NCBI GenBank assembly: GCA_021816775.1
Contig: JAKAXA010000007.1
Span: 1 to 64,000, forward strand
Source: Pseudomonadota bacterium
GTDB lineage: Bacteria; Pseudomonadota; Gammaproteobacteria; Steroidobacterales; Steroidobacteraceae
Length of the DNA: 64,000 nt
Direction: 5' to 3'
The notes below the pieces were generated by a model that saw only the letters and a list, made by a program, of their open reading frames with translations, had not been told where the DNA came from and did no database searches. The first letter of the stretch is position 1; every line of letters begins with the position of its first letter. A program made the translations under genes and the position numbers. This document shows positions 1 through 64,000 of the stretch, piece after piece.

Positions 1-176
1 GAACGTGAACCCGGTCACCGCCGCGGCTCCCCTGTAATCGCTAGATGAACGCCTCCGCAAGCCGTGCGCGCAAGAATTAAGAAAGATTAAGCGCAATTGA
101 GGGGAGGCTAAGGATTTGCCGCCCGGGGACGGACCATGCTCATGCGGCTTTAAGCATGGCTGGTGTTCGTCCCCAA

Positions 177-1091
177 ATGAAGCGCACCCTCTGGTCTCGA
201 TTCTGTCGATTCCTGCCGCTGCCGGCAACACTGCTGCTGACCGGCTGCCACATGGCCCTGCTCGACCCGGCGGGCCCCATCGGCGCCGCGGAGCGCTCGG
301 TGCTCCTCACGGCCACGGGGCTGATGCTGCTGGTGGTCGTGCCCGTGATCGTGCTGGCGATCATCATCCCCTGGCGCTACCGGGCCTCGAACACCAAGGC
401 CGAGTACCAGCCCGAGTGGTCGCACTCGAACAAGATCGAGGCGGTGATGTGGTCGATCCCCATCGCGATCGTCGCGGTGCTGGCGGTCATCTGCTGGCGC
501 ACCTCGCACGAGCTCGACCCGTTCCGGCCCATCCCCTCGGCGCACAAGCCGGTGCGCATCGAAGCGGTGGCGATGGACTGGAAGTGGCTGTTCATCTATC
601 CGGGGCACAACGTCGCCACGGTCAACGAGATCGCGCTGCCGGTCGGCGTGCCCGTTGTGTTCCACATCACCTCGGCCACGGTGATGAACTCGTTCTTCAT
701 CCCGCGGCTCGGCAGCCAGATCTACGCCATGGCGAACATGCAGACGGCCGACAATCTGGTGGCGAGCGTCCCGGGCACCTACCGGGGCATTTCGGCCAAC
801 TTCAGCGGCGGCGGCTTCTCGGGCATGACCTTCAAGGTCAAGGCCATGTCCGAGAGCGATTACCGGCAGTGGCTCGCCAAGGTCGGATCGTCCACCAGGA
901 CGCTGGACGACAAGGAGTACTTGGCGCTCGACAGACCGAGCTCGAATGTGCCGGTGACCTACTACGGGCACGTGAACCCGGATCTGTTCGCGCAGATTCT
1001 CATGGGCAAGCTCGCGGCCGGCCGCGCCGACGTGCTGGCGGCGACCACCGTTGCCTCGGGTGCGGAAGCCGGCGCCCTGAGGAGAGATTGA
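177..1091 (+). CDS. cyoA: Cytochrome bo3-type quinol oxidase subunit II
   Basis: This is the periplasm-facing subunit II of a heme-copper quinol oxidase, which helps form the quinol site and anchors in the inner membrane. The start at 177 gives MKRTLWSRF followed by a hydrophobic stretch and a lipobox (LLTGC), so it is a lipoprotein; an upstream in-frame ATG at 156 adds seven residues and is less CyoA-like. After the lipid anchor two membrane helices are seen (about residues 37-63 and 80-105), then a cupredoxin-like domain. The CuA ligands of true cytochrome c oxidases are not apparent, as expected for quinol oxidases. It is the first gene of cyoABCD, with only a base or so before cyoB, so the genes are co-transcribed. 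The annotation is secure from order and sequence. Confidence 0.93.
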
Positions 1092-1092
1092 A

Positions 1093-3066
1093 ATGTTCGG
1101 CAAGCTGACGCTGAGCGCCATTCCCTACACCAACCCGATCATCATGGGCGCGGTGGCCTTCATGGTCGTGTGCGTGCTCGCCGTCCTCGGGGCGATCACC
1201 TACCTCGGCAAATGGAAATATCTGTGGACCGAGTGGCTGACCTCGGTGGACCACAAGAAGATCGGGATCATGTACCTGATCCTGGCGGCGATCATGCTGC
1301 TGCGCGGCTTTGCCGACGCGATCATGATGCGCGCGCAGCAGGCGCTCGCCTACGGCAGCAACATGGGCTACCTGCCGCCGGGGCACTTCGACCAGGTGTT
1401 CAGCGCCCACGGCACCATCATGATCTTCTTCATGGCGATGCCGTTCATCATCGGCCTGATGAACTGCATCCTGCCGCTGCAGCTCGGCGCGCGCGACGTC
1501 GCGTTTCCGCTGATGAACAACCTCAGCTTCTGGCTGACCGCCGCCGGCGCGGTCCTGGTGAACATCTCGCTCGCGGTCGGTAATTTCTCGCACGCCGGGT
1601 GGCTCGGCTTCGCGCCGCTGTCCGAGCTGCACTACAGTCCGGGTGTGGGCGTGGACTACTGGATATGGGCGCTGCAGATATCCGGTATCGGCACGACGCT
1701 GACCGGCGTCAACTTCATCGCCACGATCCTCAAGATGCGCGCGCCGGGCATGACGCTGATGCGCATGCCGGTATTCGTCTGGGCGTCGCTGTGCGCGAAC
1801 ATCCTGATCGTCGCGGCCTTCCCGCTGCTCACCGTGACGCTCGCCCTGCTGACGATGGATCGCTACCTGGGCATGCATTTCTTCACCAACTCGCTCGGCG
1901 GCGATCCGATGATGTACATCAACCTCATCTGGATCTGGGGGCACCCGGAGGTGTACATCCTCATGCTGCCGCTGTTCGGCGTGTACTCGGAGATCGTGCC
2001 GACGTTCTCCGGCAAGCGCCTGTTCGGCTACGCCTCGATGGTGTACGCGACCATGGCCATCGCGCTGCTGTCGCTCATCGTGTGGCTGCACCATTTCTTC
2101 ACCATGGGCAACGGCGCCGACGTGAACACCTTCTTCGGCATCACCACCATGATCATCGCGGTGCCGACGGGCGTGAAGATCTTCAACTGGCTGCTCACCA
2201 TGTACCGCGGCCGGGTGCGCTTCGAGACGCCGATGCTCTGGACGATCGGCTTCCTCATCACCTTCACCATCGGCGGCATGAGCGGCGTGCTGCTCGCCGA
2301 GCCGCCGGCGGACTTCGTGCTGCACAACAGCCTGTTCCTGGTCGCGCACTTCCACAACGTCATCATCGGCGGTGTGGTGTTCGGGGTGTTCGCCGGAATC
2401 TCCTACTGGGCGCCGAAGATCTTCGGCTTCCGCCTCAACGAGCGGCTCGGCCGCGCGGCGTTCTGGTGCTGGTTCATCGGCTTCTACGTCGCGTTCATGC
2501 CGCTCTACGCGCTCGGGCTGATGGGCGCAACACGCCGCATGGATCACTACGACGTGGCGGCGTGGCACCCGCTGTTCATCATCGCGGCGGTCGGCGCGGT
2601 CATCATCTTCGCCGGCGTCATCCTGCAGGTGGCGCAGGTGGTGGTGAGCATCCGCGAGCGCGAGCAGACGCGCGACCTGACCGGCGACCCGTGGAACGGC
2701 CGGACGCTCGAGTGGTCGATTCCCTCGCCCGCGCCGGCGTACAACTTCGCGCGCATCCCGGTGGTGCGTGAGCGCGACGCGTTCTGGGACATGAAGCAGC
2801 GCGGCGTCGACCTGAAGAGCTCGACTTTCGTGCCGATTCATATGCCGCGCAACAAGGCCGCCGGCTTCATCGTCGCCGGCTGCGCGTTCGTGGTGGCGTT
2901 CGCAATGATTTGGCACATCTGGTGGCTGGCGATCGTCGGGCTTGCGGGTGTGATCGGGACCCTGATCCGTCACGCCTTCGATGACGACCGCGATTATCAC
3001 CTCGGCGCCGATGAGGTCCGCCGGGTCGAAGGTCTGCATGGACGTGTCCAGGCGAGGAGCGTGTAA
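1093..3066 (+). CDS. cyoB: Cytochrome bo3-type quinol oxidase subunit I
   Basis: Catalytic subunit I of the quinol oxidase: it holds the low-spin heme and the heme/CuB oxygen-reduction site and pumps protons. The 657-residue length matches the family (about 660). The diagnostic WGHPEVYI segment, with the His and the cross-linked Tyr, is present, followed by the HH pair of WLHHFFTMG (CuB ligands) and the late [10 protein letters not shown] segment with axial heme ligands. About 14-15 hydrophobic helices are evident. It lies two bases after cyoA and three before cyoC. The family is certain; the exact heme type (bo or ba) cannot be read from the sequence alone. Confidence 0.96.
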
Positions 3067-3069
3067 ACC

Positions 3070-3765
3070 ATGTCGAACGATCCAATACTTGTGCAGGGCG
3101 GCAACCTCGCGCTGAGGCGCGACTATGCGGATCACGCCGCGGATGCGCTGCGCGATCTGCGGCGAAGCGGGGATGCCGTCGACTTCGAGGTCGAGCATCA
3201 CCACGACGTCGCCGCCACGATCCAGCTCGGGTTCTGGATCTACCTGATGAGCGACTGCCTGCTGTTCTCCGGGCTGTTCGCCACCTATGCGCTGCTCAGC
3301 TCGCACACCGCGGGCGGCCCTGCCGGCAGCCAGCTGTTCGATCTGCCGAACGTGCTCATCGAGACGATGTTCCTGCTCTTCAGCAGCTTCACCTGCGGCC
3401 TCGCGACGCTCGCGATGAACGCCGACCGGCGCAACGCGACCGTCGGCTGGCTCGCGGTGACCTTCCTGCTCGGCCTCGGGTTCATCAGCATAGAGGTGCG
3501 CGAGTTCGCGCACCTGGTGGCGATCGGAGCCGGCCCCGACCGCAGCGCGTTCCTCTCGAGCTTCTTCACGCTGGTGGCGACCCATGGACTGCACGTGACC
3601 TGCGGACTGATCTTCATGGCCGTGATGATGGCGGCGGTGCTGAAGAAGGGGCTCACGCCGACCAATCGGGCGCGCCTGGTGAATCTCAGCCTGTTCTGGC
3701 ACTTCCTCGACATCATCTGGGTCGGCGTGTTCTCACTCGTCTATCTGTTCGGAGTGGCGCACTGA
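3070..3765 (+). CDS. cyoC: Cytochrome bo3-type quinol oxidase subunit III
   Basis: Subunit III of the quinol oxidase, a membrane protein with five predicted helices starting near residue 55 ([20 protein letters not shown], typical of CyoC). The 231-residue length is slightly longer than the E. coli protein (204) because of an extended N-terminal cytoplasmic stretch. It stabilises subunit I and is needed for assembly. Its stop overlaps the start of cyoD by one base (TGATG), which implies translational coupling. Confidence 0.94.
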
Positions 3766-4139
3766 TGAACGTCGCCAACGAAGCACTCGCCGGCCACGGG
3801 CCGCACGGCGCGCACGGCGCCCATGGCCCGACGTACAAGCAGTACAGCATCGGCTTCGCGCTCGCCATCATTCTGACGGTGATCCCATTCGCGCTCGTGA
3901 TGAGTCACACCGTGGCCGCAACGCCGCTGGTGATCGCCGGCTTCGCGCTCGCGCAGATTCTGGTGCACATCGTGTATTTCCTGCACGTAGACACCTCGCA
4001 AGAGAAGCGCTGGAATCTGATGGCGCTGCTGTACACGGGCGTGATGGTGTTCATCGTCCTCGGCGGGTCGCTCTGGATCATGCATCACCTGTACGTGAAC
4101 ATGGTGCCGCACGCGATGCACGGGAACGTGTGGAAGTAG
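3765..4139 (+). CDS. cyoD: Cytochrome bo3-type quinol oxidase subunit IV
   Basis: Small assembly subunit IV of the quinol oxidase, 124 residues with three hydrophobic helices after a His/Gly-rich N-terminus (HGPHGAHGAHGP). The segment around VHIVYFLHVD is typical of CyoD. It overlaps cyoC by one base and closes the operon. The heme O synthase gene cyoE, often the fifth gene of this operon, is not present: the next gene is convergent and unrelated. Confidence 0.93.
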   Translation: MNVANEALAGHGPHGAHGAHGPTYKQYSIGFALAIILTVIPFALVMSHTVAATPLVIAGFALAQILVHIVYFLHVDTSQEKRWNLMALLYTGVMVFIVLGGSLWIMHHLYVNMVPHAMHGNVWK

Positions 4140-4145
4140 CCTCAA

Positions 4146-4192
4146 GCCCGACTGGCGCGCGCATTTCGGGGCCCGCGCGCGCTCAGCCGGGC
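4146..4192. terminator. Bidirectional hairpin between cyoD and the EamA gene
   Basis: A long GC-rich inverted repeat lies between the convergent cyoD and EamA genes. The left arm begins GCCCG..CTGGCGCGCG and the right arm is CGCGCGC.CAG.CGGGC, with a loop around CATTTCGG. It overlaps the EamA stop codon. No T-run follows, so it may work as a Rho-independent stop for both directions or simply as an RNA 3' stabiliser. Confidence 0.45.
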
Positions 4193-5073
4193 TCGACCGC
4201 CGGCAGCGACTCGGCGCTCGCCCCGGCGCTCGCCAGGCGCACGCTCACCAGAATGACGGCAAGACCGATCGGCGCGGACCAGCCTAGCTGCTCGTGCAGC
4301 ACGAGCACGCCGAGGGCCGTGGCGATCACCGGATTGATGTACGTGATCAGCGCCGTGCGTGCAGCGCCGGTCTGCTTGATGAGATAGAACATCCCGAGCA
4401 TCGAGACCGCCGTGCACAGCAGCCCGAGGACCGCTACCGAGGCGAGCGCCGGCGCGCCCGGCAGGCGGTGCGGCAGAGTCAGCGCCGCCGGCACGGCGAG
4501 CGCGAGGCTGGCCACAATCAGGCTTGCGGTCAGTGCGCCGATCGAGTCGACGGCGTGCAGATGGCGCTGCACCACGAGGGGTCCGCTCGCATAGCAGAGC
4601 GTGACCACGAACATGCACGCGATGCCGGTCCAGCCATGCGGGCCGGCGATGGTGCCGAATCCGACCAATGCGCTGACGCCGAGGACGCCGAGCACGAGTC
4701 CGGCGAGTCGCTGCGCGCCGAGCCGCTCGCGCACGCCGAACAGCCGCGCCATCGCCAGCATGATCAGGGGCACGGTCGAGATGAGGATGCCGGCGACCGA
4801 GGAGGGAATCCACCGCTCGCTCATGGCGATCAGCGAGTAGGGAACGGCGAACTCCAGCAGCGCGAAGGCGCCGACCGGCGCCCAGTGCGTGCGCAGCGCC
4901 ACGAGCGTGCCGCGCCGCCAGGCGATGGGCGCGAGCAGCAGCGCCGCGAGCGTGATGCGTCCCCAGGCGACATCGAACGGGGAGAGCTCTCGCACGGCGA
5001 GCTTGATGAACAGGTACGGCAAGCCCCAGACGATGCCGAGTCCGAGGAACACGAGCCAGCCTCGCGCAGTCAT
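4183..5073 (-). CDS. EamA/DMT-superfamily transporter
   Basis: A ten-helix membrane transporter of the drug/metabolite transporter superfamily, made of two EamA repeats. The start at 5073 (MTARGWLVFLGLGIVWG) puts the first helix at the N-terminus as usual; a longer in-frame version starting at 5139 adds 22 polar residues. Features typical of the family are IVWGLPYLFIKLA in helix 1 and the second-repeat segment with ITYINPVIATALGVLVLHEQ near the C-terminus. The substrate is unknown; relatives export amino acids or metabolites. It is divergent from rdgC and convergent with cyoD, so it is a single-gene unit. Confidence 0.88.
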   Translation of the reverse strand: MTARGWLVFLGLGIVWGLPYLFIKLAVRELSPFDVAWGRITLAALLLAPIAWRRGTLVALRTHWAPVGAFALLEFAVPYSLIAMSERWIPSSVAGILISTVPLIMLAMARLFGVRERLGAQRLAGLVLGVLGVSALVGFGTIAGPHGWTGIACMFVVTLCYASGPLVVQRHLHAVDSIGALTASLIVASLALAVPAALTLPHRLPGAPALASVAVLGLLCTAVSMLGMFYLIKQTGAARTALITYINPVIATALGVLVLHEQLGWSAPIGLAVILVSVRLASAGASAESLPAVEPG

Positions 5074-5222
5074 TGGGTCCGAATCCCGCGGACGGAGCCG
5101 GGAATCGGCCCCTTGCCGCGCACAGGCTACGGGAGACACGCGCCGCGCGCGAGTGGCGCGGCGCAGCGCAGCGAGCCTCTCGGGCCGCTATACTGCGCAG
5201 CTTTTGCGCCGGGCTTGCGAGC

Positions 5223-6128
5223 ATGTGGTTCAAGAATCTCACCGTCTACCGTCTCCCGAGCGACTGGCACCGGTCCGCCGCCGATCTCGAGGCGGCGCTC
5301 GGCCGCGTCCCGCTGCAGCCGTGCAGCCCGCTGCAGATGCGCAGCCGCGGCTGGGTGGCGCCGTCGCCCTGCGGACGGCTGCTGCACACCATCGGCACAC
5401 AGCATCTGCTCGCGCTCGGTTGTGACCAGAAGCTGCTGCCGGCCTCGGTCATCCGTCAGGAGGCCGAGCGGCGCGCCGCCGAGCAGGCCGAGTCGCAGGG
5501 CTTTCCCGTGGGGCGCCGGCAGATGCGGGCTCTGAAGCTGCAGGTGGCCGATGAGCTGCGCGCACGCGCGCTCACTCGGCGCACGCTCACGCGGGCATGG
5601 ATCGATGCGGCGCAGGGATGGCTGGTGCTCGACGCAGCAAGCGCCACGCGGGCCGAAGAGGTGGTGGAGACGCTGCGCGATACGCTCGGGAGCCTCGCCG
5701 TGCAGATGTTCGACACCCAGCGCTCCGTGAGCGGCTGCATGGCCGCATGGCTGCAGCGCGGCGCACCGGGCGCGTTCGCGATCGAGCAGGATCTGCAGCT
5801 CGAGTCCGCCGACGCCCTCAAGGCGAGCGTGCGTTACAGGCGCCATCCGCTCGACGGGCAGGACATCCGCGCGCATCTCGCCGCGGGCAAGCGACCCACC
5901 CAACTCGGCCTCACCTGGAACGGCCGGATCTCCTTCGTCCTCACCGAGAAGCTGCAGGTCAAACGCGTGCAGTTCCTCGAGGTCGCGCCGGAGCGCGAGG
6001 CCGGCGGTGAAATCGATCCGCTCGAACAGTTCGATCTCGACTTCACGGTCATGGCCGGCGAGCTCGGGCGGCTGCTCGCCGACCTCGCCCGCGAGCTCGG
6101 CGGCGAGGCCGAGCGGGCGGCGGCCTAG
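5223..6128 (+). CDS. rdgC: Recombination-associated protein RdgC
   Basis: A ring-forming, sequence-independent DNA-binding protein that limits RecA activity and associates with the nucleoid. The 301-residue length equals the family norm (303 in E. coli). The N-terminus MWFKNLTVYRLP and the ELGRLLADLA segment near the C-terminus are hallmark RdgC sequence. The start at 5223 was chosen because homology begins exactly there; the reading frame is open further upstream but the added residues are not family-like. RdgC is restricted to Beta- and Gammaproteobacteria, so it helps place the organism. Its stop shares a CTAG with the stop of the convergent transferase gene. Confidence 0.94.
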   Translation: MWFKNLTVYRLPSDWHRSAADLEAALGRVPLQPCSPLQMRSRGWVAPSPCGRLLHTIGTQHLLALGCDQKLLPASVIRQEAERRAAEQAESQGFPVGRRQMRALKLQVADELRARALTRRTLTRAWIDAAQGWLVLDAASATRAEEVVETLRDTLGSLAVQMFDTQRSVSGCMAAWLQRGAPGAFAIEQDLQLESADALKASVRYRRHPLDGQDIRAHLAAGKRPTQLGLTWNGRISFVLTEKLQVKRVQFLEVAPEREAGGEIDPLEQFDLDFTVMAGELGRLLADLARELGGEAERAAA

Positions 6129-6727
6129 GACGGGCGGGTCGCCGCGACAGATGGCCGGTCGCTGAGGCCGGCGAGCCATGCGGCCAGACGCGGCCGGCGC
6201 TCACGCCAGCGCTCCTCGCCGAAGCGCAAGTCGATGTAGCCGAGCGCGCAGGCGACGGAAATCGCGCCGATGTCGAACGGTCCCTCGAGCGACTCGCCCT
6301 CGAGCGCATCGAGCGCGCTGCGGACCTTGAGCCACTGCCCGTCGATCCATTCCGGCCAGCGCAGCGCCGCCGGGCGAGCCGCCTGCTCGTAGCGCACCAG
6401 TACGGCCGCATCGGTAATCCCATCGGCGAGCGCCTGGCGGCGCAGCGCCCGCCAGCGCGCCGGGCCCTTGGCCGGGTAGAGCCGCTCGCCGCCGGCGAGC
6501 GCGTCGAGGTACTCGCAGATCACTGCCGAGTCATACAGCGCCTCGCCCGTGTCGGTGATGAGAGCCGGGATCTTGCCGAGCGGATTGTGCTCGCGCACGC
6601 CCGCGTGCGGGTTGACCGGCGAGAGACTGACCGCAAGCTCCTCGATGCGCTCGGCGAGCCCGAGCTCGAGCGCGCTGATGCGCACTTTGCGCACGAACGG
6701 CGATGCGGAACTGGCGTAGAGCTTCAT
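6125..6727 (-). CDS. Glutathione S-transferase family protein
   Basis: A 200-residue cytosolic GST-like protein. The N-terminal thioredoxin fold begins MKLYASSASPFVRKVRI, with the active-site Ser/Cys region at ASSASPF (no Cys-Pro pair), and continues to NPLGKIPALITDTGEALYDSAVICEYL, which contains the cis-Pro and the glutathione-binding D-S pair. The C-terminal part is the all-helical domain. The start at 6727 matches the family; an in-frame upstream start at 6769 would add 14 non-homologous residues. A good ribosome site (AGGAG) precedes 6727. The preferred electrophile is unknown. It lies just downstream of ddl on the same strand. Confidence 0.9.
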   Translation of the reverse strand: MKLYASSASPFVRKVRISALELGLAERIEELAVSLSPVNPHAGVREHNPLGKIPALITDTGEALYDSAVICEYLDALAGGERLYPAKGPARWRALRRQALADGITDAAVLVRYEQAARPAALRWPEWIDGQWLKVRSALDALEGESLEGPFDIGAISVACALGYIDLRFGEERWRERRPRLAAWLAGLSDRPSVAATRPS

Positions 6728-6770
6728 CGGACTGCTCCTTTCCTGCGACGGGGGATGATTGACACGCAAT

Positions 6771-7862
6771 TCACCGCAGCGTGCTGCGCCGCAGCGCGGC
6801 GCGGCGCCGTCCGCGCTCGAGCGCCAGGTTGATCAGCCGCGTGACGAGCTCGGTGGGCGGGACGCCGGACAGTTCCCACAGCTTCGGGTACATGGAGATC
6901 GCCGTGAAGCCCGGAATGGTGTTGATCTCGTTGACGAGCAGTACGCCGTCGGGCCTGAGGAACAGATCGACCCGGGCCATCCCGTCGCACTCGAGCACCT
7001 CGAAGGCGCGCACGGCGATCGCCTGCGCCCGCACGAGCTCATCCGGCGTGAGCCGCGCCGGCAGCTCGAGGCGGGCGCCGCTCTCATCGATGTACTTGGC
7101 GTCGTAGGAGTAAAAGCCGTCCGGGTGCCGCACCACGATCTCACCGGCGAGCGACACCGAGGGCGGATGGCCGCCGAGGACCGCGAGCTCGATCTCGCGC
7201 GCCGTGACGGCGGCCTCGATGAGCACCTTGTCGTCGAACTGGAACGCATGGCGGAGCGCGTCGTCGATCTGCGCGCGGTCCGTGACCTTGCGCACACCGA
7301 TCGAGGAGCCGGCATTGGCCGGCTTGGTGAAAACCGGCGAGCCCAGGGCACGGAGCGGCGCGAGTGAGCCGGCCGGGTCGGCCGCGAATCGCTCGCGGCG
7401 CAGCGTCACGAAGTCGGCGACCGCAATGCCCGCATCCCGCAGCAGCCGCTTGCTGACATCCTTGTCCATGCCGACGGCCGACCCGAGCACACCGGCGCCC
7501 ACGTACGGGATGCCGGTGAGCTCGAGCAATCCCTGGATGGTTCCATCTTCGCCCATCGTGCCGTGCAGCACCGGGAAGATGACGTCGATGGGCCCGGCGG
7601 TCCCGCCGGAGAGGATCAGATCCTTCCCAACGGGCGCGCCGTCCTCGATGTGGACCCGGCGCGGATCGCGCGCGCTTGCGAGCAGCCGCGCCGCATCCTG
7701 CAGCAGCCAGCGCCCCTGCTTGTCGATGCCGATCAGCAGCGGCTCGAAACGCTCGCGATCGAGCGCCGCGAGCACATTGCGGGCCGAGAGAATGGAAATC
7801 TCGTGCTCGGCGGACTGGCCGCCGAAGAGCAGGGCGACGCGGAGTTTCGCGGTGTCGGTCAT
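6771..7862 (-). CDS. ddl: D-alanine--D-alanine ligase
   Basis: An ATP-grasp ligase that makes the D-Ala-D-Ala dipeptide for peptidoglycan in the cytosol. The 363-residue product fits the longer DdlA-type proteins. Visible signatures are LRVALLFGGQSAEHEISI at the N-terminus, HGTMGEDGTIQGLLE around residue 100, KPANAGSSIGV in the ATP-binding lobe, and the C-terminal ARVDLFL and INTIPGFT metal-binding motif (NxNP-like, here NEINTIPG). The start at 7862 (MTDTAKLRV) was chosen over a longer open frame because homology begins there. It is an isolated ddl, not in a division/cell-wall cluster. Confidence 0.95.
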   Translation of the reverse strand: MTDTAKLRVALLFGGQSAEHEISILSARNVLAALDRERFEPLLIGIDKQGRWLLQDAARLLASARDPRRVHIEDGAPVGKDLILSGGTAGPIDVIFPVLHGTMGEDGTIQGLLELTGIPYVGAGVLGSAVGMDKDVSKRLLRDAGIAVADFVTLRRERFAADPAGSLAPLRALGSPVFTKPANAGSSIGVRKVTDRAQIDDALRHAFQFDDKVLIEAAVTAREIELAVLGGHPPSVSLAGEIVVRHPDGFYSYDAKYIDESGARLELPARLTPDELVRAQAIAVRAFEVLECDGMARVDLFLRPDGVLLVNEINTIPGFTAISMYPKLWELSGVPPTELVTRLINLALERGRRRAALRRSTLR

Positions 7863-7980
7863 GCGCTGGGCCGTGGGAAGACGCTGTGTGCAGTGAGAGC
7901 CGGCAGCGCGCGGACGCGCCGGCTCGGCCGGATCGGTGAAGCATAGCCGAAGCGCACACCGCTCGCGTGAGCCGGATGGC

Positions 7981-8403
7981 TCAGAGCTTGAACGTCGACA
8001 GCAGCAGGCTGGTCTCCGTGCTCGTGACGCCGGGCGTGCGGCTGACCCGCGCCAGCACGCGATCGAAGGAGGCCAGCGAGTCGGCGCGCAGTTCTGCCAC
8101 CAGATCCCAGCGGCCATTGGTGCTGTGCAGGCTCGCCACCGCCGGGTCGCCGCGCAGCGTGCGGATGACCGCGTCGACCTGGTTGCCGTCGGCGGCGATC
8201 GTCATCAGCGCGCGAATGTGCTGCTCCTGCACGTCGGGCTTCAGGCGCACCGTGTAGCCGACGATGGTGCCGTCGGCTTCGAGTTTCTCCATTCGGTTCT
8301 GCACCGTGCCGCGCGCGACGCCGAGCTGCTTGGCGAGCGAGGCGATCGAGGCGCGCGCGTTGGCGCGCAGGAGCGAGATCAGGCGGTGATCGAGATCGTC
8401 CAA
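7981..8403 (-). CDS. Lrp/AsnC-family transcriptional regulator
   Basis: A small feast/famine regulator: an N-terminal winged HTH (LDDLDHRLISLLRANARAS, recognition helix around VARGTVQNRMEKLE) and a C-terminal RAM domain that binds amino-acid effectors (GRWDLVAELRADSLASFDRVL). I chose a TTG start at 8403 because GGAGGGG stands five bases before it and the family N-terminus fits; a GTG at 8433 gives ten more residues but has no ribosome site. It is divergent from the ornithine cyclodeaminase/arginase operon and most likely controls it, sensing arginine or ornithine; that role is inferred from position. Confidence 0.88.
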   Translation of the reverse strand: MDDLDHRLISLLRANARASIASLAKQLGVARGTVQNRMEKLEADGTIVGYTVRLKPDVQEQHIRALMTIAADGNQVDAVIRTLRGDPAVASLHSTNGRWDLVAELRADSLASFDRVLARVSRTPGVTSTETSLLLSTFKL

Positions 8404-8440
8404 GAGCCCCTCCGGAAACGGTTCTGAGGCCACTTAAGCA

Positions 8441-8453
8441 TAGCATAATGCTA
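8441..8453. promoter_or_regulatory. Palindrome TAGCATAATGCTA in the Lrp/OCD intergenic region
   Basis: A perfect 6-bp inverted repeat around one central base lies directly upstream of the Lrp-type gene, inside an AT-rich island that stands out from the surrounding high-GC DNA. Such short AT-rich palindromes are typical of Lrp/AsnC binding sites, so autoregulation is likely, but this is inference. Confidence 0.5.
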
Positions 8454-8465
8454 CATTCAAATGTC

Positions 8466-8479
8466 TATTTGATCAAATA
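8466..8479. promoter_or_regulatory. Palindrome TATTTGATCAAATA between Lrp gene and ocd
   Basis: A perfect 14-bp AT-rich palindrome near the middle of the divergent intergenic region (8404-8588). It is the best candidate operator through which the divergently encoded Lrp-type regulator would control the cyclodeaminase/arginase operon. The distance to the ocd start codon is about 110 bp. Confidence 0.55.
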
Positions 8480-8588
8480 ACATCACAATTTGGCTATTAT
8501 TCTGACTATTCTTTGGCCGAAGGCGCGGCGATCATGGACGTGTGGTGGCGCCATACCGGTACGCTGGCCACGGATCAGGAGAGGCATC

Positions 8589-9662
8589 ATGGTCGATTTC
8601 ATCGGCACCCGCCGGGTTCAGGAGCTCGTGCGCGATCTGGGGCCCGCCCCGTTCATCGCCGGGCTCGCGCGCGAGATCGAAGCCGATTACCGGCGCTGGA
8701 GCGAGTTCGAAAAATCCCCACGCCATGCGACGCATTCGCCGCTGGGCGTGATTGAGCTGATGCCGGCCTGCGACGGCCGCCAGTATGCGTTCAAGTACGT
8801 CAACGGCCACCCGAAGAACACCGCCAAGGGTCTGCTCACCGTGATGGCTTTCGGCATGCTCGCGGATGTGGATACCGGCTACCCGCTGGCGCTCGCGGAG
8901 ATGACGCTGAACACGGCGCTGCGCACGGCGGCCACCTCGATCGTGGCGGCACGCGCGCTCGCGCGCCCCGACAGCCGTGTCATGGCGCTGATCGGCAATG
9001 GCTCGCAATCGGAGTTCCAGGCCATCGCATTTCACGATCAACTCGGGGTGCGCGAGCTGCGCCTCTACGACGTCGATCCGCACGCGACCGACAAGCTGCT
9101 CGCCAATCTCGGCGGCCTCGCGCTGGCCGGGCTGCGCGTGGTGCGGTGCCGATCGGCGGCCGAGGCGTGCGCCGGCGCGGACATCATCACCACCATTACG
9201 GCCGACAAGCGCAATGCGATCATCCTGACCCCCGAGATGATCCTGCCCGGCATGCATCTGAACGCCGTGGGCGGGGACTGTCCCGGCAAGACCGAGCTGC
9301 ACCCCGACATTCTGCGGCGCCCGGATGCCCGCGTGGTGGTCGAGTTCGAGGCGCAGTCGCGCATCGAAGGGGAGATTCAGCAGATGCCGGCGGACTTCCC
9401 GGTGAGTGAGCTCAGCCAGGTGCTGACCGGCGCGGCGGCCGGCCGCAGCGGCGAGCGCGACGTGACGATCTTCGACTCGGTGGGCTTTGCGCTTGAGGAC
9501 TTCTCCGCGCTGCGCTACGTCTACCGCCTGCACCGCGAGCGGCGGGGCACCCGCGCCAGCATCGACCTGATTCCGGACCTCGAGGACCCCAAGGACCTCT
9601 ACGGCCTGATTGCCACCCCGCGAGTGGTGCGCGAGCGGGTGGCGGAACTGGCCGAGGCTTGA
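8589..9662 (+). CDS. ocd: Ornithine cyclodeaminase
   Basis: Converts L-ornithine to L-proline and ammonia using bound NAD+. The 357-residue protein belongs to the OCD/mu-crystallin family and matches the true OCD subgroup in length. Seen are the N-terminal substrate part (MVDFIGTRRVQELV), the Lys of KYVNGHPKNT, and a Rossmann nucleotide fold beginning MALIGNGSQSEFQ (GxGxxxx). The start at 8589 is preceded by AGGAGAGG at good spacing. Arginase follows four bases after the stop, so the pair turns arginine through ornithine into proline. Confidence 0.93.
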   Translation: MVDFIGTRRVQELVRDLGPAPFIAGLAREIEADYRRWSEFEKSPRHATHSPLGVIELMPACDGRQYAFKYVNGHPKNTAKGLLTVMAFGMLADVDTGYPLALAEMTLNTALRTAATSIVAARALARPDSRVMALIGNGSQSEFQAIAFHDQLGVRELRLYDVDPHATDKLLANLGGLALAGLRVVRCRSAAEACAGADIITTITADKRNAIILTPEMILPGMHLNAVGGDCPGKTELHPDILRRPDARVVVEFEAQSRIEGEIQQMPADFPVSELSQVLTGAAAGRSGERDVTIFDSVGFALEDFSALRYVYRLHRERRGTRASIDLIPDLEDPKDLYGLIATPRVVRERVAELAEA

Positions 9663-9666
9663 GGAG

Positions 9667-10647
9667 GTGAGCGCGCCACAGCGCAGCGTCACACTGATCG
9701 GAGCGCCGACGGATGTCGGCGCGGCGGAACTCGGCGCGTCCATGGGACCCGAGGCGATGCGCGTCGCGGGACTGCGCGCGGCGCTCGAGGCGCGCGGTCT
9801 GACAGTCATCGACCGGGGCAATCTGGCCGGTCCCGCCAATCCGTGCGAGCCGCCGCGCAGCGGCTACCGCAATCTGGCGGCGGTGCTCGAGTGGAACCGC
9901 CTGGTGCACGCGGCGGTGTACGAGTCCCTCGGCGCCGCGCAGCTGCCGATCCTTCTCGGCGGCGATCACTCCCTCGGCATCGGCTCGATCAGCGCCGTGG
10001 CGCGCCACTGCCGCGAGGCCGGACGCAAGCTGCGCGTGCTGTGGCTCGATGCGCATGCGGACTTCAACACCGGCGAGCTCTCCCCGAGCGGCAACGTGCA
10101 CGGCATGCCGCTCGCGGTGCTCTGCGGCCTCGGGCCGCGGGCGCTCACCGGTCTTGGCGGCCAGGTGCCGGCCATTCATCCGCAATGGATCCGCCAGATC
10201 GGCGTGCGCAGCGTCGATGAGGGCGAGCGGCGCCTGGTGCATGAGCTCGCCGTGGAAGTGTTCGACATGCGCTACATCGATGAGATGGGTATGCGCGTCA
10301 CCGTTGAGCAGGCGCTGGCGGGCGTCGATGCCGATACCCATCTGCACGTCAGCTTCGATGTCGATTTTCTCGACCCGGACATCGCTCCCGGGGTGGGCAC
10401 GACGGTGCCGGGGGGGCCCACCTATCGTGAGGCGCAGCTGTGCATGGAAATGATCGCCGATACGCGTCAGGTCGGCTCGCTCGATGTGGTCGAGCTGAAC
10501 CCGGCGCTCGATGAGCGCAACCGCACCGCCGAGCTCGCGGTGAATCTGTTGGAGTCGCTGTTCGGCAAGAGCACCCTGGTGCGCCGCCAGGACACGGGCC
10601 GCGCGCTCGACGTGGTGAGCACGCGCAGCACGCCGCGCTCGGCGTGA
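9667..10647 (+). CDS. rocF: Arginase
   Basis: A binuclear manganese hydrolase that splits arginine into ornithine and urea. All metal motifs are present: GGDHSLGIGS, WLDAHADFNT, SFDVDFLDPDIAPG, and the late VVELNP Glu. The protein has 326 residues with a GTG start at 9667; homology (VTLIGAPTDVGA) begins eight residues later, and no ATG lies closer. It starts four bases after the ocd stop, which suggests translational coupling. With ocd it forms an arginine-to-proline/nitrogen pathway. The urea step (urease) is not in the window. Confidence 0.94.
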   Translation: MSAPQRSVTLIGAPTDVGAAELGASMGPEAMRVAGLRAALEARGLTVIDRGNLAGPANPCEPPRSGYRNLAAVLEWNRLVHAAVYESLGAAQLPILLGGDHSLGIGSISAVARHCREAGRKLRVLWLDAHADFNTGELSPSGNVHGMPLAVLCGLGPRALTGLGGQVPAIHPQWIRQIGVRSVDEGERRLVHELAVEVFDMRYIDEMGMRVTVEQALAGVDADTHLHVSFDVDFLDPDIAPGVGTTVPGGPTYREAQLCMEMIADTRQVGSLDVVELNPALDERNRTAELAVNLLESLFGKSTLVRRQDTGRALDVVSTRSTPRSA

Positions 10648-10692
10648 AGAACGCCTAACGGCCGTGCGCGAGCGCTCGGCCGCGCTCGCGCG

Positions 10693-12198
10693 TCACTGCG
10701 ATGCGGCGCGGCAGTGGCGCTCGATGAATGCCTCGTGCGAGGGCATGGTCGAGGCACAGCCGGCCACGACCTGCTGGATCTCATCGAGCGCGGCTTGCGG
10801 GTTCGGGCCGAGACTGTCCGCGAAGGGGTCGTAGCCTGCGGTCTTGACACCCTGGCCGATCAGCATGTGGAACCAGCTCTGCACCGAGAACAGCTCGTTC
10901 TCATCGCGCAGCAGCCGCCCGTAGTTGCGGAACAGCTCGATGCGCTCGCGCAGGCTCTCGGGAAGCGCCGTGCTGCGGCAGTAGCGCCAGAACCCCCCCT
11001 CACGCTCCGTAAAGTGGTAATGCGCCACGATGAAGTCGCGCGCGCGCTCGTAGTCGAAGGCGAGCTGGCGGTTGTACTGATCGATGTCCTGCTGTCTGAA
11101 ATGACGGTCGGGGAAGAGCTTCAGCAGCACGAAGATGCCGCGCTGGATCAGATGGATGCCGGTGGACTCGAGCGGCTCGAGGAAGCCTGCGGACAATCCG
11201 ATGGCCACGCAGTTGCGGCTCCAGCACTGCTTGCGCCGCCCCGCGGTGAAGCGCAGGCGCAGCGGCTCGCGCGTCGCGGCACCCTCGAGGTTCGCGAGGA
11301 GAATCTCCTGCGCCGCATCGTCCGTGAGGAACTGACTGCTGTAGACGTAACCATTGCCGACGCGGTGCTGCAGCGGGATGCGCCACTGCCAGCCGACCTC
11401 ACGGGCGCTCGCCATGGTATGTGAGGACAGCGGCCCGGTTCGCTCGCAGGGCACGGCGACGGCGCGATCGCAGGGCAGCCAGTGCGTCCAGTCCTCGTAG
11501 CCGGTTTTCAACGCCTCTTCGATCAGCAGTCCGCGAAATCCCGTGCAGTCGATATACAGGTCGGCCTCGATGCGCTCGCCGCTCTCGAGCGTGATCGCCT
11601 TGATGAAGCCGTCTTCGGATCGCAATGCGACGTCGCGCACCTTGCCTTCGGTGCGCACGACGCCGCGCGCCTCGGCGTAGGCGCGCAGATAGCCCGCAAA
11701 CAGCCGGGCGTCGAGATGCAGGGCGTAGACGATGGTCGCGAGCGGCGAGTGCATGCGGTCGACGGGCCGCATGAACTTGTCCTGGCGCGCGGCGACCGCC
11801 TGCAGTGAATAGACTTCGAGCGGTGCGGCAGTACCCTGCAGCGCGCACCGGTGCCAATAGGTATAGAACGGCACGCCGCCCTTGGGCAGCCCCGTCGGGC
11901 CGAAGGGATGGATATACGAGTGACCCGGGCGCGTCCAGTCCTTGAATTCGATCCCCAGCTTGAAGGTCGCCTGCGTCCTGCGCACGAGATCGTCCTCGTC
12001 GATGCCGTGCGTGCGGATGTAGTCGATGATCGGCGGGATGGTCGCCTCGCCCACGCCCACCGTGCCGATCGCCTCGGACTCAATGAGGCGGATGCCGCCC
12101 CGCAGATGCGGGAAGGACTGCGACAGCGTCGCGGCGCTCATCCAGCCGGCGGTGCCGCCGCCGACGATCGCCACGCTGCGGATGGGCTCGTTGGTCAC
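10693..12198 (-). CDS. Flavin-dependent (tryptophan) halogenase-like protein, copy 1
   Basis: A 501-residue member of the PrnA/RebH fold (FAD-binding, reduced-flavin dependent). The dinucleotide motif GGGTAG is at residues 12-17, the catalytic Lys aligns with K80 (QATFK), the halogenase signature WQWRIP is at 270-275, and the Glu aligned with the PrnA catalytic Glu is E344 in EPLESTGI. So all residues needed for hypohalous-acid chemistry are present. It lies nine bases downstream of xylA in the same direction, and both are probably driven from the LacI-type site at 13715. The natural substrate is unknown; free tryptophan is not implied. A sugar-regulon role is inferred only from context. Confidence 0.87.
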   Translation of the reverse strand: MTNEPIRSVAIVGGGTAGWMSAATLSQSFPHLRGGIRLIESEAIGTVGVGEATIPPIIDYIRTHGIDEDDLVRRTQATFKLGIEFKDWTRPGHSYIHPFGPTGLPKGGVPFYTYWHRCALQGTAAPLEVYSLQAVAARQDKFMRPVDRMHSPLATIVYALHLDARLFAGYLRAYAEARGVVRTEGKVRDVALRSEDGFIKAITLESGERIEADLYIDCTGFRGLLIEEALKTGYEDWTHWLPCDRAVAVPCERTGPLSSHTMASAREVGWQWRIPLQHRVGNGYVYSSQFLTDDAAQEILLANLEGAATREPLRLRFTAGRRKQCWSRNCVAIGLSAGFLEPLESTGIHLIQRGIFVLLKLFPDRHFRQQDIDQYNRQLAFDYERARDFIVAHYHFTEREGGFWRYCRSTALPESLRERIELFRNYGRLLRDENELFSVQSWFHMLIGQGVKTAGYDPFADSLGPNPQAALDEIQQVVAGCASTMPSHEAFIERHCRAASQ

Positions 12199-12207
12199 GC
12201 AAGCAGT

Positions 12208-13524
12208 CTAGTACTTGCAGTGGCGCGCGATGAGGCTCTCGGCGAGTTCCTGCCGCCCCGAGCGTTCCGTGGGTCGGAAGTCCGAGGCGGCGGCGAGATC
12301 GGCGAGCGCCGCCAGATCGAGCTTGCCGCTCTCGATGCGCTGGCCGAGCTCCCCGTCCCAGGCCTGGTAGCGGGTCCTCTTCAGCTCGGCGAGCTTGCGC
12401 TCGGCGACGACGTCGGCGGCGGCGAGCAGCGCGCGCGCCAGGGTGTCGATACCGCCGATGTGCGCCAGGTAAAGATCCGCCGGATCGACCGACTGGCGGC
12501 GCAGCTTGGCATCGAAATTGAACCCGCCGGCGCCGAGGCCGCCGCCCTCGATGAGGGCGACGAAGGCCGGCACGAGCTCCTGCGCGTTGTTCGGAAACTG
12601 GTCGGTGTCCCAGCCATTGCGTGGGTCGCCGCGGTTGATGTCGATCGAGCCGAAGATCCCGTAAGCGAGCGCGGCACAGACCTCGTGCTCGAAGTCCAGG
12701 CCCGCGAGCGTCGCGTGATTGACCTCGATGTTGACCTTCACTTCGTTGGCGAGGCCGTAGTGCTGCAGGAAGGCGTACACGGCCGCGACGTCGCGGTCGT
12801 ACTGGTGCTTGGTGGGCTCGAAGGGCTTGGGCTCGATCAGGATGTTGCCCTTGAAGCCGATGCGGTGCTTGTGCTCGACGACCATGGCGAGGAAGCGGCC
12901 GTAGTGATCCAGCTCGCGCTTCAGGTCCGTGTTGAGCAGTGAGTCGTATCCCTCGCGGCCGCCCCACAGCACGTAGTTCTGTCCGCCGAGCCGGTGGGTC
13001 GCCTCCAGACACCCGCGCACCTGCGCGGCAGCCCACCCGTAGACCTCGGGATCGGGGCTGGTGGCCGCTCCGGCGGCATAGCGTGGATGGCTGAACAGAT
13101 TGGCCGTTCCCCACAGCAGCCTCACCTTCGTGGCGGCCATTTTCTTCTGGATCCGTGCCTCGATCGTCTTGAGGTTCCGGTCGTGCTCCTTCACCGTCTT
13201 GGCCGTGGCCATCACGTCGATGTCATGGAACGTGAAGTACGGCGCCCCGAGCTGGGCGAGGAAATCGAACGCCGCCTCGAGTTTCGCGTCGGCCATCTCC
13301 TGCGTGATCGTGGGGCCGAGCCAGGGGCGCGGCAGCGTGCCGGCGCCGAAGATGTCCTGGCCGGGCCAGTTGAATGAGTGCCAGTAGCACACGGCGCAGC
13401 GCAGCCACTCCTCCATGCGCTTGCCCAGCACCTGGCGGTCCTTGTCGTACACGCGGAAGGCGTACTCGTTGGCCGTGTCCGGCCCCTCGAAGCGAACCGG
13501 GGCGATGTCAGAAAAAAGGCTCAT
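12208..13524 (-). CDS. xylA: Xylose isomerase
   Basis: Interconverts D-xylose and D-xylulose in the cytosol, using two divalent metals in a TIM barrel. The 438-residue length matches class II XylA (440 in E. coli). The catalytic His region (FTFHDID), the WGGREGYDSLLNTD segment, the metal Glu in NILIEPKPFEPTKHQYD, and EVNHATLAG are all intact. A GGAG ribosome site precedes the ATG. Together with xylB at 29.5 kb it feeds xylose into the pentose phosphate pathway. A LacI-type palindrome lies 191 bp upstream. The halogenase-like gene follows in the same operon. Confidence 0.97.
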   Translation of the reverse strand: MSLFSDIAPVRFEGPDTANEYAFRVYDKDRQVLGKRMEEWLRCAVCYWHSFNWPGQDIFGAGTLPRPWLGPTITQEMADAKLEAAFDFLAQLGAPYFTFHDIDVMATAKTVKEHDRNLKTIEARIQKKMAATKVRLLWGTANLFSHPRYAAGAATSPDPEVYGWAAAQVRGCLEATHRLGGQNYVLWGGREGYDSLLNTDLKRELDHYGRFLAMVVEHKHRIGFKGNILIEPKPFEPTKHQYDRDVAAVYAFLQHYGLANEVKVNIEVNHATLAGLDFEHEVCAALAYGIFGSIDINRGDPRNGWDTDQFPNNAQELVPAFVALIEGGGLGAGGFNFDAKLRRQSVDPADLYLAHIGGIDTLARALLAAADVVAERKLAELKRTRYQAWDGELGQRIESGKLDLAALADLAAASDFRPTERSGRQELAESLIARHCKY

Positions 13525-13714
13525 CGGAAAACTCCGTGCAAACGTTCGGAAGGGACCGGCGCGATCAGGTACGGTCGTGGCGCCGGGTGGCGAGGTTGGA
13601 AGCGGACGCGATGCCGGACCGGCCCGTGGCTAGCCGCTGCGATGCGGTCGCGATGCGCGCGCCGCTGCCTGGACTTACGCGGTCATTCACCTGCTCAAAA
13701 GCCTCCTCTAGCCA

Positions 13715-13728
13715 TGGTAGCGGTATCA
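13715..13728. promoter_or_regulatory. LacI-type operator TGGTAGCGGTATCA (xylA operon)
   Basis: This is one of the repeated 14-bp palindromes of the window (consensus TGRTADCGNTAYCA). It lies upstream of xylA, between xylA and the end of the GH35 gene, and is read as the operator for the xylA-halogenase operon. The likely binder is the LacI-family protein encoded at 45642-46709. Confidence 0.72.
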
Positions 13729-15432
13729 TCATGGTGCCGTCAATGCCGCTTCATGGCGGGCCGGTTGTGCCGCTCGAGGTCCTGCCCGTCCGGAGGGCGG
13801 CGACAGCCGCGCAATGCTGTAGAGGCGCACGCGGTAGAGGCGCACGTGGTGCGCGGCCAGCAGCACCTGCCGCCCCTGATTGCTCTGGTCCCCGTTCAGG
13901 CGCCCCGCGACGGTCCAGTGGCGGGCGCGCCAGTGCAGCGCCTCGATGCCCGCGATCCCGGCGATGCGATCGTCGGTGTCAGGATTGCGCAGCACGGTGA
14001 CAGCCAGACCGCTGCCGAGCAGATCGAACACATTGGGCCGGCGCTCGAGCACGAGCATCGCGCCGGTCCGCGCGAGCGGCACGCCGGTGCGCCAGTTGCG
14101 CGCCAGCGTGGCGCGGAACAGGTAGCCGCCGAGCGCCACGGTCTGCTCGGGCCGGGGGCTGTGCCGATGCAGAATCAGCGCGCGGGTGAGCCCGGAGCGC
14201 TGCGCCGCGATGAATCGCTCGCCGAGATGCGCGAGCGCGCCGTAGACGGCGGCGAGAGCGCGGCCGGCCCGATCCGGCGCGGCGAGCGGCCGATCGACGC
14301 CGAAGGCCGAAAAGCCAAAGCCGCGAGCCTCGCCGAATACGTAGAGCGCGTCGTACGGGGCCAGCTCGAGGCGCGACTCGGGCACGAACACCGGGTTGCC
14401 CGCGCGCCGATACCGAGTGACCCAACGCTCGAAGTCCGGCCAATAGAGGTCGGGCGCGTAGAAATCGATCGCAGGCGCCGCCACGCGGTAGATCGGCTGG
14501 CACAACGGATAGGACCCGCCGCTCGGATAGTGTCCGGCCCGTTCATGCGCAGCGGGCAGCTGCGCGTTCATGTACATCGGCAGGGGATATTGCCGCTTGC
14601 CTGCTTGTGCCACGGACTCGATGTAACGCGCGTAGTACCACGCCATGAACATCTCGTCGGCCCGCGGACCGAACGCCGACGACCAGGAGCGACCCGCCGG
14701 CGCGAAATGCGCCGCGAGCCGCCACGGCAGGCGCCGGCCGGGCGCCGCGAGGGCTCGCAGCAGGCGCGGCGGGACGGGCTGATCGAACAGCCGGTTGGCT
14801 CTCGCCGAGCGGTCCCGGCCGCCGACGCCGAGGTAGCCGACCTCGCTTTCCACCTGCACCATGAGCACCGTCCCGCGAACGCTGTCGATGCGGCGCAGAT
14901 GGCGCATCAGGGCGGCGAAGGCGGCGGCGTCGGCATCGCGCGTTGCGCGGCCGAAGACCGAGAGAATCGGCAGCCTCGTGCCCGCGGCCGACACCGCACG
15001 CGGATAGCGCCGCGGGTCGTGCAGCACCCAGCGTGGCGCATAGCTCGAGAAGGCGTTCTTCCAGCTGCCGAACCACAGCAGCACCAGGTGCAGATGCCAA
15101 ATGCGGGCGAGTGCGATCCAGTGATCGAGCGTGGCGAACTGGAAGCGCCCCGGACGCGGCTCGATCTGGTCCCAGGCGACCGGCATCAGCACGGTATTGA
15201 AATCGCGCCGTGCCAGCGCCGGCAAAACCGTAGCGGCCGCCCTGGCCGTGCCGGCCGAGGAATTGCCGAGCTCACCGCCGCGGATGAGAAAAGGCCTGCC
15301 GCGTACGATCAGCTGGGCCGAGCCGCCCGCGACATGCAACTGCACAATCGCCGCAGCGTGCGCGGCGCCTGCGATGAGCACCCAGGCGACACCCGTGAGC
15401 GTGCGGCGTGCCATGCGCGCCATGCGGTTCAA
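13729..15432 (-). CDS. GH35-type glycoside hydrolase (DUF5597-like C-terminus), secreted
   Basis: A 567-residue exported retaining glycosidase of the beta-galactosidase family GH35 in the subgroup with a DUF5597-like C-terminal domain. It has a signal peptide ending near AHA (residue 26), a TIM barrel starting about residue 40 (VRGRPFLIRGGELGNSSA), the acid/base region MVQVESEVG (E197), and a probable nucleophile in FVPESRLE. Oddly, the residue before the acid/base Glu is Ser, where Asn is normal in clan GH-A. Members act on beta-galactosyl or related side chains of hemicelluloses; substrate here unknown. It sits between two regulon operators, and the site at 15490 is 58 bp upstream. Confidence 0.83.
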   Translation of the reverse strand: MNRMARMARRTLTGVAWVLIAGAAHAAAIVQLHVAGGSAQLIVRGRPFLIRGGELGNSSAGTARAAATVLPALARRDFNTVLMPVAWDQIEPRPGRFQFATLDHWIALARIWHLHLVLLWFGSWKNAFSSYAPRWVLHDPRRYPRAVSAAGTRLPILSVFGRATRDADAAAFAALMRHLRRIDSVRGTVLMVQVESEVGYLGVGGRDRSARANRLFDQPVPPRLLRALAAPGRRLPWRLAAHFAPAGRSWSSAFGPRADEMFMAWYYARYIESVAQAGKRQYPLPMYMNAQLPAAHERAGHYPSGGSYPLCQPIYRVAAPAIDFYAPDLYWPDFERWVTRYRRAGNPVFVPESRLELAPYDALYVFGEARGFGFSAFGVDRPLAAPDRAGRALAAVYGALAHLGERFIAAQRSGLTRALILHRHSPRPEQTVALGGYLFRATLARNWRTGVPLARTGAMLVLERRPNVFDLLGSGLAVTVLRNPDTDDRIAGIAGIEALHWRARHWTVAGRLNGDQSNQGRQVLLAAHHVRLYRVRLYSIARLSPPSGRAGPRAAQPARHEAALTAP

Positions 15433-15489
15433 TCGGCTCCCCCGAGGAAGGGCGATTCGCGAGACTAGGGAGCTGCCGCCCCGCCGTCA

Positions 15490-15503
15490 AGATAACGCTA
15501 TCA
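15490..15503. promoter_or_regulatory. LacI-type operator AGATAACGCTATCA (GH35 gene)
   Basis: A near-perfect copy of the 14-bp regulon palindrome (only the first base deviates) lies 58 bp upstream of the GH35 start, where it would overlap or follow the promoter. It closely resembles the copy in front of the GH67/UxuB genes (TGATAACGCTACCA). Confidence 0.65.
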
Positions 15504-16169
15504 GGTCGGCGCCGTCATCTGGCCCTGCGCCCTCAGTGCGCGGCAGCCGCGGCTCGCTGCGATTCTCGGCCGCTATGAAAACCCTACTGAAAAAGGCATG
15601 ACATCGCTGTCATGGTGGTGCCCAGGGCCGCCCGAACCACACGCCGGCCGAGGCCTCCCCTTGGCGGTCGGGCCGCTGACAGGGGCAAGGTGTGACCACG
15701 GCGGAGCTCGCGAGCGAGGTGCGTCGCACCTGTGGTGACCGGCCAACGCCGCTCGCGCCGTACCGCCGTTCCGTCCGGCAGTCAGCCTGAGCCGAGGCCG
15801 GGCGGAGCGCGCAGCCCGCGCGGTTGCGCCCATCTGTTCGCGTAACCATGCGATCGCCGGCGCGCCGGCCGGGCACGCCATTGTCGGCGTCTTTCGGCGA
15901 CACTCGGGTTTGAATCCGCTACGGCGCACTGGGCAGGAAAACGCTGCATTTGACAGCGGCGCGCGCCTGAGCTTGCGCGGCTGTTGACACGGAGGTGAGA
16001 GCAGGAACATACTCGTTCCGCCATCAGGTAGCGGTACCATACTTACAGGGGGGCGAATAACGCGGGGCGTGTGGGGATTCTCCAGCCGTCGCAACCCAAT
16101 CCATGGCGGCGGCCACACTCGACGTTGCTTGTTCACAACACCAGGCATTTGCGATAGAGGGGGCTTCTA
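15504..16169. other. Intergenic region upstream of the TonB receptor operon
   Basis: This is 666 bp without a credible gene on either strand; the open frames have no start signals or family resemblance. It contains an inverted repeat CATGACA-TCGC-TGTCATG at 15597-15614, which resembles the regulon operator in its core (TGACATCGCTGTCA) but not enough to be assigned, and the regulon operator at 16026. It probably carries the long leader and promoter of the TonB receptor gene. Confidence 0.6.
16026..16039. promoter_or_regulatory. LacI-type operator AGGTAGCGGTACCA (TonB receptor operon)
   Basis: A copy of the 14-bp palindrome lies 131 bp upstream of the TonB receptor start. Both half sites are intact apart from the first base. 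It places the receptor, halogenase-like, SapC, cupin-like and probably kdgK genes under the LacI-type regulator. Confidence 0.7.
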
Positions 16170-19100
16170 ATGAGTCGGAAGACACTGCGTAACGCACCGA
16201 AGCGCGCGTTCAAGAGGAATGCGGGACTCGATGTGCTGGGCCGCTCGGCCTACGCGAAACTCGGTTTCTCGGGGCTGGCGATGGGGTCGTTGACCCTGGC
16301 CGCAAGTGGCGTTGCGCACGCGCAGAACGCCCCGAAGAAGGGATCGGATCAACCGGCCGTGCCCAGTGCGACGGGCAAGGTCAAGCGGCGTGGCTTCAAG
16401 GCGAAGCGGTTGGCCTCGACGGGCCTGTTCTCGCGCAAAGGTGCGGGCCTGTACGCGCAGAACGCCGCTGCGTCCGCCAACGGTGCGAACGGGAACGGCA
16501 GCATCCGCATCGGCAAATCGGCGGCGGAATCCGCCACGCAGCTGCAGCCGATCATCGTCACGGGTATCCGTGGCTCCCTGCAGCGATCGCTTATCATCAA
16601 GCGGGAGTCGATCGGCGTGGTCGATGCGATCTCCGCCGAGACGATTGGCCAGTTCCCGGATTCCTCGATCGGCGGCGCACTCGCGCATCTGCCGGGCGTC
16701 ACGATCAACCGCGGCTCCCTGGTCTACTCGAGCTCATTCGGCGCGCCGACTGCAACGGGTCTGCCGGAGGGATTCAACGTCAACGGCTTCGGTGGCTCGT
16801 TCGATACGGTGCTGATGGACGGCCGGCAGATCGCCTCCGGCAACGGACAGACCTTCAATGTCGCTTCCGTCGGCGCCATGTACGTCGGTGAAATCGACAC
16901 CCTGAAGACCCCGGACATGGCCCTCTCCTCGGGCAACATCGGCTCGGTGGTCAACATCAAGATGCTGACCCCGTTCATGAACCCCGGCATGCACGGCGGG
17001 GTGAACATCGGGGAGAGCGATTACCCGATGGATGGCGGCATGCGGCCGGCGGTCGGCGCTCTGTTCAGCGACACGTTCGACGACAACAAGTTCGGCATCC
17101 TCATCGACGGGGACTACCAGGATCACCACACCCTGACCCACCATCAGGACGTCGTGGGCTGGAAGGGAATCGCCGCAGGGGGATTCGCCTGCTCGAATCT
17201 CGCGGCCAACTTCAATACCGCCTTCGGCAGCACCGGTTGCGCGAGCGTGGGAGCGGGCGCTACCGGCGATGCGCAGGTGCCGGTGTGGTATCCCCAGGAC
17301 ATGGCCATGTACCTCGAGCGCATCGACACGCGCAGCAAGGACGGGCGCGCCGTGCTGCAGTGGCATCCGAGCAGCGCGTTGATGGTGACGCTCGATGACA
17401 ACTATTCCTCGTGGGACCAGCACGATGAGCGCTGGCAGCGCAGTACCTGGTTCGGCGGCTTCCCCAATGCGACGCTCGACGGCAACGGCACGATCTCCAA
17501 TTTCAACTACACGGGACCGACCGACTTCAATGCGTTCGTCGCGGATCAGTACATCGTCACGAACACGTACGGTTTGAACGTGCTGTGGAACGTCAATGAA
17601 GACTGGACCGTGGAGGCCGACGCCGATCAGTCGAAGTCGCAGCTGAACCCGAACGGCACGTACTCGGACGTCGATGCGGACACGGGCTTCGGCAACAACG
17701 CGAACAACTACACCGGCGGCCTGGTCCTCAATGCGAGCGGCAAGGTGCTGCCGTACTGGAGCGCCTACGGTCCGAACGCCGTCGCGTCCGGCTCGAGCGC
17801 GGTCGCCTCGTCGAACTACAACGGACTGAACCCGTTCATCATCGGCTCGCACGTGCTGCCGCTGCAGACCCAGCAGAACTCGGATCAGGTCAACGAGGCG
17901 AAGATCTCCGCCACCTGGAACCCGGGTAATACCACCAAGGTGCAATTCGGCGCGCAGTTCCTCGATGACGATTGGAACACCAAGGAGATGGATACCTTCA
18001 CGAATAACTTCTGGGAGCTCTGGGCGGGGTACGGGCCGGCCTCGAACAACCTCAACGGCAACGGTGTCGCGCTGCCCTCGTCGATGTTCACGGCCGTGAA
18101 CCTCGGTACCTGGATGCCCGGCTATGGCGGCGCCAGCAATCTGCCGGCGAGCCTGGTGATGTACAACCCGTATACGGTGCTCAATTACCTGATCAATCAG
18201 CCGTGGGACCCGAGCCAGAACGCGACCGCGGTCAAGAACGGCTATGCGCCGTACACCGGCGGCTACATTCCGCCTGAGGCGCTGAACCCGGGCAGCGTGC
18301 AGCACGTTTCGCGCATGAACTATGCGCCGTTCGTGCAGATCAGCCACAATTTCCGCGTCGGCGGCATGAAGCTGATGACCCGCCTCGGTCTGCGCTACCA
18401 GAAGACGGACGAGACGATCGCGGGTCTGAACGCGCCGGTGACGGGCGTGTCCTGGCTGGGCTCCGGCGATCCCACCGCGTACAGCTTCGCGCTCGGCAAG
18501 CCCATCTGGACGCAGACCACGGAGTCCTACGGCTACTTCCTGCCGGCCCTGGACCTGGCGCTCTGGCCCACTCGGGACTTCGAGACGGCGATTGATTTCT
18601 CGCGGACGGAGTCCGCGCCGCCGAACTTCCAGCTGATTCCGAATACGAGCTACGGCGGACGCGTCAATGCGCTGACCGCGACCGGAAACAATCCGGGACT
18701 GCTGCCGTACCTCTCCAACAACTTCGACCTCAGGGTGAACTGGTTCTACGCGCACGGCGACTACGCGGAGATCCATCCGTTCTACAAGCAGGTGTCGAAC
18801 TTCCCGACATCGAGCGTGTCGAACGTGACTCTCCCGATCAACGATCCGGCTCCGTGCCAGTACGTCAACAGCAGCGGCGCGGTGGTCTTCAACGACCCGG
18901 GCTGCGGCAAGCCGATGGTGTTCGCCGAGACCACCTTCACGAACAAGCTGTCGGCGGATGTCACGGGCGTGTCGGCGACCTGGCAGCAGATGTTGCCGTA
19001 CGACTTCGGACTGATGATCAACGGCACCTGGATGCACAGCAACGCGAACTTCAACAACTACAGTCTGGACTCCAACCAGTTCGCGCTGACGGGCATCGGG

Positions 19101-19421
19101 AGCTCGGCAAACGGCACCCTGTTCTACCAGCGGGGCAAGTGGCAGGCGAGAGTGACGGTGAACTGGCAGGCGAAGCTGCTGCTGCTGACGGGTCAGGAGC
19201 AGGGCGGCGGCGCCTTCGGCAACGAGCCGGTGTATCAGGCGCCGTTCACGCAGCTCGATTTCGCCACCAACTATCAGGTCGACAAGTACCTGAACGTGTA
19301 CTTCGACGCCAACAACATCCTGAACTCGATCTACCACACCTATGGGCGGTTCCCGAATCAGACCTTGAACTTGGTCGAGTATGGACCTACGCTCTCCCTT
19401 GGAGTGCGAGCCCGGTTCTGA
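16170..19421 (+). CDS. TonB-dependent receptor (Xanthomonas/Caulobacter type)
   Basis: A 1083-residue outer-membrane active transporter, probably for xylo- or glucuronoxylo-oligosaccharides. The N-terminus is long; an apparent signal peptide has its hydrophobic core at LGFSGLAMGSLTLAASGVAHAQ (cleavage near residue 52). A TonB-box-like stretch LQPIIVTGIRGSLQRS (about 127-142) is followed by the plug domain (ESIGVVDAISAETIGQFPDSSIGGALAHLPGV split across the typical motif) and the beta-barrel ending in a terminal Phe (GVRARF). It matches the TonB-Xanth-Caul subfamily. It heads an operon with a halogenase-like protein, SapC and a cupin-like protein, a recurring set in Xanthomonadales and Caulobacterales. 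The substrate is inferred from regulon context. Confidence 0.92.
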   Translation: MSRKTLRNAPKRAFKRNAGLDVLGRSAYAKLGFSGLAMGSLTLAASGVAHAQNAPKKGSDQPAVPSATGKVKRRGFKAKRLASTGLFSRKGAGLYAQNAAASANGANGNGSIRIGKSAAESATQLQPIIVTGIRGSLQRSLIIKRESIGVVDAISAETIGQFPDSSIGGALAHLPGVTINRGSLVYSSSFGAPTATGLPEGFNVNGFGGSFDTVLMDGRQIASGNGQTFNVASVGAMYVGEIDTLKTPDMALSSGNIGSVVNIKMLTPFMNPGMHGGVNIGESDYPMDGGMRPAVGALFSDTFDDNKFGILIDGDYQDHHTLTHHQDVVGWKGIAAGGFACSNLAANFNTAFGSTGCASVGAGATGDAQVPVWYPQDMAMYLERIDTRSKDGRAVLQWHPSSALMVTLDDNYSSWDQHDERWQRSTWFGGFPNATLDGNGTISNFNYTGPTDFNAFVADQYIVTNTYGLNVLWNVNEDWTVEADADQSKSQLNPNGTYSDVDADTGFGNNANNYTGGLVLNASGKVLPYWSAYGPNAVASGSSAVASSNYNGLNPFIIGSHVLPLQTQQNSDQVNEAKISATWNPGNTTKVQFGAQFLDDDWNTKEMDTFTNNFWELWAGYGPASNNLNGNGVALPSSMFTAVNLGTWMPGYGGASNLPASLVMYNPYTVLNYLINQPWDPSQNATAVKNGYAPYTGGYIPPEALNPGSVQHVSRMNYAPFVQISHNFRVGGMKLMTRLGLRYQKTDETIAGLNAPVTGVSWLGSGDPTAYSFALGKPIWTQTTESYGYFLPALDLALWPTRDFETAIDFSRTESAPPNFQLIPNTSYGGRVNALTATGNNPGLLPYLSNNFDLRVNWFYAHGDYAEIHPFYKQVSNFPTSSVSNVTLPINDPAPCQYVNSSGAVVFNDPGCGKPMVFAETTFTNKLSADVTGVSATWQQMLPYDFGLMINGTWMHSNANFNNYSLDSNQFALTGIGSSANGTLFYQRGKWQARVTVNWQAKLLLLTGQEQGGGAFGNEPVYQAPFTQLDFATNYQVDKYLNVYFDANNILNSIYHTYGRFPNQTLNLVEYGPTLSLGVRARF

Positions 19422-19422
19422 T

Positions 19423-20970
19423 GTGGTAAGACCCGTCACGGCGGTCGTCATTGTCGGCGGAGGAACCGCCGGGTGGCTCACCGCAGGTACAATCGCCGCC
19501 CGCCATCAAGCTCGGATGAAGGCGGGCGGCCTGTCGGTCACGCTGATCGAGTCGCCGGAGATCCGCGCGATCGGCGTAGGGGAAGGCACGTGGCCGACGA
19601 TGCGCTCGTCCCTGGAGCGGATGGGCGTGTCGGAGACGGCGCTGTTTCGGGAGTGCGATGCAGCCTTCAAGCAGGGTGGGCAGTTCATCGGCTGGACCAC
19701 GGGAGCGGCGGGGGATTCCTATTACCACCCGCTGATGGTTCCGCAGGGGTTCTCGCAGGTGAACCTCGTGCCGCACTGGCTGCGCGAGGGCGGCGGCACG
19801 AGTTTCTGCGATTTCGTGAGCCCGCAGGGACGGCTGTGCGATGCGGGGCTGGCACCGAAGACCATCACCCACGGGGAATACCGGGCGGTGGCGAACTACG
19901 CCTACCATCTCGATGCGGGCAAGTTCGGGCCGTTCCTCGCCACGCACTGCAAGGAGAAGCTCGGCGTGCGCCATGTGCTCGCGGACGTCGTCAGCGTGAA
20001 TCAGCGCGAGAACGGCGACATCGAGAGCGTGCTCACGCGGCAGGTCGGTGCGGTTCACGGCGATCTGTTCATCGACTGCAGCGGCTTCTCGGCGCTGCTG
20101 CTCGGCAGGGCGCTCGGCGTCGGCTTCAAGGACTGCGGCGACGTTCTGCTCTGCGATGCGGCGCTCGCGGTGCAGGTGCCGTTCGCGACGCCCGATGCGC
20201 CGATGGCCTCGCACACCATTGCGACCGCTCACGAGGCGGGATGGACGTGGGACATCTGTCTGCCCACGCGCCGCGGCGTGGGCTATGTCTATTCGAGCCG
20301 CCACACCAGCGAGGAGGCGGCGCGCGAGACCCTGCTGCGCTACATCGGGCCGCAGCACAAGGATCTGCCGGTGCGCAAGATACCGATCCGCGCCGGGCAC
20401 CGGGAGACTTTCTGGAAGAACAACTGCGTCGCAGTGGGGCTCGCAGGGGGCTTTCTCGAGCCGCTCGAGTCCTCCGCGATCGTCCTGGTCGAGCTTTCGG
20501 CGAAGCTCCTGGCGGAGCAAATGCCGGCCTGCCGGGAAGTGATGGACATCGTCGCTCGCCGCTTCAACGAGGTCACGATGTACCGCTGGGGTCGCATCAT
20601 CGATTTCCTGAAGCTCCACTACGTGCTGACGCAGCGCACGGACACGGCCTTCTGGCGCGACAATGTGGATCCTGCTACCGTCCCGCAGCGGCTGAAGGAT
20701 CTGCTGACTCTGTGGAAGTATCAGTCGCCGTGGTTCTTCGACGAGCTGGACCGCCTCGAGGAGGTGTTTCCTGCGGCGAGCTACCAGTACGTGCTCTACG
20801 GCATGGGCTTTCGGACCGAAGTGATGCCCGAGGACACCGTGGACACGGCGGCGACGGCCGCCCGGTTCGTGAGCGAGAATGAGCGGATCACCGGCGAGCT
20901 GAGCACGCGGCTGCCCCGCAACCGCGAGCTGTTGAACAAGATTTACCAATTCGGATTGCAGCCCGTGTGA
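19423..20970 (+). CDS. Flavin-dependent (tryptophan) halogenase-like protein, copy 2
   Basis: A PrnA/RebH-fold flavoprotein of about 515 residues. A GTG at 19423 gives a family-like N-terminus (VVRPVTAVVIVGGGTAG); an ATG at 19381 inside the receptor gene is an alternative. The FAD motif GGGTAG, the catalytic Lys (DAAFKQGG, K83 from the GTG), and the Glu of FLEPLESSAI are present. Two motifs deviate: the usual WxWxIP reads WTWDICLP, and the STGI after the Glu reads SSAI. It may be halogenase-like rather than a halogenase. It directly follows the TonB receptor and precedes SapC, the typical receptor-linked order. Its partner reductase is not in the window. Confidence 0.86.
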   Translation: MVRPVTAVVIVGGGTAGWLTAGTIAARHQARMKAGGLSVTLIESPEIRAIGVGEGTWPTMRSSLERMGVSETALFRECDAAFKQGGQFIGWTTGAAGDSYYHPLMVPQGFSQVNLVPHWLREGGGTSFCDFVSPQGRLCDAGLAPKTITHGEYRAVANYAYHLDAGKFGPFLATHCKEKLGVRHVLADVVSVNQRENGDIESVLTRQVGAVHGDLFIDCSGFSALLLGRALGVGFKDCGDVLLCDAALAVQVPFATPDAPMASHTIATAHEAGWTWDICLPTRRGVGYVYSSRHTSEEAARETLLRYIGPQHKDLPVRKIPIRAGHRETFWKNNCVAVGLAGGFLEPLESSAIVLVELSAKLLAEQMPACREVMDIVARRFNEVTMYRWGRIIDFLKLHYVLTQRTDTAFWRDNVDPATVPQRLKDLLTLWKYQSPWFFDELDRLEEVFPAASYQYVLYGMGFRTEVMPEDTVDTAATAARFVSENERITGELSTRLPRNRELLNKIYQFGLQPV

Positions 20971-20988
20971 GCTTGAGCGCGCCCCGCC

Positions 20989-21726
20989 ATGACCCAGATC
21001 GTCCCGCTCAACAAAGAGAAGCACCGCAACCTGAAGGTCGACGGCCGGCCGTCGGCCGAGTACGGTGACAACCAGCACTTCGTGCAGGTCATCGTCAACG
21101 AGTTTCCGCACCTGGTGGTGCATTATCCGATCCTCTTCGGCAAGGAGCAGGCAACCGGGCAGTTGTTCTGCGGCGCGATGCTGGGGTTCATCGAGGGGGA
21201 GAATCAGTTTCTCGAGGACTGGCGGGCCGACCCGGAGTTCTATCGCCCGCTCAGCCTGCAGCGCGCCCCGTTCTACGCGCACGGACCGGAGCTTGCGATC
21301 GACCTCGATCACCCTCGGGTCGAGGCCGAAGGGGGCAAGCCGCTGTTCACGGAACACGGCCAGCCGAGCCGTTACCTGCAGAGCATCATCTGGGCGTTCC
21401 AGGACCTGCAGCCGGGCATCGAGCGGACGCGGATCTTCATCGCGCGGCTCCTCGAGCTCAATCTGATCGAGCCGATCGACATCGAGGTGGAGTTCGAGGA
21501 CGGAACGCTGCGTCACTGCGAGGGCCTCTATACCGTCAACCAGGAAGTGCTCTCGCGCATTCCGGATGCGGTGGCACTCGAGCTGTTCCGCCGGGGCTAT
21601 CTGACGCTCATCCACCTCATGATCGCCTCGCTCAAGCAGGTGCGCGTGATGGCCCGGACGAAGAATGCGCGCCTGCTGCAGAAGACTGAGAGTCTGGCGG
21701 TCACGCCCGACTTGAAGGCGAGCTGA
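20989..21726 (+). CDS. SapC family protein
   Basis: A 245-residue protein of the SapC family, named after a Campylobacter S-layer gene but of unknown biochemical role in Proteobacteria. The family core is seen in NKEKHRNLKV, HFVQVIVNEFPHLVVHYPILFGK, and FCGAMLGFIEGENQF. No signal peptide or membrane helix is visible, so it is probably cytosolic. It begins 18 bases after the halogenase-like gene. SapC proteins repeatedly occur next to TonB receptors and halogenase-like genes, which suggests a shared function. Confidence 0.88.
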   Translation: MTQIVPLNKEKHRNLKVDGRPSAEYGDNQHFVQVIVNEFPHLVVHYPILFGKEQATGQLFCGAMLGFIEGENQFLEDWRADPEFYRPLSLQRAPFYAHGPELAIDLDHPRVEAEGGKPLFTEHGQPSRYLQSIIWAFQDLQPGIERTRIFIARLLELNLIEPIDIEVEFEDGTLRHCEGLYTVNQEVLSRIPDAVALELFRRGYLTLIHLMIASLKQVRVMARTKNARLLQKTESLAVTPDLKAS

Positions 21727-21759
21727 GAGCCGGCGGCGCCGACGCCCCCGGATTCGCAC

Positions 21760-22779
21760 ATGGCGCAATCCCCAACCGAGATCGCCGGCCGCGATCTGGC
21801 GGGACCGGAGCAGTTCCGCAGCGAGATTCTCGAGGCCTGCCGCCCCGTCGTGTTGCGCGGGCTCACTGCCGAGTGGCCCGCGGTGCAGGCAGGGCGCCGC
21901 TCGCCGCGGGACCTGAAGCAGTATTTCGCGACGTTCGACGTGGGACTGAGCGTCGAGGCGTTCGCCGGCGATCCGGCCATCGCCGGCAAGTACTATTACA
22001 CGCCGGATCTGAAGGGATTCAACTTCGAGCGGCGGCAGCTGAAGTTTCTCGAGGCGCTCGAGCTGATGCTCGAGCCCCTGGAGCGCCCGCAGGCCGAGAC
22101 ACTCTACGTCGGCTCGGTCCCGGTGGTGCAGTGCATGCCGGGCTTCGCCGGCGCCAATCCCATGCCGCTGCTGCCGGCGAGCGCCGGTGCGCGGCTCTGG
22201 TTCGGGCATCCCGCCAACGTCTCGAGCCACTACGACACCTTCGACAACCTCGCCTGCGTCATCGCCGGGACGCGCCGCTTCACTCTCTATGCGCCGGAGC
22301 TGATCGGAAAGCTCTATATCGGACCCATCGACCACACCATGGCGGGTCCGCCGGTGAGTCTGGCGGCCTCGGCCGACGAGCCGAACGCCGAGCGCTTCCC
22401 GCTGTTCGAGCAGATCCGCGATCAGGCGCTGGTGGCCGAGCTCGAGCCGGGCGATGCGCTGTATCTGCCGAAGCTCTGGTGGCATCAGGTCGAATCGCTC
22501 GCGCCGTTCAACGCGATGATCAATCATTGGTGGGATGCATTCAGCGCAGGCCCCGACGCGCCCTACACCAGTCTGCTGTTCGCCATGATCACCATTGCCG
22601 AGCGGCCGCCCGGGGAGCGGCAGGCGTGGAAGGCGTTTTTCGATCACTTCGTGTTCAGGACCCAGGGCCATCCGCTGGCGCACCTGCCGCCGCAACAGCA
22701 TGGGCTGCTGGGTCCGCTCAAGCCGAACAACTATGGGCACATCCGCGCGAGAATCATGCGCCTGATGCGGGGCGGCTGA
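21760..22779 (+). CDS. Cupin-like/JmjC-type protein
   Basis: A 339-residue protein of the cupin_8 group, related to Fe(II)/2-oxoglutarate hydroxylases such as FIH. The N-terminal VVLRGLTAEWPA motif is typical; the iron ligands are visible as HYD in ANVSSHYDTFDNL (about residue 161) and the distal His in LYLPKLWWHQVES (about 242), with NHWW following. It is probably cytosolic. It completes the receptor-halogenase-SapC-cupin set. Whether it hydroxylates a protein or a small molecule is unknown. Confidence 0.87.
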   Translation: MAQSPTEIAGRDLAGPEQFRSEILEACRPVVLRGLTAEWPAVQAGRRSPRDLKQYFATFDVGLSVEAFAGDPAIAGKYYYTPDLKGFNFERRQLKFLEALELMLEPLERPQAETLYVGSVPVVQCMPGFAGANPMPLLPASAGARLWFGHPANVSSHYDTFDNLACVIAGTRRFTLYAPELIGKLYIGPIDHTMAGPPVSLAASADEPNAERFPLFEQIRDQALVAELEPGDALYLPKLWWHQVESLAPFNAMINHWWDAFSAGPDAPYTSLLFAMITIAERPPGERQAWKAFFDHFVFRTQGHPLAHLPPQQHGLLGPLKPNNYGHIRARIMRLMRGG

Positions 22780-22958
22780 TCAAGACTGCGCTCGCTCGCC
22801 TGCGCGAACGGGCGGCGCGGAAATTTTGAGCACGCCGCGCGCTGATGCGGCGCATGCCCGGGCTCCCGGGCGAGGCGATCCGGGGGCCGTTGCGCCAGAG
22901 GCAGGGCATGATGGGCGAGCGCAGCGACGCATTGCGCTGATGAACGTGAGGGGTCCCG

Positions 22959-23786
22959 ATGCGTATCGCGAACAACGCAGGTCGAACGGTCTTTTCGCTG
23001 GCCATCATCGGCCTGGGGGCCATCTCGCTCGCGACGGGGCAGTTCGCTTCGGTCTGGCAGCCGGTGCCGAAGGACCTGCCGGCGAGGCTGATCCTGGCTT
23101 ACGCCAACGGCGTGCTCATGGTGGGGCTCGGCGCCGGGCTGATGTTGCGCAGCCTGCAGGCGCGCGCGGCGCTTGCGCTCGGCGTGTACTTCGCGCTGTG
23201 GTTCGTGCTTCTGCACGGGCCCATCGTCGCCGCCGCGCCGGGTGTGGCCGATCACTGGTCGGGATTCGGCGAAAACGCCACGCTCATCGTCGGCACCCTG
23301 CTGCTGTATGCGGCGGCTCCAATGACTGTCGAGCCGGGCAGGGCACAGTGGCTTCGTGGCGATGCCGGTGTGCGCGCCGCGCGCATTCTGTTCGCCCTGG
23401 CGGCCTTCCTGATGAGTCTCGACAATCTCGCCTATCTGCGCGTCAACGCGGACTTCCCGCCGGCGTGGATCCCGCACTGGATGGGCTGGGGCTACCTGGT
23501 CGGCTGCGGGTTCATCGCCACGGGGCTCGCCATCCTGTGCCGCATCGCCGCACGGCTCGCCACCTGCCTGGCGGCCTGGATGATGAGCGCGCTGACGCTG
23601 CTGTGTTGGGTGAGCTTCGTGCTGCAAGCGCCCGGCAACCGCGTGAACTGGACGGGGCTGATGGTGTCCTCGGCGCTGACGGGCGCGGGGTGGCTGGTGG
23701 CCGCCTCGTACCGGGGCGCCCCGTGGCTGGCAGCGCCCGTACGCCGTCTCAGCGCAGTTCACGACCGTCCCGAGCGCGGCCGTTGA
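22959..23786 (+). CDS. Multi-pass membrane protein of unknown function
   Basis: I do not recognise this 275-residue protein with confidence. It has about seven to eight hydrophobic segments and a DoxX-like pattern in the N-terminal half (LARLILAYANGVLMVGLGAGLML and ALGVYFALWFVLLHGP). The C-terminal half repeats a similar arrangement, so it could be an internal duplication. It is 180 bp after the cupin-like gene and 119 bp before the kinase, in the same direction, and may belong to the TonB receptor operon. Confidence 0.6.
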   Translation: MRIANNAGRTVFSLAIIGLGAISLATGQFASVWQPVPKDLPARLILAYANGVLMVGLGAGLMLRSLQARAALALGVYFALWFVLLHGPIVAAAPGVADHWSGFGENATLIVGTLLLYAAAPMTVEPGRAQWLRGDAGVRAARILFALAAFLMSLDNLAYLRVNADFPPAWIPHWMGWGYLVGCGFIATGLAILCRIAARLATCLAAWMMSALTLLCWVSFVLQAPGNRVNWTGLMVSSALTGAGWLVAASYRGAPWLAAPVRRLSAVHDRPERGR

Positions 23787-23904
23787 GCGGCTGCGAGGTC
23801 GCGCCTGAGCGCGGCGACGGCTTTGACGCGAAGGAGTATGCCGGATACGCTCGATGCGGGAGTCGATTCGTTCGGGGGACTGCGATGAGCAACGGCGCGC
23901 GAGC

Positions 23905-24924
23905 ATGAGCGGGACTGATCGCATCGCCTGCTTCGGCGAGATGTTGCTGCGCCTTGCGGCTGAGCCGGGAGAGATGCTGTGCACGGCACCGGATCTGCGC
24001 GTGTTCGCTGGCGGAGCGGAGGCCAATGTCGCCATTGCGCTCGCGCATCTCGGGCACCCGAGCGCCATGATCACCGTGCTTGCGGACAACCCGCTCGGCG
24101 CGCTGTGTGCCGGCGAGCTGCGCCGTCACGGGGTGGACACCGCGGGGGTGCGCACCGGCGCCGGTCGGATGGGACTGTATTTTCTCGAGCGCGGCGCCGG
24201 CTCGAGGCCGGCGCGCGTGGTGTACGACCGCGAACATTCCGCATTCTGCCGCGCGATGGCCGAACCCCTGCCCTGGCAGAGGCTTCTCGAAGGCTGCACC
24301 CGGTTGCACGTGTCGGGCATCACCGCTGCGCTGAGTGCCGCGGCCGCGGATGCCCTGCTTGCCGCAGTGCGCGCGGCGCGTGCGGGCGGGGTGGCCGTCT
24401 CTTTCGACTGCAACTATCGCCCCTCACTCTGGCAGGCGCGCGAGGCGAGTGCCGGCGCTGTTCTGCGCGACGTCGCCGGGCACGCGGACACGCTGTTTGC
24501 CAACGGACACGACCTCGCGCTGATGTTGGGCGAGGGCGCGCCGCACCCCGCGGACGAGGAGGCATTCACGCGGGGCGCTCGGGCAGCGCTCGCGCGCTTC
24601 ACGCAGCTGCGTCTGGTGGCGACCACTGTGCGGCTCGAGCCCGCGGCGGACGATCAGGCACTCGCGGCCATATGCGTCTCGCGGGACGGGGTGTTCCGGT
24701 CGCGGACCCATGCGTTGCGCGGCATCGTCGAGCGGATCGGCAGCGGCGATGCGTTCGCCGCAGGCATGCTGCACGGCGGGCTCACCGGCATGGAGCCGCA
24801 GCGCGCGGTCGAGTTCGCCGCTGCGTGCGCCTGTTTGAAGCATTCCGTGAGCACGGATTTCAGCGTCGCCACCGTCGGTCAGGTCGAGGCGCTCGTGCGC
24901 GGCGAGACCGCGATGCGCCGCTGA
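23905..24924 (+). CDS. kdgK: 2-keto-3-deoxygluconate kinase (PfkB family)
   Basis: A 339-residue ribokinase-family sugar kinase that most likely phosphorylates 2-keto-3-deoxygluconate to KDPG. N-terminal RIACFGEMLLRLA, the substrate region FAGGAEANVAIALAHLG, and the catalytic RIGSGDAFAAG motif near the C-terminus are present. The start at 23905 fits family length. The substrate assignment rests on motif style and on the window encoding the preceding steps (UxaC, UxuB-like, ManD); other 2-keto sugar acids are possible. It is the last gene of the receptor operon direction and ends in a hairpin shared with the convergent esterase. Confidence 0.85.
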   Translation: MSGTDRIACFGEMLLRLAAEPGEMLCTAPDLRVFAGGAEANVAIALAHLGHPSAMITVLADNPLGALCAGELRRHGVDTAGVRTGAGRMGLYFLERGAGSRPARVVYDREHSAFCRAMAEPLPWQRLLEGCTRLHVSGITAALSAAAADALLAAVRAARAGGVAVSFDCNYRPSLWQAREASAGAVLRDVAGHADTLFANGHDLALMLGEGAPHPADEEAFTRGARAALARFTQLRLVATTVRLEPAADDQALAAICVSRDGVFRSRTHALRGIVERIGSGDAFAAGMLHGGLTGMEPQRAVEFAAACACLKHSVSTDFSVATVGQVEALVRGETAMRR

Positions 24925-24945
24925 GCGCCCCGCCGCCGCTCAGCG
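24919..24945. terminator. Bidirectional hairpin between kdgK and esterase gene
   Basis: A perfect 9-bp inverted repeat (CGCTGAGCG and CGCTCAGCG) with a 9-base loop spans the 15-bp gap between the convergent genes and contains both stop codons. It is very likely the shared 3'-end hairpin, though no T-run is present. Confidence 0.55.
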
Positions 24946-26412
24946 CACGCGCCGGGTCGCCGGGCGGGTCAGCGCCTGATTGGGCACGAACGTTCCGCCG
25001 TGCGCGAGCGCGGCGAGCAGCTCCTCGGAGCGCTGCGACCAGGGCGCCTGCTCATCGGGCGTGATGTTCATGTGGTCCGAGTCGACGAGCGGCACGGCCT
25101 CCTTGGGCGCGGGGATTTCATTGAGCACGGTCCACAGGCCCGCCGGCGGCGCGGTGGTGTCGATGAATCCCATCGCGATCAGCGTCGGGGCGGTGATGCG
25201 GGGCGCGAAGTTGACCGTGTCGAAATACCCTGCCGTGCGCAGCACCGCGGGGTCGGTCGTGGTGTAGAAGGGGTAGCCGGGCCGGCGACCGTGCGCCAGG
25301 CCGTTCATGTCCGCGCCCGAGGGCTCATCGACGATCACGGCGCTGACCTTGCCCGGGTTCAATCCCGCGGTGGCGAGACTCTGCTGGCCGCCCATGCTGA
25401 GCCCGGTCAGCACCACGGTCTTGCCGTTCCAATAAGAGCTGCGCCGGATGTACTGCAGCGCGCGCGTGTCGCGCAGGTACATGTCGAGGAAGTAGGACGT
25501 GCCGGGGCTGTGATCGCCGATGCTCGGGTAATCCTGCGGCACGCCCGTGCCGCTCGCCGGGTCGATGTCGTGCGAGTCGACATCGAAGGTGAGCCATCCC
25601 TGCGCGGCGCGATTGGTGGCCCAGGCCGTGCGCAGCGGGTAAACGCCGGCATACTGATAGATGATGAGCGCCGGGAACCGCCCCGCGCGTGCGGGCATCG
25701 CGAGGTAGCCGCGCACGTCGGAGCCGAGGCTCATCAGCCGGATGCGATACAGCCTGACGCCTGCCTGCGCGGTGGGCAGCGGCGTCAGTTTGGCCCTCAT
25801 CGGCACCTTGGCGAGCGCGGCGAGCTTGCCTGACCAGAATTGCAGGAAATCGCTGGGCGCCGGCACCGAGGGGCGCAGCAGCGTCGGTGCGACGGCGGCC
25901 CCCAGGGTCGCGACGCGGTGCTCGGCAAAGGCGCCGAAGGGAAACTGCGGGGCGAGCGGCTGGTAGTGCGGATAGCGGGCGAAGAGCCTGCGCAGCGACG
26001 GATCCGTCTTGACCAGCAGCGCCTTCAAGCCGCGGTTGAGCGCCAGGTAATCGGCGCGGGAGATCGCCGTGGGCGAGGGCTCGTAGTCGACCACGACATA
26101 GAGCATGGCGGGCGCATCGAAGGTCGTCGCGATCGTCGCCCGGCCGGTGGCGAGCGAGAAGCTTCCCGTCCTGACCACATCAAGATCGTTGCGCTTGATG
26201 GTGTAGGCGAAGCGGCCGCGCGGATCCGGCGCGCCCGGCGGCACCGTGACCGTCCAGCCGACTTTGCCGCCGAGACGATAGATGCCGTCCGCATGCAACG
26301 GCGTGAAGATCACCTTCGGTATCGCTGCGCTCGCCGCAAAAGGCAGCACAGAGCCGGCGAGCGCCAGGGCGAATGCGCGCCCGGCGCGCGTGAGGGTCGT
26401 CGCGGGAGTCAT
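24940..26412 (-). CDS. Secreted acetyl xylan esterase (AXE1-like alpha/beta hydrolase)
   Basis: A 490-residue secreted alpha/beta hydrolase. The signal peptide covers about residues 1-29 (LALALAGSVLPFAASAA). An N-terminal beta-sandwich-like region is followed by an AXE1/cephalosporin-C deacetylase-type domain from about 160. The nucleophile is S339 in GLSMGG, and a C-terminal DSDHMN supplies the likely His. It should remove acetyl groups from xylan or xylo-oligosaccharides. It overlaps the upstream glucuronoyl esterase gene by four bases (ATGA). Operon: SGNH esterase, glucuronoyl esterase, this gene. Confidence 0.83.
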   Translation of the reverse strand: MTPATTLTRAGRAFALALAGSVLPFAASAAIPKVIFTPLHADGIYRLGGKVGWTVTVPPGAPDPRGRFAYTIKRNDLDVVRTGSFSLATGRATIATTFDAPAMLYVVVDYEPSPTAISRADYLALNRGLKALLVKTDPSLRRLFARYPHYQPLAPQFPFGAFAEHRVATLGAAVAPTLLRPSVPAPSDFLQFWSGKLAALAKVPMRAKLTPLPTAQAGVRLYRIRLMSLGSDVRGYLAMPARAGRFPALIIYQYAGVYPLRTAWATNRAAQGWLTFDVDSHDIDPASGTGVPQDYPSIGDHSPGTSYFLDMYLRDTRALQYIRRSSYWNGKTVVLTGLSMGGQQSLATAGLNPGKVSAVIVDEPSGADMNGLAHGRRPGYPFYTTTDPAVLRTAGYFDTVNFAPRITAPTLIAMGFIDTTAPPAGLWTVLNEIPAPKEAVPLVDSDHMNITPDEQAPWSQRSEELLAALAHGGTFVPNQALTRPATRRVR

Positions 26413-27968
26413 CTTGCGGGCACCCTCCGCTGCGGGTTGTGGTAGTGGATGAACCGGTCCACCCAGGCAATGAAGTACTTCATGTTGGGTGCATCGGTGT
26501 GGCCGCCGTCGTCCTGCCGCCAGGCGAGACGGCCGGAGAGCAGGCCGTGATTGACCGGCGGCATGCGGGCGGTGCGCGGGTTGCCGCGCACACCGACGCC
26601 GCGAACCCCGAGCAGTCGGTACACCGCGCTCGCGGCGACGGTCGCCATGAAGCTGCCGCGCTGGTCCAGCCAGCGCGCATCGCCCATTGCCGGGATGCCG
26701 TAGCTCACGAACACCAGGCGCGGCGCGCACAGCGCGATCAGCTCGTTGGCATCGACCGGCAGATCGCCGGGATTGCGGCTGCCGAAGGCGGCGCGCTCGG
26801 CGTCATAACGCAGGAAGTTGCCCGCCATCCAGTGGTACTCGCCGGAGCCTGCCAGATTGCCGACGGATTCGCCGAAGTTGCGCCGCAGCGGCGTCGCGCC
26901 GCCCTTGCCCGAGGAGCCGATCAGGCCCATCGCGAAGCGCGGATCAAACGCCATGGTGACGAGCGCCGCTTTGCCGAAGCGCGAGACGCCCTCGATGCCG
27001 ATGGCGTGCGGGTCGACGGCGGCATCGGTGCGCAGATAATCGAGCGTGCGGCTCGCCGCCCAGGCCCAGGCGCGCAGCGCGCCCCATTGGCCGGGGGTGC
27101 GCGGCTGGCCCTTGTTGGCGAGCCCGATGATGCCGCGAGTCAGTCCCGCGCCGCTGTCGGCTTGCACCGCCGTGGGATCGAGCGAGGCGAACCCCCAACC
27201 GGCGCCGATCAGCTGCACCACCGAGGGTGCTCCGCCGTCGACGTTGCGCCGCAGAGGCGAGAAGATCGAGCGGGTGATGAGCGCGGCGTGTGGGTGGCGG
27301 CGCAAGACGGCGCGGGCCGCCGGGTCCGTGCGCGTGAGCGCCGTGCGCAGCGCGCGGTTCAGCGCGGCGAGCTCGCGCCGGTCGGGCCCGATGCGCGGCA
27401 CGGGAGGCGCCCCGTAGGTGAACATGATCAACACCGGCACCTTGCGATGCGCCGCGGCCGGCGTGACCAGCGTCACCGGGATGTTCACCCGGATCAGCGG
27501 ATAGGCGCTGTTGTCCACCACGCCGAGCAGCTTGCGGTACGCGATCGGATAGCCGCCGAGCGTGCCGCGGCCTCGGCCCACGACCTTCCAGGTCACTTCG
27601 GGCAGCTCGCTCGGGATCCGACCGTAGACGTCGCGTTCGAACGCAGCGACGATCTGCGGCCGCCGCGCGTGCCACCACTGGCTCGCGGTGGTGACTCTGC
27701 GCCCATCGGGAAAGCGCAGCGCATCGGGCAGGGCTCCGTAGGGATCGGCGAGCGCCTCGTCGTAATGGGCATGATGCGGCGAGTTCTCATTGCCGCTCGC
27801 GCCCGGCCAGAGCGCCTCGATCCCCAACTGTTCCATCATGTTGCGGTGGTCCTGCCGGGCGGTGAAGGTCACCGGGGCAGGCCACCCGCGTGCGGGAGGA
27901 GGCCTCGCGCTCGCGGACCATGGGGTGCACGCGAGCGCCGCGAGCAGTGCTCCCGAGCGCCGGATCAT
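26409..27968 (-). CDS. Glucuronoyl esterase (CE15-like), secreted
   Basis: A 519-residue exported esterase of carbohydrate esterase family 15, which cleaves ester bonds between lignin alcohols and 4-O-methylglucuronate side chains of xylan. A signal peptide spans about 1-22. The nucleophile motif is GVSRFGK (S329; the family standard is G-C/V-S-R-x-G-K). The following GSSGKGGA and RRNFGE segments and a late VNHG and GHTD region are typical. Start and stop overlap the neighbours by four bases on each side, so translation is coupled through the whole esterase operon. It is expected in the periplasm or outside the cell. Confidence 0.86.
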   Translation of the reverse strand: MIRRSGALLAALACTPWSASARPPPARGWPAPVTFTARQDHRNMMEQLGIEALWPGASGNENSPHHAHYDEALADPYGALPDALRFPDGRRVTTASQWWHARRPQIVAAFERDVYGRIPSELPEVTWKVVGRGRGTLGGYPIAYRKLLGVVDNSAYPLIRVNIPVTLVTPAAAHRKVPVLIMFTYGAPPVPRIGPDRRELAALNRALRTALTRTDPAARAVLRRHPHAALITRSIFSPLRRNVDGGAPSVVQLIGAGWGFASLDPTAVQADSGAGLTRGIIGLANKGQPRTPGQWGALRAWAWAASRTLDYLRTDAAVDPHAIGIEGVSRFGKAALVTMAFDPRFAMGLIGSSGKGGATPLRRNFGESVGNLAGSGEYHWMAGNFLRYDAERAAFGSRNPGDLPVDANELIALCAPRLVFVSYGIPAMGDARWLDQRGSFMATVAASAVYRLLGVRGVGVRGNPRTARMPPVNHGLLSGRLAWRQDDGGHTDAPNMKYFIAWVDRFIHYHNPQRRVPAR

Positions 27969-29293
27969 TGCAGTGAGCCGTCTGGGCTCGCGGGCAGTTT
28001 GAACAGCGACAGCGGTATGGCCTCGGCCATGGCCTTGTACCCGGCCGGGTTCGGATGCAGGTTGTCGCCCGAGTCGTACGCGGGGCGCAGCCGCTCGGGA
28101 TGCTGCGGATCGCGTACCGCCTTGGCGAAGTCCACCACCGCGTCGAAATGTCCGGGTGCGCGGATCCACGCGTTGATCTGCCTGCGGTCCTGCAGCGTCG
28201 CGGCCGACGGGTGGTAGTAGGCCGAGCCCTTGAACGGGGTGATGGTGCCGCCGATGACCTTGATGCCATGGGTATGCGCACGCAGGATGATCTGGCGATA
28301 GGCGCCGATGATTTTGCGCACCAGCGCGGCATTTTGCGCCGCCGGGATCGGCCCGTGCAGGGTCGCAACGCCCAGATCGTTCACCCCCTCGATCACGATC
28401 AGATAGCGCACGCCGCTCTGGCCGAGCACGTCGCGGTCGAAGCGGGCGAGCGCATCGGGACCAAGCCCGTAGCGCAGCAGGCGGTTGCCACCGGTACCGA
28501 CGTTGAGCACGCTGAGGTGGCGGGTGGCCGGGGAGGCCTGCAGCCGGCGGGCGAGATCATCCGGCCAGCGGGTGTCGCTGTTGTTGGGTGTCGCGTGGCC
28601 GTCGGTGATCGAGTCGCCGAGCGTGACGATGGCCGCGGCCGGTCCGCGCACGCGCACGTCGACGCCGGAGAGGAAGAACCAGTGATTGAAGCGCATTGCG
28701 CCCGGCAGCTGCGCTGCGGCGATGTGGTCGCCGTGGAGCAGGAAGGAGGTTTCCCGCGAGCCCGGGTGACTGGTCTCGCGGGCCGGCGGCTTGCGCAGGT
28801 AGATGGTCACCGCCAGATCGGACAGCGGCTTGGCGTCAAAGGCCACCGGGTCGGAGTAATAGACCGCGCCCTGCGGAATGGTGACGCTCGGGCGGCCGCC
28901 GAAGGCGAGCGCAGTGTCGGTGGCGGGGTCGATCTCCCCGCTGGCACGCGAGACGGGCAGGGCGATATGCGCCCCAAGGATGCGCAATGGCGTGGTGCCG
29001 AACACGTTCGCGAAGCGCACGCGCAGCTCATGGCCGCCGACGGTCAGGTGCACGACCTGGCGCAGAGTCGCGTTGGTGAGCGCCGCGGCCGGCAATGTGT
29101 TGCGCGGCTCGGGAATCTGCTGCGATGAGGCCCAGGTGCCGAGCCAGTGCGCGACAGAGGCGCTGGGCGGCGCGGACGGCGCGGGAGCGCGACCGGGCGC
29201 GCCGCCCGGCCGCGCGGCGCCGCAGGCGGCGAGCGCGGCACAGGCGGCCCAGGCGCACAGTCGTGGCAGAGAGCGCTTGAGTGTCGGCGGCAT
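27965..29293 (-). CDS. SGNH/GDSL-family esterase lipoprotein
   Basis: A 442-residue SGNH hydrolase. The N-terminus carries a lipobox (LAAC, Cys24), so it is lipid-anchored, followed by a Pro/Ala-rich linker and a beta-rich N-terminal domain to about residue 215. The GDSITDG block is at 226-232 (nucleophile S228), with GTGGNRLL (block II/III) and ENLHP-like DNLHPN at the end (catalytic Asp-His). Relatives deacetylate plant polysaccharides. It is the first gene of the three-esterase operon behind the operator at 29350. Confidence 0.85.
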   Translation of the reverse strand: MPPTLKRSLPRLCAWAACAALAACGAARPGGAPGRAPAPSAPPSASVAHWLGTWASSQQIPEPRNTLPAAALTNATLRQVVHLTVGGHELRVRFANVFGTTPLRILGAHIALPVSRASGEIDPATDTALAFGGRPSVTIPQGAVYYSDPVAFDAKPLSDLAVTIYLRKPPARETSHPGSRETSFLLHGDHIAAAQLPGAMRFNHWFFLSGVDVRVRGPAAAIVTLGDSITDGHATPNNSDTRWPDDLARRLQASPATRHLSVLNVGTGGNRLLRYGLGPDALARFDRDVLGQSGVRYLIVIEGVNDLGVATLHGPIPAAQNAALVRKIIGAYRQIILRAHTHGIKVIGGTITPFKGSAYYHPSAATLQDRRQINAWIRAPGHFDAVVDFAKAVRDPQHPERLRPAYDSGDNLHPNPAGYKAMAEAIPLSLFKLPASPDGSLQ

Positions 29294-29349
29294 CGGAGTC
29301 CCCTCGCTCGATGTGCGGCGCAGCGCCGCACGTGCGATCCATCGTCGGA

Positions 29350-29363
29350 TGGTAGCGATATCA
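29350..29363. promoter_or_regulatory. LacI-type operator TGGTAGCGATATCA (esterase operon)
   Basis: A copy of the 14-bp regulon palindrome, 57 bp upstream of the SGNH esterase start. Together with the copy at 29425 it forms a pair 75 bp apart centre to centre, close to seven helical turns, in the divergent esterase/xylB promoter region, which would permit DNA looping. Confidence 0.75.
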
Positions 29364-29424
29364 CGCCGCGGTCACAACCGTACGAACGCGCGCCGCCCCG
29401 CGCTCGCAATTGACAGTCCCAGAC

Positions 29425-29438
29425 TGATATCGCTACCA
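29425..29438. promoter_or_regulatory. LacI-type operator TGATATCGCTACCA (xylB)
   Basis: A copy of the 14-bp regulon palindrome, about 31 bp before the proposed xylB start. It would block the xylB promoter or early transcription when bound. Confidence 0.75.
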
Positions 29439-29468
29439 TTCCAGACCTTTCGTCACCGGAGCGGCGCT

Positions 29469-30926
29469 CTGTACCTCGGTATCGACATCGGCACCTCCAG
29501 CGTCAAGGCGGTGCTGCTCGATGAGCACGGCGCCATCGCTGCGCAGAGCTCCGCCCCGCTCGAGGTGAGCCGCCCCGCGCCCGGGTTCTCGGAGCAGGAT
29601 CCGCGGCAGTGGTGGGAGGCGACCGTGCGCGCCGTGCAGACGGTGCCGGCGGCGATGCGCTCGCGCGTACGGGCGCTGGGCCTGTCCGGACAGATGCACG
29701 GCGCGACTTTGCTCGATGAGCGCGACCGGCCGCTGCGCCCCGCAATCCTGTGGAATGACGCCCGTTCCGCCGAGGAATGCCTCGAGCTCGAGCGGCGCGA
29801 GCCGGCCGCGCGGACCATCACCGGCAACATCCTGATGCCGGGCTTCACCGCACCGAAGCTGCTGTGGGTGGCCCGGCACGAGCCCGAGGTCTTCCGGCGC
29901 ACCGCGCACGTTTTGTTGCCGAAGGACTACGTTCGACTGTGTCTCACGGGCGAGCGCGTCAGCGATATGTCCGATGCGGCCGGAACCGGCTGGCTCGACG
30001 TCGCTCGCCGCGAGTGGTCGGACGCCATGCTCGCCGCGAGCGATCTGTCCCGCGCGTACATGCCGCGGCTGGTCGAGGGCTCGAGCCCATCCGCAACGCT
30101 GACGGCCGCGGCGGCCGAGCAACTCGGTGTGCCGCCGGTGATTGTTGCCGGCGGCGGCGGCGACAACGCGGCGAGCGCGGTCGGGCTTGGCGTGGTGCGC
30201 GCCGGAGAGGCGTTTCTCTCGCTCGGCACCTCGGGGGTGCTGTTCGTGGTGACCGACCGCTTCCGCCCCAACCCCGAGCGCGCCGCGCACGCGTTCTGCC
30301 ATTGCCTGCCGCAGCGCTGGCACCAGATGTCGGTGATGCTGAGCGCGGCCAGCACCCTCGAGTGGATCGCGCAGATCGTCGGCGAGGCGGATCTCGGCAA
30401 GCTGGCCGCAGGCGCCGAAGCGCACGGACTCACGCGGCACTCGCCGCTGTTTCTGCCGTATCTCACCGGTGAGCGCACGCCGCACAACGATCCGCATGCG
30501 CGCGGCGTGCTCTTCGGACTGCGGCCCGACACGATGCCCGCGGAGCTCACCGCGGCGGTGCTCGAGGGCGTCGCCTTCGCGTTCGCCGACGGGCTCGATG
30601 TGCTCACCGAAACGAGCGACCCGGTCGGCGAGATCAGCATCACCGGCGGCGGCGCGCGCGTGCCGTACTGGGGCCGTCTGATCGCCGCGGCGCTGCGGCG
30701 GCCGCTGACGTATCGGGAGGGCGGGGAAGTCGGAGCGGCCCTCGGTGCGGCCCGGCTCGGGCAGCTCGCCGCCGGCGAGGGCACCGAAGCCGACGTGTGT
30801 GTCGCGCCCCCGGTGGTGCGCATCGTCGAGCCCGACGCGCCGCTCGCGGCGCTGCTCGCGAGCCGCCGCCGCGTATTCCAGCGCCTCTATCGCGACCTGA
30901 AGGGCGCGTTCGCCGAATTCGCCTGA
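29469..30926 (+). CDS. xylB: Xylulokinase
   Basis: A FGGY-family kinase phosphorylating D-xylulose to xylulose-5-phosphate. The N-terminal phosphate motif YLGIDIGTSSVKAVL, the LGLSGQMHG segment, LWNDAR, the GGGGDNAASAVG and LGTSGV region, and the C-terminal SITGGGAR are intact. At 485 residues it equals the family norm. No ATG, GTG or TTG occurs in frame near the expected start. A CTG at 29469 gives LYLGIDIG and is preceded by GGAG at about 7 bases, so an unusual CUG start is proposed; the frame is open further upstream but only through the operator. Operator at 29425. Confidence 0.93.
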   Translation: MYLGIDIGTSSVKAVLLDEHGAIAAQSSAPLEVSRPAPGFSEQDPRQWWEATVRAVQTVPAAMRSRVRALGLSGQMHGATLLDERDRPLRPAILWNDARSAEECLELERREPAARTITGNILMPGFTAPKLLWVARHEPEVFRRTAHVLLPKDYVRLCLTGERVSDMSDAAGTGWLDVARREWSDAMLAASDLSRAYMPRLVEGSSPSATLTAAAAEQLGVPPVIVAGGGGDNAASAVGLGVVRAGEAFLSLGTSGVLFVVTDRFRPNPERAAHAFCHCLPQRWHQMSVMLSAASTLEWIAQIVGEADLGKLAAGAEAHGLTRHSPLFLPYLTGERTPHNDPHARGVLFGLRPDTMPAELTAAVLEGVAFAFADGLDVLTETSDPVGEISITGGGARVPYWGRLIAAALRRPLTYREGGEVGAALGAARLGQLAAGEGTEADVCVAPPVVRIVEPDAPLAALLASRRRVFQRLYRDLKGAFAEFA

Positions 30927-30939
30927 GGCGCCGGCCTGA

Positions 30940-30980
30940 CACCGGGCGCGGCGGCGCAAGGCCCGCCGGCGACCCCGGTG
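30940..30980. terminator. Hairpin between xylB and the GH3 gene
   Basis: A two-part inverted repeat lies in the 112-bp gap between the convergent xylB and GH3 genes: outer arms CACCGGG/CCCGGTG and inner arms CGGCGG/CCGCCG around an 8-base loop. It likely acts as a shared transcript end; no T-run is seen. Confidence 0.5.
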
Positions 30981-31038
30981 CGGGCCGGGGGAGAGGAGGC
31001 CCGTGGTGATCGCCGGCGGTAAAAGCAGCGCGCGCGCG

Positions 31039-33396
31039 TCAGCCCGTCAGCTGCAGCGTGGCCGACTTCAGGTGCACGGAGTCGGGCCCCACCATGACGC
31101 GCACCGTGCCGGGCTCGACCACATCGCGCAGGTTCTCGTTCCAGATCGCGAAAACCTTGGGGCGCAGCGTGAAGCGCACCTCGGTCGACTCCCCGGGCGC
31201 GAGCCACACCCGCTTGAAGCCCTTGAGCTCCTTGACCGGCTCGGTGACCGAGGTCACCAGCTCGTGCACGTACAGCTGCACCACCTCGCTGCCGGACACC
31301 TTGCCGGTGTTGCGCACCTCGACCGTCACGGTCACCGCCCCGTGCGGCGGCAGGCTTGCCGCCGAGAGCTGCGGGCGTCCGACGTGGAAGGTCGTGTACG
31401 AGAGGCCGTAGCCGAACGGGAACAGCGGCGAGTTGTTCGCGAACAGATAGCCCCGGTGTGCGCTCGGCTTCTCGTCATAATTGTAAGGCACCATGCCCAC
31501 CGAGCGCGGAATGGTCACCGGCAGTTTTCCGCCCGGATCGGTCTTGCCGAACAGCACGTCGGCCATCGCGGTGCCGCCCGCCTGGCCGAGGTACCAGCCC
31601 TCGAGCAGGGCGTTGGCGCGCGGCAGGATGCGGTTGACCGTCACCGGACAGCCGTTGATCAGCACCACCACCACCGGCTTGCCGAGCGCGAAGATCGCGC
31701 GGGCGAGCCGGTTCTGCTGGGCCCGCAGCGCGAGCGTGTCGCGATCGCCGAGATGGTCGGTCGCCCAGCCCTCGCGGCACAGCGCGCCGCTGGTGCCGAG
31801 CACCAGCACGACGGCATCAGCGCGGCGCGCGACGGCGACCGCGTGACGGATGCGCGGCAGGTTCGCCGCCGCGCTTTCCAGCACTTCGCGGTTGGTGTCC
31901 TTGTTGCCGTAGGCGAGCAGCTTCACGCCCCTGGCGTAGAGGATCCGCACCCGCTTGCCGACGTAGTTGCGGATGCCCTGCAGCACGCTCACCGGGCGGC
32001 TCGGGATGCCGGAGTAGCCGCCGAGGCGCACCGGCGCGGCGTTCGGCCCGATCACCGCCAGGGTTTTCAGCCGGCCGACCTTAAGTGGCAGCGTGCCGTC
32101 GTTCTTCAGGAGCACGATCGATTCCTGCGCCGCCCTCAATGCCAGCGCGCGCGCCTGGGCATCATCGGTGATCCTGCGCGCGTATCGGACACTCGCGTAA
32201 GGATGATCGAACACCCCGGAGAGGAACTTCAGGCGCAGCACCCCTGCGACCGCCGCGTTGATCTGGCGCATCGTCACTTTGCCCTCGGCGAGCGCCTGCG
32301 GCAGGTGTTGGAATGCCTGGCCGTCGGGAAAGTCGACATCCACCCCTGCATCGAGGGCGCGGGCGGCCGCATCGGTGAGATTGGGCACAACGTGGTGCAG
32401 CGTCATCAGCTGCTCGATGCCGAGGTAATCGCTCACCACGATGCCCTTGAAGCCCCAGTCCTTGCGCAGCACCTGCTGGAAGAGCCACGGATTGGCGGTG
32501 CAGGGGATGCCGCCGATCTCGTTGTAGGCGGCCATGACGACCTGGGCGTGCGCCTGCTGGATTGCGGCGTGGAAGGCCGGCAGATACATCTGCAGCAGCG
32601 TGCGGCGCGTCAGCTCCACCGGCCCGACGTTGGTGCCGGCCTCGGGCACCCCGTAGCCGGCCATGTGCTTGAGCACGGCCAGCACGTGTCCGGGCGCGAG
32701 CGGCAGCGTCGCGCCCTGCAGACCGCGCACCTCCGCGACCCCCATGCGCCCGACCAGGTAGGGATCCTCGCCGAAGGTCTCCTCGATCCGTCCCCAGCGT
32801 GGATCGCGGCCGAGATTGATCACGGGTGTGAGCAGCATGTCCACGCCCACCGCGCGCGCCTCGCGCGCCACGACGGTGAACACGCGGGTGATGAGCGCCG
32901 GGTCCCAGGTGCTCGCCAGCGCGATCGCCTGCGGGAAGCTGGTCGAGCCGCGCGCCACGTAGCCATGCAGGCCCTCAGCGTGAAACAGCGTCGGGATGCC
33001 GAGCCGCGTATGCTCGAGGTCGTAGCGCTGCACGGCGTTGACGAAGTGGATGGTGCCGGCGAGGCTGCGCAGCCGGTACTGGTTCGGCGCATAATCGCCG
33101 GGGCGGGCCAGCTGGCCGATGCCATCAGGGAACGTCCGCGCCGCCTTGGCCGGATCGAAATCACCGGCGGCATTTTCGATCTCGGGCTTGTTCTCCCAGA
33201 TCGAGCTGATCTGCTCGATCTTCTGCGCGAGCGTCATGCGGGCGAGCAGATCCTTCACACGGGCCGCCACGGGCGCGCGTGGATCCTTGTAGAGGGGCGC
33301 GCTCGCGGCGCGCGCCCCGGGAGCGGCCAGGGAGGCGATCAGCGCTGCGGCCGCGAGCGCGCCGCGGCCGCGCGCACGAATGTTGGATCCCGTCAC
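31039..33396 (-). CDS. GH3 beta-xylosidase/beta-glucosidase, exported
   Basis: A 785-residue family GH3 retaining glycosidase. A signal peptide ends near ARA (residue 30). Seen are the GRDPRWGRIEETFGEDP substrate-site segment (197-211), K243-H244, and the nucleophile D323 in GIVVSDYLG of the TIM barrel. The alpha/beta sandwich domain and a C-terminal fibronectin-III-like domain (VTVEVRNTGKVSGSEVVQLYV) follow. Given its operator and neighbours it probably trims xylo-oligosaccharides from the non-reducing end; beta-glucosidase activity cannot be excluded. It is monocistronic, with an operator 27 bp upstream of the start. Confidence 0.9.
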   Translation of the reverse strand: MTGSNIRARGRGALAAAALIASLAAPGARAASAPLYKDPRAPVAARVKDLLARMTLAQKIEQISSIWENKPEIENAAGDFDPAKAARTFPDGIGQLARPGDYAPNQYRLRSLAGTIHFVNAVQRYDLEHTRLGIPTLFHAEGLHGYVARGSTSFPQAIALASTWDPALITRVFTVVAREARAVGVDMLLTPVINLGRDPRWGRIEETFGEDPYLVGRMGVAEVRGLQGATLPLAPGHVLAVLKHMAGYGVPEAGTNVGPVELTRRTLLQMYLPAFHAAIQQAHAQVVMAAYNEIGGIPCTANPWLFQQVLRKDWGFKGIVVSDYLGIEQLMTLHHVVPNLTDAAARALDAGVDVDFPDGQAFQHLPQALAEGKVTMRQINAAVAGVLRLKFLSGVFDHPYASVRYARRITDDAQARALALRAAQESIVLLKNDGTLPLKVGRLKTLAVIGPNAAPVRLGGYSGIPSRPVSVLQGIRNYVGKRVRILYARGVKLLAYGNKDTNREVLESAAANLPRIRHAVAVARRADAVVLVLGTSGALCREGWATDHLGDRDTLALRAQQNRLARAIFALGKPVVVVLINGCPVTVNRILPRANALLEGWYLGQAGGTAMADVLFGKTDPGGKLPVTIPRSVGMVPYNYDEKPSAHRGYLFANNSPLFPFGYGLSYTTFHVGRPQLSAASLPPHGAVTVTVEVRNTGKVSGSEVVQLYVHELVTSVTEPVKELKGFKRVWLAPGESTEVRFTLRPKVFAIWNENLRDVVEPGTVRVMVGPDSVHLKSATLQLTG

Positions 33397-33422
33397 CGGA
33401 TCAACCCCCCGAAACCCAAAAC

Positions 33423-33436
33423 TGGTATCGCTATCA
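33423..33436. promoter_or_regulatory. LacI-type operator TGGTATCGCTATCA (GH3 gene)
   Basis: An excellent copy of the 14-bp regulon palindrome, 27 bp upstream of the GH3 start codon. With the copy at 33520 it forms a second operator pair in a divergent promoter region. Confidence 0.76.
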
Positions 33437-33519
33437 TAGCGGACTCCGCCCGGCCGTAAACAAAAATCGCGCGCGTATGCTGCGCCGGCCAGAACCTGAG
33501 CGAGGTTGCAGCCCTAAAA

Positions 33520-33533
33520 TGGGAGCGATACCA
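33520..33533. promoter_or_regulatory. LacI-type operator TGGGAGCGATACCA (hexuronate permease operon)
   Basis: A copy of the 14-bp palindrome with one deviation (G for T at the fourth base), 38 bp upstream of the permease start. Its centre is 97 bp from that of the GH3 operator. Confidence 0.7.
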
Positions 33534-33570
33534 TACGCAACTCATTCTGCGTGCAAGGCACTCGCCGAAC

Positions 33571-34866
33571 ATGGCCGCCGAGGCTCAGTCTGTGCGGGAG
33601 GTCACTGGGCGCCTCGGCGGTTACCGGTGGCGCATCTGCGCGCTGCTGTTCTGGGCCACCACGCTCAACTATATCGACCGGCAGGTGCTCGGGGTACTCG
33701 CCCCGGCGCTCGGGCACGCACTCGGTTGGACGCAGATCGATTACGGCTACATCGTCGCGGCGTTCCAGATCGCCTATGCGATCGGGCTGGTGTTCGCCGG
33801 CGCGCTCATCGACAAGATCGGCACGCGTCTCGGCTTCGCGCTGTTCATCGCGATTTGGAGCGTGGCGGCCGCGAGCCACGCCCTGGCGCGCACCGTGCTC
33901 GCTTTCGCGGCGGCGCGCTTCATGCTCGGGCTCGGAGAGGCGGGCAATTTCCCCGCGGCGGTGAAGACCGTGGCCGAGTGGTTCCCGCGGCGCGAGCGAG
34001 CGTTCGCGACGGGCCTGTTCAACGCCGGCACGAACGTCGGGGCGGTGATCGCCCCGCTCGTGGTGCCGATCGCAGTGGCGCTGTGGGGGCTGCGCTCGGG
34101 TTTCCTGCTCACGAGCGGGCTCAGCGCCTTGTGGCTGGTCACCTGGCTCATCGTCTACCGCCCACCCGCCGAGCATCCGCGCGTCACGGCGCGGGAGCTG
34201 GCCTACATCGGCAGCGATGCCGAGGAGCCCGCGAGCGCCCCTCACGTGCGGTGGCGCGAGCTGCTGCGGCATCGCCAGACCTGGGCGTTCGTGGCCGGCA
34301 AGTTCCTCACCGACCCGGTCTGGTGGTTCCTGCTGTTCTGGCTGCCGAAGTATCTCAGCCATCGCTACGGGCTCGACCTTACCGCGCTCGGCCCGCCGCT
34401 GATCGCGGTCTACCTGATGGCGGATGCCGGCAGCATCGGCGGCGGCTGGCTCGCCGGGCGCCTGATGCGCCTCGGCTGGAGCGTCAATGCGGCGCGCAAG
34501 GGCGCGATGCTGCTGTGCGCGCTCGCGGTGGTGCCGGTGACCTTCACCTCCTCCGTGCATCACCTGTGGTTCGCGGTCGGGCTCATCGGGCTCGCCGCAG
34601 CGGCTCATCAGGGCTGGTCGGCGAACCTGTTCACCATAACCTCGGACCTGTATCCGAGTGCGGCGGTCGCCTCGGTCGTCGGGCTCGGTGGGTTCGCCGG
34701 AGCGCTCTCGGGCGCGCTGGTCTCGACGGCGGTGGGCTTTCTGCTGCAGGCCACCGGCAGCTACGCGCTGCTGTTCACCATCGCCGGCGGCATGTATCTG
34801 GTGGCGCTCGCGGTGATTCAGCTGCTTGCGCCGCGCCTCGCGCCGGTGCGCCTCGCTGCCGCGTGA
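33571..34866 (+). CDS. exuT: MFS hexuronate permease (ExuT-like, ACS family)
   Basis: A 431-residue major facilitator transporter with 12 predicted helices. The N-terminal NYIDRQVLGVLAPAL, DKIGTRLGFALF (loop 2-3 motif), and FMLGLGEAGNFPAAVKTVAEWFP segments match the anion:cation symporter family that includes ExuT. It likely imports glucuronate or galacturonate with protons. It is followed 63 bp later by mannonate dehydratase, and the operator at 33520 precedes it, which supports the hexuronate assignment. Confidence 0.86.
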   Translation: MAAEAQSVREVTGRLGGYRWRICALLFWATTLNYIDRQVLGVLAPALGHALGWTQIDYGYIVAAFQIAYAIGLVFAGALIDKIGTRLGFALFIAIWSVAAASHALARTVLAFAAARFMLGLGEAGNFPAAVKTVAEWFPRRERAFATGLFNAGTNVGAVIAPLVVPIAVALWGLRSGFLLTSGLSALWLVTWLIVYRPPAEHPRVTARELAYIGSDAEEPASAPHVRWRELLRHRQTWAFVAGKFLTDPVWWFLLFWLPKYLSHRYGLDLTALGPPLIAVYLMADAGSIGGGWLAGRLMRLGWSVNAARKGAMLLCALAVVPVTFTSSVHHLWFAVGLIGLAAAAHQGWSANLFTITSDLYPSAAVASVVGLGGFAGALSGALVSTAVGFLLQATGSYALLFTIAGGMYLVALAVIQLLAPRLAPVRLAAA

Positions 34867-34929
34867 GCGCGGTGCGAGAATCCACGGTCAACCGCCGCGG
34901 TGGCGCGGCCAGGTTCGGAGTCGTCAGCC

Positions 34930-36180
34930 ATGGTCAACATATCGTCTGAGCCGCAGGGCTCCTCCCGGGAACGGGAGATCGTCGCGGCGCGCGTGATCGT
35001 CACCTCGCCGGGTCGCAACTTCGTGACGCTCAGGATCGAGACCCGCTCAGGGGTCTGGGGCCTCGGCGATGCGACGCTCAACGGCCGCGAGCTGGCGGTC
35101 GCCGCCTACCTCGAGCAGCACGTGATCGCGAATCTCATCGGGCGCGATGCGGGGCGGATCGAGGACACGTGGCAGTTTCTCTACCGCGGCGCGTACTGGC
35201 GGCGCGGCCCGGTCACCATGACGGCCATCGCCGCGGTGGACGTGGCCCTGTGGGACATCCTCGGCAAGATGGCGGGACTGCCCCTCTATCGGTTGCTCGG
35301 CGGGCGCAGCCGCGAGCGCGTGCTGGTGTACGGACACGCGAGCGGCCGGGACATCGAGGGGGCGAGCGCCGAGGTGGGCCGCTTCATCGCGGAGGGTTAC
35401 CGTGCCGTTCGCGCCCAATGCGGCGTGCCGGGGCTCGCCAAGCCCTACGGCGTGTCGCGGATGAAAAACGCCTACGAGCCGGCCGAAAGCGAGCTGCCGC
35501 TCGAGACCGTCTGGTCGACGCCGGGGTACCTCGAGATCGTGCCGCGCCTCTTCGAGCGGCTGCGTGCCGATCACGGGCGCGAGGTCGAGCTGCTGCACGA
35601 TGCGCATCACCGCCTCACGCCCATCGAGGCGGCGCGTCTGGCGCGCGACCTCGAGCCGTACCGCCTCTTCTGGCTGGAGGATGCGACGCCGGCGGAAAAC
35701 CCGGACGGCTTCGAGCTCATCCGGCGCCACTCGGTGACGCCGCTCGCAGTGGGCGAGGTGTTCAATTCCATCTTTGATTGCCGCGCGCTGCTCGAGCGCC
35801 AGCTGATCGACTACATCCGCACCACGATCGTGCACGGCGGGGGCATCACCCACGTGCGGCGCATCGCCGACCTCGCCGCGCTGCACCGCGCGCGCACGGG
35901 CTTTCACGGCGCCACGGATCTCTCGCCGGTCACCCTCGGCGCGGCGCTGCATTTCGACACGTGGGTGCCGAACTTCGGCATCCAGGAGTACATGCGTCAC
36001 TCGGATGAGACCGATGCGGTCTTTCCGCACGACTACACGTTCCGCGATGGCTGTCTGCACTGCGGCGAGAGCCCCGGCCACGGCGTCGGGCTCGACGAGC
36101 AGCTCGCCGCGCGCTTCCCGTACAAGCCCAGACAGCTGCCGATCGCGCGTCTGCCGGACGGGACGATGTGGGATTGGTGA
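34930..36180 (+). CDS. manD: D-mannonate dehydratase (ManD, enolase superfamily)
   Basis: Converts D-mannonate to 2-keto-3-deoxygluconate. This 416-residue enolase-superfamily enzyme has the ManD marks: catalytic D224 and H226 in HDAHHRL, metal ligands E250 ([11 protein letters not shown]) and E276 (AVGEVFNS), and the C-terminal LPDGTMWDW. An RAQCGVPG segment lies near residue 162. The start at 34930 is the better of two in-frame starts. It belongs to the RspA-like group, some of which have low activity, but the full glucuronate pathway around it supports a real catabolic role. It replaces UxuA, which is not present. Confidence 0.91.
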
Positions 36181-36247
36181 GGGGCGCCGCGGCGCGGGCC
36201 GCGGCGGCATCGGCAGTGCTGAGTACAGTGAAGAGTGGGGGATCATC

Positions 36248-38194
36248 ATGACCATGCGAAACAACCGCGCCGCCGCACTGGTGGCCGCTGTCTGCTGCAG
36301 CCTCGGCCTCGGCGCGGCCCTGGCCCGGCCGGCGCTCGCGGCCGAGCGGCCGTACAAGAACTTCAGTGTGGCCGTGTATATTCCGGTGACCTCCACCCGT
36401 GCGCTCGCCAATCGGGAGACCTTGCGCCGCCAGTTCCAGCGCATCTGGAGCCAGGTGCACTTCAACAAGGTCTACCTCGAGGTGTACCGCGATCAGGTGT
36501 TTGCCGACCCGGCAACGCTCGATCGGATCGCCGCGTTCTTCCGCCGCCGGGGCATCACCGTCGACGGCGGGATCACGCTGTTCGCGGGTCGCAACAAGTA
36601 CAACCAGTTCAATTCGTTCGACTTCGAGAAGCCGCATGACGTCGCCATGTGCGAGCGCGCGGTGCGCATGGCTGCGCGGCATTTCAACACCGTGATCCTC
36701 GATGACTTCACGTTCTTCAACACGCGCAGCAACGCCGACATCAGGGCCAAGGGCTCGCAGAGCTGGACGCGCTACCGTCTGCGCAAGATGCGCTGGGTGG
36801 CCAAGCGCCTCATCATCGGCGCGGCGCGCAAGGTCAACCCGCACGTCAAGGTGATCATCAAATACCCGAACTGGTACGAGCATTTCCAGGGCCTGGGCTT
36901 CGACCTCGACCGGGAGGCGAAGATGTTCAGCGGCATCTACACCGGCGATGAGACGCGCGACCCAGTGCACACCGCGCAGATGCTGCAGCAGTACGAGAGC
37001 TATCTGATCTACCGCTATTACCACAACATCCGCCCGCACGCGGCCGACGGCGGCTGGGTCGACACGTTCGGCGACCTCTACGCCGACCGCTACGCCGAGC
37101 AGCTCTGGGATACGCTGTTCGCCAAGGTTCCGCAAATCACGCTGTTCAGCTGGCCGCAGCTGGCGGTCCCCGAGCCGGTCACCCCCGGCAACCGCGACGC
37201 CTGGGCGGCGGACCGGACCAGCTTCAACTGGGACGCCATGGTGCGCTCGTTCAAGGCGCCGCCGGGAACGGAGGCCGTGCCGGGCTGGGCCCGGGTCGCC
37301 GGCTACGCGCTCGGACAGGTCGATGCCTTCCTCGGCAAGCTGGGCAAGCCCATCGGAGTGGCCAGCTACAAGCCGTTCCAGTCGAGCGGCGAGGACTTCC
37401 TGCAGAACTACCTCGGCAACATCGGCATCCCGATCAACCTGATGCCGCACTACCCGACGCACGCCCGGCTCGTGCTGCTCACTGAGGAGGCCGCGGCCGA
37501 CCCACATCTGGTACCGAAGATCGAGGCGAGCCTCAGGAGCGGTGCCGACGTCATCATCACCTCGGGTCTGCTGCATGCGCTCGAGCGCCAGCATCGCGGC
37601 ATCAGGAACGTCGCCGAGATCACCTACACGGGGCTGCCGATCGCCGTGCGGCATTACCTCGGCAGCATCACCGGCGGGGCCACCGCGAGTCTGGACGTGC
37701 CCGGTGAGCGGGCCGCGCGTGTCATCTTTCCGGAAATCCGCTTCTATACCAACGATTCGTGGCCGGTCATCCAGGGCGAGGCGGCCGCGCACGGCGTGCC
37801 GGTTCTGCTCATGACCGGCTATTCGCGGGGGCAGCTCTACGTGCTCGACGTGCCGAGCAACATGGGGGACGTCTATCGCCTGCCGGAGCCGGTGCTGAAC
37901 ACCTTGCGGGGCTACCTGCTCGCGCGCTTCCCCGTGCGCATCAACGCGCCGGCGCACGTGGCGCTGTTCACCTACAGCAACGACACGCTCATCGTCGAAT
38001 CGTACCTGCCGCGGCCGGTCACGGTGCGCATCTTCGTGCACCACGGCGCGCAGCGGCTCGTCGATCTGGTCTCGGGGCGCGCCGTGCTGCCGGCGCCGAT
38101 CGTCACCCCGAGCCCGCTGCCGAGCGAGCAGGGCCAGGCGAGCTTCGTGGTGCGCCTCGCACCGCACTCGTATCGGGCTTTCGCGGTGCGCTGA
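36248..38194 (+). CDS. Secreted protein of unrecognised family, possible new glycoside hydrolase
   Basis: I do not recognise this family. The 648-residue protein has a signal peptide (cleavage near LAA, residue 32). Residues 38-310 alternate strands and helices like a TIM barrel: KVYLEVYRDQ, ITVDGGITL, VILDDFTFF (D152-D153), KVIIKYPNWYE, SGIYTGDETRD (D234, E235), ITLFSWPQ. Residues 355-500 look like an alpha/beta domain as in GH42 trimerisation modules (IGVASYKPF, ADVIITSGLL). The C-terminal 100 residues look like a beta-sandwich. This architecture and the carboxylates at strand ends suggest a retaining or inverting glycosidase. It follows manD by 67 bp behind a GGGGG ribosome site, in the LacI-type regulon, so the substrate is probably glucuronoxylan-derived. 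No function is claimed. Confidence 0.7.
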   Translation: MTMRNNRAAALVAAVCCSLGLGAALARPALAAERPYKNFSVAVYIPVTSTRALANRETLRRQFQRIWSQVHFNKVYLEVYRDQVFADPATLDRIAAFFRRRGITVDGGITLFAGRNKYNQFNSFDFEKPHDVAMCERAVRMAARHFNTVILDDFTFFNTRSNADIRAKGSQSWTRYRLRKMRWVAKRLIIGAARKVNPHVKVIIKYPNWYEHFQGLGFDLDREAKMFSGIYTGDETRDPVHTAQMLQQYESYLIYRYYHNIRPHAADGGWVDTFGDLYADRYAEQLWDTLFAKVPQITLFSWPQLAVPEPVTPGNRDAWAADRTSFNWDAMVRSFKAPPGTEAVPGWARVAGYALGQVDAFLGKLGKPIGVASYKPFQSSGEDFLQNYLGNIGIPINLMPHYPTHARLVLLTEEAAADPHLVPKIEASLRSGADVIITSGLLHALERQHRGIRNVAEITYTGLPIAVRHYLGSITGGATASLDVPGERAARVIFPEIRFYTNDSWPVIQGEAAAHGVPVLLMTGYSRGQLYVLDVPSNMGDVYRLPEPVLNTLRGYLLARFPVRINAPAHVALFTYSNDTLIVESYLPRPVTVRIFVHHGAQRLVDLVSGRAVLPAPIVTPSPLPSEQGQASFVVRLAPHSYRAFAVR

Positions 38195-38209
38195 GCGGCC
38201 CGGCGTGTG

Positions 38210-39655
<1,446 letters not shown>

Positions 39656-39721
39656 TCTCTAGGTCCTCCCTCGAGGCGGCGCACGGAGTCGGGCGGGCCG
39701 CCGCTGCATACGGTAGCGCGC

Positions 39722-41968
39722 TCAGTGTGGCACGGGCGAGTCATCCGGCGGACAGGCCGGCCCCGCCCCCGGGGTGCCCTCCACGAAGGGGATGCAGAAC
39801 GCCTCGTAGGCCTTCAGCGGCTCAGGCGGCGGCGCGACTCCCGCCGGCAGCGGCCGGCGCGAGATCGACTGGAAGTAGGCGATGCTCGCATCGCGCCACC
39901 ATTCGGCGTCCTGCTGCTGGATGGCGAGAAATGCGGCCGTCAGGCGGAAGCGCTGCGGGTCGACGTAGCGCGCGAGTCTCTGCCAGGTCCTGCGCATGCG
40001 CTTGACCGCAGCAACGCCGCGCGCGTAGTGCAGCACCAGGGAGTCCCACAGCGTGCGGCCGGAGCGCATGCGGTAGGTCCACGGCAGGTGATGAAACCAC
40101 AGCAGCAGATTCTCCGGACAGTGTCTGAGGCTGGCGAACTCGGCGGCCACGTGCGGCGCGTACTGGCTGACGGCGTCGCTGCCGCTCGCCGTGCGGTCGA
40201 AGCCAATGCCCGTGGCGTCCGCGCGGCTGTAATACGTGCTCGACCAGTCCGGCGGCATGTGCGGCCCCGGGGCGACCCAGGGGCCGGGGCCGAAGTGCGT
40301 GCCGGCGGCCATCTGGCTGGCCAGTCCGAGCGGGTCCATGTAATCGACCACCGCCTCGCGCGAGCCCATCATCATGCGCACCACGGGGCGCACGAAGGCG
40401 GCGTTGTTTGTGAAAGTCATGCGCACCCATTGCGCGGCGATGGCGCGCGCCGAGGCGTCGGGACTCCAGGCGAGCCGGCCGAACACGTACCAGTTGGACT
40501 GGTTGAAGATCGACCCGCACCAGTTGCGGTCCGAGCCGATGTTGGCGACACCGGCGATGCCGGTCTGACGCTGCCCGTAGAGCGAGCCGTCGATCACGCG
40601 CGCCACCGTCGAGCCGCGCCCGCGCGCCCAGGTGTCGGCGCGCAGCGCCTCCTCGAAGAGCGTGCCGAGATAGACGAGGCTCGTCTGCTGGCCGAGGTAT
40701 TCCTTGGTGATCTCGAGCTCGAGCATCAGGTTCGTCTTGGGCATCGCGCCGAACAGCGGATGAAACGGTTCGCGCGGCTGGAAGTCGAGCGGGCCGTTCT
40801 TCACCTGCAGGATCACGTTGCGGTCGAATTTCCCATCGAGCGGCTTGAAGATATCGTAGGACTGCTTGACCCGGTCCTCGGAATGCGGGTTGGTCGAGTA
40901 GACGAACGCGCGCCACATGACGATGCCGTGGTAGGGCGCGAGCGCGCGGGCGAGCAGGTTTGCGCCCTGGGCCTGCGTGCGCCCGTAACGCTCAGGACCC
41001 GGCTCGCCCTCGGAGTCCGCCTTCATCAGGAAGCCGCCAAAGTCGGGCACCTCGCGGTAGATCGCGGCGACCTTGCGGCGCCACCACGCCTGCACCGCCG
41101 CATCGAGCGGGTCGGCGCTGCTCAGCCGGCCCACCGTGATGGGCGCGCTGAAGGGCACGGACAGATAGACACGGATGCCGTAGGGCCGCAGCACGCCGGC
41201 GAGCGCGGCAACCTTGGCGAGGTACAGCGGCGTCAGCACATACGGGCTGGCATTGACGTTGTTCAGCACCACGCCGTTGATGCCGATCGAGGCACAGGCG
41301 CGAGCAAAGTCCGTGTAGCGCGGCGAGAGATACTGCGGCAGCTCGTCCCACTTCCAGATCGAGTCCCCGGCGTAGCCGCGCTCGACGCTGCCGTCGAGAT
41401 TGTCCCAGAAGTCGAGTATGCGATGGCGGATCCTCGGGCGCGAGACGATAGCGAGCGCGCCGATCGGCCGGCGCGTCTGGATCCGCCGCAGGAAGCGGAA
41501 CGCGCCATAGAGCACCCCGACGTCGCTGTTGCCGGCAATGACCGTGGCGCGGTGGCCCCGCACGGTGACGGTGCGGATCACGTAGCCTTCCCGGCCGACC
41601 CGCCGCAGGCCGAGCCGCAGCGCGCGGATCAGCGGCGAGGCGTGGGGGGTGCCGAACAGGATCGCCCCGTCGGCGGTGACCGAGCGCGCGCTCGGCAGCC
41701 GCCGTCCGAGCATGCCCGCCAGTCCTCGCTCGAGTTCCGCGCGCGCCGCGCGCAGCGTCGGGGAGAGCGCACCGCTGGGGACGAGCTCGGCGGCCGAGCG
41801 GCGATAGCGAGCGAGCCACGCACCGTGCACCGGGACGTAGCGCAGCCACAGACGGTAGCCGTCATCGGCGTGCGCCCGCGGGGCGAGGCTGAGCCCCGTC
41901 AGCAGCCCGGCCGCCGCGATCAGCAGCGCCGCGGCGCGGCGTCCGGTAAAATCCGTCAGCTGCAACAT
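39722..41968 (-). CDS. aguA: Alpha-glucuronidase (GH67), exported
   Basis: Releases glucuronate or 4-O-methylglucuronate from the non-reducing xylose of xylo-oligosaccharides (GH67, inverting). The 748-residue protein starts at 41968 behind a strong GGAGG site. A signal peptide covers about 1-33 (ALLIAAAGLLTGLSLAPRAHA). The family hallmark MKADSEGEPGPERYGR is intact, with the DFWDNLDGSVERGYAG segment and the C-terminal helical region (FHHLPWTYRMRSGRTLWDSL). Export is unusual only in that many GH67 enzymes are cytosolic; here it should act in the periplasm. The divergent operator at 42005 serves this gene and the oxidoreductase gene. Confidence 0.94.
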   Translation of the reverse strand: MLQLTDFTGRRAAALLIAAAGLLTGLSLAPRAHADDGYRLWLRYVPVHGAWLARYRRSAAELVPSGALSPTLRAARAELERGLAGMLGRRLPSARSVTADGAILFGTPHASPLIRALRLGLRRVGREGYVIRTVTVRGHRATVIAGNSDVGVLYGAFRFLRRIQTRRPIGALAIVSRPRIRHRILDFWDNLDGSVERGYAGDSIWKWDELPQYLSPRYTDFARACASIGINGVVLNNVNASPYVLTPLYLAKVAALAGVLRPYGIRVYLSVPFSAPITVGRLSSADPLDAAVQAWWRRKVAAIYREVPDFGGFLMKADSEGEPGPERYGRTQAQGANLLARALAPYHGIVMWRAFVYSTNPHSEDRVKQSYDIFKPLDGKFDRNVILQVKNGPLDFQPREPFHPLFGAMPKTNLMLELEITKEYLGQQTSLVYLGTLFEEALRADTWARGRGSTVARVIDGSLYGQRQTGIAGVANIGSDRNWCGSIFNQSNWYVFGRLAWSPDASARAIAAQWVRMTFTNNAAFVRPVVRMMMGSREAVVDYMDPLGLASQMAAGTHFGPGPWVAPGPHMPPDWSSTYYSRADATGIGFDRTASGSDAVSQYAPHVAAEFASLRHCPENLLLWFHHLPWTYRMRSGRTLWDSLVLHYARGVAAVKRMRRTWQRLARYVDPQRFRLTAAFLAIQQQDAEWWRDASIAYFQSISRRPLPAGVAPPPEPLKAYEAFCIPFVEGTPGAGPACPPDDSPVPH

Positions 41969-42004
41969 GATTCCTCCGCGACGCATTGCCGGTGCATTGC
42001 AAAA

Positions 42005-42018
42005 TGATAACGCTACCA
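42005..42018. promoter_or_regulatory. LacI-type operator TGATAACGCTACCA (GH67-uxaC and UxuB-like operons)
   Basis: A single copy of the 14-bp palindrome in the 64-bp divergent gap, 36 bp from the GH67 start and 14 bp from the oxidoreductase start. One site can therefore shut both glucuronate operons. Confidence 0.75.
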
Positions 42019-42032
42019 TTAGTCTCGCTTCA

Positions 42033-43499
42033 ATGACACGGCTGCGGCTCAGCGAGGCGACGCTCACCCAGGCGCGGCCGGGTGCCGCCCGGCCGGGCTA
42101 TGTGCGCGAGGCCTGCCGCGTCGGCTGGGTGCATTTCGGACCGGGCGCATTCCATCGGGCGCACCAAGCGTACTACGCGGACCGCCTGCTCGAGCGCGAT
42201 CCGCGCTGGGCGATCAGCGCCGTTTCGCTGCGCAGCGCCGGGGCACGCGAGGCGCTCTCGAGGCAGGATTACCTCTACTGCCTCGCCGAGCTCGGCGGGG
42301 AGCTGCAGGTTCGCATCATCGGCGCGCTGCGCGAGATCCTCGTCGCGCCCGCCGACCGCGGCGCCGCGTTGGTCCGCCTCGAGGCTCCCGAGACCCGCAT
42401 CGTCACGCTCACCGTGACGGAGAAGGGCTACTGTCTCGGCCCCGACGGGCAGCTCGATCCGAGCCACCCCGACATCGCCCACGATCTGGGCGCGGCCGAG
42501 CCCGCGCGCAGCGTCATCGGATTTCTCGCCGAGGGACTGCGGCGGCGGCGCGCGAACGGGCACACTCCCTTCGCCGTGGTGAGCTGTGACAATCTGCCGG
42601 ACAACGGAGCGACGCTGCGCGCGGCGGTTGCGGCGTTCGCCGCGCGCCGCGATCGCTCGTTCGCCCGTTGGATCGAGTCCGAGGTCGCTTTCCCGCGCAC
42701 CATGGTCGACAGCATCACGCCGGCCACCGACGCCGAGCTGATCGAGCGAGTCGCCGAGGCGAGCGGGCTCGAGGACGCATGGCCGGTGCAGCGTGAGCGC
42801 TTCACGCAATGGGTCATCGAGGATCTGCCCGAGGTGCGCGTGGCCGACTGGGCCTCGGTCGGCGTGACGCTGGCGGCGGACGTGTCGGTGTACGCCCGCG
42901 CCAAATTGCGCCTCGTCAACGGCGCGCACTCGACGCTCGCCTACATCGGGCTGCTGCGGGGCCGCCGCACGGTGGCCGAGGCGATGCGCGATGTGCCGCT
43001 CGCGCGCTTCGTCGAGCGGCTGATGAGGGAGGACATCACGCCGAGCCTGCACGGTCCCGGGGGGCTCGAGCTGTCCGGCTACATCGATGCGACGCTCGAG
43101 CGCTTGCGCAATCCGGGCGTGCGCCATCAACTCGCGCAGATCGCCTGGGACGGCTCGAAGAAGCTTCCGGTGCGGCTGCTCAGCACCATGGCCGAGGCGC
43201 TCGCGGCCGGCCGGCCTCTCGAGCGCCTCGCGCTGCCCATCGCGGCCTGGATGCGCTTTGTCGTCGGGCGGGCCCGCGCCGGGGAGCCGTTGACCGATCC
43301 TGCGGCCGTTCAGCTCCTCGCCCTCGGCCGCGCCTGTACCGAGGAGCCCGAGCGGGATGTTGCCCGTTTTCTCACCCTCGAGGACACCTTCGGCTCGCGC
43401 GTGGCGGCGGAACCGGCGTTCGTGCGCGCGATGGTGAACGCCTATCGTGCGCTCGGTCCGGGCGGCGCGATTCCTGCGGCGCTGGGCGGTGGCGCATGA
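42033..43499 (+). CDS. uxuB: D-mannonate oxidoreductase (fructuronate reductase)
   Basis: A polyol-specific long-chain dehydrogenase of 488 residues (UxuB of E. coli has 486), reducing D-fructuronate to D-mannonate with NADH. Seen are VGWVHFGPGAFHRAHQAYYADRLL split across the Rossmann start, the VSCDNLPDNG motif, the family segment VDSITPATD, and the catalytic Lys in RAKLRLVNGAHSTLAYIG. Substrate choice between fructuronate, tagaturonate and mannitol rests on context with uxaC and manD. An aldose epimerase gene follows after 65 bp. Confidence 0.91.
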   Translation: MTRLRLSEATLTQARPGAARPGYVREACRVGWVHFGPGAFHRAHQAYYADRLLERDPRWAISAVSLRSAGAREALSRQDYLYCLAELGGELQVRIIGALREILVAPADRGAALVRLEAPETRIVTLTVTEKGYCLGPDGQLDPSHPDIAHDLGAAEPARSVIGFLAEGLRRRRANGHTPFAVVSCDNLPDNGATLRAAVAAFAARRDRSFARWIESEVAFPRTMVDSITPATDAELIERVAEASGLEDAWPVQRERFTQWVIEDLPEVRVADWASVGVTLAADVSVYARAKLRLVNGAHSTLAYIGLLRGRRTVAEAMRDVPLARFVERLMREDITPSLHGPGGLELSGYIDATLERLRNPGVRHQLAQIAWDGSKKLPVRLLSTMAEALAAGRPLERLALPIAAWMRFVVGRARAGEPLTDPAAVQLLALGRACTEEPERDVARFLTLEDTFGSRVAAEPAFVRAMVNAYRALGPGGAIPAALGGGA

Positions 43500-43564
43500 T
43501 CGGGCGCGAGGTGCCCTGCGCCTCGGCGCCGCTCACCGCTCGCCATACTCCATGGGCGTGACGC

Positions 43565-44467
43565 ATGGCCGAGGGTGCCGCAGCCGGGATGATCTCGATC
43601 GCGCACGGCGATTACGCGCTCGATGTGCTGCCGGCCCTCGGCGCCTCGCTCGCCGGTATGCGCTTTCAGGGCGTGGAACTGCTGCGGCGCGCGCCACCCG
43701 GCACCGACGAGCCGCTGGCGAGCGCAGGCTTCGCGCTCGCGCCCTTCGTCAACCGGATCGCGCACGGGCGCTTCCGTTGGGGCGCGCGCGAGGTGCGGCT
43801 CGCGCCCAATGCGCCCGGCCAGGCCCATCCCCTGCACGGCCAGGCCTGGCGCGCGCCCTGGCGGGTCGAGCGCGCCGAGGCGAGTCGCCTCGCGCTGGTG
43901 TTCGAGCACGCCGCCGGGGAGTGGCCCTGGGCGTATGCGGCGCGCCAGAGTCTCGCGCTCGATGAGGCGGGTCTCCAAGTGAGGCTGTCGCTCGAGAATC
44001 GTTCCGATCAGCCGATGCCGGCCGGCCTCGGCTGGCACCCGTACCTGCGCCGCCCGCCGCGCACGCGGCTGCGCGCCGGGGTCGCGCAGGTCTGGCTCGC
44101 CGATGCGGACTGTCTGCCGAGGCAGCTCGCGCCGGGCGCGACATTCGGCGACTGGTCGCGGGGAGAGAGCCTGCCGGCCGACCGGCTGATCGATCACTGC
44201 TACAGCGGCTGGCAGGGGCTCGCGGAGCTCGAGTGGCCCGAGGAGGGGCTGTGTGTGCGGCTGCGCGCCGGCGAGCCTCTTCAATGGCTGCACCTGTACC
44301 TGCCCCCGGGGGAGGCGTTCGTGTGTCTCGAGCCGGTGAGTGAGATGCCCGATGCGCTCAACCGCCCCGAGCCGCCCGCGCTCACCGGCGTGCGCGCGCT
44401 CGCGCCCGGGGCCACCCTCACGGCCACTGTCGCAGTCAGCGCCGCGCGCGGCCGGTGCACCTGGTGA
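43565..44467 (+). CDS. Aldose 1-epimerase (GalM-like)
   Basis: A 300-residue mutarotase of the galactose-mutarotase fold that interconverts sugar anomers, here perhaps of xylose or glucuronate. The FVNRIAHGRFRW segment, the two His (HPLHGQAW and GWHPYL), and the late CLEPVSEMPDALN with the catalytic Glu are present. An ATG at 43589 (MISIAHGDYAL) would drop eight residues and is also plausible. It is the second gene of the uxuB operon. Confidence 0.88.
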   Translation: MAEGAAAGMISIAHGDYALDVLPALGASLAGMRFQGVELLRRAPPGTDEPLASAGFALAPFVNRIAHGRFRWGAREVRLAPNAPGQAHPLHGQAWRAPWRVERAEASRLALVFEHAAGEWPWAYAARQSLALDEAGLQVRLSLENRSDQPMPAGLGWHPYLRRPPRTRLRAGVAQVWLADADCLPRQLAPGATFGDWSRGESLPADRLIDHCYSGWQGLAELEWPEEGLCVRLRAGEPLQWLHLYLPPGEAFVCLEPVSEMPDALNRPEPPALTGVRALAPGATLTATVAVSAARGRCTW

Positions 44468-44489
44468 GGCGGCCGGTCGATCCCGCGCG

Positions 44490-45389
44490 TCAATCGAGCG
44501 GGGCGATGTCGTGGAACTTTGCGTAGTCGAAGTGATCGACGCCGTCGGCGTCGGTTGAGAGGATGTCGACAAAGGTGTGCTGCCAGCGCAGCCTCTCGGC
44601 CGGGTACTCCTGGCGCGCCATCAGGGTCTGTCCGGTCGTCTCATCGATGCCGACCAGCGTCAGGATCAGCAGTGCGTTCACGGCCTGCAGCGACTGGAGC
44701 GTCGCGCCGGCGAGCGGGCTGTCGGGCGTGAGCGTGTGCAGCAGCGTCCAGCCGAACAGGAACGCCGGCTGCTCGCTGCGCCGCAGGCGCAGATCGTGGA
44801 TGCGCCGGATCCGGTAACCCTCGATGCTCTGCTCGTCGCGCACCAGGCGCAGATGCGCCTGTGCCTCCATGATGACGTTGTGCCGCTCATTGGCCGCGCG
44901 CAGCATCAGGGTCGGCGCGCCGTCGAGCGGGCGGATGACCGCGTGGCGGGCGAACAGGATCCGCGCCGTCGGGCGCGAGAAGCGCGCGAACATCATCCCG
45001 GCGATGAGCGCAAGACTCATCATGCCGGTGAAGATCTCCACCGAGGCGATGATGTGCGCAAACACCGTCTGCGGATGCATGTCGCCGTAACCGACGGTGG
45101 CCAGCGTCTCGACGCTGAAGAAGAACCGCCCCCAGAACCCCGGGGGATTGACGTGGGCGATATCGGCCGCCTGCAGGGAGTAGACCAGGGCGAACAGCAG
45201 GTTGAACACGAAGAAGAACCCGGCGAAGGCGGCAAACAGCCGCGGCCAGCTGATGGTCATGAACACGTGATACAGATCCTGCCAGCGGCCGCGGGGCAGG
45301 CCGTCGCGCACGATCCGGCGGCCGGACTGCAGGGTATGCGTCACACGGGAGGTTCGGGGCACCAAGGGACTCCGGCGCGGGCGCGGCAT
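44490..45389 (-). CDS. Inward-rectifier potassium channel (KirBac-like)
   Basis: A 299-residue prokaryotic Kir channel. It has a slide helix (RWQDLYHVFMTISW), two membrane helices, the selectivity filter TVGYGD (98-103), and a beta-rich cytoplasmic domain typical of Kir proteins (RRIHDLRLRRSEQPAFLFGWTLLHT split over two strands). The start at 45389 was chosen; a TTG at 45431 would add 14 residues. It is divergent from the lacI-type gene. No link to sugar use is evident, so it may be a passenger. Confidence 0.9.
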   Translation of the reverse strand: MPRPRRSPLVPRTSRVTHTLQSGRRIVRDGLPRGRWQDLYHVFMTISWPRLFAAFAGFFFVFNLLFALVYSLQAADIAHVNPPGFWGRFFFSVETLATVGYGDMHPQTVFAHIIASVEIFTGMMSLALIAGMMFARFSRPTARILFARHAVIRPLDGAPTLMLRAANERHNVIMEAQAHLRLVRDEQSIEGYRIRRIHDLRLRRSEQPAFLFGWTLLHTLTPDSPLAGATLQSLQAVNALLILTLVGIDETTGQTLMARQEYPAERLRWQHTFVDILSTDADGVDHFDYAKFHDIAPLD

Positions 45390-45483
45390 CCGCGCCACCA
45401 GAGCGTAGAGGAAGGAGCCACGGCCGTTCAAGCCGTCCCGCCGCGCCGGACGCCAGTCGCCGGACCCCGGCGCGACGGCCGCA

Positions 45484-45497
45484 TGATTGCGTTATCA
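45484..45497. promoter_or_regulatory. Degenerate LacI-type operator TGATTGCGTTATCA
   Basis: A weaker version of the 14-bp palindrome (mismatches in the centre-left) in the divergent region between the channel and the lacI-type gene, 145 bp upstream of the latter. It could allow autoregulation. It is the least certain listed copy. Confidence 0.4.
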
Positions 45498-45641
45498 TGG
45501 GCGCCGGACACGCGACGCCGGCCGCCCTGCACCGGGCGGTGGCGGTTTGTATGATCCCGGCGCGCGGCGGGCGTGTGCTAAAGTTCCACACCGCCTGCGT
45601 TGACGTACAACGATAATTTGGCAGGATCACCCAGAGGCGCG

Positions 45642-46709
45642 ATGAACAAACCGGCGCGTAAATCCCGCAGTGGCGCTCGCCGCAGCGTGACCATCAAGGA
45701 TGTCGCGCGTTACGCCGGCGTCTCGCCGATGACCGTCTCGCGGGTGGTCAACGGCGGCCAGTATGTGAGCGACGCCACGCGGCAGACGGTGATGCAGGCG
45801 GTTCGCCAGCTCGGCTACTCGCCGAACCTCGCCGCGCGCAATCTCGCCAGCGCGCGCGGGGAGCGCATGGGGCTGCTCTACGGCAACCCGAGCGCCTCCT
45901 ATCTGAGTGAATTTCTGGTCGGCGCGCTCGATGCGGCGACCCGGCACGGCGTGCAGCTCGTGCTCGAGAAGTGCGAGATGACTCCCGCGGCCTCGCGCCG
46001 CGCGGTGCGGCGGCTGGTCGCCGGCGGCGTCGTCGGCGTGGTGTTGCCGCCGCCGCTGTGCGAGTCGGCGGTGATCCGCGCCGAGCTGCAGGCCGCGCGC
46101 ATGCGCATCGTCGCGGTCGCCGCTGCCCGGCCGCCGGCCGACGTGATGTGCGTCAGCATCGATGACTTCGCCGCGGCGCGCGAGATGACCCGGTATCTGT
46201 TGGCGCTCGGACACACGCGCCTGGGGTTCATCAAGGGCCACCCCAACCAGACGGCCAGCGAGGAGCGCTGGCGCGGCTTCACGGCGGCGGTCCAGGAGCA
46301 CGGCAACCTGCCCACGCCGCGCGTCGAGCAGGGCTTCTTCACGTTTCGCTCCGGGCTCGATGCGGCGCGCAAGTTGCTCTCCGGGGCGCCGCTGCCGAGC
46401 GCGATTTTCGCCAGCAACGACGACATGGCCGCCGCAGTGATGGCCGAGGCGCACCGTCGCGCGCTCGAGGTGCCGAACGACCTGACGGTGGTCGGCTTCG
46501 ACGACAGCCTGATTGCGGCCAATATCTGGCCGGGGCTCACCACCATCCATCAGCCGATCGCGCAGATGGCCGGCGAGGCGGTCGACCTGTTGGTGGCCTC
46601 GGTGCGCGGCGGCAAGCGCGGCGCGGCCGCCGAGCCCGTGCATCGCCTGGTTGCCCACGAGTTGATCACACGCGAGTCGGCCGCGCGCCCGAAGAGCGCC
46701 GCCGCCTGA
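45642..46709 (+). CDS. LacI-family transcriptional regulator of the xylan/glucuronate regulon
   Basis: A 355-residue LacI/GalR regulator. The N-terminal HTH and hinge (VTIKDVARYAGVSPMTVSRV, then NLAARNLAS) precede a periplasmic-binding-like effector domain ending with DLTVVGFDDS and LTTIHQPIAQMA. The start at 45642 follows an AGAGG site. Being the only LacI-type gene in the window, it is the natural binder of the 14-bp palindromes found before the xylan and glucuronate genes. The effector is unknown; xylose, a glucuronate, or an aldobiouronic acid is likely. Repressor action is inferred from operator positions near promoters. Confidence 0.92.
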   Translation: MNKPARKSRSGARRSVTIKDVARYAGVSPMTVSRVVNGGQYVSDATRQTVMQAVRQLGYSPNLAARNLASARGERMGLLYGNPSASYLSEFLVGALDAATRHGVQLVLEKCEMTPAASRRAVRRLVAGGVVGVVLPPPLCESAVIRAELQAARMRIVAVAAARPPADVMCVSIDDFAAAREMTRYLLALGHTRLGFIKGHPNQTASEERWRGFTAAVQEHGNLPTPRVEQGFFTFRSGLDAARKLLSGAPLPSAIFASNDDMAAAVMAEAHRRALEVPNDLTVVGFDDSLIAANIWPGLTTIHQPIAQMAGEAVDLLVASVRGGKRGAAAEPVHRLVAHELITRESAARPKSAAA

Positions 46710-46747
46710 GCTTCCCTGCCGCTTGACAAGCCCGGCCCCCCGGGGGA

Positions 46748-46761
46748 TGGTAGCGATACCA
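46748..46761. promoter_or_regulatory. LacI-type operator TGGTAGCGATACCA (xylose-type permease)
   Basis: An excellent copy of the 14-bp palindrome, 15 bp upstream of the permease start codon and 38 bp after the stop of the regulator gene. Its outer half sites TGGTA and TACCA are perfectly symmetric. Confidence 0.77.
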
Positions 46762-46776
46762 ATCTAGGGGGTTCCC

Positions 46777-48276
46777 ATGAGCGAAGGCAATACCGGGCTC
46801 GTGGTCGCGCTGACGGCTGCGGCGACGCTGGGCGGCCTGCTGTTCGGCTACGACACGGCGGTGATCTCGGGCGTGACCAGCGCGATCACCCACAATTTCG
46901 TCGCGCCGCGCCATCTCAGCGAGGCGCATGCGAACCTCCTCTCGGGGCTGGCCATCGCCATCGCGCTGCTCGGCTGCGTGCTCGGCGCGGGCATCGCCGG
47001 TCCGGTCTCGACGCGCATCGGGCGCCGGGCGGGGCTGCTGATCGCCGGAGTGCTGTTTCTGGTGTCCTCCCTCGGGGCGGGCTATCCGGAGTTCTTCTGG
47101 AGCCTCTTCGGGGCGGTGGGTGACCAGGCGCTGCCGGCCTTCCTCTTTTACCGCGTGATGGGCGGCACGGCCATCGGCATGGCCTCCATGCTGGCCCCGA
47201 TGTACATCGCCGAGGTCGCCCCGCCCGAGATCCGCGGCATGCTGGTTACCTTCCAGCAGATCGCCATCGTGGTGGGCATCAATCTGGTCTATTTCGTCAA
47301 CTGGCTGATCCAGTCCGGCCACAGCCACGCCTATCTGATGAACACCGCCTGGCGGCACATGCTCGCCTCGGCGGCGATCCCGGCGGCGCTGCTCATCGTG
47401 TTCATGCTGCTCGTGCCAGAGACGCCGCGATTCCTCGTGCTGAAGGACCGCGACGCCGAGGCGCTCTCGCTCCTGGAGCGGCTGGTTGGGCGCGCGAGCG
47501 CGCAAGCGACGCTGCGTGAGATCAAGGAGACGCTGATCGAGCACACCCGCCCGCTGCGCTCCTTCGGCGCCCTGGTGCTGGTGGTCGGGATCCTGCTGTC
47601 GGTCTTCCAGCAGCTGGTCGGGATCAACGCGGTGCTGTACTACGCGCCGCGCATGTTCGAGAACATGGGCGCCTCCACCAACCAGGCGTACTGGGAGTCG
47701 GCCACCTTCGTCGGGGTGACGATGACGGCCTTCACGCTGGCGGCCACCTTCACGGTGGACAAGCTCGGGCGCAAGCCGCTGCTCGTCGTCGGGGCGTTCG
47801 TCATGGCCGCCGCGATGATCGTGCTCGGCTGGCTGTTCGACCTGCACCTGGTCAGCGCCGGCGCTCATGCCGCCGCCGGCGGCGCGAGCGGTGCCTCCTA
47901 TCTTGCGATCGCGGCGGTGGTGGTCTACATCATGGGCTTCTCGTTTTCCTGGGGACCGGTGGTGTGGGTGATGCTGGCGGAGATCTATCCGAACTCGATC
48001 CGCGGCAAGGCCATGTCGATCGCCATCGGCGCGCAGTGGATCATGAACTTCGTCGTCTCGCTCACCTTCCCCATGCTCGACGGCAGCGCCTACTTGAACC
48101 GGCACTTCAACCACGGCTTCGCCTACTGGCTCTACAGCGCCGGGGCGATTCTCGCGGCGCTGTTCGTGCTGCGCTACGTGCCCGAGACCAAGGGCCGCAC
48201 GCTCGAATCGATCCAGGAGCTGTGGCATCCGGCGCGGACGCCGCGCAGGGACGCCTCGGAAGCGGCATCGTCCTGA
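46777..48276 (+). CDS. xylE: Sugar:proton symporter (XylE-like MFS)
   Basis: A 499-residue sugar porter with 12 helices. Family marks: GGLLFGYDTAVISG in helix 1, RIGRRAG between helices 2-3, PETPRFL after helix 6, QQLVGINAVLYYAPRMF in helix 7, and PETKGRTLESI at the C-terminus. The close likeness to XylE/GalP-type porters and the operator directly upstream indicate xylose uptake. It follows the lacI-type gene but has its own operator. Confidence 0.9.
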   Translation: MSEGNTGLVVALTAAATLGGLLFGYDTAVISGVTSAITHNFVAPRHLSEAHANLLSGLAIAIALLGCVLGAGIAGPVSTRIGRRAGLLIAGVLFLVSSLGAGYPEFFWSLFGAVGDQALPAFLFYRVMGGTAIGMASMLAPMYIAEVAPPEIRGMLVTFQQIAIVVGINLVYFVNWLIQSGHSHAYLMNTAWRHMLASAAIPAALLIVFMLLVPETPRFLVLKDRDAEALSLLERLVGRASAQATLREIKETLIEHTRPLRSFGALVLVVGILLSVFQQLVGINAVLYYAPRMFENMGASTNQAYWESATFVGVTMTAFTLAATFTVDKLGRKPLLVVGAFVMAAAMIVLGWLFDLHLVSAGAHAAAGGASGASYLAIAAVVVYIMGFSFSWGPVVWVMLAEIYPNSIRGKAMSIAIGAQWIMNFVVSLTFPMLDGSAYLNRHFNHGFAYWLYSAGAILAALFVLRYVPETKGRTLESIQELWHPARTPRRDASEAASS

Positions 48277-48547
48277 GGCGCGGCCGGCTCGCCTCGTCAT
48301 GGCCAGGGGCGCTGCCGCCCGGCGCATCGCGCTCGCCATCGGAATCGTTCATGCGCAGCCGGTGCGACTCGGCTAGGCTTGCAGCCTCTGCTGCGTGAGG
48401 GGGGAACGCCCCGCGCCCGCCGGTGTCCACAGAGGACCGCGCGCAGCGCGCCCTCGACGTTCCTGACTGTCCGTCAGTTTGAACGACGCACCGAGCCGCA
48501 ACCGGCTGCGCGGGCATGCGTGGGGCGCCCAATGATGGAGAACAACG

Positions 48548-50053
<1,506 letters not shown>

Positions 50054-50137
50054 TCCGCGGTCACGCGTCTGAATTCGGCGAGTCATCGGTGGCGTTGCGC
50101 GCTACGGTACCGCCGTGTCTCACGCCGGGAGCTGCCG

Positions 50138-50605
50138 ATGGATTTTCGGATCACTGGACTGTCGCCCGAACCGTTCACACCGTTGTTTGGCTTGCAGGAG
50201 GAGGAGCTTGCGCGCCGTGGCGCACGGCGCGTGATCGCCGATCGCCGGCCGGGCTATCCCGATCGCATCGAGCTGCGCGATGCCGCGCCCGGTGAAGCCG
50301 TGCTGTTGGTGAACTATGCGCACCTGCCGGTCGACACGCCGTATCGTTCTGCGTACGCGATCTATGTGTTGGAGGGCGCGCGCGAGCGCTACGACAGGGT
50401 CAATGCAGTGCCCGATGCGTTGCGCTCCCGGGTCATGGCGCTGCGCGCCTTCGACCGCGGGCACATGCTGTGCGATGCCGACATTGCCCAGGGCACCGAA
50501 CTGGAGGGCTTGATCGAGCGGCTGTTCGCGAACGCGCACACGCACTACGTGCACGCCCACTACGCCAAGCCGGGCTGTTTCGCAGCGCGCATCGAACGCG
50601 CGTAG
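50138..50605 (+). CDS. DUF1203 family protein
   Basis: A 155-residue cytosolic protein of the DUF1203 family (MDFRITGLSPEPF start; PGEAVLLVNYAHLPVDTPYRSAYAIYV; AHTHYVHAHYAKPGCFAARI end). The function is not known. It stands alone between the multicopper oxidase and the convergent HAD gene. Confidence 0.85.
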   Translation: MDFRITGLSPEPFTPLFGLQEEELARRGARRVIADRRPGYPDRIELRDAAPGEAVLLVNYAHLPVDTPYRSAYAIYVLEGARERYDRVNAVPDALRSRVMALRAFDRGHMLCDADIAQGTELEGLIERLFANAHTHYVHAHYAKPGCFAARIERA

Positions 50606-50623
50606 CGCCGGCTGCGTGCAGGA

Positions 50624-51301
50624 TCAGACGCGCCCGCCGACCTCATCGATGTGCCGCAGCAGGTCGGCCGGATCCTCGTAGACCCGGATCGCGCCGGAGC
50701 GCTCGAGCTCATCCTGGCCGTAGCCGCCGGAGAGCAGCCCGACGCCGAGCCCCTGCGCGCGGCGGGCGGCGAGCATGTCCCAGATGCTGTCCCCGACGAT
50801 CATGGCGGAGCGGATGTCGGTGCCGAGCCGCTCGGCCGCCGCGAGGAACAGGTCCGGATCGGGCTTGGCGTGGGCCACATCGTCGCGGGTGACCACCGCG
50901 GCGCGTGAGGGATCGATCCCCAGGGCGCGGAGGTTGTATTGCGCGGAATGCATCCGACCGCTGGTCGCGATCGCCCACGGCAGCTTCGCCTCGGTGAGGT
51001 AGGCGAGCAGCTCCTTCGCCCCGGGCAGCGGGCGGACCCAGGGCACGAGCCGCGCATAGGCCTCGGCGTGGTGGCGCTGCAGCGCCTCGAGCAGCTCGGG
51101 GGTGATCTCGGCGGACACCTCGCGCAGCAGCATCTCGGTGAACAGCCCGCCGCTCATGCCGATGCGGCGGTGAATGCGCCAGACCGACAGCTCGATCCCG
51201 GCCGCGTGCAGCGCCTGCTGCCAGGCGAGCACGTGCTGGTAGACGCTGTCGACCAGCGTGCCGTCCAGATCGAAAAGAAAGCTCACGTGGCTGCGGTGCA
51301 A
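50624..51301 (-). CDS. HAD-superfamily phosphatase
   Basis: A 225-residue HAD hydrolase of the phosphoglycolate-phosphatase/beta-phosphoglucomutase class. Motif I is FLFDLDGTLVDS, the helical cap follows, motif II is IATSG, motif III has KPDP (AKPDPDLFL), and motif IV is MIVGDSIWDMLAA. The substrate is unknown. It sits between DUF1203 and groEL. Confidence 0.9.
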   Translation of the reverse strand: MHRSHVSFLFDLDGTLVDSVYQHVLAWQQALHAAGIELSVWRIHRRIGMSGGLFTEMLLREVSAEITPELLEALQRHHAEAYARLVPWVRPLPGAKELLAYLTEAKLPWAIATSGRMHSAQYNLRALGIDPSRAAVVTRDDVAHAKPDPDLFLAAAERLGTDIRSAMIVGDSIWDMLAARRAQGLGVGLLSGGYGQDELERSGAIRVYEDPADLLRHIDEVGGRV

Positions 51302-51389
51302 GGGCCGTCCTCGGTGCGGGGCGCACGGTGGCGATTATCCGCGAGCGCCCGCCGTGGCGGCAACGGCGCCGCTCTCGGCCCGCCGGCGG

Positions 51390-53009
<1,620 letters not shown>

Positions 53010-53174
53010 GAGAGCCTTTCGCCCGGCGCAGCGCCGTCCGGACTCCCCTTCAGGCTAGGGAGCCGCCACGCGCCCAGGTATCCGTAATAGTGCGCATTAC
53101 GGCGGCGTGCCGGGCGCGCGAAGGTGGCGCTGGCGCCAGGGCCCCGCCGGCGCGGGGTACAGCGGATCTTCACC

Positions 53175-53852
53175 ATGCCGAGCAAACCCGCCCTCAGCAG
53201 ACATCGCCCCGCGGCCCACGCCGCGAGCGCCGCCACGGTGAGCATCCGCGTGCGCAACCTCGCGCAGCTGTTCAATTCGCTCGATGCCTCGCCGTTCTGG
53301 GACCGCGATCTGGACAGCCATGCCGCGGAATTCATCGAGGAGGAATTCAGCGAGAACCGCTCCGCGGCGCTGTGGCATCTGCACGTGCACGCCAGCGAAG
53401 GCGAGGACCTGGCGCGCGATCTGCAGCCTGCACTGGAGCATTACTACACGCGCATGGCGCATTCGGCCGCGCTGCGCCAGCGCGAGCAGCTGCATCTCGG
53501 CCAGCTTGCGCTGCTCGGCGGCCTGGCGATCTTTCTGCTCAGCATGAGCGCGCGGCGCATTCTGGCGAACCTCTCGCCGAATGGCCTCTCACCGCTGCTC
53601 GATGAGGGGCTGATCATCCTGGCGTGGCTGGCGCTGTGGCGTCCCGTCGAGACGCTCGTCTACGGCTGGGTGCCGCTGTATCGCCGGCGGCGGCTGTATC
53701 AGCGGCTGGCCGCGGTTCAGGTGACGGTTCGCATGGAACCAACTCATCCGGAACCGCCGGACGTCGCCGCACACAGACATGACACCGAAGTCGCTCCGGC
53801 GGCATCGCCGATGCCGCCCTCGGCGACGCGCAAAACGATTCCACCGGGTTGA
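53175..53852 (+). CDS. Membrane protein of unknown function
   Basis: A 225-residue protein I do not recognise. A polar N-terminus with an acidic stretch (EFIEEEFSENR) is followed by two closely spaced hydrophobic helices (about residues 118-136 and 150-165) and a basic region, then a Pro-rich tail. The pattern suggests a small inner-membrane protein with a cytosolic N-terminal domain. A start at 53175 is better than an upstream non-ATG start. It is divergent from groEL. Confidence 0.6.
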   Translation: MPSKPALSRHRPAAHAASAATVSIRVRNLAQLFNSLDASPFWDRDLDSHAAEFIEEEFSENRSAALWHLHVHASEGEDLARDLQPALEHYYTRMAHSAALRQREQLHLGQLALLGGLAIFLLSMSARRILANLSPNGLSPLLDEGLIILAWLALWRPVETLVYGWVPLYRRRRLYQRLAAVQVTVRMEPTHPEPPDVAAHRHDTEVAPAASPMPPSATRKTIPPG

Positions 53853-54014
53853 GGGGCGGCGCGGCCGGCGCACGCGACGGGCGAGCGCGAACTTTTCTCG
53901 CATCGGTTCGGGAACCCACGATGCCGCAGCGACTCCACAGAAGGAATGATTGTAAAGTGAGCGGGTCGCGCGGCAGGCGCACGACCCGTGAGCGAACACT
54001 ATGGAGCGGGTGCC

Positions 54015-54998
54015 ATGTCGGAAACGAACAACGTCTGGGCGCTGGTGCTGGCGGCGGGGGAAGGCAGCCGGCTCAAATCGCTGACGACGGCCCCCTCGGG
54101 CACCGCCGTGCCGAAGCAGTTCTGCTCGTTGTTCGACGGGCCGCCGCTGCTGCACGAAGCGTTGCGCCGCGCGCATGCGCTGACCGAGGCGTCGCGCACC
54201 TGCGCCATCGTCGCCGAGCAGCATCAGCGCTGGTGGCAGGATGCGCTCGCCACGCTTCCCTCGGACAACGTGGTCGTGCAGCCGCGCAACTGCGGTACGG
54301 CGATCGGCATTCTGCTGCCGCTGCTGCGGATCCTCGCGCGCGACCCCGAGGCGCGTCTCGTGCTGCTTCCGTCCGACCATCTGGTCCAGCAGGAAGCGGT
54401 GCTCGCCGAGTCGCTCACCGCCGCGCTCGAGCAGCTCAAGTGGCGCGCGCAAGAGACATTGCTGATGGGCATCGAGCCGGAGGAGGCCGATCCGGAGCTC
54501 GGCTACATCCTGCCCGGCGAGAGCGACGGGCGCGGCGCCATGACGGTGGCGCGCTTCGTCGAGAAGCCGCCGCTCGCCCAGACCCGCGAGCTCATCCGGG
54601 CCGGCGGCCTGTGGAACGCGTTCATCATCGTTTCAAGCGCCCGGGCCCTGCTCGAGCTGTTCCAGGCGCGCATCGATCCCATCGTGGCCGCGATGCAGGC
54701 GGCCATCGACTACGAGCGCGGGCATCCGGGAGTCGGGGCCGTGGCCGCGCTCTATGAAGAGCTGCCGACGGTGGACTTCTCGCGGGACATCGTCGCCGGA
54801 CAGGAGGGCGCCTTTCGCGTATTGGCGGTCCCGAAGTGCGGCTGGAGCGACCTCGGGACCCCGAAGCGGGTCGAGGAGGCGCTGCGCAAGGGTCCGCGGC
54901 CCGGCGCGAGCGCGCGGGTTCGCTCCGGAGTCGCCTTCCTCAGCCTGGCGGCGCAGCACCACAGACTGCGCATGCTGCACGGCGCGCTCAGCGCCTGA
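54015..54998 (+). CDS. Sugar nucleotidyltransferase (mannose-1-phosphate guanylyltransferase-like)
   Basis: A 327-residue nucleotidyltransferase. The N-terminal WALVLAAGEGSRLKSLT and VPKQFCSLFDG match the GDP-mannose pyrophosphorylase class, RNCGTAIGILLPLL and VLLPSDHLV are typical of the same fold, and FVEKPP and LWNAFIIVSSA follow. The left-handed beta-helix/isomerase domain of bifunctional forms is absent. The substrate (likely mannose-1-phosphate) is inferred. An in-frame ATG at 53988 adds nine residues. Confidence 0.85.
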   Translation: MSETNNVWALVLAAGEGSRLKSLTTAPSGTAVPKQFCSLFDGPPLLHEALRRAHALTEASRTCAIVAEQHQRWWQDALATLPSDNVVVQPRNCGTAIGILLPLLRILARDPEARLVLLPSDHLVQQEAVLAESLTAALEQLKWRAQETLLMGIEPEEADPELGYILPGESDGRGAMTVARFVEKPPLAQTRELIRAGGLWNAFIIVSSARALLELFQARIDPIVAAMQAAIDYERGHPGVGAVAALYEELPTVDFSRDIVAGQEGAFRVLAVPKCGWSDLGTPKRVEEALRKGPRPGASARVRSGVAFLSLAAQHHRLRMLHGALSA

Positions 54999-55071
54999 GC
55001 AATCCCCCGCGCGGGCTGCGTCCCGCGCTGCGCGGCTGTCCCGCGCCGCGCAGGCGCTGTGCCGCAAGAAG

Positions 55072-55260
55072 ATGGCGATCGAACCGGACAGGAGCGTGGT
55101 GGAGGAGGAGCTGCTCTGGCTCGCCGTCCTGCACGAGGGCATCGCGTGCAGGCACGCGGGCCGGCCGCGGGAGGCCGCGGCGATCGCCCGCGCGATCCTT
55201 GCCGAGGAGTCGGTGGCGCCGGAGCCGATTCGCGAGCGCGCCGCCCGGGAGCTCGCCTAG
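55072..55260 (+). CDS. Small hypothetical protein (62 aa)
   Basis: A short frame following the nucleotidyltransferase by 73 bp. The product starts MAIEPDRSVVEEELLWLAVLH and forms two probable amphipathic helices, resembling one TPR-like hairpin (EAAAIARAILAEE). No strong ribosome site is seen. It may be real given its composition, but evidence is weak. Confidence 0.35.
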   Translation: MAIEPDRSVVEEELLWLAVLHEGIACRHAGRPREAAAIARAILAEESVAPEPIRERAARELA

Positions 55261-55285
55261 CCTGCGCCGAGCCGCCGGCGCGGCC

Positions 55286-55462
55286 CTACTGCCGCGTCCA
55301 CATGGTGTCGAACACGCCGGCCATGCCCCCGAGCAGCGAGCCGACCACCGCGCCCGCGGTGGTGATCGTGCCCACGGCGCCAAAGACCGGCAGGGCGGTG
55401 AGCACGGCCACGCCCGCAGTCGCGCCCAGCGCGACATTCTTCAGCAGTGCCACGAATTTCAT
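55286..55462 (-). CDS. Small glycine-rich hydrophobic protein (58 aa)
   Basis: A frame of 58 codons behind a strong GGAGG site eight bases before the ATG. The product starts MKFVALLKNVALGATAGVA, is mostly Gly/Ala/Val/Thr, contains GAVVGSLLGGMAGVF, and ends DTMWTRQ. It is either a membrane peptide or a small secreted Gly-rich peptide; I do not recognise a family. No maturation or immunity genes are adjacent, so a bacteriocin role is not supported. Confidence 0.62.
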   Translation of the reverse strand: MKFVALLKNVALGATAGVAVLTALPVFGAVGTITTAGAVVGSLLGGMAGVFDTMWTRQ

Positions 55463-55611
55463 CGGTCCAGCCTCCGCGTCATTCGCGACGCGGGGAACAT
55501 GCTAGCCGAAGAGCGCTGCACAGCGCACCCGTCAGGGCAGAGGCGGCGGGTGGAACGGGCTTGAGCCGTGACACCCGGGGGCCGGACGCGGCCCCCGGGG
55601 TGTCTGCACGG

Positions 55612-56139
55612 TCAGACGAGGCGGCCGCGATGGCTCGGCGGTGGTGGCGCCATGTGCGCAGCGGGCGCCCTGGGCACGATCATGATCACGCGCACCGGCA
55701 GCGGCACCGCGCGCAGCGGGATCACCGGCTGCAGGTAGCGCACCTGCACCGGCGGCGCGCTCAGCGGCAGCAGCAGGGGCTGGCCGAACACAGTCGGAAC
55801 CGCAAGCTCGGGCGTGAGCAGCGGCTGGGCAAGCGCGGCCTCGATGAGCCGCATCTGCTGCATCTGCGCCTGCATCGCGCGCATCTGAGCCAGCGCCCAG
55901 GACGGCATCGCCGCTCCTGCGCCCCGGCTCTCGGACACCTGGAAGGTGGCCGCGCCGTGCGGTCCGCGCCAGCTCCAGGTGCGCACGCGCACCGGACCTG
56001 CGGAGGTGTTCACCACCTGCACGAACTCGCGCATCGGCACGGTGTGCCCGTCGACGCGGATGAACACTGGTTGCGCCGCCAGCGCCAGGGCCGGCAGCCC
56101 CAGGCCCGCCAGGGCCACGGCAAGAACGTTCTTACGCAT
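55612..56139 (-). CDS. Secreted protein of unknown function
   Basis: A 175-residue exported protein with a signal peptide cleaved near ALA (residue 21). The N-terminal part (QPVFIRVDGHTVPMREFVQVVNTSAGPVRVRTWSW split over two strands) looks like a small beta-domain. Next comes a Met/Gln-rich segment (AQMRAMQAQMQQMRL), and then a Pro/Val-rich tail. An AGGAGG ribosome site precedes the start. I do not recognise a family. Confidence 0.65.
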   Translation of the reverse strand: MRKNVLAVALAGLGLPALALAAQPVFIRVDGHTVPMREFVQVVNTSAGPVRVRTWSWRGPHGAATFQVSESRGAGAAMPSWALAQMRAMQAQMQQMRLIEAALAQPLLTPELAVPTVFGQPLLLPLSAPPVQVRYLQPVIPLRAVPLPVRVIMIVPRAPAAHMAPPPPSHRGRLV

Positions 56140-56228
56140 AGCACCTCCTTGAATCGACCGGCTCCCGGCGAGCCGGATCCAGCCGTTTGACCGCGCCGGG
56201 CCGGCTGGGTTTCACGCCAGGGGGCGTT

Positions 56229-57143
56229 TCAGGCCTCGATGGTGGCGCGGATGACCGCCGCGTCGATGGTCTTGCCGGTGAGTGCCGCCGCCGCGCGATG
56301 CGGCACGGGAGCGGCGGCCCCGAGCACGACGGAGGCTCTGCGGCAGGCGCCGTCTGCCAGATCGAGCGCCACGGCGACCTCGGCGATCGGCCCGCCGAAG
56401 GAGGCGCTCTCGCCCTGCCTCAGAAGGATCGAGCGCGTGGTATGCGGAAGCCGGGAGGCGGATGGCGGTGACGACTTCGCCCGGGAGCAGATCGTTCTCC
56501 CGCTGCCGGTCGACCTCGGACAGCCGGAGGAAGGCCTCGAGGCTCACCTCGCGCCGGGCATCCGTGGGGCCGGCGATCTGGAGTGCGGCACCGAATGCGA
56601 CCAGCGCCGTCGCACAGGTGGACGGATGCCCGCTGGCACATCCGCGGTGATCGAAGATCGCGTGGTACTGGTTCTCGCCGTCGAAGGCGAAGCAGGTGTC
56701 GCCCCCTTGCGGGCGCAATGATGGGCGCGCGAGCGCAAGTACCAACAGCGCGGGCGCTGCAGCAGGTTGCCGCCGACCGTGGCCCGATGGCGGATCTGCG
56801 GGCGCCCCGATGGGCCCGCCGCGTCGGCCAACGCGCAACAGCGCGCGCGTACCGTCTCGTGGGCGGCCCGTTGCGCCGGCGTGACATTCGGCCCGATGCG
56901 CAGTCCGCCCTCCTGCGGCTCGATGCGGTCGAGGCCGGGGATGCTGTGCAGGTTGATCGGGCGGTGCGCGCTCAGCAAGCCTTCCTTCATCCGGTCGAGC
57001 AAGTCGATGCCGCCGGCCTTGCGCACCGTCGCGTCGGTCGCGGGCTCCCCGCTGCGGCCGGGCATCGCGTTGGCCACGGTCGCCGTTGCGGCGCGCGCCG
57101 CGTGCGCGATGCCGTCCGGAGTCATCCATTCGAACCGCTTCAT
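56229..57143 (-). pseudogene. Broken xanthine dehydrogenase FAD-binding subunit (YagS/XdhB-like)
   Basis: The remains of a FAD-binding subunit of a molybdenum hydroxylase. The start MKRFEWMTPDGIAHA and the middle IGPNVTPAQ, ATVGGNLLQRPRCWYLR (the usual GNLLQRTRCPYF motif) are in one frame. After about 56720 the homology (FDGENQYHAIFDH, CATALVAFGAAL, LLPGEVVTAIRLP) shifts to a second frame, and after about 56445 to a third (GPIAEVAVALDLADG, ALTGKTIDAAVI). Two frameshifts and short losses make it non-functional. The upstream gene fragment overlaps by four bases, as in an intact operon. Confidence 0.8.
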
Positions 57144-57343
57144 GGCGGTCCGCTCCGCTGCGGCACGCGCCCGAGCGCGGCGAGGATCGCCGCCGGATTC
57201 ATCGGCAGCGCGCGCATGCGCACGCCGATCGCGTTGTAGGTGGCATTCGCGACGGCTGGCGCGGTGGCCATGATCGACGGCTCGCCGATGCCGTATGCGT
57301 CGGAGCGCACACGGATGCGCGCGACCCCGTCGGCTTCAGCCAT
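57140..57343 (-). pseudogene. C-terminal fragment of xanthine dehydrogenase molybdopterin subunit
   Basis: The last ~55 codons of a large molybdopterin-binding subunit (YagR/XdhA-like): APAVANATYNAIGVRMRALPMNPAAILAAL is the typical end of that protein. Everything upstream is missing; sequence past about 57310 is a repeat that recurs at 60.0 kb. It keeps the coupled ATGA overlap with the FAD-subunit remnant. The operon was cut by a rearrangement here. Confidence 0.7.
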
Positions 57344-57378
57344 TTGCGCAGCGTCCGCGCGCGATGCTCAACATGACA
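57313..57378. repeat. Direct repeat 1, copy A
   Basis: A 66-bp segment that recurs at 60036-60101 with about 85-90% identity by eye, including GACCCCGTCGG, AGCCATTTGCG, AGCGTCCGC and CTCAACATGAC. Similarity weakly continues to the CCAACCATTGC..GGTTCGC words around 57438-57462. It touches the broken end of the xanthine dehydrogenase fragment. Confidence 0.65.
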
Positions 57379-58256
57379 TCAAACATGACATTGTGCTCAG
57401 ACGCGCAGCAGGACGCCCGACGCTTTCGACAATCCATCCAACCATTGCATCGGTTCGCAAACAGGACTCGACTCACGGTGAGCCTCAAGGCTCCTACCGT
57501 CGGGCGGACCGGACGTTCAGCGCGTGGGGCGGCTGTCAGACCGGTGGCGCAGCGGGTCGGAAAAACCGTCAAGCGCCACCAGGCCCGTCGCGGGGCAGCG
57601 CGAACCAATCCGAAGGTCCATTTCGGACCGGATCATGCCCATACCGTCAGGAAGTCGGTGCGCAGCAGGATCATGGTTGGACTCCAAGGCTGTGCTCTCG
57701 CCCTGACAGTGCTCCAACACCTGCACCTCGATGGCCGGTGTCTCGCCCGAGCGCAGGATCCTGTACTGCTCGAGGTTGGGGTTGAGCATGCGTCCGGGGT
57801 GCGCACCGAGTACTTGCCCAGACCCGCATGGGCTCAGTTGCTGTCCCACCGATGTCGCGCGTTGTCCGTGCGGAGCCTTGCCCTGTGCGGCGTTACCCTC
57901 GGGCGGTCAGTCGTGTGCGCGCCGCGGTCCACGGGCAAGCAGGGTGCCATTGCCGAATGGCCCAGGATCTGATCTACTTTCAGCAGCCCCCGGCAGGCCT
58001 TTCAGCCGAGATGGACGGGGTTCGCGCGAGCAGGAACGCGGGTGACGCCAAGGTCACGCTAGATTCGCCCCAGCGGCCCAACCGGGCTCGACGACGGGGC
58101 GGAATGCGGCTGAACACGGACGCTGCACTGCGGACCGGGATGGCGAGCGCCTCAGCGCACCGCTCAAGATTATTGTCTCCTGCGCCACGGACCGGTGGCG
58201 ACGGGGCTGCTGTCGAGATTCACTTGCAAGAGCGGTTGAACGCCGTGCGGACATTC
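57379..58256. other. Non-coding, repeat-derived region
   Basis: About 880 bp without a credible gene. It holds the rest of the repeat unit (57379-57465 and 57487-57684) and then unremarkable sequence up to the L,D-transpeptidase-like gene. The long open frames are in-frame extensions with no family resemblance. Confidence 0.55.
57487..57684. repeat. Direct repeat 2, copy A
   Basis: A ~198-bp segment that recurs at 63077-63270. The ends are best conserved (AAGGCTCCTACCGTCG at the left, AGCAGGATCATGGTTGGACTC at the right); the middle is diverged with small indels. It directly follows repeat 1 here, while in the other copy the two are separated by an IS-rich segment. Confidence 0.65.
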
Positions 58257-58946
58257 ATGATTGCACCCTCGCGAGCCGGCCGCCGGCGGCCGGTCATCTG
58301 GGCGGCCGTGCCGCTGTTGTGCGTTGCGCTGTCGGCGCACGCTGCGCAGCACCTCTCGGGCATTGCGCAATCCATTCACGCGCAGGCCCCCAACATCAGC
58401 GTCAGGGCCATCGCGACCGCGCTCGAGGCCTATTCGAACCTCAGGCAGCGGCATCTGACCGACAAGCCGCTGGTGACGATCGTCGATTATTCCGTGTCGT
58501 CGGCGAAGCGGCGCATGGCCGTGGCCGACGCGCAGACCGGCAAGGTGCTCTTCTACACCTATGTGGCGCATGGCAAGGGCAGCGGACTCACCTACGCCAC
58601 TCGCTTCTCCAACAAGCCGGGCACCGACGCGAGCAGTCTCGGGGTGTATCTGACCGGCCATACCTATAACGGTGAGCACGGCTATTCGCTGCGGCTGCAC
58701 GGGCTGGATCCGCACTTCAACAGCGCCGCCTACCGCCGTGACATCGTCGTGCACAGCGCCTGGTACGTGAGCAAGACGTTTGCGAAGGACCACGGCCGCG
58801 TGGGCCGCAGCTGGGGCTGCTTCGCCCTCAGCCGCAAGGTGGAAAGCGCCGTCGTGCAGCTGATCCAGGATCACACCGTCCTGGTGGGGTATTACCCCGA
58901 TCCGAAGTGGCTGGACTCCTCGCCCTTCCTCAAAGCCACAGGCTGA
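58257..58946 (+). CDS. Murein L,D-transpeptidase-like protein, exported
   Basis: A 229-residue protein of the L,D-transpeptidase catalytic-domain-like group (PF13645 type). A signal peptide follows the start at 58257 (PVIWAAVPLLCVALSAHAA). The catalytic Cys-His pattern is seen as IVVHSAWYVS and GRSWGCFALS. The substrate region has GTDASSLGVYLTGHTYNGEHGYSL split over two strands. The enzyme probably crosslinks or trims peptidoglycan in the periplasm. The frame is open far upstream, but only this start gives a signal peptide. Confidence 0.83.
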   Translation: MIAPSRAGRRRPVIWAAVPLLCVALSAHAAQHLSGIAQSIHAQAPNISVRAIATALEAYSNLRQRHLTDKPLVTIVDYSVSSAKRRMAVADAQTGKVLFYTYVAHGKGSGLTYATRFSNKPGTDASSLGVYLTGHTYNGEHGYSLRLHGLDPHFNSAAYRRDIVVHSAWYVSKTFAKDHGRVGRSWGCFALSRKVESAVVQLIQDHTVLVGYYPDPKWLDSSPFLKATG

Positions 58947-59091
58947 AATCCGCGCGGCGCACGCGTAGTGCGCAGCTGACCTGGACTGTCGCCCCGGCAT
59001 CGATCGAGGCGCGGCCGCGCGCCGGGGATTGATCGGTGGCAGGGCAACAGATGCTTCGCGCGGTCTGCCCGGCTGGCGCGGCAGCAGCCCG

Positions 59092-59586
59092 TCACGACTG
59101 TCCCATGCTCGCGCCCAGCGTGGCAAGCAGCTCGTCCAGTTGCTCGAACGCCTCCCCAAACCCGCTTGTGCTTCCGGAGGCCATCGCGCCATCGAGAGCT
59201 TCCTTGGACGGGTACAGGTCGTGCATGACGACCAGCGTATCGTCACCGCGTTCCTCGAAGGTCACTGTGGTGACGGCCCCACCTTCGCCGCCTTCCTCAT
59301 TGGTCCAGACGAGGCGCGAGTGCGGCGTCACTTCGACGTACTTGCCGAAGAACTCCATAGGCTGCTCAGAAGCAGGGTGGCCGAACACGAAGCGGTAGGT
59401 GCCCCCGGTCCGTACATCGGCCTCGCAGGAAATGAAGGTGATGCCAAACGATTTCGGCGCCCACCAGCGTTTGAGCAGCTCAGGCTTGGTCCACGCCTCG
59501 AACACGATGCGTGCGGGTCCCTTGAAGGTTCGCGTGACGATGAGCTCACGCTCGGACTTTCGTTCGACTGTCGTGCGGTTCTTCAT
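59092..59586 (-). CDS. SRPBCC/AHSA1-domain protein
   Basis: A 164-residue helix-grip protein of the activator-of-Hsp90-ATPase-1-like group. Typical segments: ELIVTRTFKGPARIVFEAWTKPELLKRWW split over the first strand and helix, FISCEADVRTGGTYRF, and TTVTFEERGDDTLVVMHD. The ligand is unknown. It is 16 bp after an ArsR-type regulator in the same direction; this pairing is common and the regulator probably controls both. Confidence 0.9.
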   Translation of the reverse strand: MKNRTTVERKSERELIVTRTFKGPARIVFEAWTKPELLKRWWAPKSFGITFISCEADVRTGGTYRFVFGHPASEQPMEFFGKYVEVTPHSRLVWTNEEGGEGGAVTTVTFEERGDDTLVVMHDLYPSKEALDGAMASGSTSGFGEAFEQLDELLATLGASMGQS

Positions 59587-59602
59587 GGCGGTAAGCTCAC
59601 AT

Positions 59603-59962
59603 TCACCTGTTACGTTTATCGGCCTTCTCGTTCCGTTTCAGTTCCTCGACAACCCGGTCCAGCTCATCGAAGCGTGCCTCCCAGAGGCGGCGGTAGCCCT
59701 CGATCCAGGCCGCCTCTTCTTCCAGTCGGCGCCGGCCGAGCTTGCAGGTCCGAACGCGCCCGACCTTCTCCGTGGTGACGAGCCCCGCTTGCTCCAAGAC
59801 GCCGACATGCTTCTTCATGCCCGTGAGGGTCATGCGGAATTTCTCGGCAAGGTCCGTGATTGAAGCGTCTGCGCGCCCGAGCTGCTCCAGAACGCCGCGT
59901 CGGGTGGCGTCCGACAGCGCGGCAAACGCGGCATCGATGCGTGTCCGAGTATACTGAACCAT
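59603..59962 (-). CDS. ArsR-family transcriptional regulator
   Basis: A 119-residue winged-helix regulator (DAAFAALSDATRRGVLEQL, recognition helix around TLTGMKKHVGVLEQAGL, wing VTTEKVGRVRTCKL). No metal-binding Cys cluster is seen, so it is probably of the SdpR-like, non-metal type. The start at 59962 lies in the centre of a 20-bp perfect palindrome, which implies strong autoregulation. The AHSA1-domain gene follows. Confidence 0.9.
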   Translation of the reverse strand: MVQYTRTRIDAAFAALSDATRRGVLEQLGRADASITDLAEKFRMTLTGMKKHVGVLEQAGLVTTEKVGRVRTCKLGRRRLEEEAAWIEGYRRLWEARFDELDRVVEELKRNEKADKRNR

Positions 59963-59972
59963 ATGGTTCAGT
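59953..59972. promoter_or_regulatory. 20-bp palindrome over the ArsR-type gene start
   Basis: ACTGAACCATATGGTTCAGT is a perfect 20-bp palindrome whose centre contains the ATG of the ArsR-type gene; one mismatch allows extension to 24 bp. It is the likely autoregulatory operator. Bound regulator would cover the start region, or the transcript could be nearly leaderless. Confidence 0.65.
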
Positions 59973-60035
59973 GTATAGCACACACGCTGGCGGCATGCAA
60001 GGGAGGCCCAGCGTGCGCTGCCTTGGAGCGCGCCC

Positions 60036-60101
60036 GGACGCGCGCGACCCCGTCGGTTTGAGCCATTTGCGTAGCGTCCGCACGGGCTGCTCAACATGAC
60101 G
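60036..60101. repeat. Direct repeat 1, copy B
   Basis: The second copy of the 66-bp repeat (see 57313). It lies upstream of the ArsR-type gene. The weaker downstream similarity (CCAACCATTGCGTTGGTTCGCGAACCGG) runs to about 60178, where it stops abruptly before IS1380-related sequence. Confidence 0.65.
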
Positions 60102-60233
60102 TCGCACGCGGACGCGAAGCCGGGCGACCGACGGATTGTGGCAGACCGCCCAACCATTGCGTTGGTTCGCGAACCGGCATAGACCGGTATGGAGTGTTAA
60201 CTCAAACTTTGCATAACGGCGACTGATTCTTCT

Positions 60234-60610
60234 CAGGCAGCGGCCTGCAGATCATGCTACAGCTCGGCTTGCACGGCGGGATTGGCGCTCACGGGGATAG
60301 TGAGACGGCCCTTTGGGTTGGTCGGCCGTCCTGCACGTTGGATCAGGCGCATCCGGAAGATTCCCAGGCGTGCGAGGCACCACCACGGAGCCCGCTCCCC
60401 GCTCGTGCTGCGCTCGGTCTCGCCGGTGGGCGTTTGCAGTTCGCGGTTGAGGTTGTGCACCAGGATCGCCGAGAGCAGCCAAGTCTGGTTGGCGGCGCGA
60501 CGTCTACGGGCGATGTCTCCATCTGGGCTTGGGATTTCAGCTCCGCGAAGCGCGCCTCCTGCGCACCGACACAGTCGCAGTGGTCAGGGTGGCCTTGAGA
60601 CGAGCACGGT
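60234..60610 (-). mobile_element. IS1380-family transposase remnant
   Basis: A decayed 3' end of an IS1380-type transposase gene, related to the fuller copy at 61.5-62.9 kb. Recognisable parts are LKATLTTATVSV, GAQEARFAELKSQAQM, VHNLNRELQTP and MRLIQRAGRPTNPKGRLTI. It carries an internal deletion, a frameshift after the QMET stretch, and an early stop. It is a relic, not a gene. Confidence 0.72.
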
Positions 60611-60749
60611 CGATTTGAATACCGCACACTGTCGAGTTTCAGCACCGCCTGCGTCAGCGGCGGCACTGCGGCCGGTGCCTCAGGTCAAACACCCCTGGCC
60701 CGAAATTTCGATCAATTCATCGCTCGCTGGTGCTCAGTCCGACAGGCTG

Positions 60750-61271
60750 CTACTGTCCTTCGCCGCCGCCCTCATCTTCATCAAAATCACCGAAATTAAA
60801 CTCCGGCGGCTCCCAGCCGTACCCGCTACCACCGTAGTAGTAGCCGTCGTTGTACCGATGCCATTGGTGGATGTCCATGCGGGCGCGGTTTCGGGCTATG
60901 GCGGCGATCTCGGTGGCCTGCATATAGTCGAGCACAGTGTTCGCAACGCCCTGCTGGTGCAACTTTATAATTTGGCCTGCGTTCACGTGGTAAACGGTTC
61001 CCGAGCGACGAATCCGTCGGATAATGGTCGCCGTCGGTACATCCGCATTGCTCCAATTGACGATGGACGCTACGCGAACCGGCTGGGGCCGCGGTCCGTA
61101 CATGCGTGGTCCCATCGTGGCGCATCCGCCCAGAGCAAAAACGGTGGCGCCCAACAGGCTCACCGCGAGCAAGCGTATGGACCGCCCTTTACCTCTGTGA
61201 TTCTCACCGGATCGGTTCTTGTGGCAGTCCACAATGACATTCGTTCTGTGGTCGTTTTGCATGCGCGACAT
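60750..61271 (-). CDS. Lipoprotein of unknown function
   Basis: A protein of about 173 residues. A basic N-terminus and hydrophobic segment end with a lipobox (ALGGC). The middle (VPTATIIRRIRRSGTVYHVNAGQIIKLHQQGV and ANTVLDYMQATE, split) forms helices, and the tail is Tyr/Gly-rich then acidic (DFDEDEGGGEGQ). The start at 61271 follows GGA; another ATG lies at 61262. It sits between two IS1380 relics, so it may be a passenger. Confidence 0.6.
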   Translation of the reverse strand: MSRMQNDHRTNVIVDCHKNRSGENHRGKGRSIRLLAVSLLGATVFALGGCATMGPRMYGPRPQPVRVASIVNWSNADVPTATIIRRIRRSGTVYHVNAGQIIKLHQQGVANTVLDYMQATEIAAIARNRARMDIHQWHRYNDGYYYGGSGYGWEPPEFNFGDFDEDEGGGEGQ

Positions 61272-61536
61272 CCTTATTCCAGGAAACACTGACAGCGGCG
61301 CCACATCATGTGAACAAGGAACTTTGGGAAATTATCGTGACGGTCGCCGTGCACCGCCAGAGGCGTACCACCTGTTCCAGCGAAGCATCTGGCGTAGCAG
61401 CTGACTTATCGCTACGCTTGAACTCCAGACTTCTATGATGACATGTTCGTGACTTAACGGCGGCTCGTCGGTGCGCCACCCCACATACCGACCCGTGCGT
61501 AACCCGATCCTTGCAAAAGACTCGGCGTGATTGCCC
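61272..61536. other. Intergenic sequence, probable IS1380 right flank
   Basis: 265 bp with no credible gene. Part of it presumably belongs to the non-coding end of the IS1380 copy that follows, but I could not find matching terminal inverted repeats by eye, so its border is not assigned. Confidence 0.4.
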
Positions 61537-62930
61537 TCAGGCGGCGGCCTTCACGTAATGCAACAGCCCGGCGTGCACATCAGGATTCGCGGACAAGGTC
61601 AGCGTGAGGCGGCCTTTGGGAGTGGTCAAGCGGCCGGCCCGTTGGAGCAGTCTCATTCTGCGGGGGCCGAGACGCACGAACGACCCCACGGGGCGCGCTG
61701 TTCGGTGGTGGCGCGCGCGGGGTCGGTGCTCGACATCTGCAGCTCTCGGTTGAGGTTGTGGGCCATGATCGCCGGGAGCAGCCAGGTCTGGTTGACAGCA
61801 CGGCGTCTGCAGGGGATGTAATCCATCTGGGTCGGGGACTTCAGCTCAGCGAAGATCGCCTCCTGCGCGCCGCGGCCAGGGTGAAGCGCCAGGAGCTTGC
61901 GCGCCGAGAGTGTCGCGTTGGTGAGGATCACCTTGAACTGGTGCCCGTATTCATTCAGCTGCAAGGGTCCTTTGCGCTGCTTCGGCTCGCGGGTGCGGAT
62001 ACAGAGGAAGCGGCGCGTCTCGGCCCAACAGCTCGGTTTCCAGTAGCACTCGAAGAACTTCCCGTGCCGATCGGCGCGGTGCCACAGGTGGCGCTTCTCG
62101 ATCTTCCTGCGCAGCTGGGTGAGGCGCTCGAAGGGTACCCGGATGGTGTACTGGATGCCGAGCGCATCGAGCGCGCGGACGATCTCCTCGGAGAAGATCG
62201 CGCAGTCGATGCGGGCCTCGAGGGTCACGCGGGGCGGGATCTGGCGGATTTCATTGAGGCAGGCCAGGATAAAGGCCCGGGCGCCGTTCGAGTCATGCCC
62301 ATTGCCGGGACGGTGCCAGACATCGAGGACTTGCCCGGTCTGCGCCACGGTGCAAAACAGCGGGTAATAGCTCCTCTGGCCTTTCTTGTAACTTTGGTAC
62401 CCGACCGCCGTACCCTCCGCCATGCGGGTCGTGCCCGGAACCGAACCGTCGAACTCCACCGTCAGGCGTGCCGGAGCGAGCACCTTCTGCGGATCGAGCA
62501 CCAGCGAACGCGAGAGACTGCGCAGCTCTCCCACCGCCGTCTTGTGCATGCCATCGAGCGTTCGACTGACGGTCGCCACCTCCGGCAGACGCTTCAGCCC
62601 CGGCGTCCGCCGGACCATCGGGTCATGGTGGTAGTCGCGCAGGTCCGAGAGTCGCCGGTAGCCGATCAGCAGATGCACGATCAAGCGCATCACGATCGAG
62701 GCGTGCCCGAAGATGGGGCTGGCCTTCAGGTGCTCGAAGCACCCGCGCAGCCTGCTCGTCAGCGCCAGGCGCTCGACGAGGGGCTGGAACACCACGAGCC
62801 CGGCGAAGGAGGTCGGCTGCGGGTCCTCGAATCGAATCTCCGCCAGCGCGGGCTGTCCAATGGACTTCAGCCTTGCTATGCTGCATCCAGACGGCTCCGT
62901 CTTTGGGTCGATTGTTGTGTTGTGACTCAA
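61537..62930 (-). pseudogene. IS1380-family transposase with C-terminal frameshift
   Basis: A DDE transposase of the IS1380 family. The start is a TTG at 62930 (LSHNTTIDPK). Family-like segments include LTVEFDGSVPGTTRM with the first catalytic Asp, YHPLFC-like YYPLFCTVAQTGQVLDVWHRPGN split, ARIDCAIFSEEI with the second Asp, and EAIFAELKS with the Glu. The main frame ends at 61653 after 425 residues. The expected last ~40 residues (MRLLQRAGRLTTPKGRLTL, ending at 61537) are in another frame, shifted at a GGGG run near 61680. So it is probably inactive. Confidence 0.8.
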
Positions 62931-63444
62931 TCATAACAGCGTTGCAAACCAACAATTTGCCCATCCCGCACCTCTCACCCAAGGTGAGAGGTGCAGAACC
63001 GCCGCACGGTGCTGCTCAGGCTGGAATGACACGCTCTGTCGCATCGGCCGCCGGAATTTTATGCAGCGGGCGGGTTAAGGCTCCTACCGTCGAGAGGGCG
63101 GGACGTGAAGCGCGTGGAGCGACTGTAAGACCGGCGACGCATGGGCCGGAAAAGCCATCATGCGTCACATGGCGGCTGCGATGACGCGCGAACTGACCCG
63201 CAGGTCCATGCAGGAGCGGATCGTGCACACCGTCACGAAGGCGGTGTGAAGCAGGATCATGGTTGGACTCTAACGGTTTCCGATTGGTCCGATGTCGATT
63301 GAGGGCTCGCGAACAGGCGGCCGGGGGGTCCGGGTGAGCGCCAGGTCGAGCGCGTTAGCCATGTCGGTCTGGCGGCGACCCGGCGCCTCGACGGCCAGCT
63401 TTTTCGTGCGGAGCGGGCGATGCGCTCGTAAGTCTTTGATATTA
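62931..63444. other. Intergenic region with repeat 2 copy B
   Basis: About 510 bp without a credible gene. It starts with the probable left flank of the IS1380 copy (a short inverted repeat CACCTCTCACC/GGTGAGAGGTG at about 62971-62993), then holds repeat 2 copy B, then plain sequence up to the tRNA fragment. Confidence 0.5.
63077..63270. repeat. Direct repeat 2, copy B
   Basis: The second copy of the ~195-bp repeat (see 57487), sharing the left AAGGCTCCTACCGTCG and right AGCAGGATCATGGTTGGACTC ends. It begins just past the IS1380 copy. Confidence 0.65.
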
Positions 63445-63488
63445 TGGCGCTCCCTACGGGATTCGAACCCGTGTTACAGCCTTGAGAG
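63445..63488 (-). tRNA. tRNA-Glu(CTC) 3' half (truncated)
   Basis: The minus strand reads CTCTCAA as an anticodon loop (CTC, Glu), then GGCTG, GTAAC variable loop, a perfect T arm with TTCGAAT loop, acceptor strand AGGGAGC, discriminator G and CCA. It matches the 3' half of proteobacterial tRNA-Glu. The 5' half is missing: no GCTCCCT acceptor strand or D arm precedes it. It is thus a tRNA fragment, as left at the far end of an element that integrated into a tRNA gene. Confidence 0.6.
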
Positions 63489-63497
63489 GGTTGTAAC
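63473..63497. other. Probable attachment-site core (att) in tRNA-Glu anticodon region
   Basis: An imperfect inverted repeat, GTTACAGCC-TTGAGAG-GGTTGTAAC (9-bp arms, one mismatch, 7-bp centre), is centred on the tRNA anticodon loop. This is the layout of a tyrosine-recombinase core site. tRNA homology ends at its middle, which fits a crossover there. The recombinase gene begins 172 bp to the right. Confidence 0.6.
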
Positions 63498-63599
63498 TGG
63501 CATCTCATACCAACTCAACACGTCGCGCACCATGCGGGAAAGTCCTTGATTTCCAGTATATCAGCTCGCATACTGTCTCACAACGTCTCTTCCGGTCTT

Positions 63600-63618
63600 T
63601 TCCCCATACGTTCCCCAT
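63600..63618. repeat. Tandem TTCCCCAT pair upstream of the integrase gene
   Basis: Two copies of TTCCCCAT, 11 bp apart, lie 51-69 bp before the integrase start. Short direct repeats on one helical face next to an integrase gene are typical of arm-type binding sites; a hairpin (ACCGCC/GGCGGT) follows at about 63627-63645. Confidence 0.4.
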
Positions 63619-63668
63619 GACCGGTTCACCGCCCTGCAAGGCGGTCACAGACGCACCAGGAGGCCCGT

Positions 63669-64000
63669 ATGGCGAGAATCCGAAAGAGCGCGACTCTGGA
63701 TAGCCGCGAGGCGCGAACGGTGCTACGGGCGCGTCAGGAGCCTTACTGGCACCGAATCGAGCAGGGGTTGTTCCTCGGCTACCGTAAGTCCAAGGCGGGC
63801 GGCCGGTGGATTGTCAGGCGCTACCGCCATGCCGGGTCCCCCGGCGCAGCCCGGTACAGCGAGCGGGCACTCGCCCTCGCTGACGATCACCGCGCAGCCG
63901 ATGGCCGCGAGGTGCTCGACTTCGGCCAAGCGCAGCGCAAGATCCTCAGCGAGGCCGAGCAGCTTGCGCGGGATGCCAGCGGGCAGCACTACACAGTGCG
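63669..64000 (+). CDS. int: Tyrosine recombinase/integrase, N-terminal part (runs off window)
   Basis: An ATG with an AGGAGG site five bases before it opens a frame of at least 110 codons running past the window end. The product begins MARIRKSATLDSREARTVL, then PYWHRIEQGLFLGYRKSKAGGRWIVR and VLDFGQAQRKI. This is the arm-binding N-terminal style of a common proteobacterial prophage/island integrase group. The catalytic domain lies outside the window. It sits beside the tRNA-Glu fragment, so an integrated element extends to the right. Confidence 0.82.
   Translation, partial: MARIRKSATLDSREARTVLRARQEPYWHRIEQGLFLGYRKSKAGGRWIVRRYRHAGSPGAARYSERALALADDHRAADGREVLDFGQAQRKILSEAEQLARDASGQHYTV

Follow-up and report, generated by a model that had tools for sequence, protein, structure and literature searches.

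A secreted TIM-barrel protein preceded by xyl-box-like operator sites as a candidate member of an undescribed glycoside hydrolase family

Gene content of the locus

The window analysed here is the whole stretch of 64,000 nucleotides from a Steroidobacteraceae bacterium. An open reading frame (ORF) on its plus strand runs from an ATG at 36248 to a stop codon ending at 38194, encodes 648 amino acids, and has a high third-position GC content. This target gene is the third gene of an operon that begins with an MFS transporter gene and a gene for an enolase-superfamily dehydratase. The name ManD for the second gene product is that of the original prediction, and Pfam supports its enolase-superfamily domains. 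The gap between the ManD gene and the target gene is 67 bases, and a purine-rich stretch precedes the ATG of the target gene. The genes and sites at the locus are as follows.

31039..33396, minus strand: GH3 gene, divergent from the operon (Pfam)
33422..33437, no strand assigned: xyl-box-like operator between the GH3 gene and the operon (both motifs described below)
33519..33534, no strand assigned: another xyl-box-like operator, 36 bases upstream of the MFS start codon (both motifs)
33571..34866, plus strand: MFS transporter gene, first in the operon, of hexuronate type by context only (Pfam MFS_1)
34900..36180, plus strand: ManD-like enolase-superfamily dehydratase gene, second in the operon (Pfam MR_MLE_N and MR_MLE_C)
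36230..36241, plus strand: purine-rich ribosome-binding stretch (sequence)
36248..38194, plus strand: target gene, encoding a secreted protein of 648 amino acids (ORF and relatives)
38210..39655, minus strand: UxaC glucuronate isomerase gene, convergent with the target gene (Pfam)
39722..42067, minus strand: GH67 gene, alpha-glucuronidase family (Pfam)
45600..46709, plus strand: LacI-family regulator gene, candidate XylR, with an operator upstream at 45483 (Pfam; window-drawn motif)
46777..48276, plus strand: sugar transporter gene with an operator upstream at 46747 (Pfam; both motifs)

The window also encodes an AXE1-type acetyl xylan esterase, a GCE-type glucuronoyl esterase, a GDSL esterase, a PfkB kinase, an FGGY kinase, and a xylose isomerase-like protein. 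As originally predicted, a scan of 26 window ORFs, a set that probably includes some shadow ORFs, found no endo-xylanase family. Elsewhere in the same genome there is a GH10 match that is split over two frames and is possibly broken.

In a scan of species-level genomes from one genome collection, 263 of 278 pattern-matched stretches encode a relative of the target, which excludes a chance ORF. Since the relatives conserve the ORF and share its frame, we rejected an antisense reading based on the long minus-strand ORF. The best 80 of the 263 relatives are 43-94% identical to the target and nearly all full length, and their best local alignments start at residue 36 or slightly later. The N-terminus reads, by eye, as a Sec-type signal peptide with a cleavage site between ALA and A at residues 31/32, in line with the secretion that had been predicted.

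Family searches, predicted fold and conserved residues

We found that a Pfam scan of the target protein (newest models 2025) returned no family at E values up to 10, an NCBIfam scan (June 2026) returned no match, and a search of PDB sequences gave no credible match, the single one standing at E 0.46. A profile of 78 relatives searched against PDB sequences found no glycoside hydrolase at E values up to 10 and gave one match at E 1.1. Member-by-member scans against Pfam and NCBIfam yielded scattered weak matches; among the 78 relatives there was no glycoside hydrolase catalytic family, the best match being SupH-like_C (a sucrose-hydrolase C-terminal domain) in one member at E 0.0081, and over 16 members the best match had an E value of 0.095. 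In a further scan, one distant member matched a leucine-zipper family at E 0.00032, under that family's own cut-off. Since the matches were weak and scattered, we rejected membership of a known Pfam, NCBIfam, or PDB-sequence family. A remote kinship to the families encoded in neighbouring loci was likewise rejected given that hhalign probabilities, on a scale of 100 and from small alignments of 7, 7, and 4 sequences, were 0.3 for the GH35-type family (DUF5597), 0.2 for GH31, and 0.1 for GH67. Topic-word searches of titles and abstracts of open-licence papers, whose wording might miss it, found no description of the family.

The protein and its parts are listed here.

36248..36340, plus strand: signal peptide, residues 1-31 (by eye from the sequence)
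36341..37282, plus strand: TIM-barrel domain, residues 32-345, eight strands (AlphaFold models, Foldseek)
36701..36706, plus strand: D152-D153 at the end of barrel strand 4, invariant (alignments and AlphaFold)
36860..36862, plus strand: K205 at the end of strand 5, motif KYPNW, invariant (alignments and AlphaFold)
36950..36958, plus strand: E235-T236-R237 at the end of strand 6, E235 and R237 invariant (alignments and AlphaFold)
37061..37063, plus strand: D272 at the end of strand 7, motif WVD, invariant (alignments and AlphaFold)
37286..37600, plus strand, limits approximate: flavodoxin-like middle domain resembling the GH42 trimerisation domain (AlphaFold, Foldseek)
37619..38191, plus strand, limits approximate: C-terminal beta-rich domain (AlphaFold)

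An AlphaFold2 model built from a 78-row alignment (pLDDT 90.5, pTM 0.91) consists of an eight-stranded TIM barrel, a flavodoxin-like middle domain, and a beta-rich C-terminal domain, the same three parts that had been anticipated from the sequence as a barrel, a GH42-like middle domain, and a C-terminal beta domain. Neither a described family nor a fold other than a barrel emerged from Pfam, NCBIfam, PDB, or AlphaFold, and the view that the protein lies outside these recognised families stands. Whole-chain Foldseek matches in the PDB began with GH42 (3tts, E 7.4e-20) followed by GH164 (7oms, E 3.5e-19), and were moderate, with TM about 0.6, rmsd of at least 7.5, and 8-12% identity. For a model of the barrel only (pLDDT 85.7), the nearest match was GHL10 Cwp19 (5oq2, E 4.4e-8, TM 0.60), then GH164 and GH35. 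The clan GH-A trait of a TIM barrel (AlphaFold, Foldseek) and, by fold, the GH42 architecture of barrel, trimerisation-like domain, and beta domain are therefore present in the target. Judged from these models, the target is a protein of GH42-type build with no close barrel relative. The three-domain build of GH42 beta-galactosidases is a known homotrimer, and the target is probably a trimer. GH42 and GH164 are families of exo-acting enzymes.

Each of the nearest known proteins departs from the target in sequence. GH42 beta-galactosidases (3tts, 4oif), the best whole-chain fold match, are 10-12% identical to it and carry Asn-Glu at strand 4, where the target has Asp-Asp; neither the target nor the 78 members matched Pfam Glyco_hydro_42. 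The GH164 beta-mannosidase Bs164 (6t5o, 7oms) shares the whole-chain fold at 8-10% identity, whereas the profile search against PDB sequences found no relation to it at E values up to 10, and the target has Asp-Asp and Asp where clan GH-A has Glu. The GHL10 Pfam family, which we take to be PF02638, was matched by neither the target nor the 78 members. Cwp19 has an Asp-Asp pair at strand 4 like the target; its D195-D196 match Asn160-Glu161 of a GH42 enzyme (PMC5765458). Cwp19 is 10% identical to the target and has Gly at the GH-A strand-7 nucleophile place, where the target has Asp, and the account of its site in PMC5765458 reports no strand-6 Glu, whereas the target has E235. The GH42-type build is common to GH42, GH164, and the GH5 enzyme Op5Man5, a GH42-type trimer that shares the build of the target and is described with the canonical pair, Glu156 on strand 4 and Glu281 on strand 7 (PMC8233224).

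We found that all 78 aligned sequences keep E78, D152, D153, K205, E235, R237, and D272, with E78 placed on strand 2 in the model. The wider set of 16 sequences reaches down to subfamilies of 23-25% identity, and one short form in it, about 390 residues long, is without most of the post-barrel region. All 16 keep D152, D153, R177, N197, K205, W209, E235, T236, R237, W270, D272, and Q285; E78 is not among the residues invariant in this set. Since the short form keeps the invariant residues without most of the later domains, the conserved site lies in the barrel. The original prediction had placed D152-D153 and D234-E235 at strand ends, which the model supports, and D152, D153, and E235 proved invariant; D234, however, is not a key residue, as position 234 is T in 64, D in 12, and N in 2 of the 78 sequences, while the invariant D272, K205, and R237 had been missed. 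The genome of the target also encodes a paralogue, 45% identical to the target and included in neither alignment, in which W209 is Phe, D238 is Tyr, and D503 is Glu and the other 17 checked positions are kept.

In clan GH-A the catalytic Glu residues stand at the ends of strands 4 and 7. They are absent from the target, which instead has the invariant Asp-Asp and Asp at these ends, as judged from predicted secondary structure rather than superposition. D153 would sit at the GH-A acid/base position and D272 near the nucleophile position, with E235 as an additional carboxylate. We infer that the catalytic carboxylates come from D152/D153, E235, and D272, and the likeliest pair is D153 with D272, the GH-A positions being filled by Asp, or D153 with E235. 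K205 and R237 may hold the sugar, which is possibly acidic or acetylated; a uronic-acid enzyme or a lyase could make use of the same two residues.

Distribution, gene neighbours and xyl-box-like sites

By record titles and a tree, relatives occur in Pseudomonadota (alpha, beta, gamma), Myxococcota, FCPU426, Acidobacteriota, Verrucomicrobiota, Bacteroidota, and Planctomycetota, and most of the genomes with relatives are MAGs. Genome samples at several ranks indicate that the distribution of the family is patchy. The family is present in 17 of 60 genomes in the search for relatives, namely 17 of 37 in the target's own genus (own genome counted) and 0 of 23 others. At the phylum level, it was found in 2 of 299 genomes around the source genome, which is itself counted, and, with distant members and the centre genome included, in 10 of 337 around a Verrucomicrobiota locus and 6 of 345 around a Bacteroidota locus. 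Family-level samples held a relative in 3 of 298 genomes around a Sphingomonas and 10 of 299 around a Caulobacter. Plasmid records gave no match to the family.

Of the 17 closest loci, 14 keep the order MFS-ManD-target. Across 80 loci, in which homologues of the window's own genes alone were sought and flanks are often short, ManD homologues occur in 20, UxaC in 8, and GH67 in 8; in four Azospirillaceae loci (L038, L040, L041, L043) the ManD homologue lies 8-10 kb downstream. ORFs at these loci were chosen by a script, not a gene finder, on third-position GC and on composition relative to average amino-acid frequencies, and some neighbour labels come from clustering with a Pfam-scanned representative rather than from per-gene scans. 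A genome of the Verrucomicrobiota sample (L140) has the order GH8-GH67-GH43-target, and two Verrucomicrobiota loci (L069, L072) have GH31-target-GH39. In a Massilia (L064), the target relative is followed by an Asp-box gene, GH95, GH35-type, and GH31 genes, labelled partly by clustering. We liken the Asp-box gene to the GH74 type by motif, the label resting on BNR/Sortilin matches and no GH74 model. The Massilia gene set resembles the Xanthomonas xyloglucan locus with its GH74, GH31, GH35, and GH95 genes (PMC8245568). Sphingomonas relatives have a GH3 neighbour, and the target's own clade mixes settings, two loci being xyloglucan-like (L014, L015) and one having GH67, UxaC, and ManD (L016).

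We also counted nearest neighbours outside the genus, within 1500 bases and of at least 180 amino acids. Eighteen loci judged near-duplicates were omitted beforehand, and a residue limit excluded 8 of 109 neighbours, most of them TonB-receptor-like; the 61 loci thus contributed 101 proteins. Of 111 families the 25 commonest were considered, and glycoside hydrolase genes are few among them: GH31 5, Asp-box/Sortilin 5, GH3 3, GH39 2, and GH43 2. Many relatives have no evident carbohydrate neighbour. Some distant members adjoin GH9, GH78, or epimerase genes, so substrates may vary. The informative neighbours are, by their sequence labels, xylan genes (GH67, GH3, GH43, GH8, GH39) or xyloglucan-type genes (GH31, GH95, GH35).

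The published xyl-box TGGTAGCGCTAACA is bound by XylR (PMC10380989), and a conserved palindrome has been described at xylose genes of Caulobacter and Xanthomonas (PMC1790865). The original prediction had placed the operon with manD under a xylan regulon, and xyl-box-like operator sites bear this out. A motif drawn from the window itself, ATGATANCGNTATCAT, has 10 sites in the window at up to 3 mismatches against 0.66 expected and in 0 of 100 shuffles, an enrichment that is partly circular given the origin of the motif. The published 14-mer, TGGTAGCGCTAACA, is the independent test; it matched 19 times with both strands counted, at 11 positions, where 2.26 matches were expected (0 of 100 shuffles), and it recovers 7 of the 10 window-motif sites, missing 15489, 15598, and 45483. 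The window-motif sites, LacI-type operators, lie at 33422, 33519, 42004 (between GH67 and a mannitol-dehydrogenase-type gene), 45483, 46747, 15489 and 15598 (both preceding a TonB-receptor gene), and elsewhere in the window.

We next describe the same site before the relatives. Upstream of 31 dereplicated proteobacterial relatives outside the genus, from which fourteen near-duplicate loci had been removed by hand, the published xyl-box occurs in 22, counting sites within 450 bases of the aligned start at up to 3 mismatches, versus 0.6 in shuffled sequence; the other 9 have no site at 3 mismatches. Other ORFs in the same loci have it in 35 of 316 cases (Fisher p 7.5e-13, a rough value because the loci are related and loci and ORFs are not independent). 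At the stricter 2 mismatches the counts are 15 of 31 against 19 of 316 other ORFs. In other phyla the site was found in 1 of 33 loci versus 0.8 expected; this group includes a locus titled Proteobacteria (L026), which gene order and the tree join to FCPU426 loci, and leaves out one locus with a short upstream stretch. The degenerate motif, counted over all phyla without dereplication, precedes 15 of 79 genes at 2 mismatches, where shuffled sequence gives 0.22 and other ORFs have it in 21 of 750 cases; at 3 mismatches the corresponding figures are 28 of 79, 2.22, and 59 of 750.

Within the own-genus set, defined by identity rather than taxonomy as 17 loci at 77% identity or above plus paralogues, the xyl-box lies near the gene itself in 6 of 20; these are all three paralogues and 3 of the 17 closest loci. 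Since most of the closest loci keep the MFS-ManD-target order, their promoter is expected further upstream. Five later, previously unseen loci (4 from the Caulobacter-family sample, 1 from the Sphingomonas sample) all have the site at up to 2 mismatches. Of ten genes in the Caulobacter family sample, it precedes all ten at up to 3 mismatches and nine at 2, and the neighbours in the Caulobacter loci resemble, by eye, non-carbohydrate genes. The paralogue in the target's own genome stands alone amid what look by eye like housekeeping genes and has a perfect match to the degenerate motif beginning 119 bases before its aligned start. Our data thus place xyl-box-like sites before the operon and before most proteobacterial relatives outside the genus, lone Caulobacter copies included, which is the new observation here. 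Given the sites at lone copies and at proteobacterial relatives, the link to the xylose regulon appears to follow the target gene itself in Proteobacteria and not just its neighbours.

The operator of the XylR xyl-box regulon of Xanthomonas and Caulobacter matches the sites before the operon and before relatives, and we infer that XylR controls the target gene. Descriptions of this regulon in PMC10380989, PMC1790865, and PMC7198004 cover xylose, xylan, and TonB-receptor genes, and the target family is not named in them.

Candidate activity and alternatives

We consider it reasonably probable that the target is the founding member of an undescribed family of glycoside hydrolases acting on xylose-bearing hemicellulose, the libraries compared being Pfam, NCBIfam, and PDB rather than CAZy. 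The model and its conserved site suggest that the protein hydrolyses glycosidic bonds, and analogy with its fold neighbours suggests that it is exo-acting. Production of an exported enzyme with a GH42/GH164-type three-domain build would be triggered when a LacI-type XylR repressor senses xylose. The enzyme would act on fragments of xylose-bearing hemicellulose, which would come from glucuronoxylan at this locus and, for some relatives, from xyloglucan; it would remove or expose a xylose-linked unit of the oligosaccharides. The common thread is, as far as gene labels tell, xylose, in glucuronoxylan and xyloglucan-type gene sets alike. A more specific reading, to which we would give not quite an even chance, is that this new family, marked by an Asp pair at strand 4, Glu at strand 6, and Asp at strand 7, is an overlooked part of the proteobacterial XylR regulon that is kept even without a surrounding xylan or xyloglucan locus, and that it cuts a xylose-linked bond common to glucuronoxylan and xyloglucan breakdown, beyond the enzymes described for either.

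One alternative is that the target belongs to a recent CAZy family (roughly GH136 and later) that is not represented in Pfam, NCBIfam, or the PDB. The GH42-type build is indeed common to newer families, such as GH164, and to GH5 Op5Man5 (PMC8233224); however, no credible match emerged from the three libraries even by profile, and the titles and abstracts of the open-licence papers retrieved by topic words are silent on the family. We regard this as unlikely.

The main functional alternative is an enzyme, for example an alpha- or beta-glucuronidase or a uronate lyase, whose target would be uronic acid-bearing ends, (methyl)glucuronosyl units, instead of xylosyl bonds. An operon shared with a ManD-like dehydratase and an MFS transporter, beside UxaC and GH67, would suit such an enzyme, as would the gene order kept in 14 of the 17 closest loci, ManD within 10 kb in the four Azospirillaceae loci, GH67 two genes upstream in the Verrucomicrobiota-sample genome, and the invariant K205 and R237. 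Yet UxaC and GH67 homologues each accompany just 8 of the 80 loci and ManD 20, flanks often being short, the alpha-glucuronidase step is already covered by GH67, and the xyloglucan-type and lone settings indicate xylose. We therefore hold a uronate-directed activity to be possible and rather unlikely.

A non-catalytic binding or scaffold protein with a degenerate TIM barrel would also fit the absence of the canonical GH-A glutamates from the ends of strands 4 and 7. This is improbable, since the strand ends keep four carboxylates, a Lys, and an Arg without exception in members as distant as 23% identity, a pattern that a degenerate barrel would hardly show. Least probable, and rejected here as weak, is the originally proposed role as a substitute for a missing endo-xylanase, which the xylan genes around the target, the lack of such a family in the 26 window ORFs, and the possibly broken GH10 match would favour, but against which stand the existence of that GH10 match, the backbone-cutting and other families beside relatives (Asp-box or GH74-like, GH31/GH39, GH8-GH67-GH43), and the exo-acting fold neighbours.

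A glycoside hydrolase founding its own family is thus the reading that we prefer. Record titles place the family in seven phyla, and it combines a confident fold, an unusual invariant site, and a regulatory tie to xylose with the lack of any Pfam or NCBIfam match; such a family points to a gap in what is described of hemicellulose breakdown. If the protein proves to be an enzyme, it would be the first of a CAZy family and would fill a step in xylan and xyloglucan breakdown in Caulobacter, Sphingomonas, Massilia, and related bacteria.

Operator sites across the window

A motif search of the window, with a motif drawn from the window itself, found ten LacI/XylR-type operator sites over approximately 33 kb (at 13714, 15489, 15598, 29349, 29424, 33422, 33519, 42004, 45483 and 46747), and a search with the published xyl-box, the 14-mer operator of XylR (PMC10380989), recovered 7 of the 10. 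These predicted operators mark out a xylose-xylan regulon.

Other genes in the window

10693-12198, minus strand, tryptophan-halogenase family gene
13729-15432, minus strand, DUF5597-domain protein (Pfam)
28878-30926, strand opposite to the next entry, FGGY kinase
29433-30959, minus strand, 508-residue open reading frame, no match in the Pfam scan
44490-45431, minus strand, inward-rectifier-type potassium channel gene (Pfam)

For the 508-residue frame, tblastn placed relatives in 10 loci. This frame is probably a shadow of the FGGY kinase gene, since the kinase reads on the opposite strand. Among the 80 loci that carry the best 80 of 263 relatives of the secreted 648-residue protein (36248-38194, plus strand), GH35-type relatives of the DUF5597-domain protein lie beside the family in 11, including loci from Sphingomonas and Massilia. 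Relatives of the tryptophan-halogenase family gene also occur in 11 of the 80, often alongside TonB receptors. The potassium channel gene sits within the xylose cluster.

Observations outside the window

Elsewhere in the source genome we observed a GH10 xylanase match (G000:C24:195078-195922), which is divided between two frames that overlap (E 2.8e-26 in one, 5.6e-14 in the other). Either the gene itself is broken or the assembly is faulty at this point.

In the Verrucomicrobiota sample (337 genomes), short forms of the secreted protein's family, approximately 390 residues with little past the barrel, were found at loci L125-L128 and L145-L148, and GH78 adjoins one of these (L146). The metagenome-assembled contig of locus L026 is labelled Proteobacteria and has gene order and tree position in common with the FCPU426 contigs L020 and L023; its label is a probable binning or naming error.

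In some close relatives (loci L008, L011 and L013), a palindrome related to the operator sites, with the form ATGACANCGNTGTCAT, lies between ManD and the secreted protein's gene, approximately 250 bases upstream of the aligned start. A palindrome of this form also precedes the TonB-receptor gene of the window, at 15598. It is perhaps the site of a second regulator.
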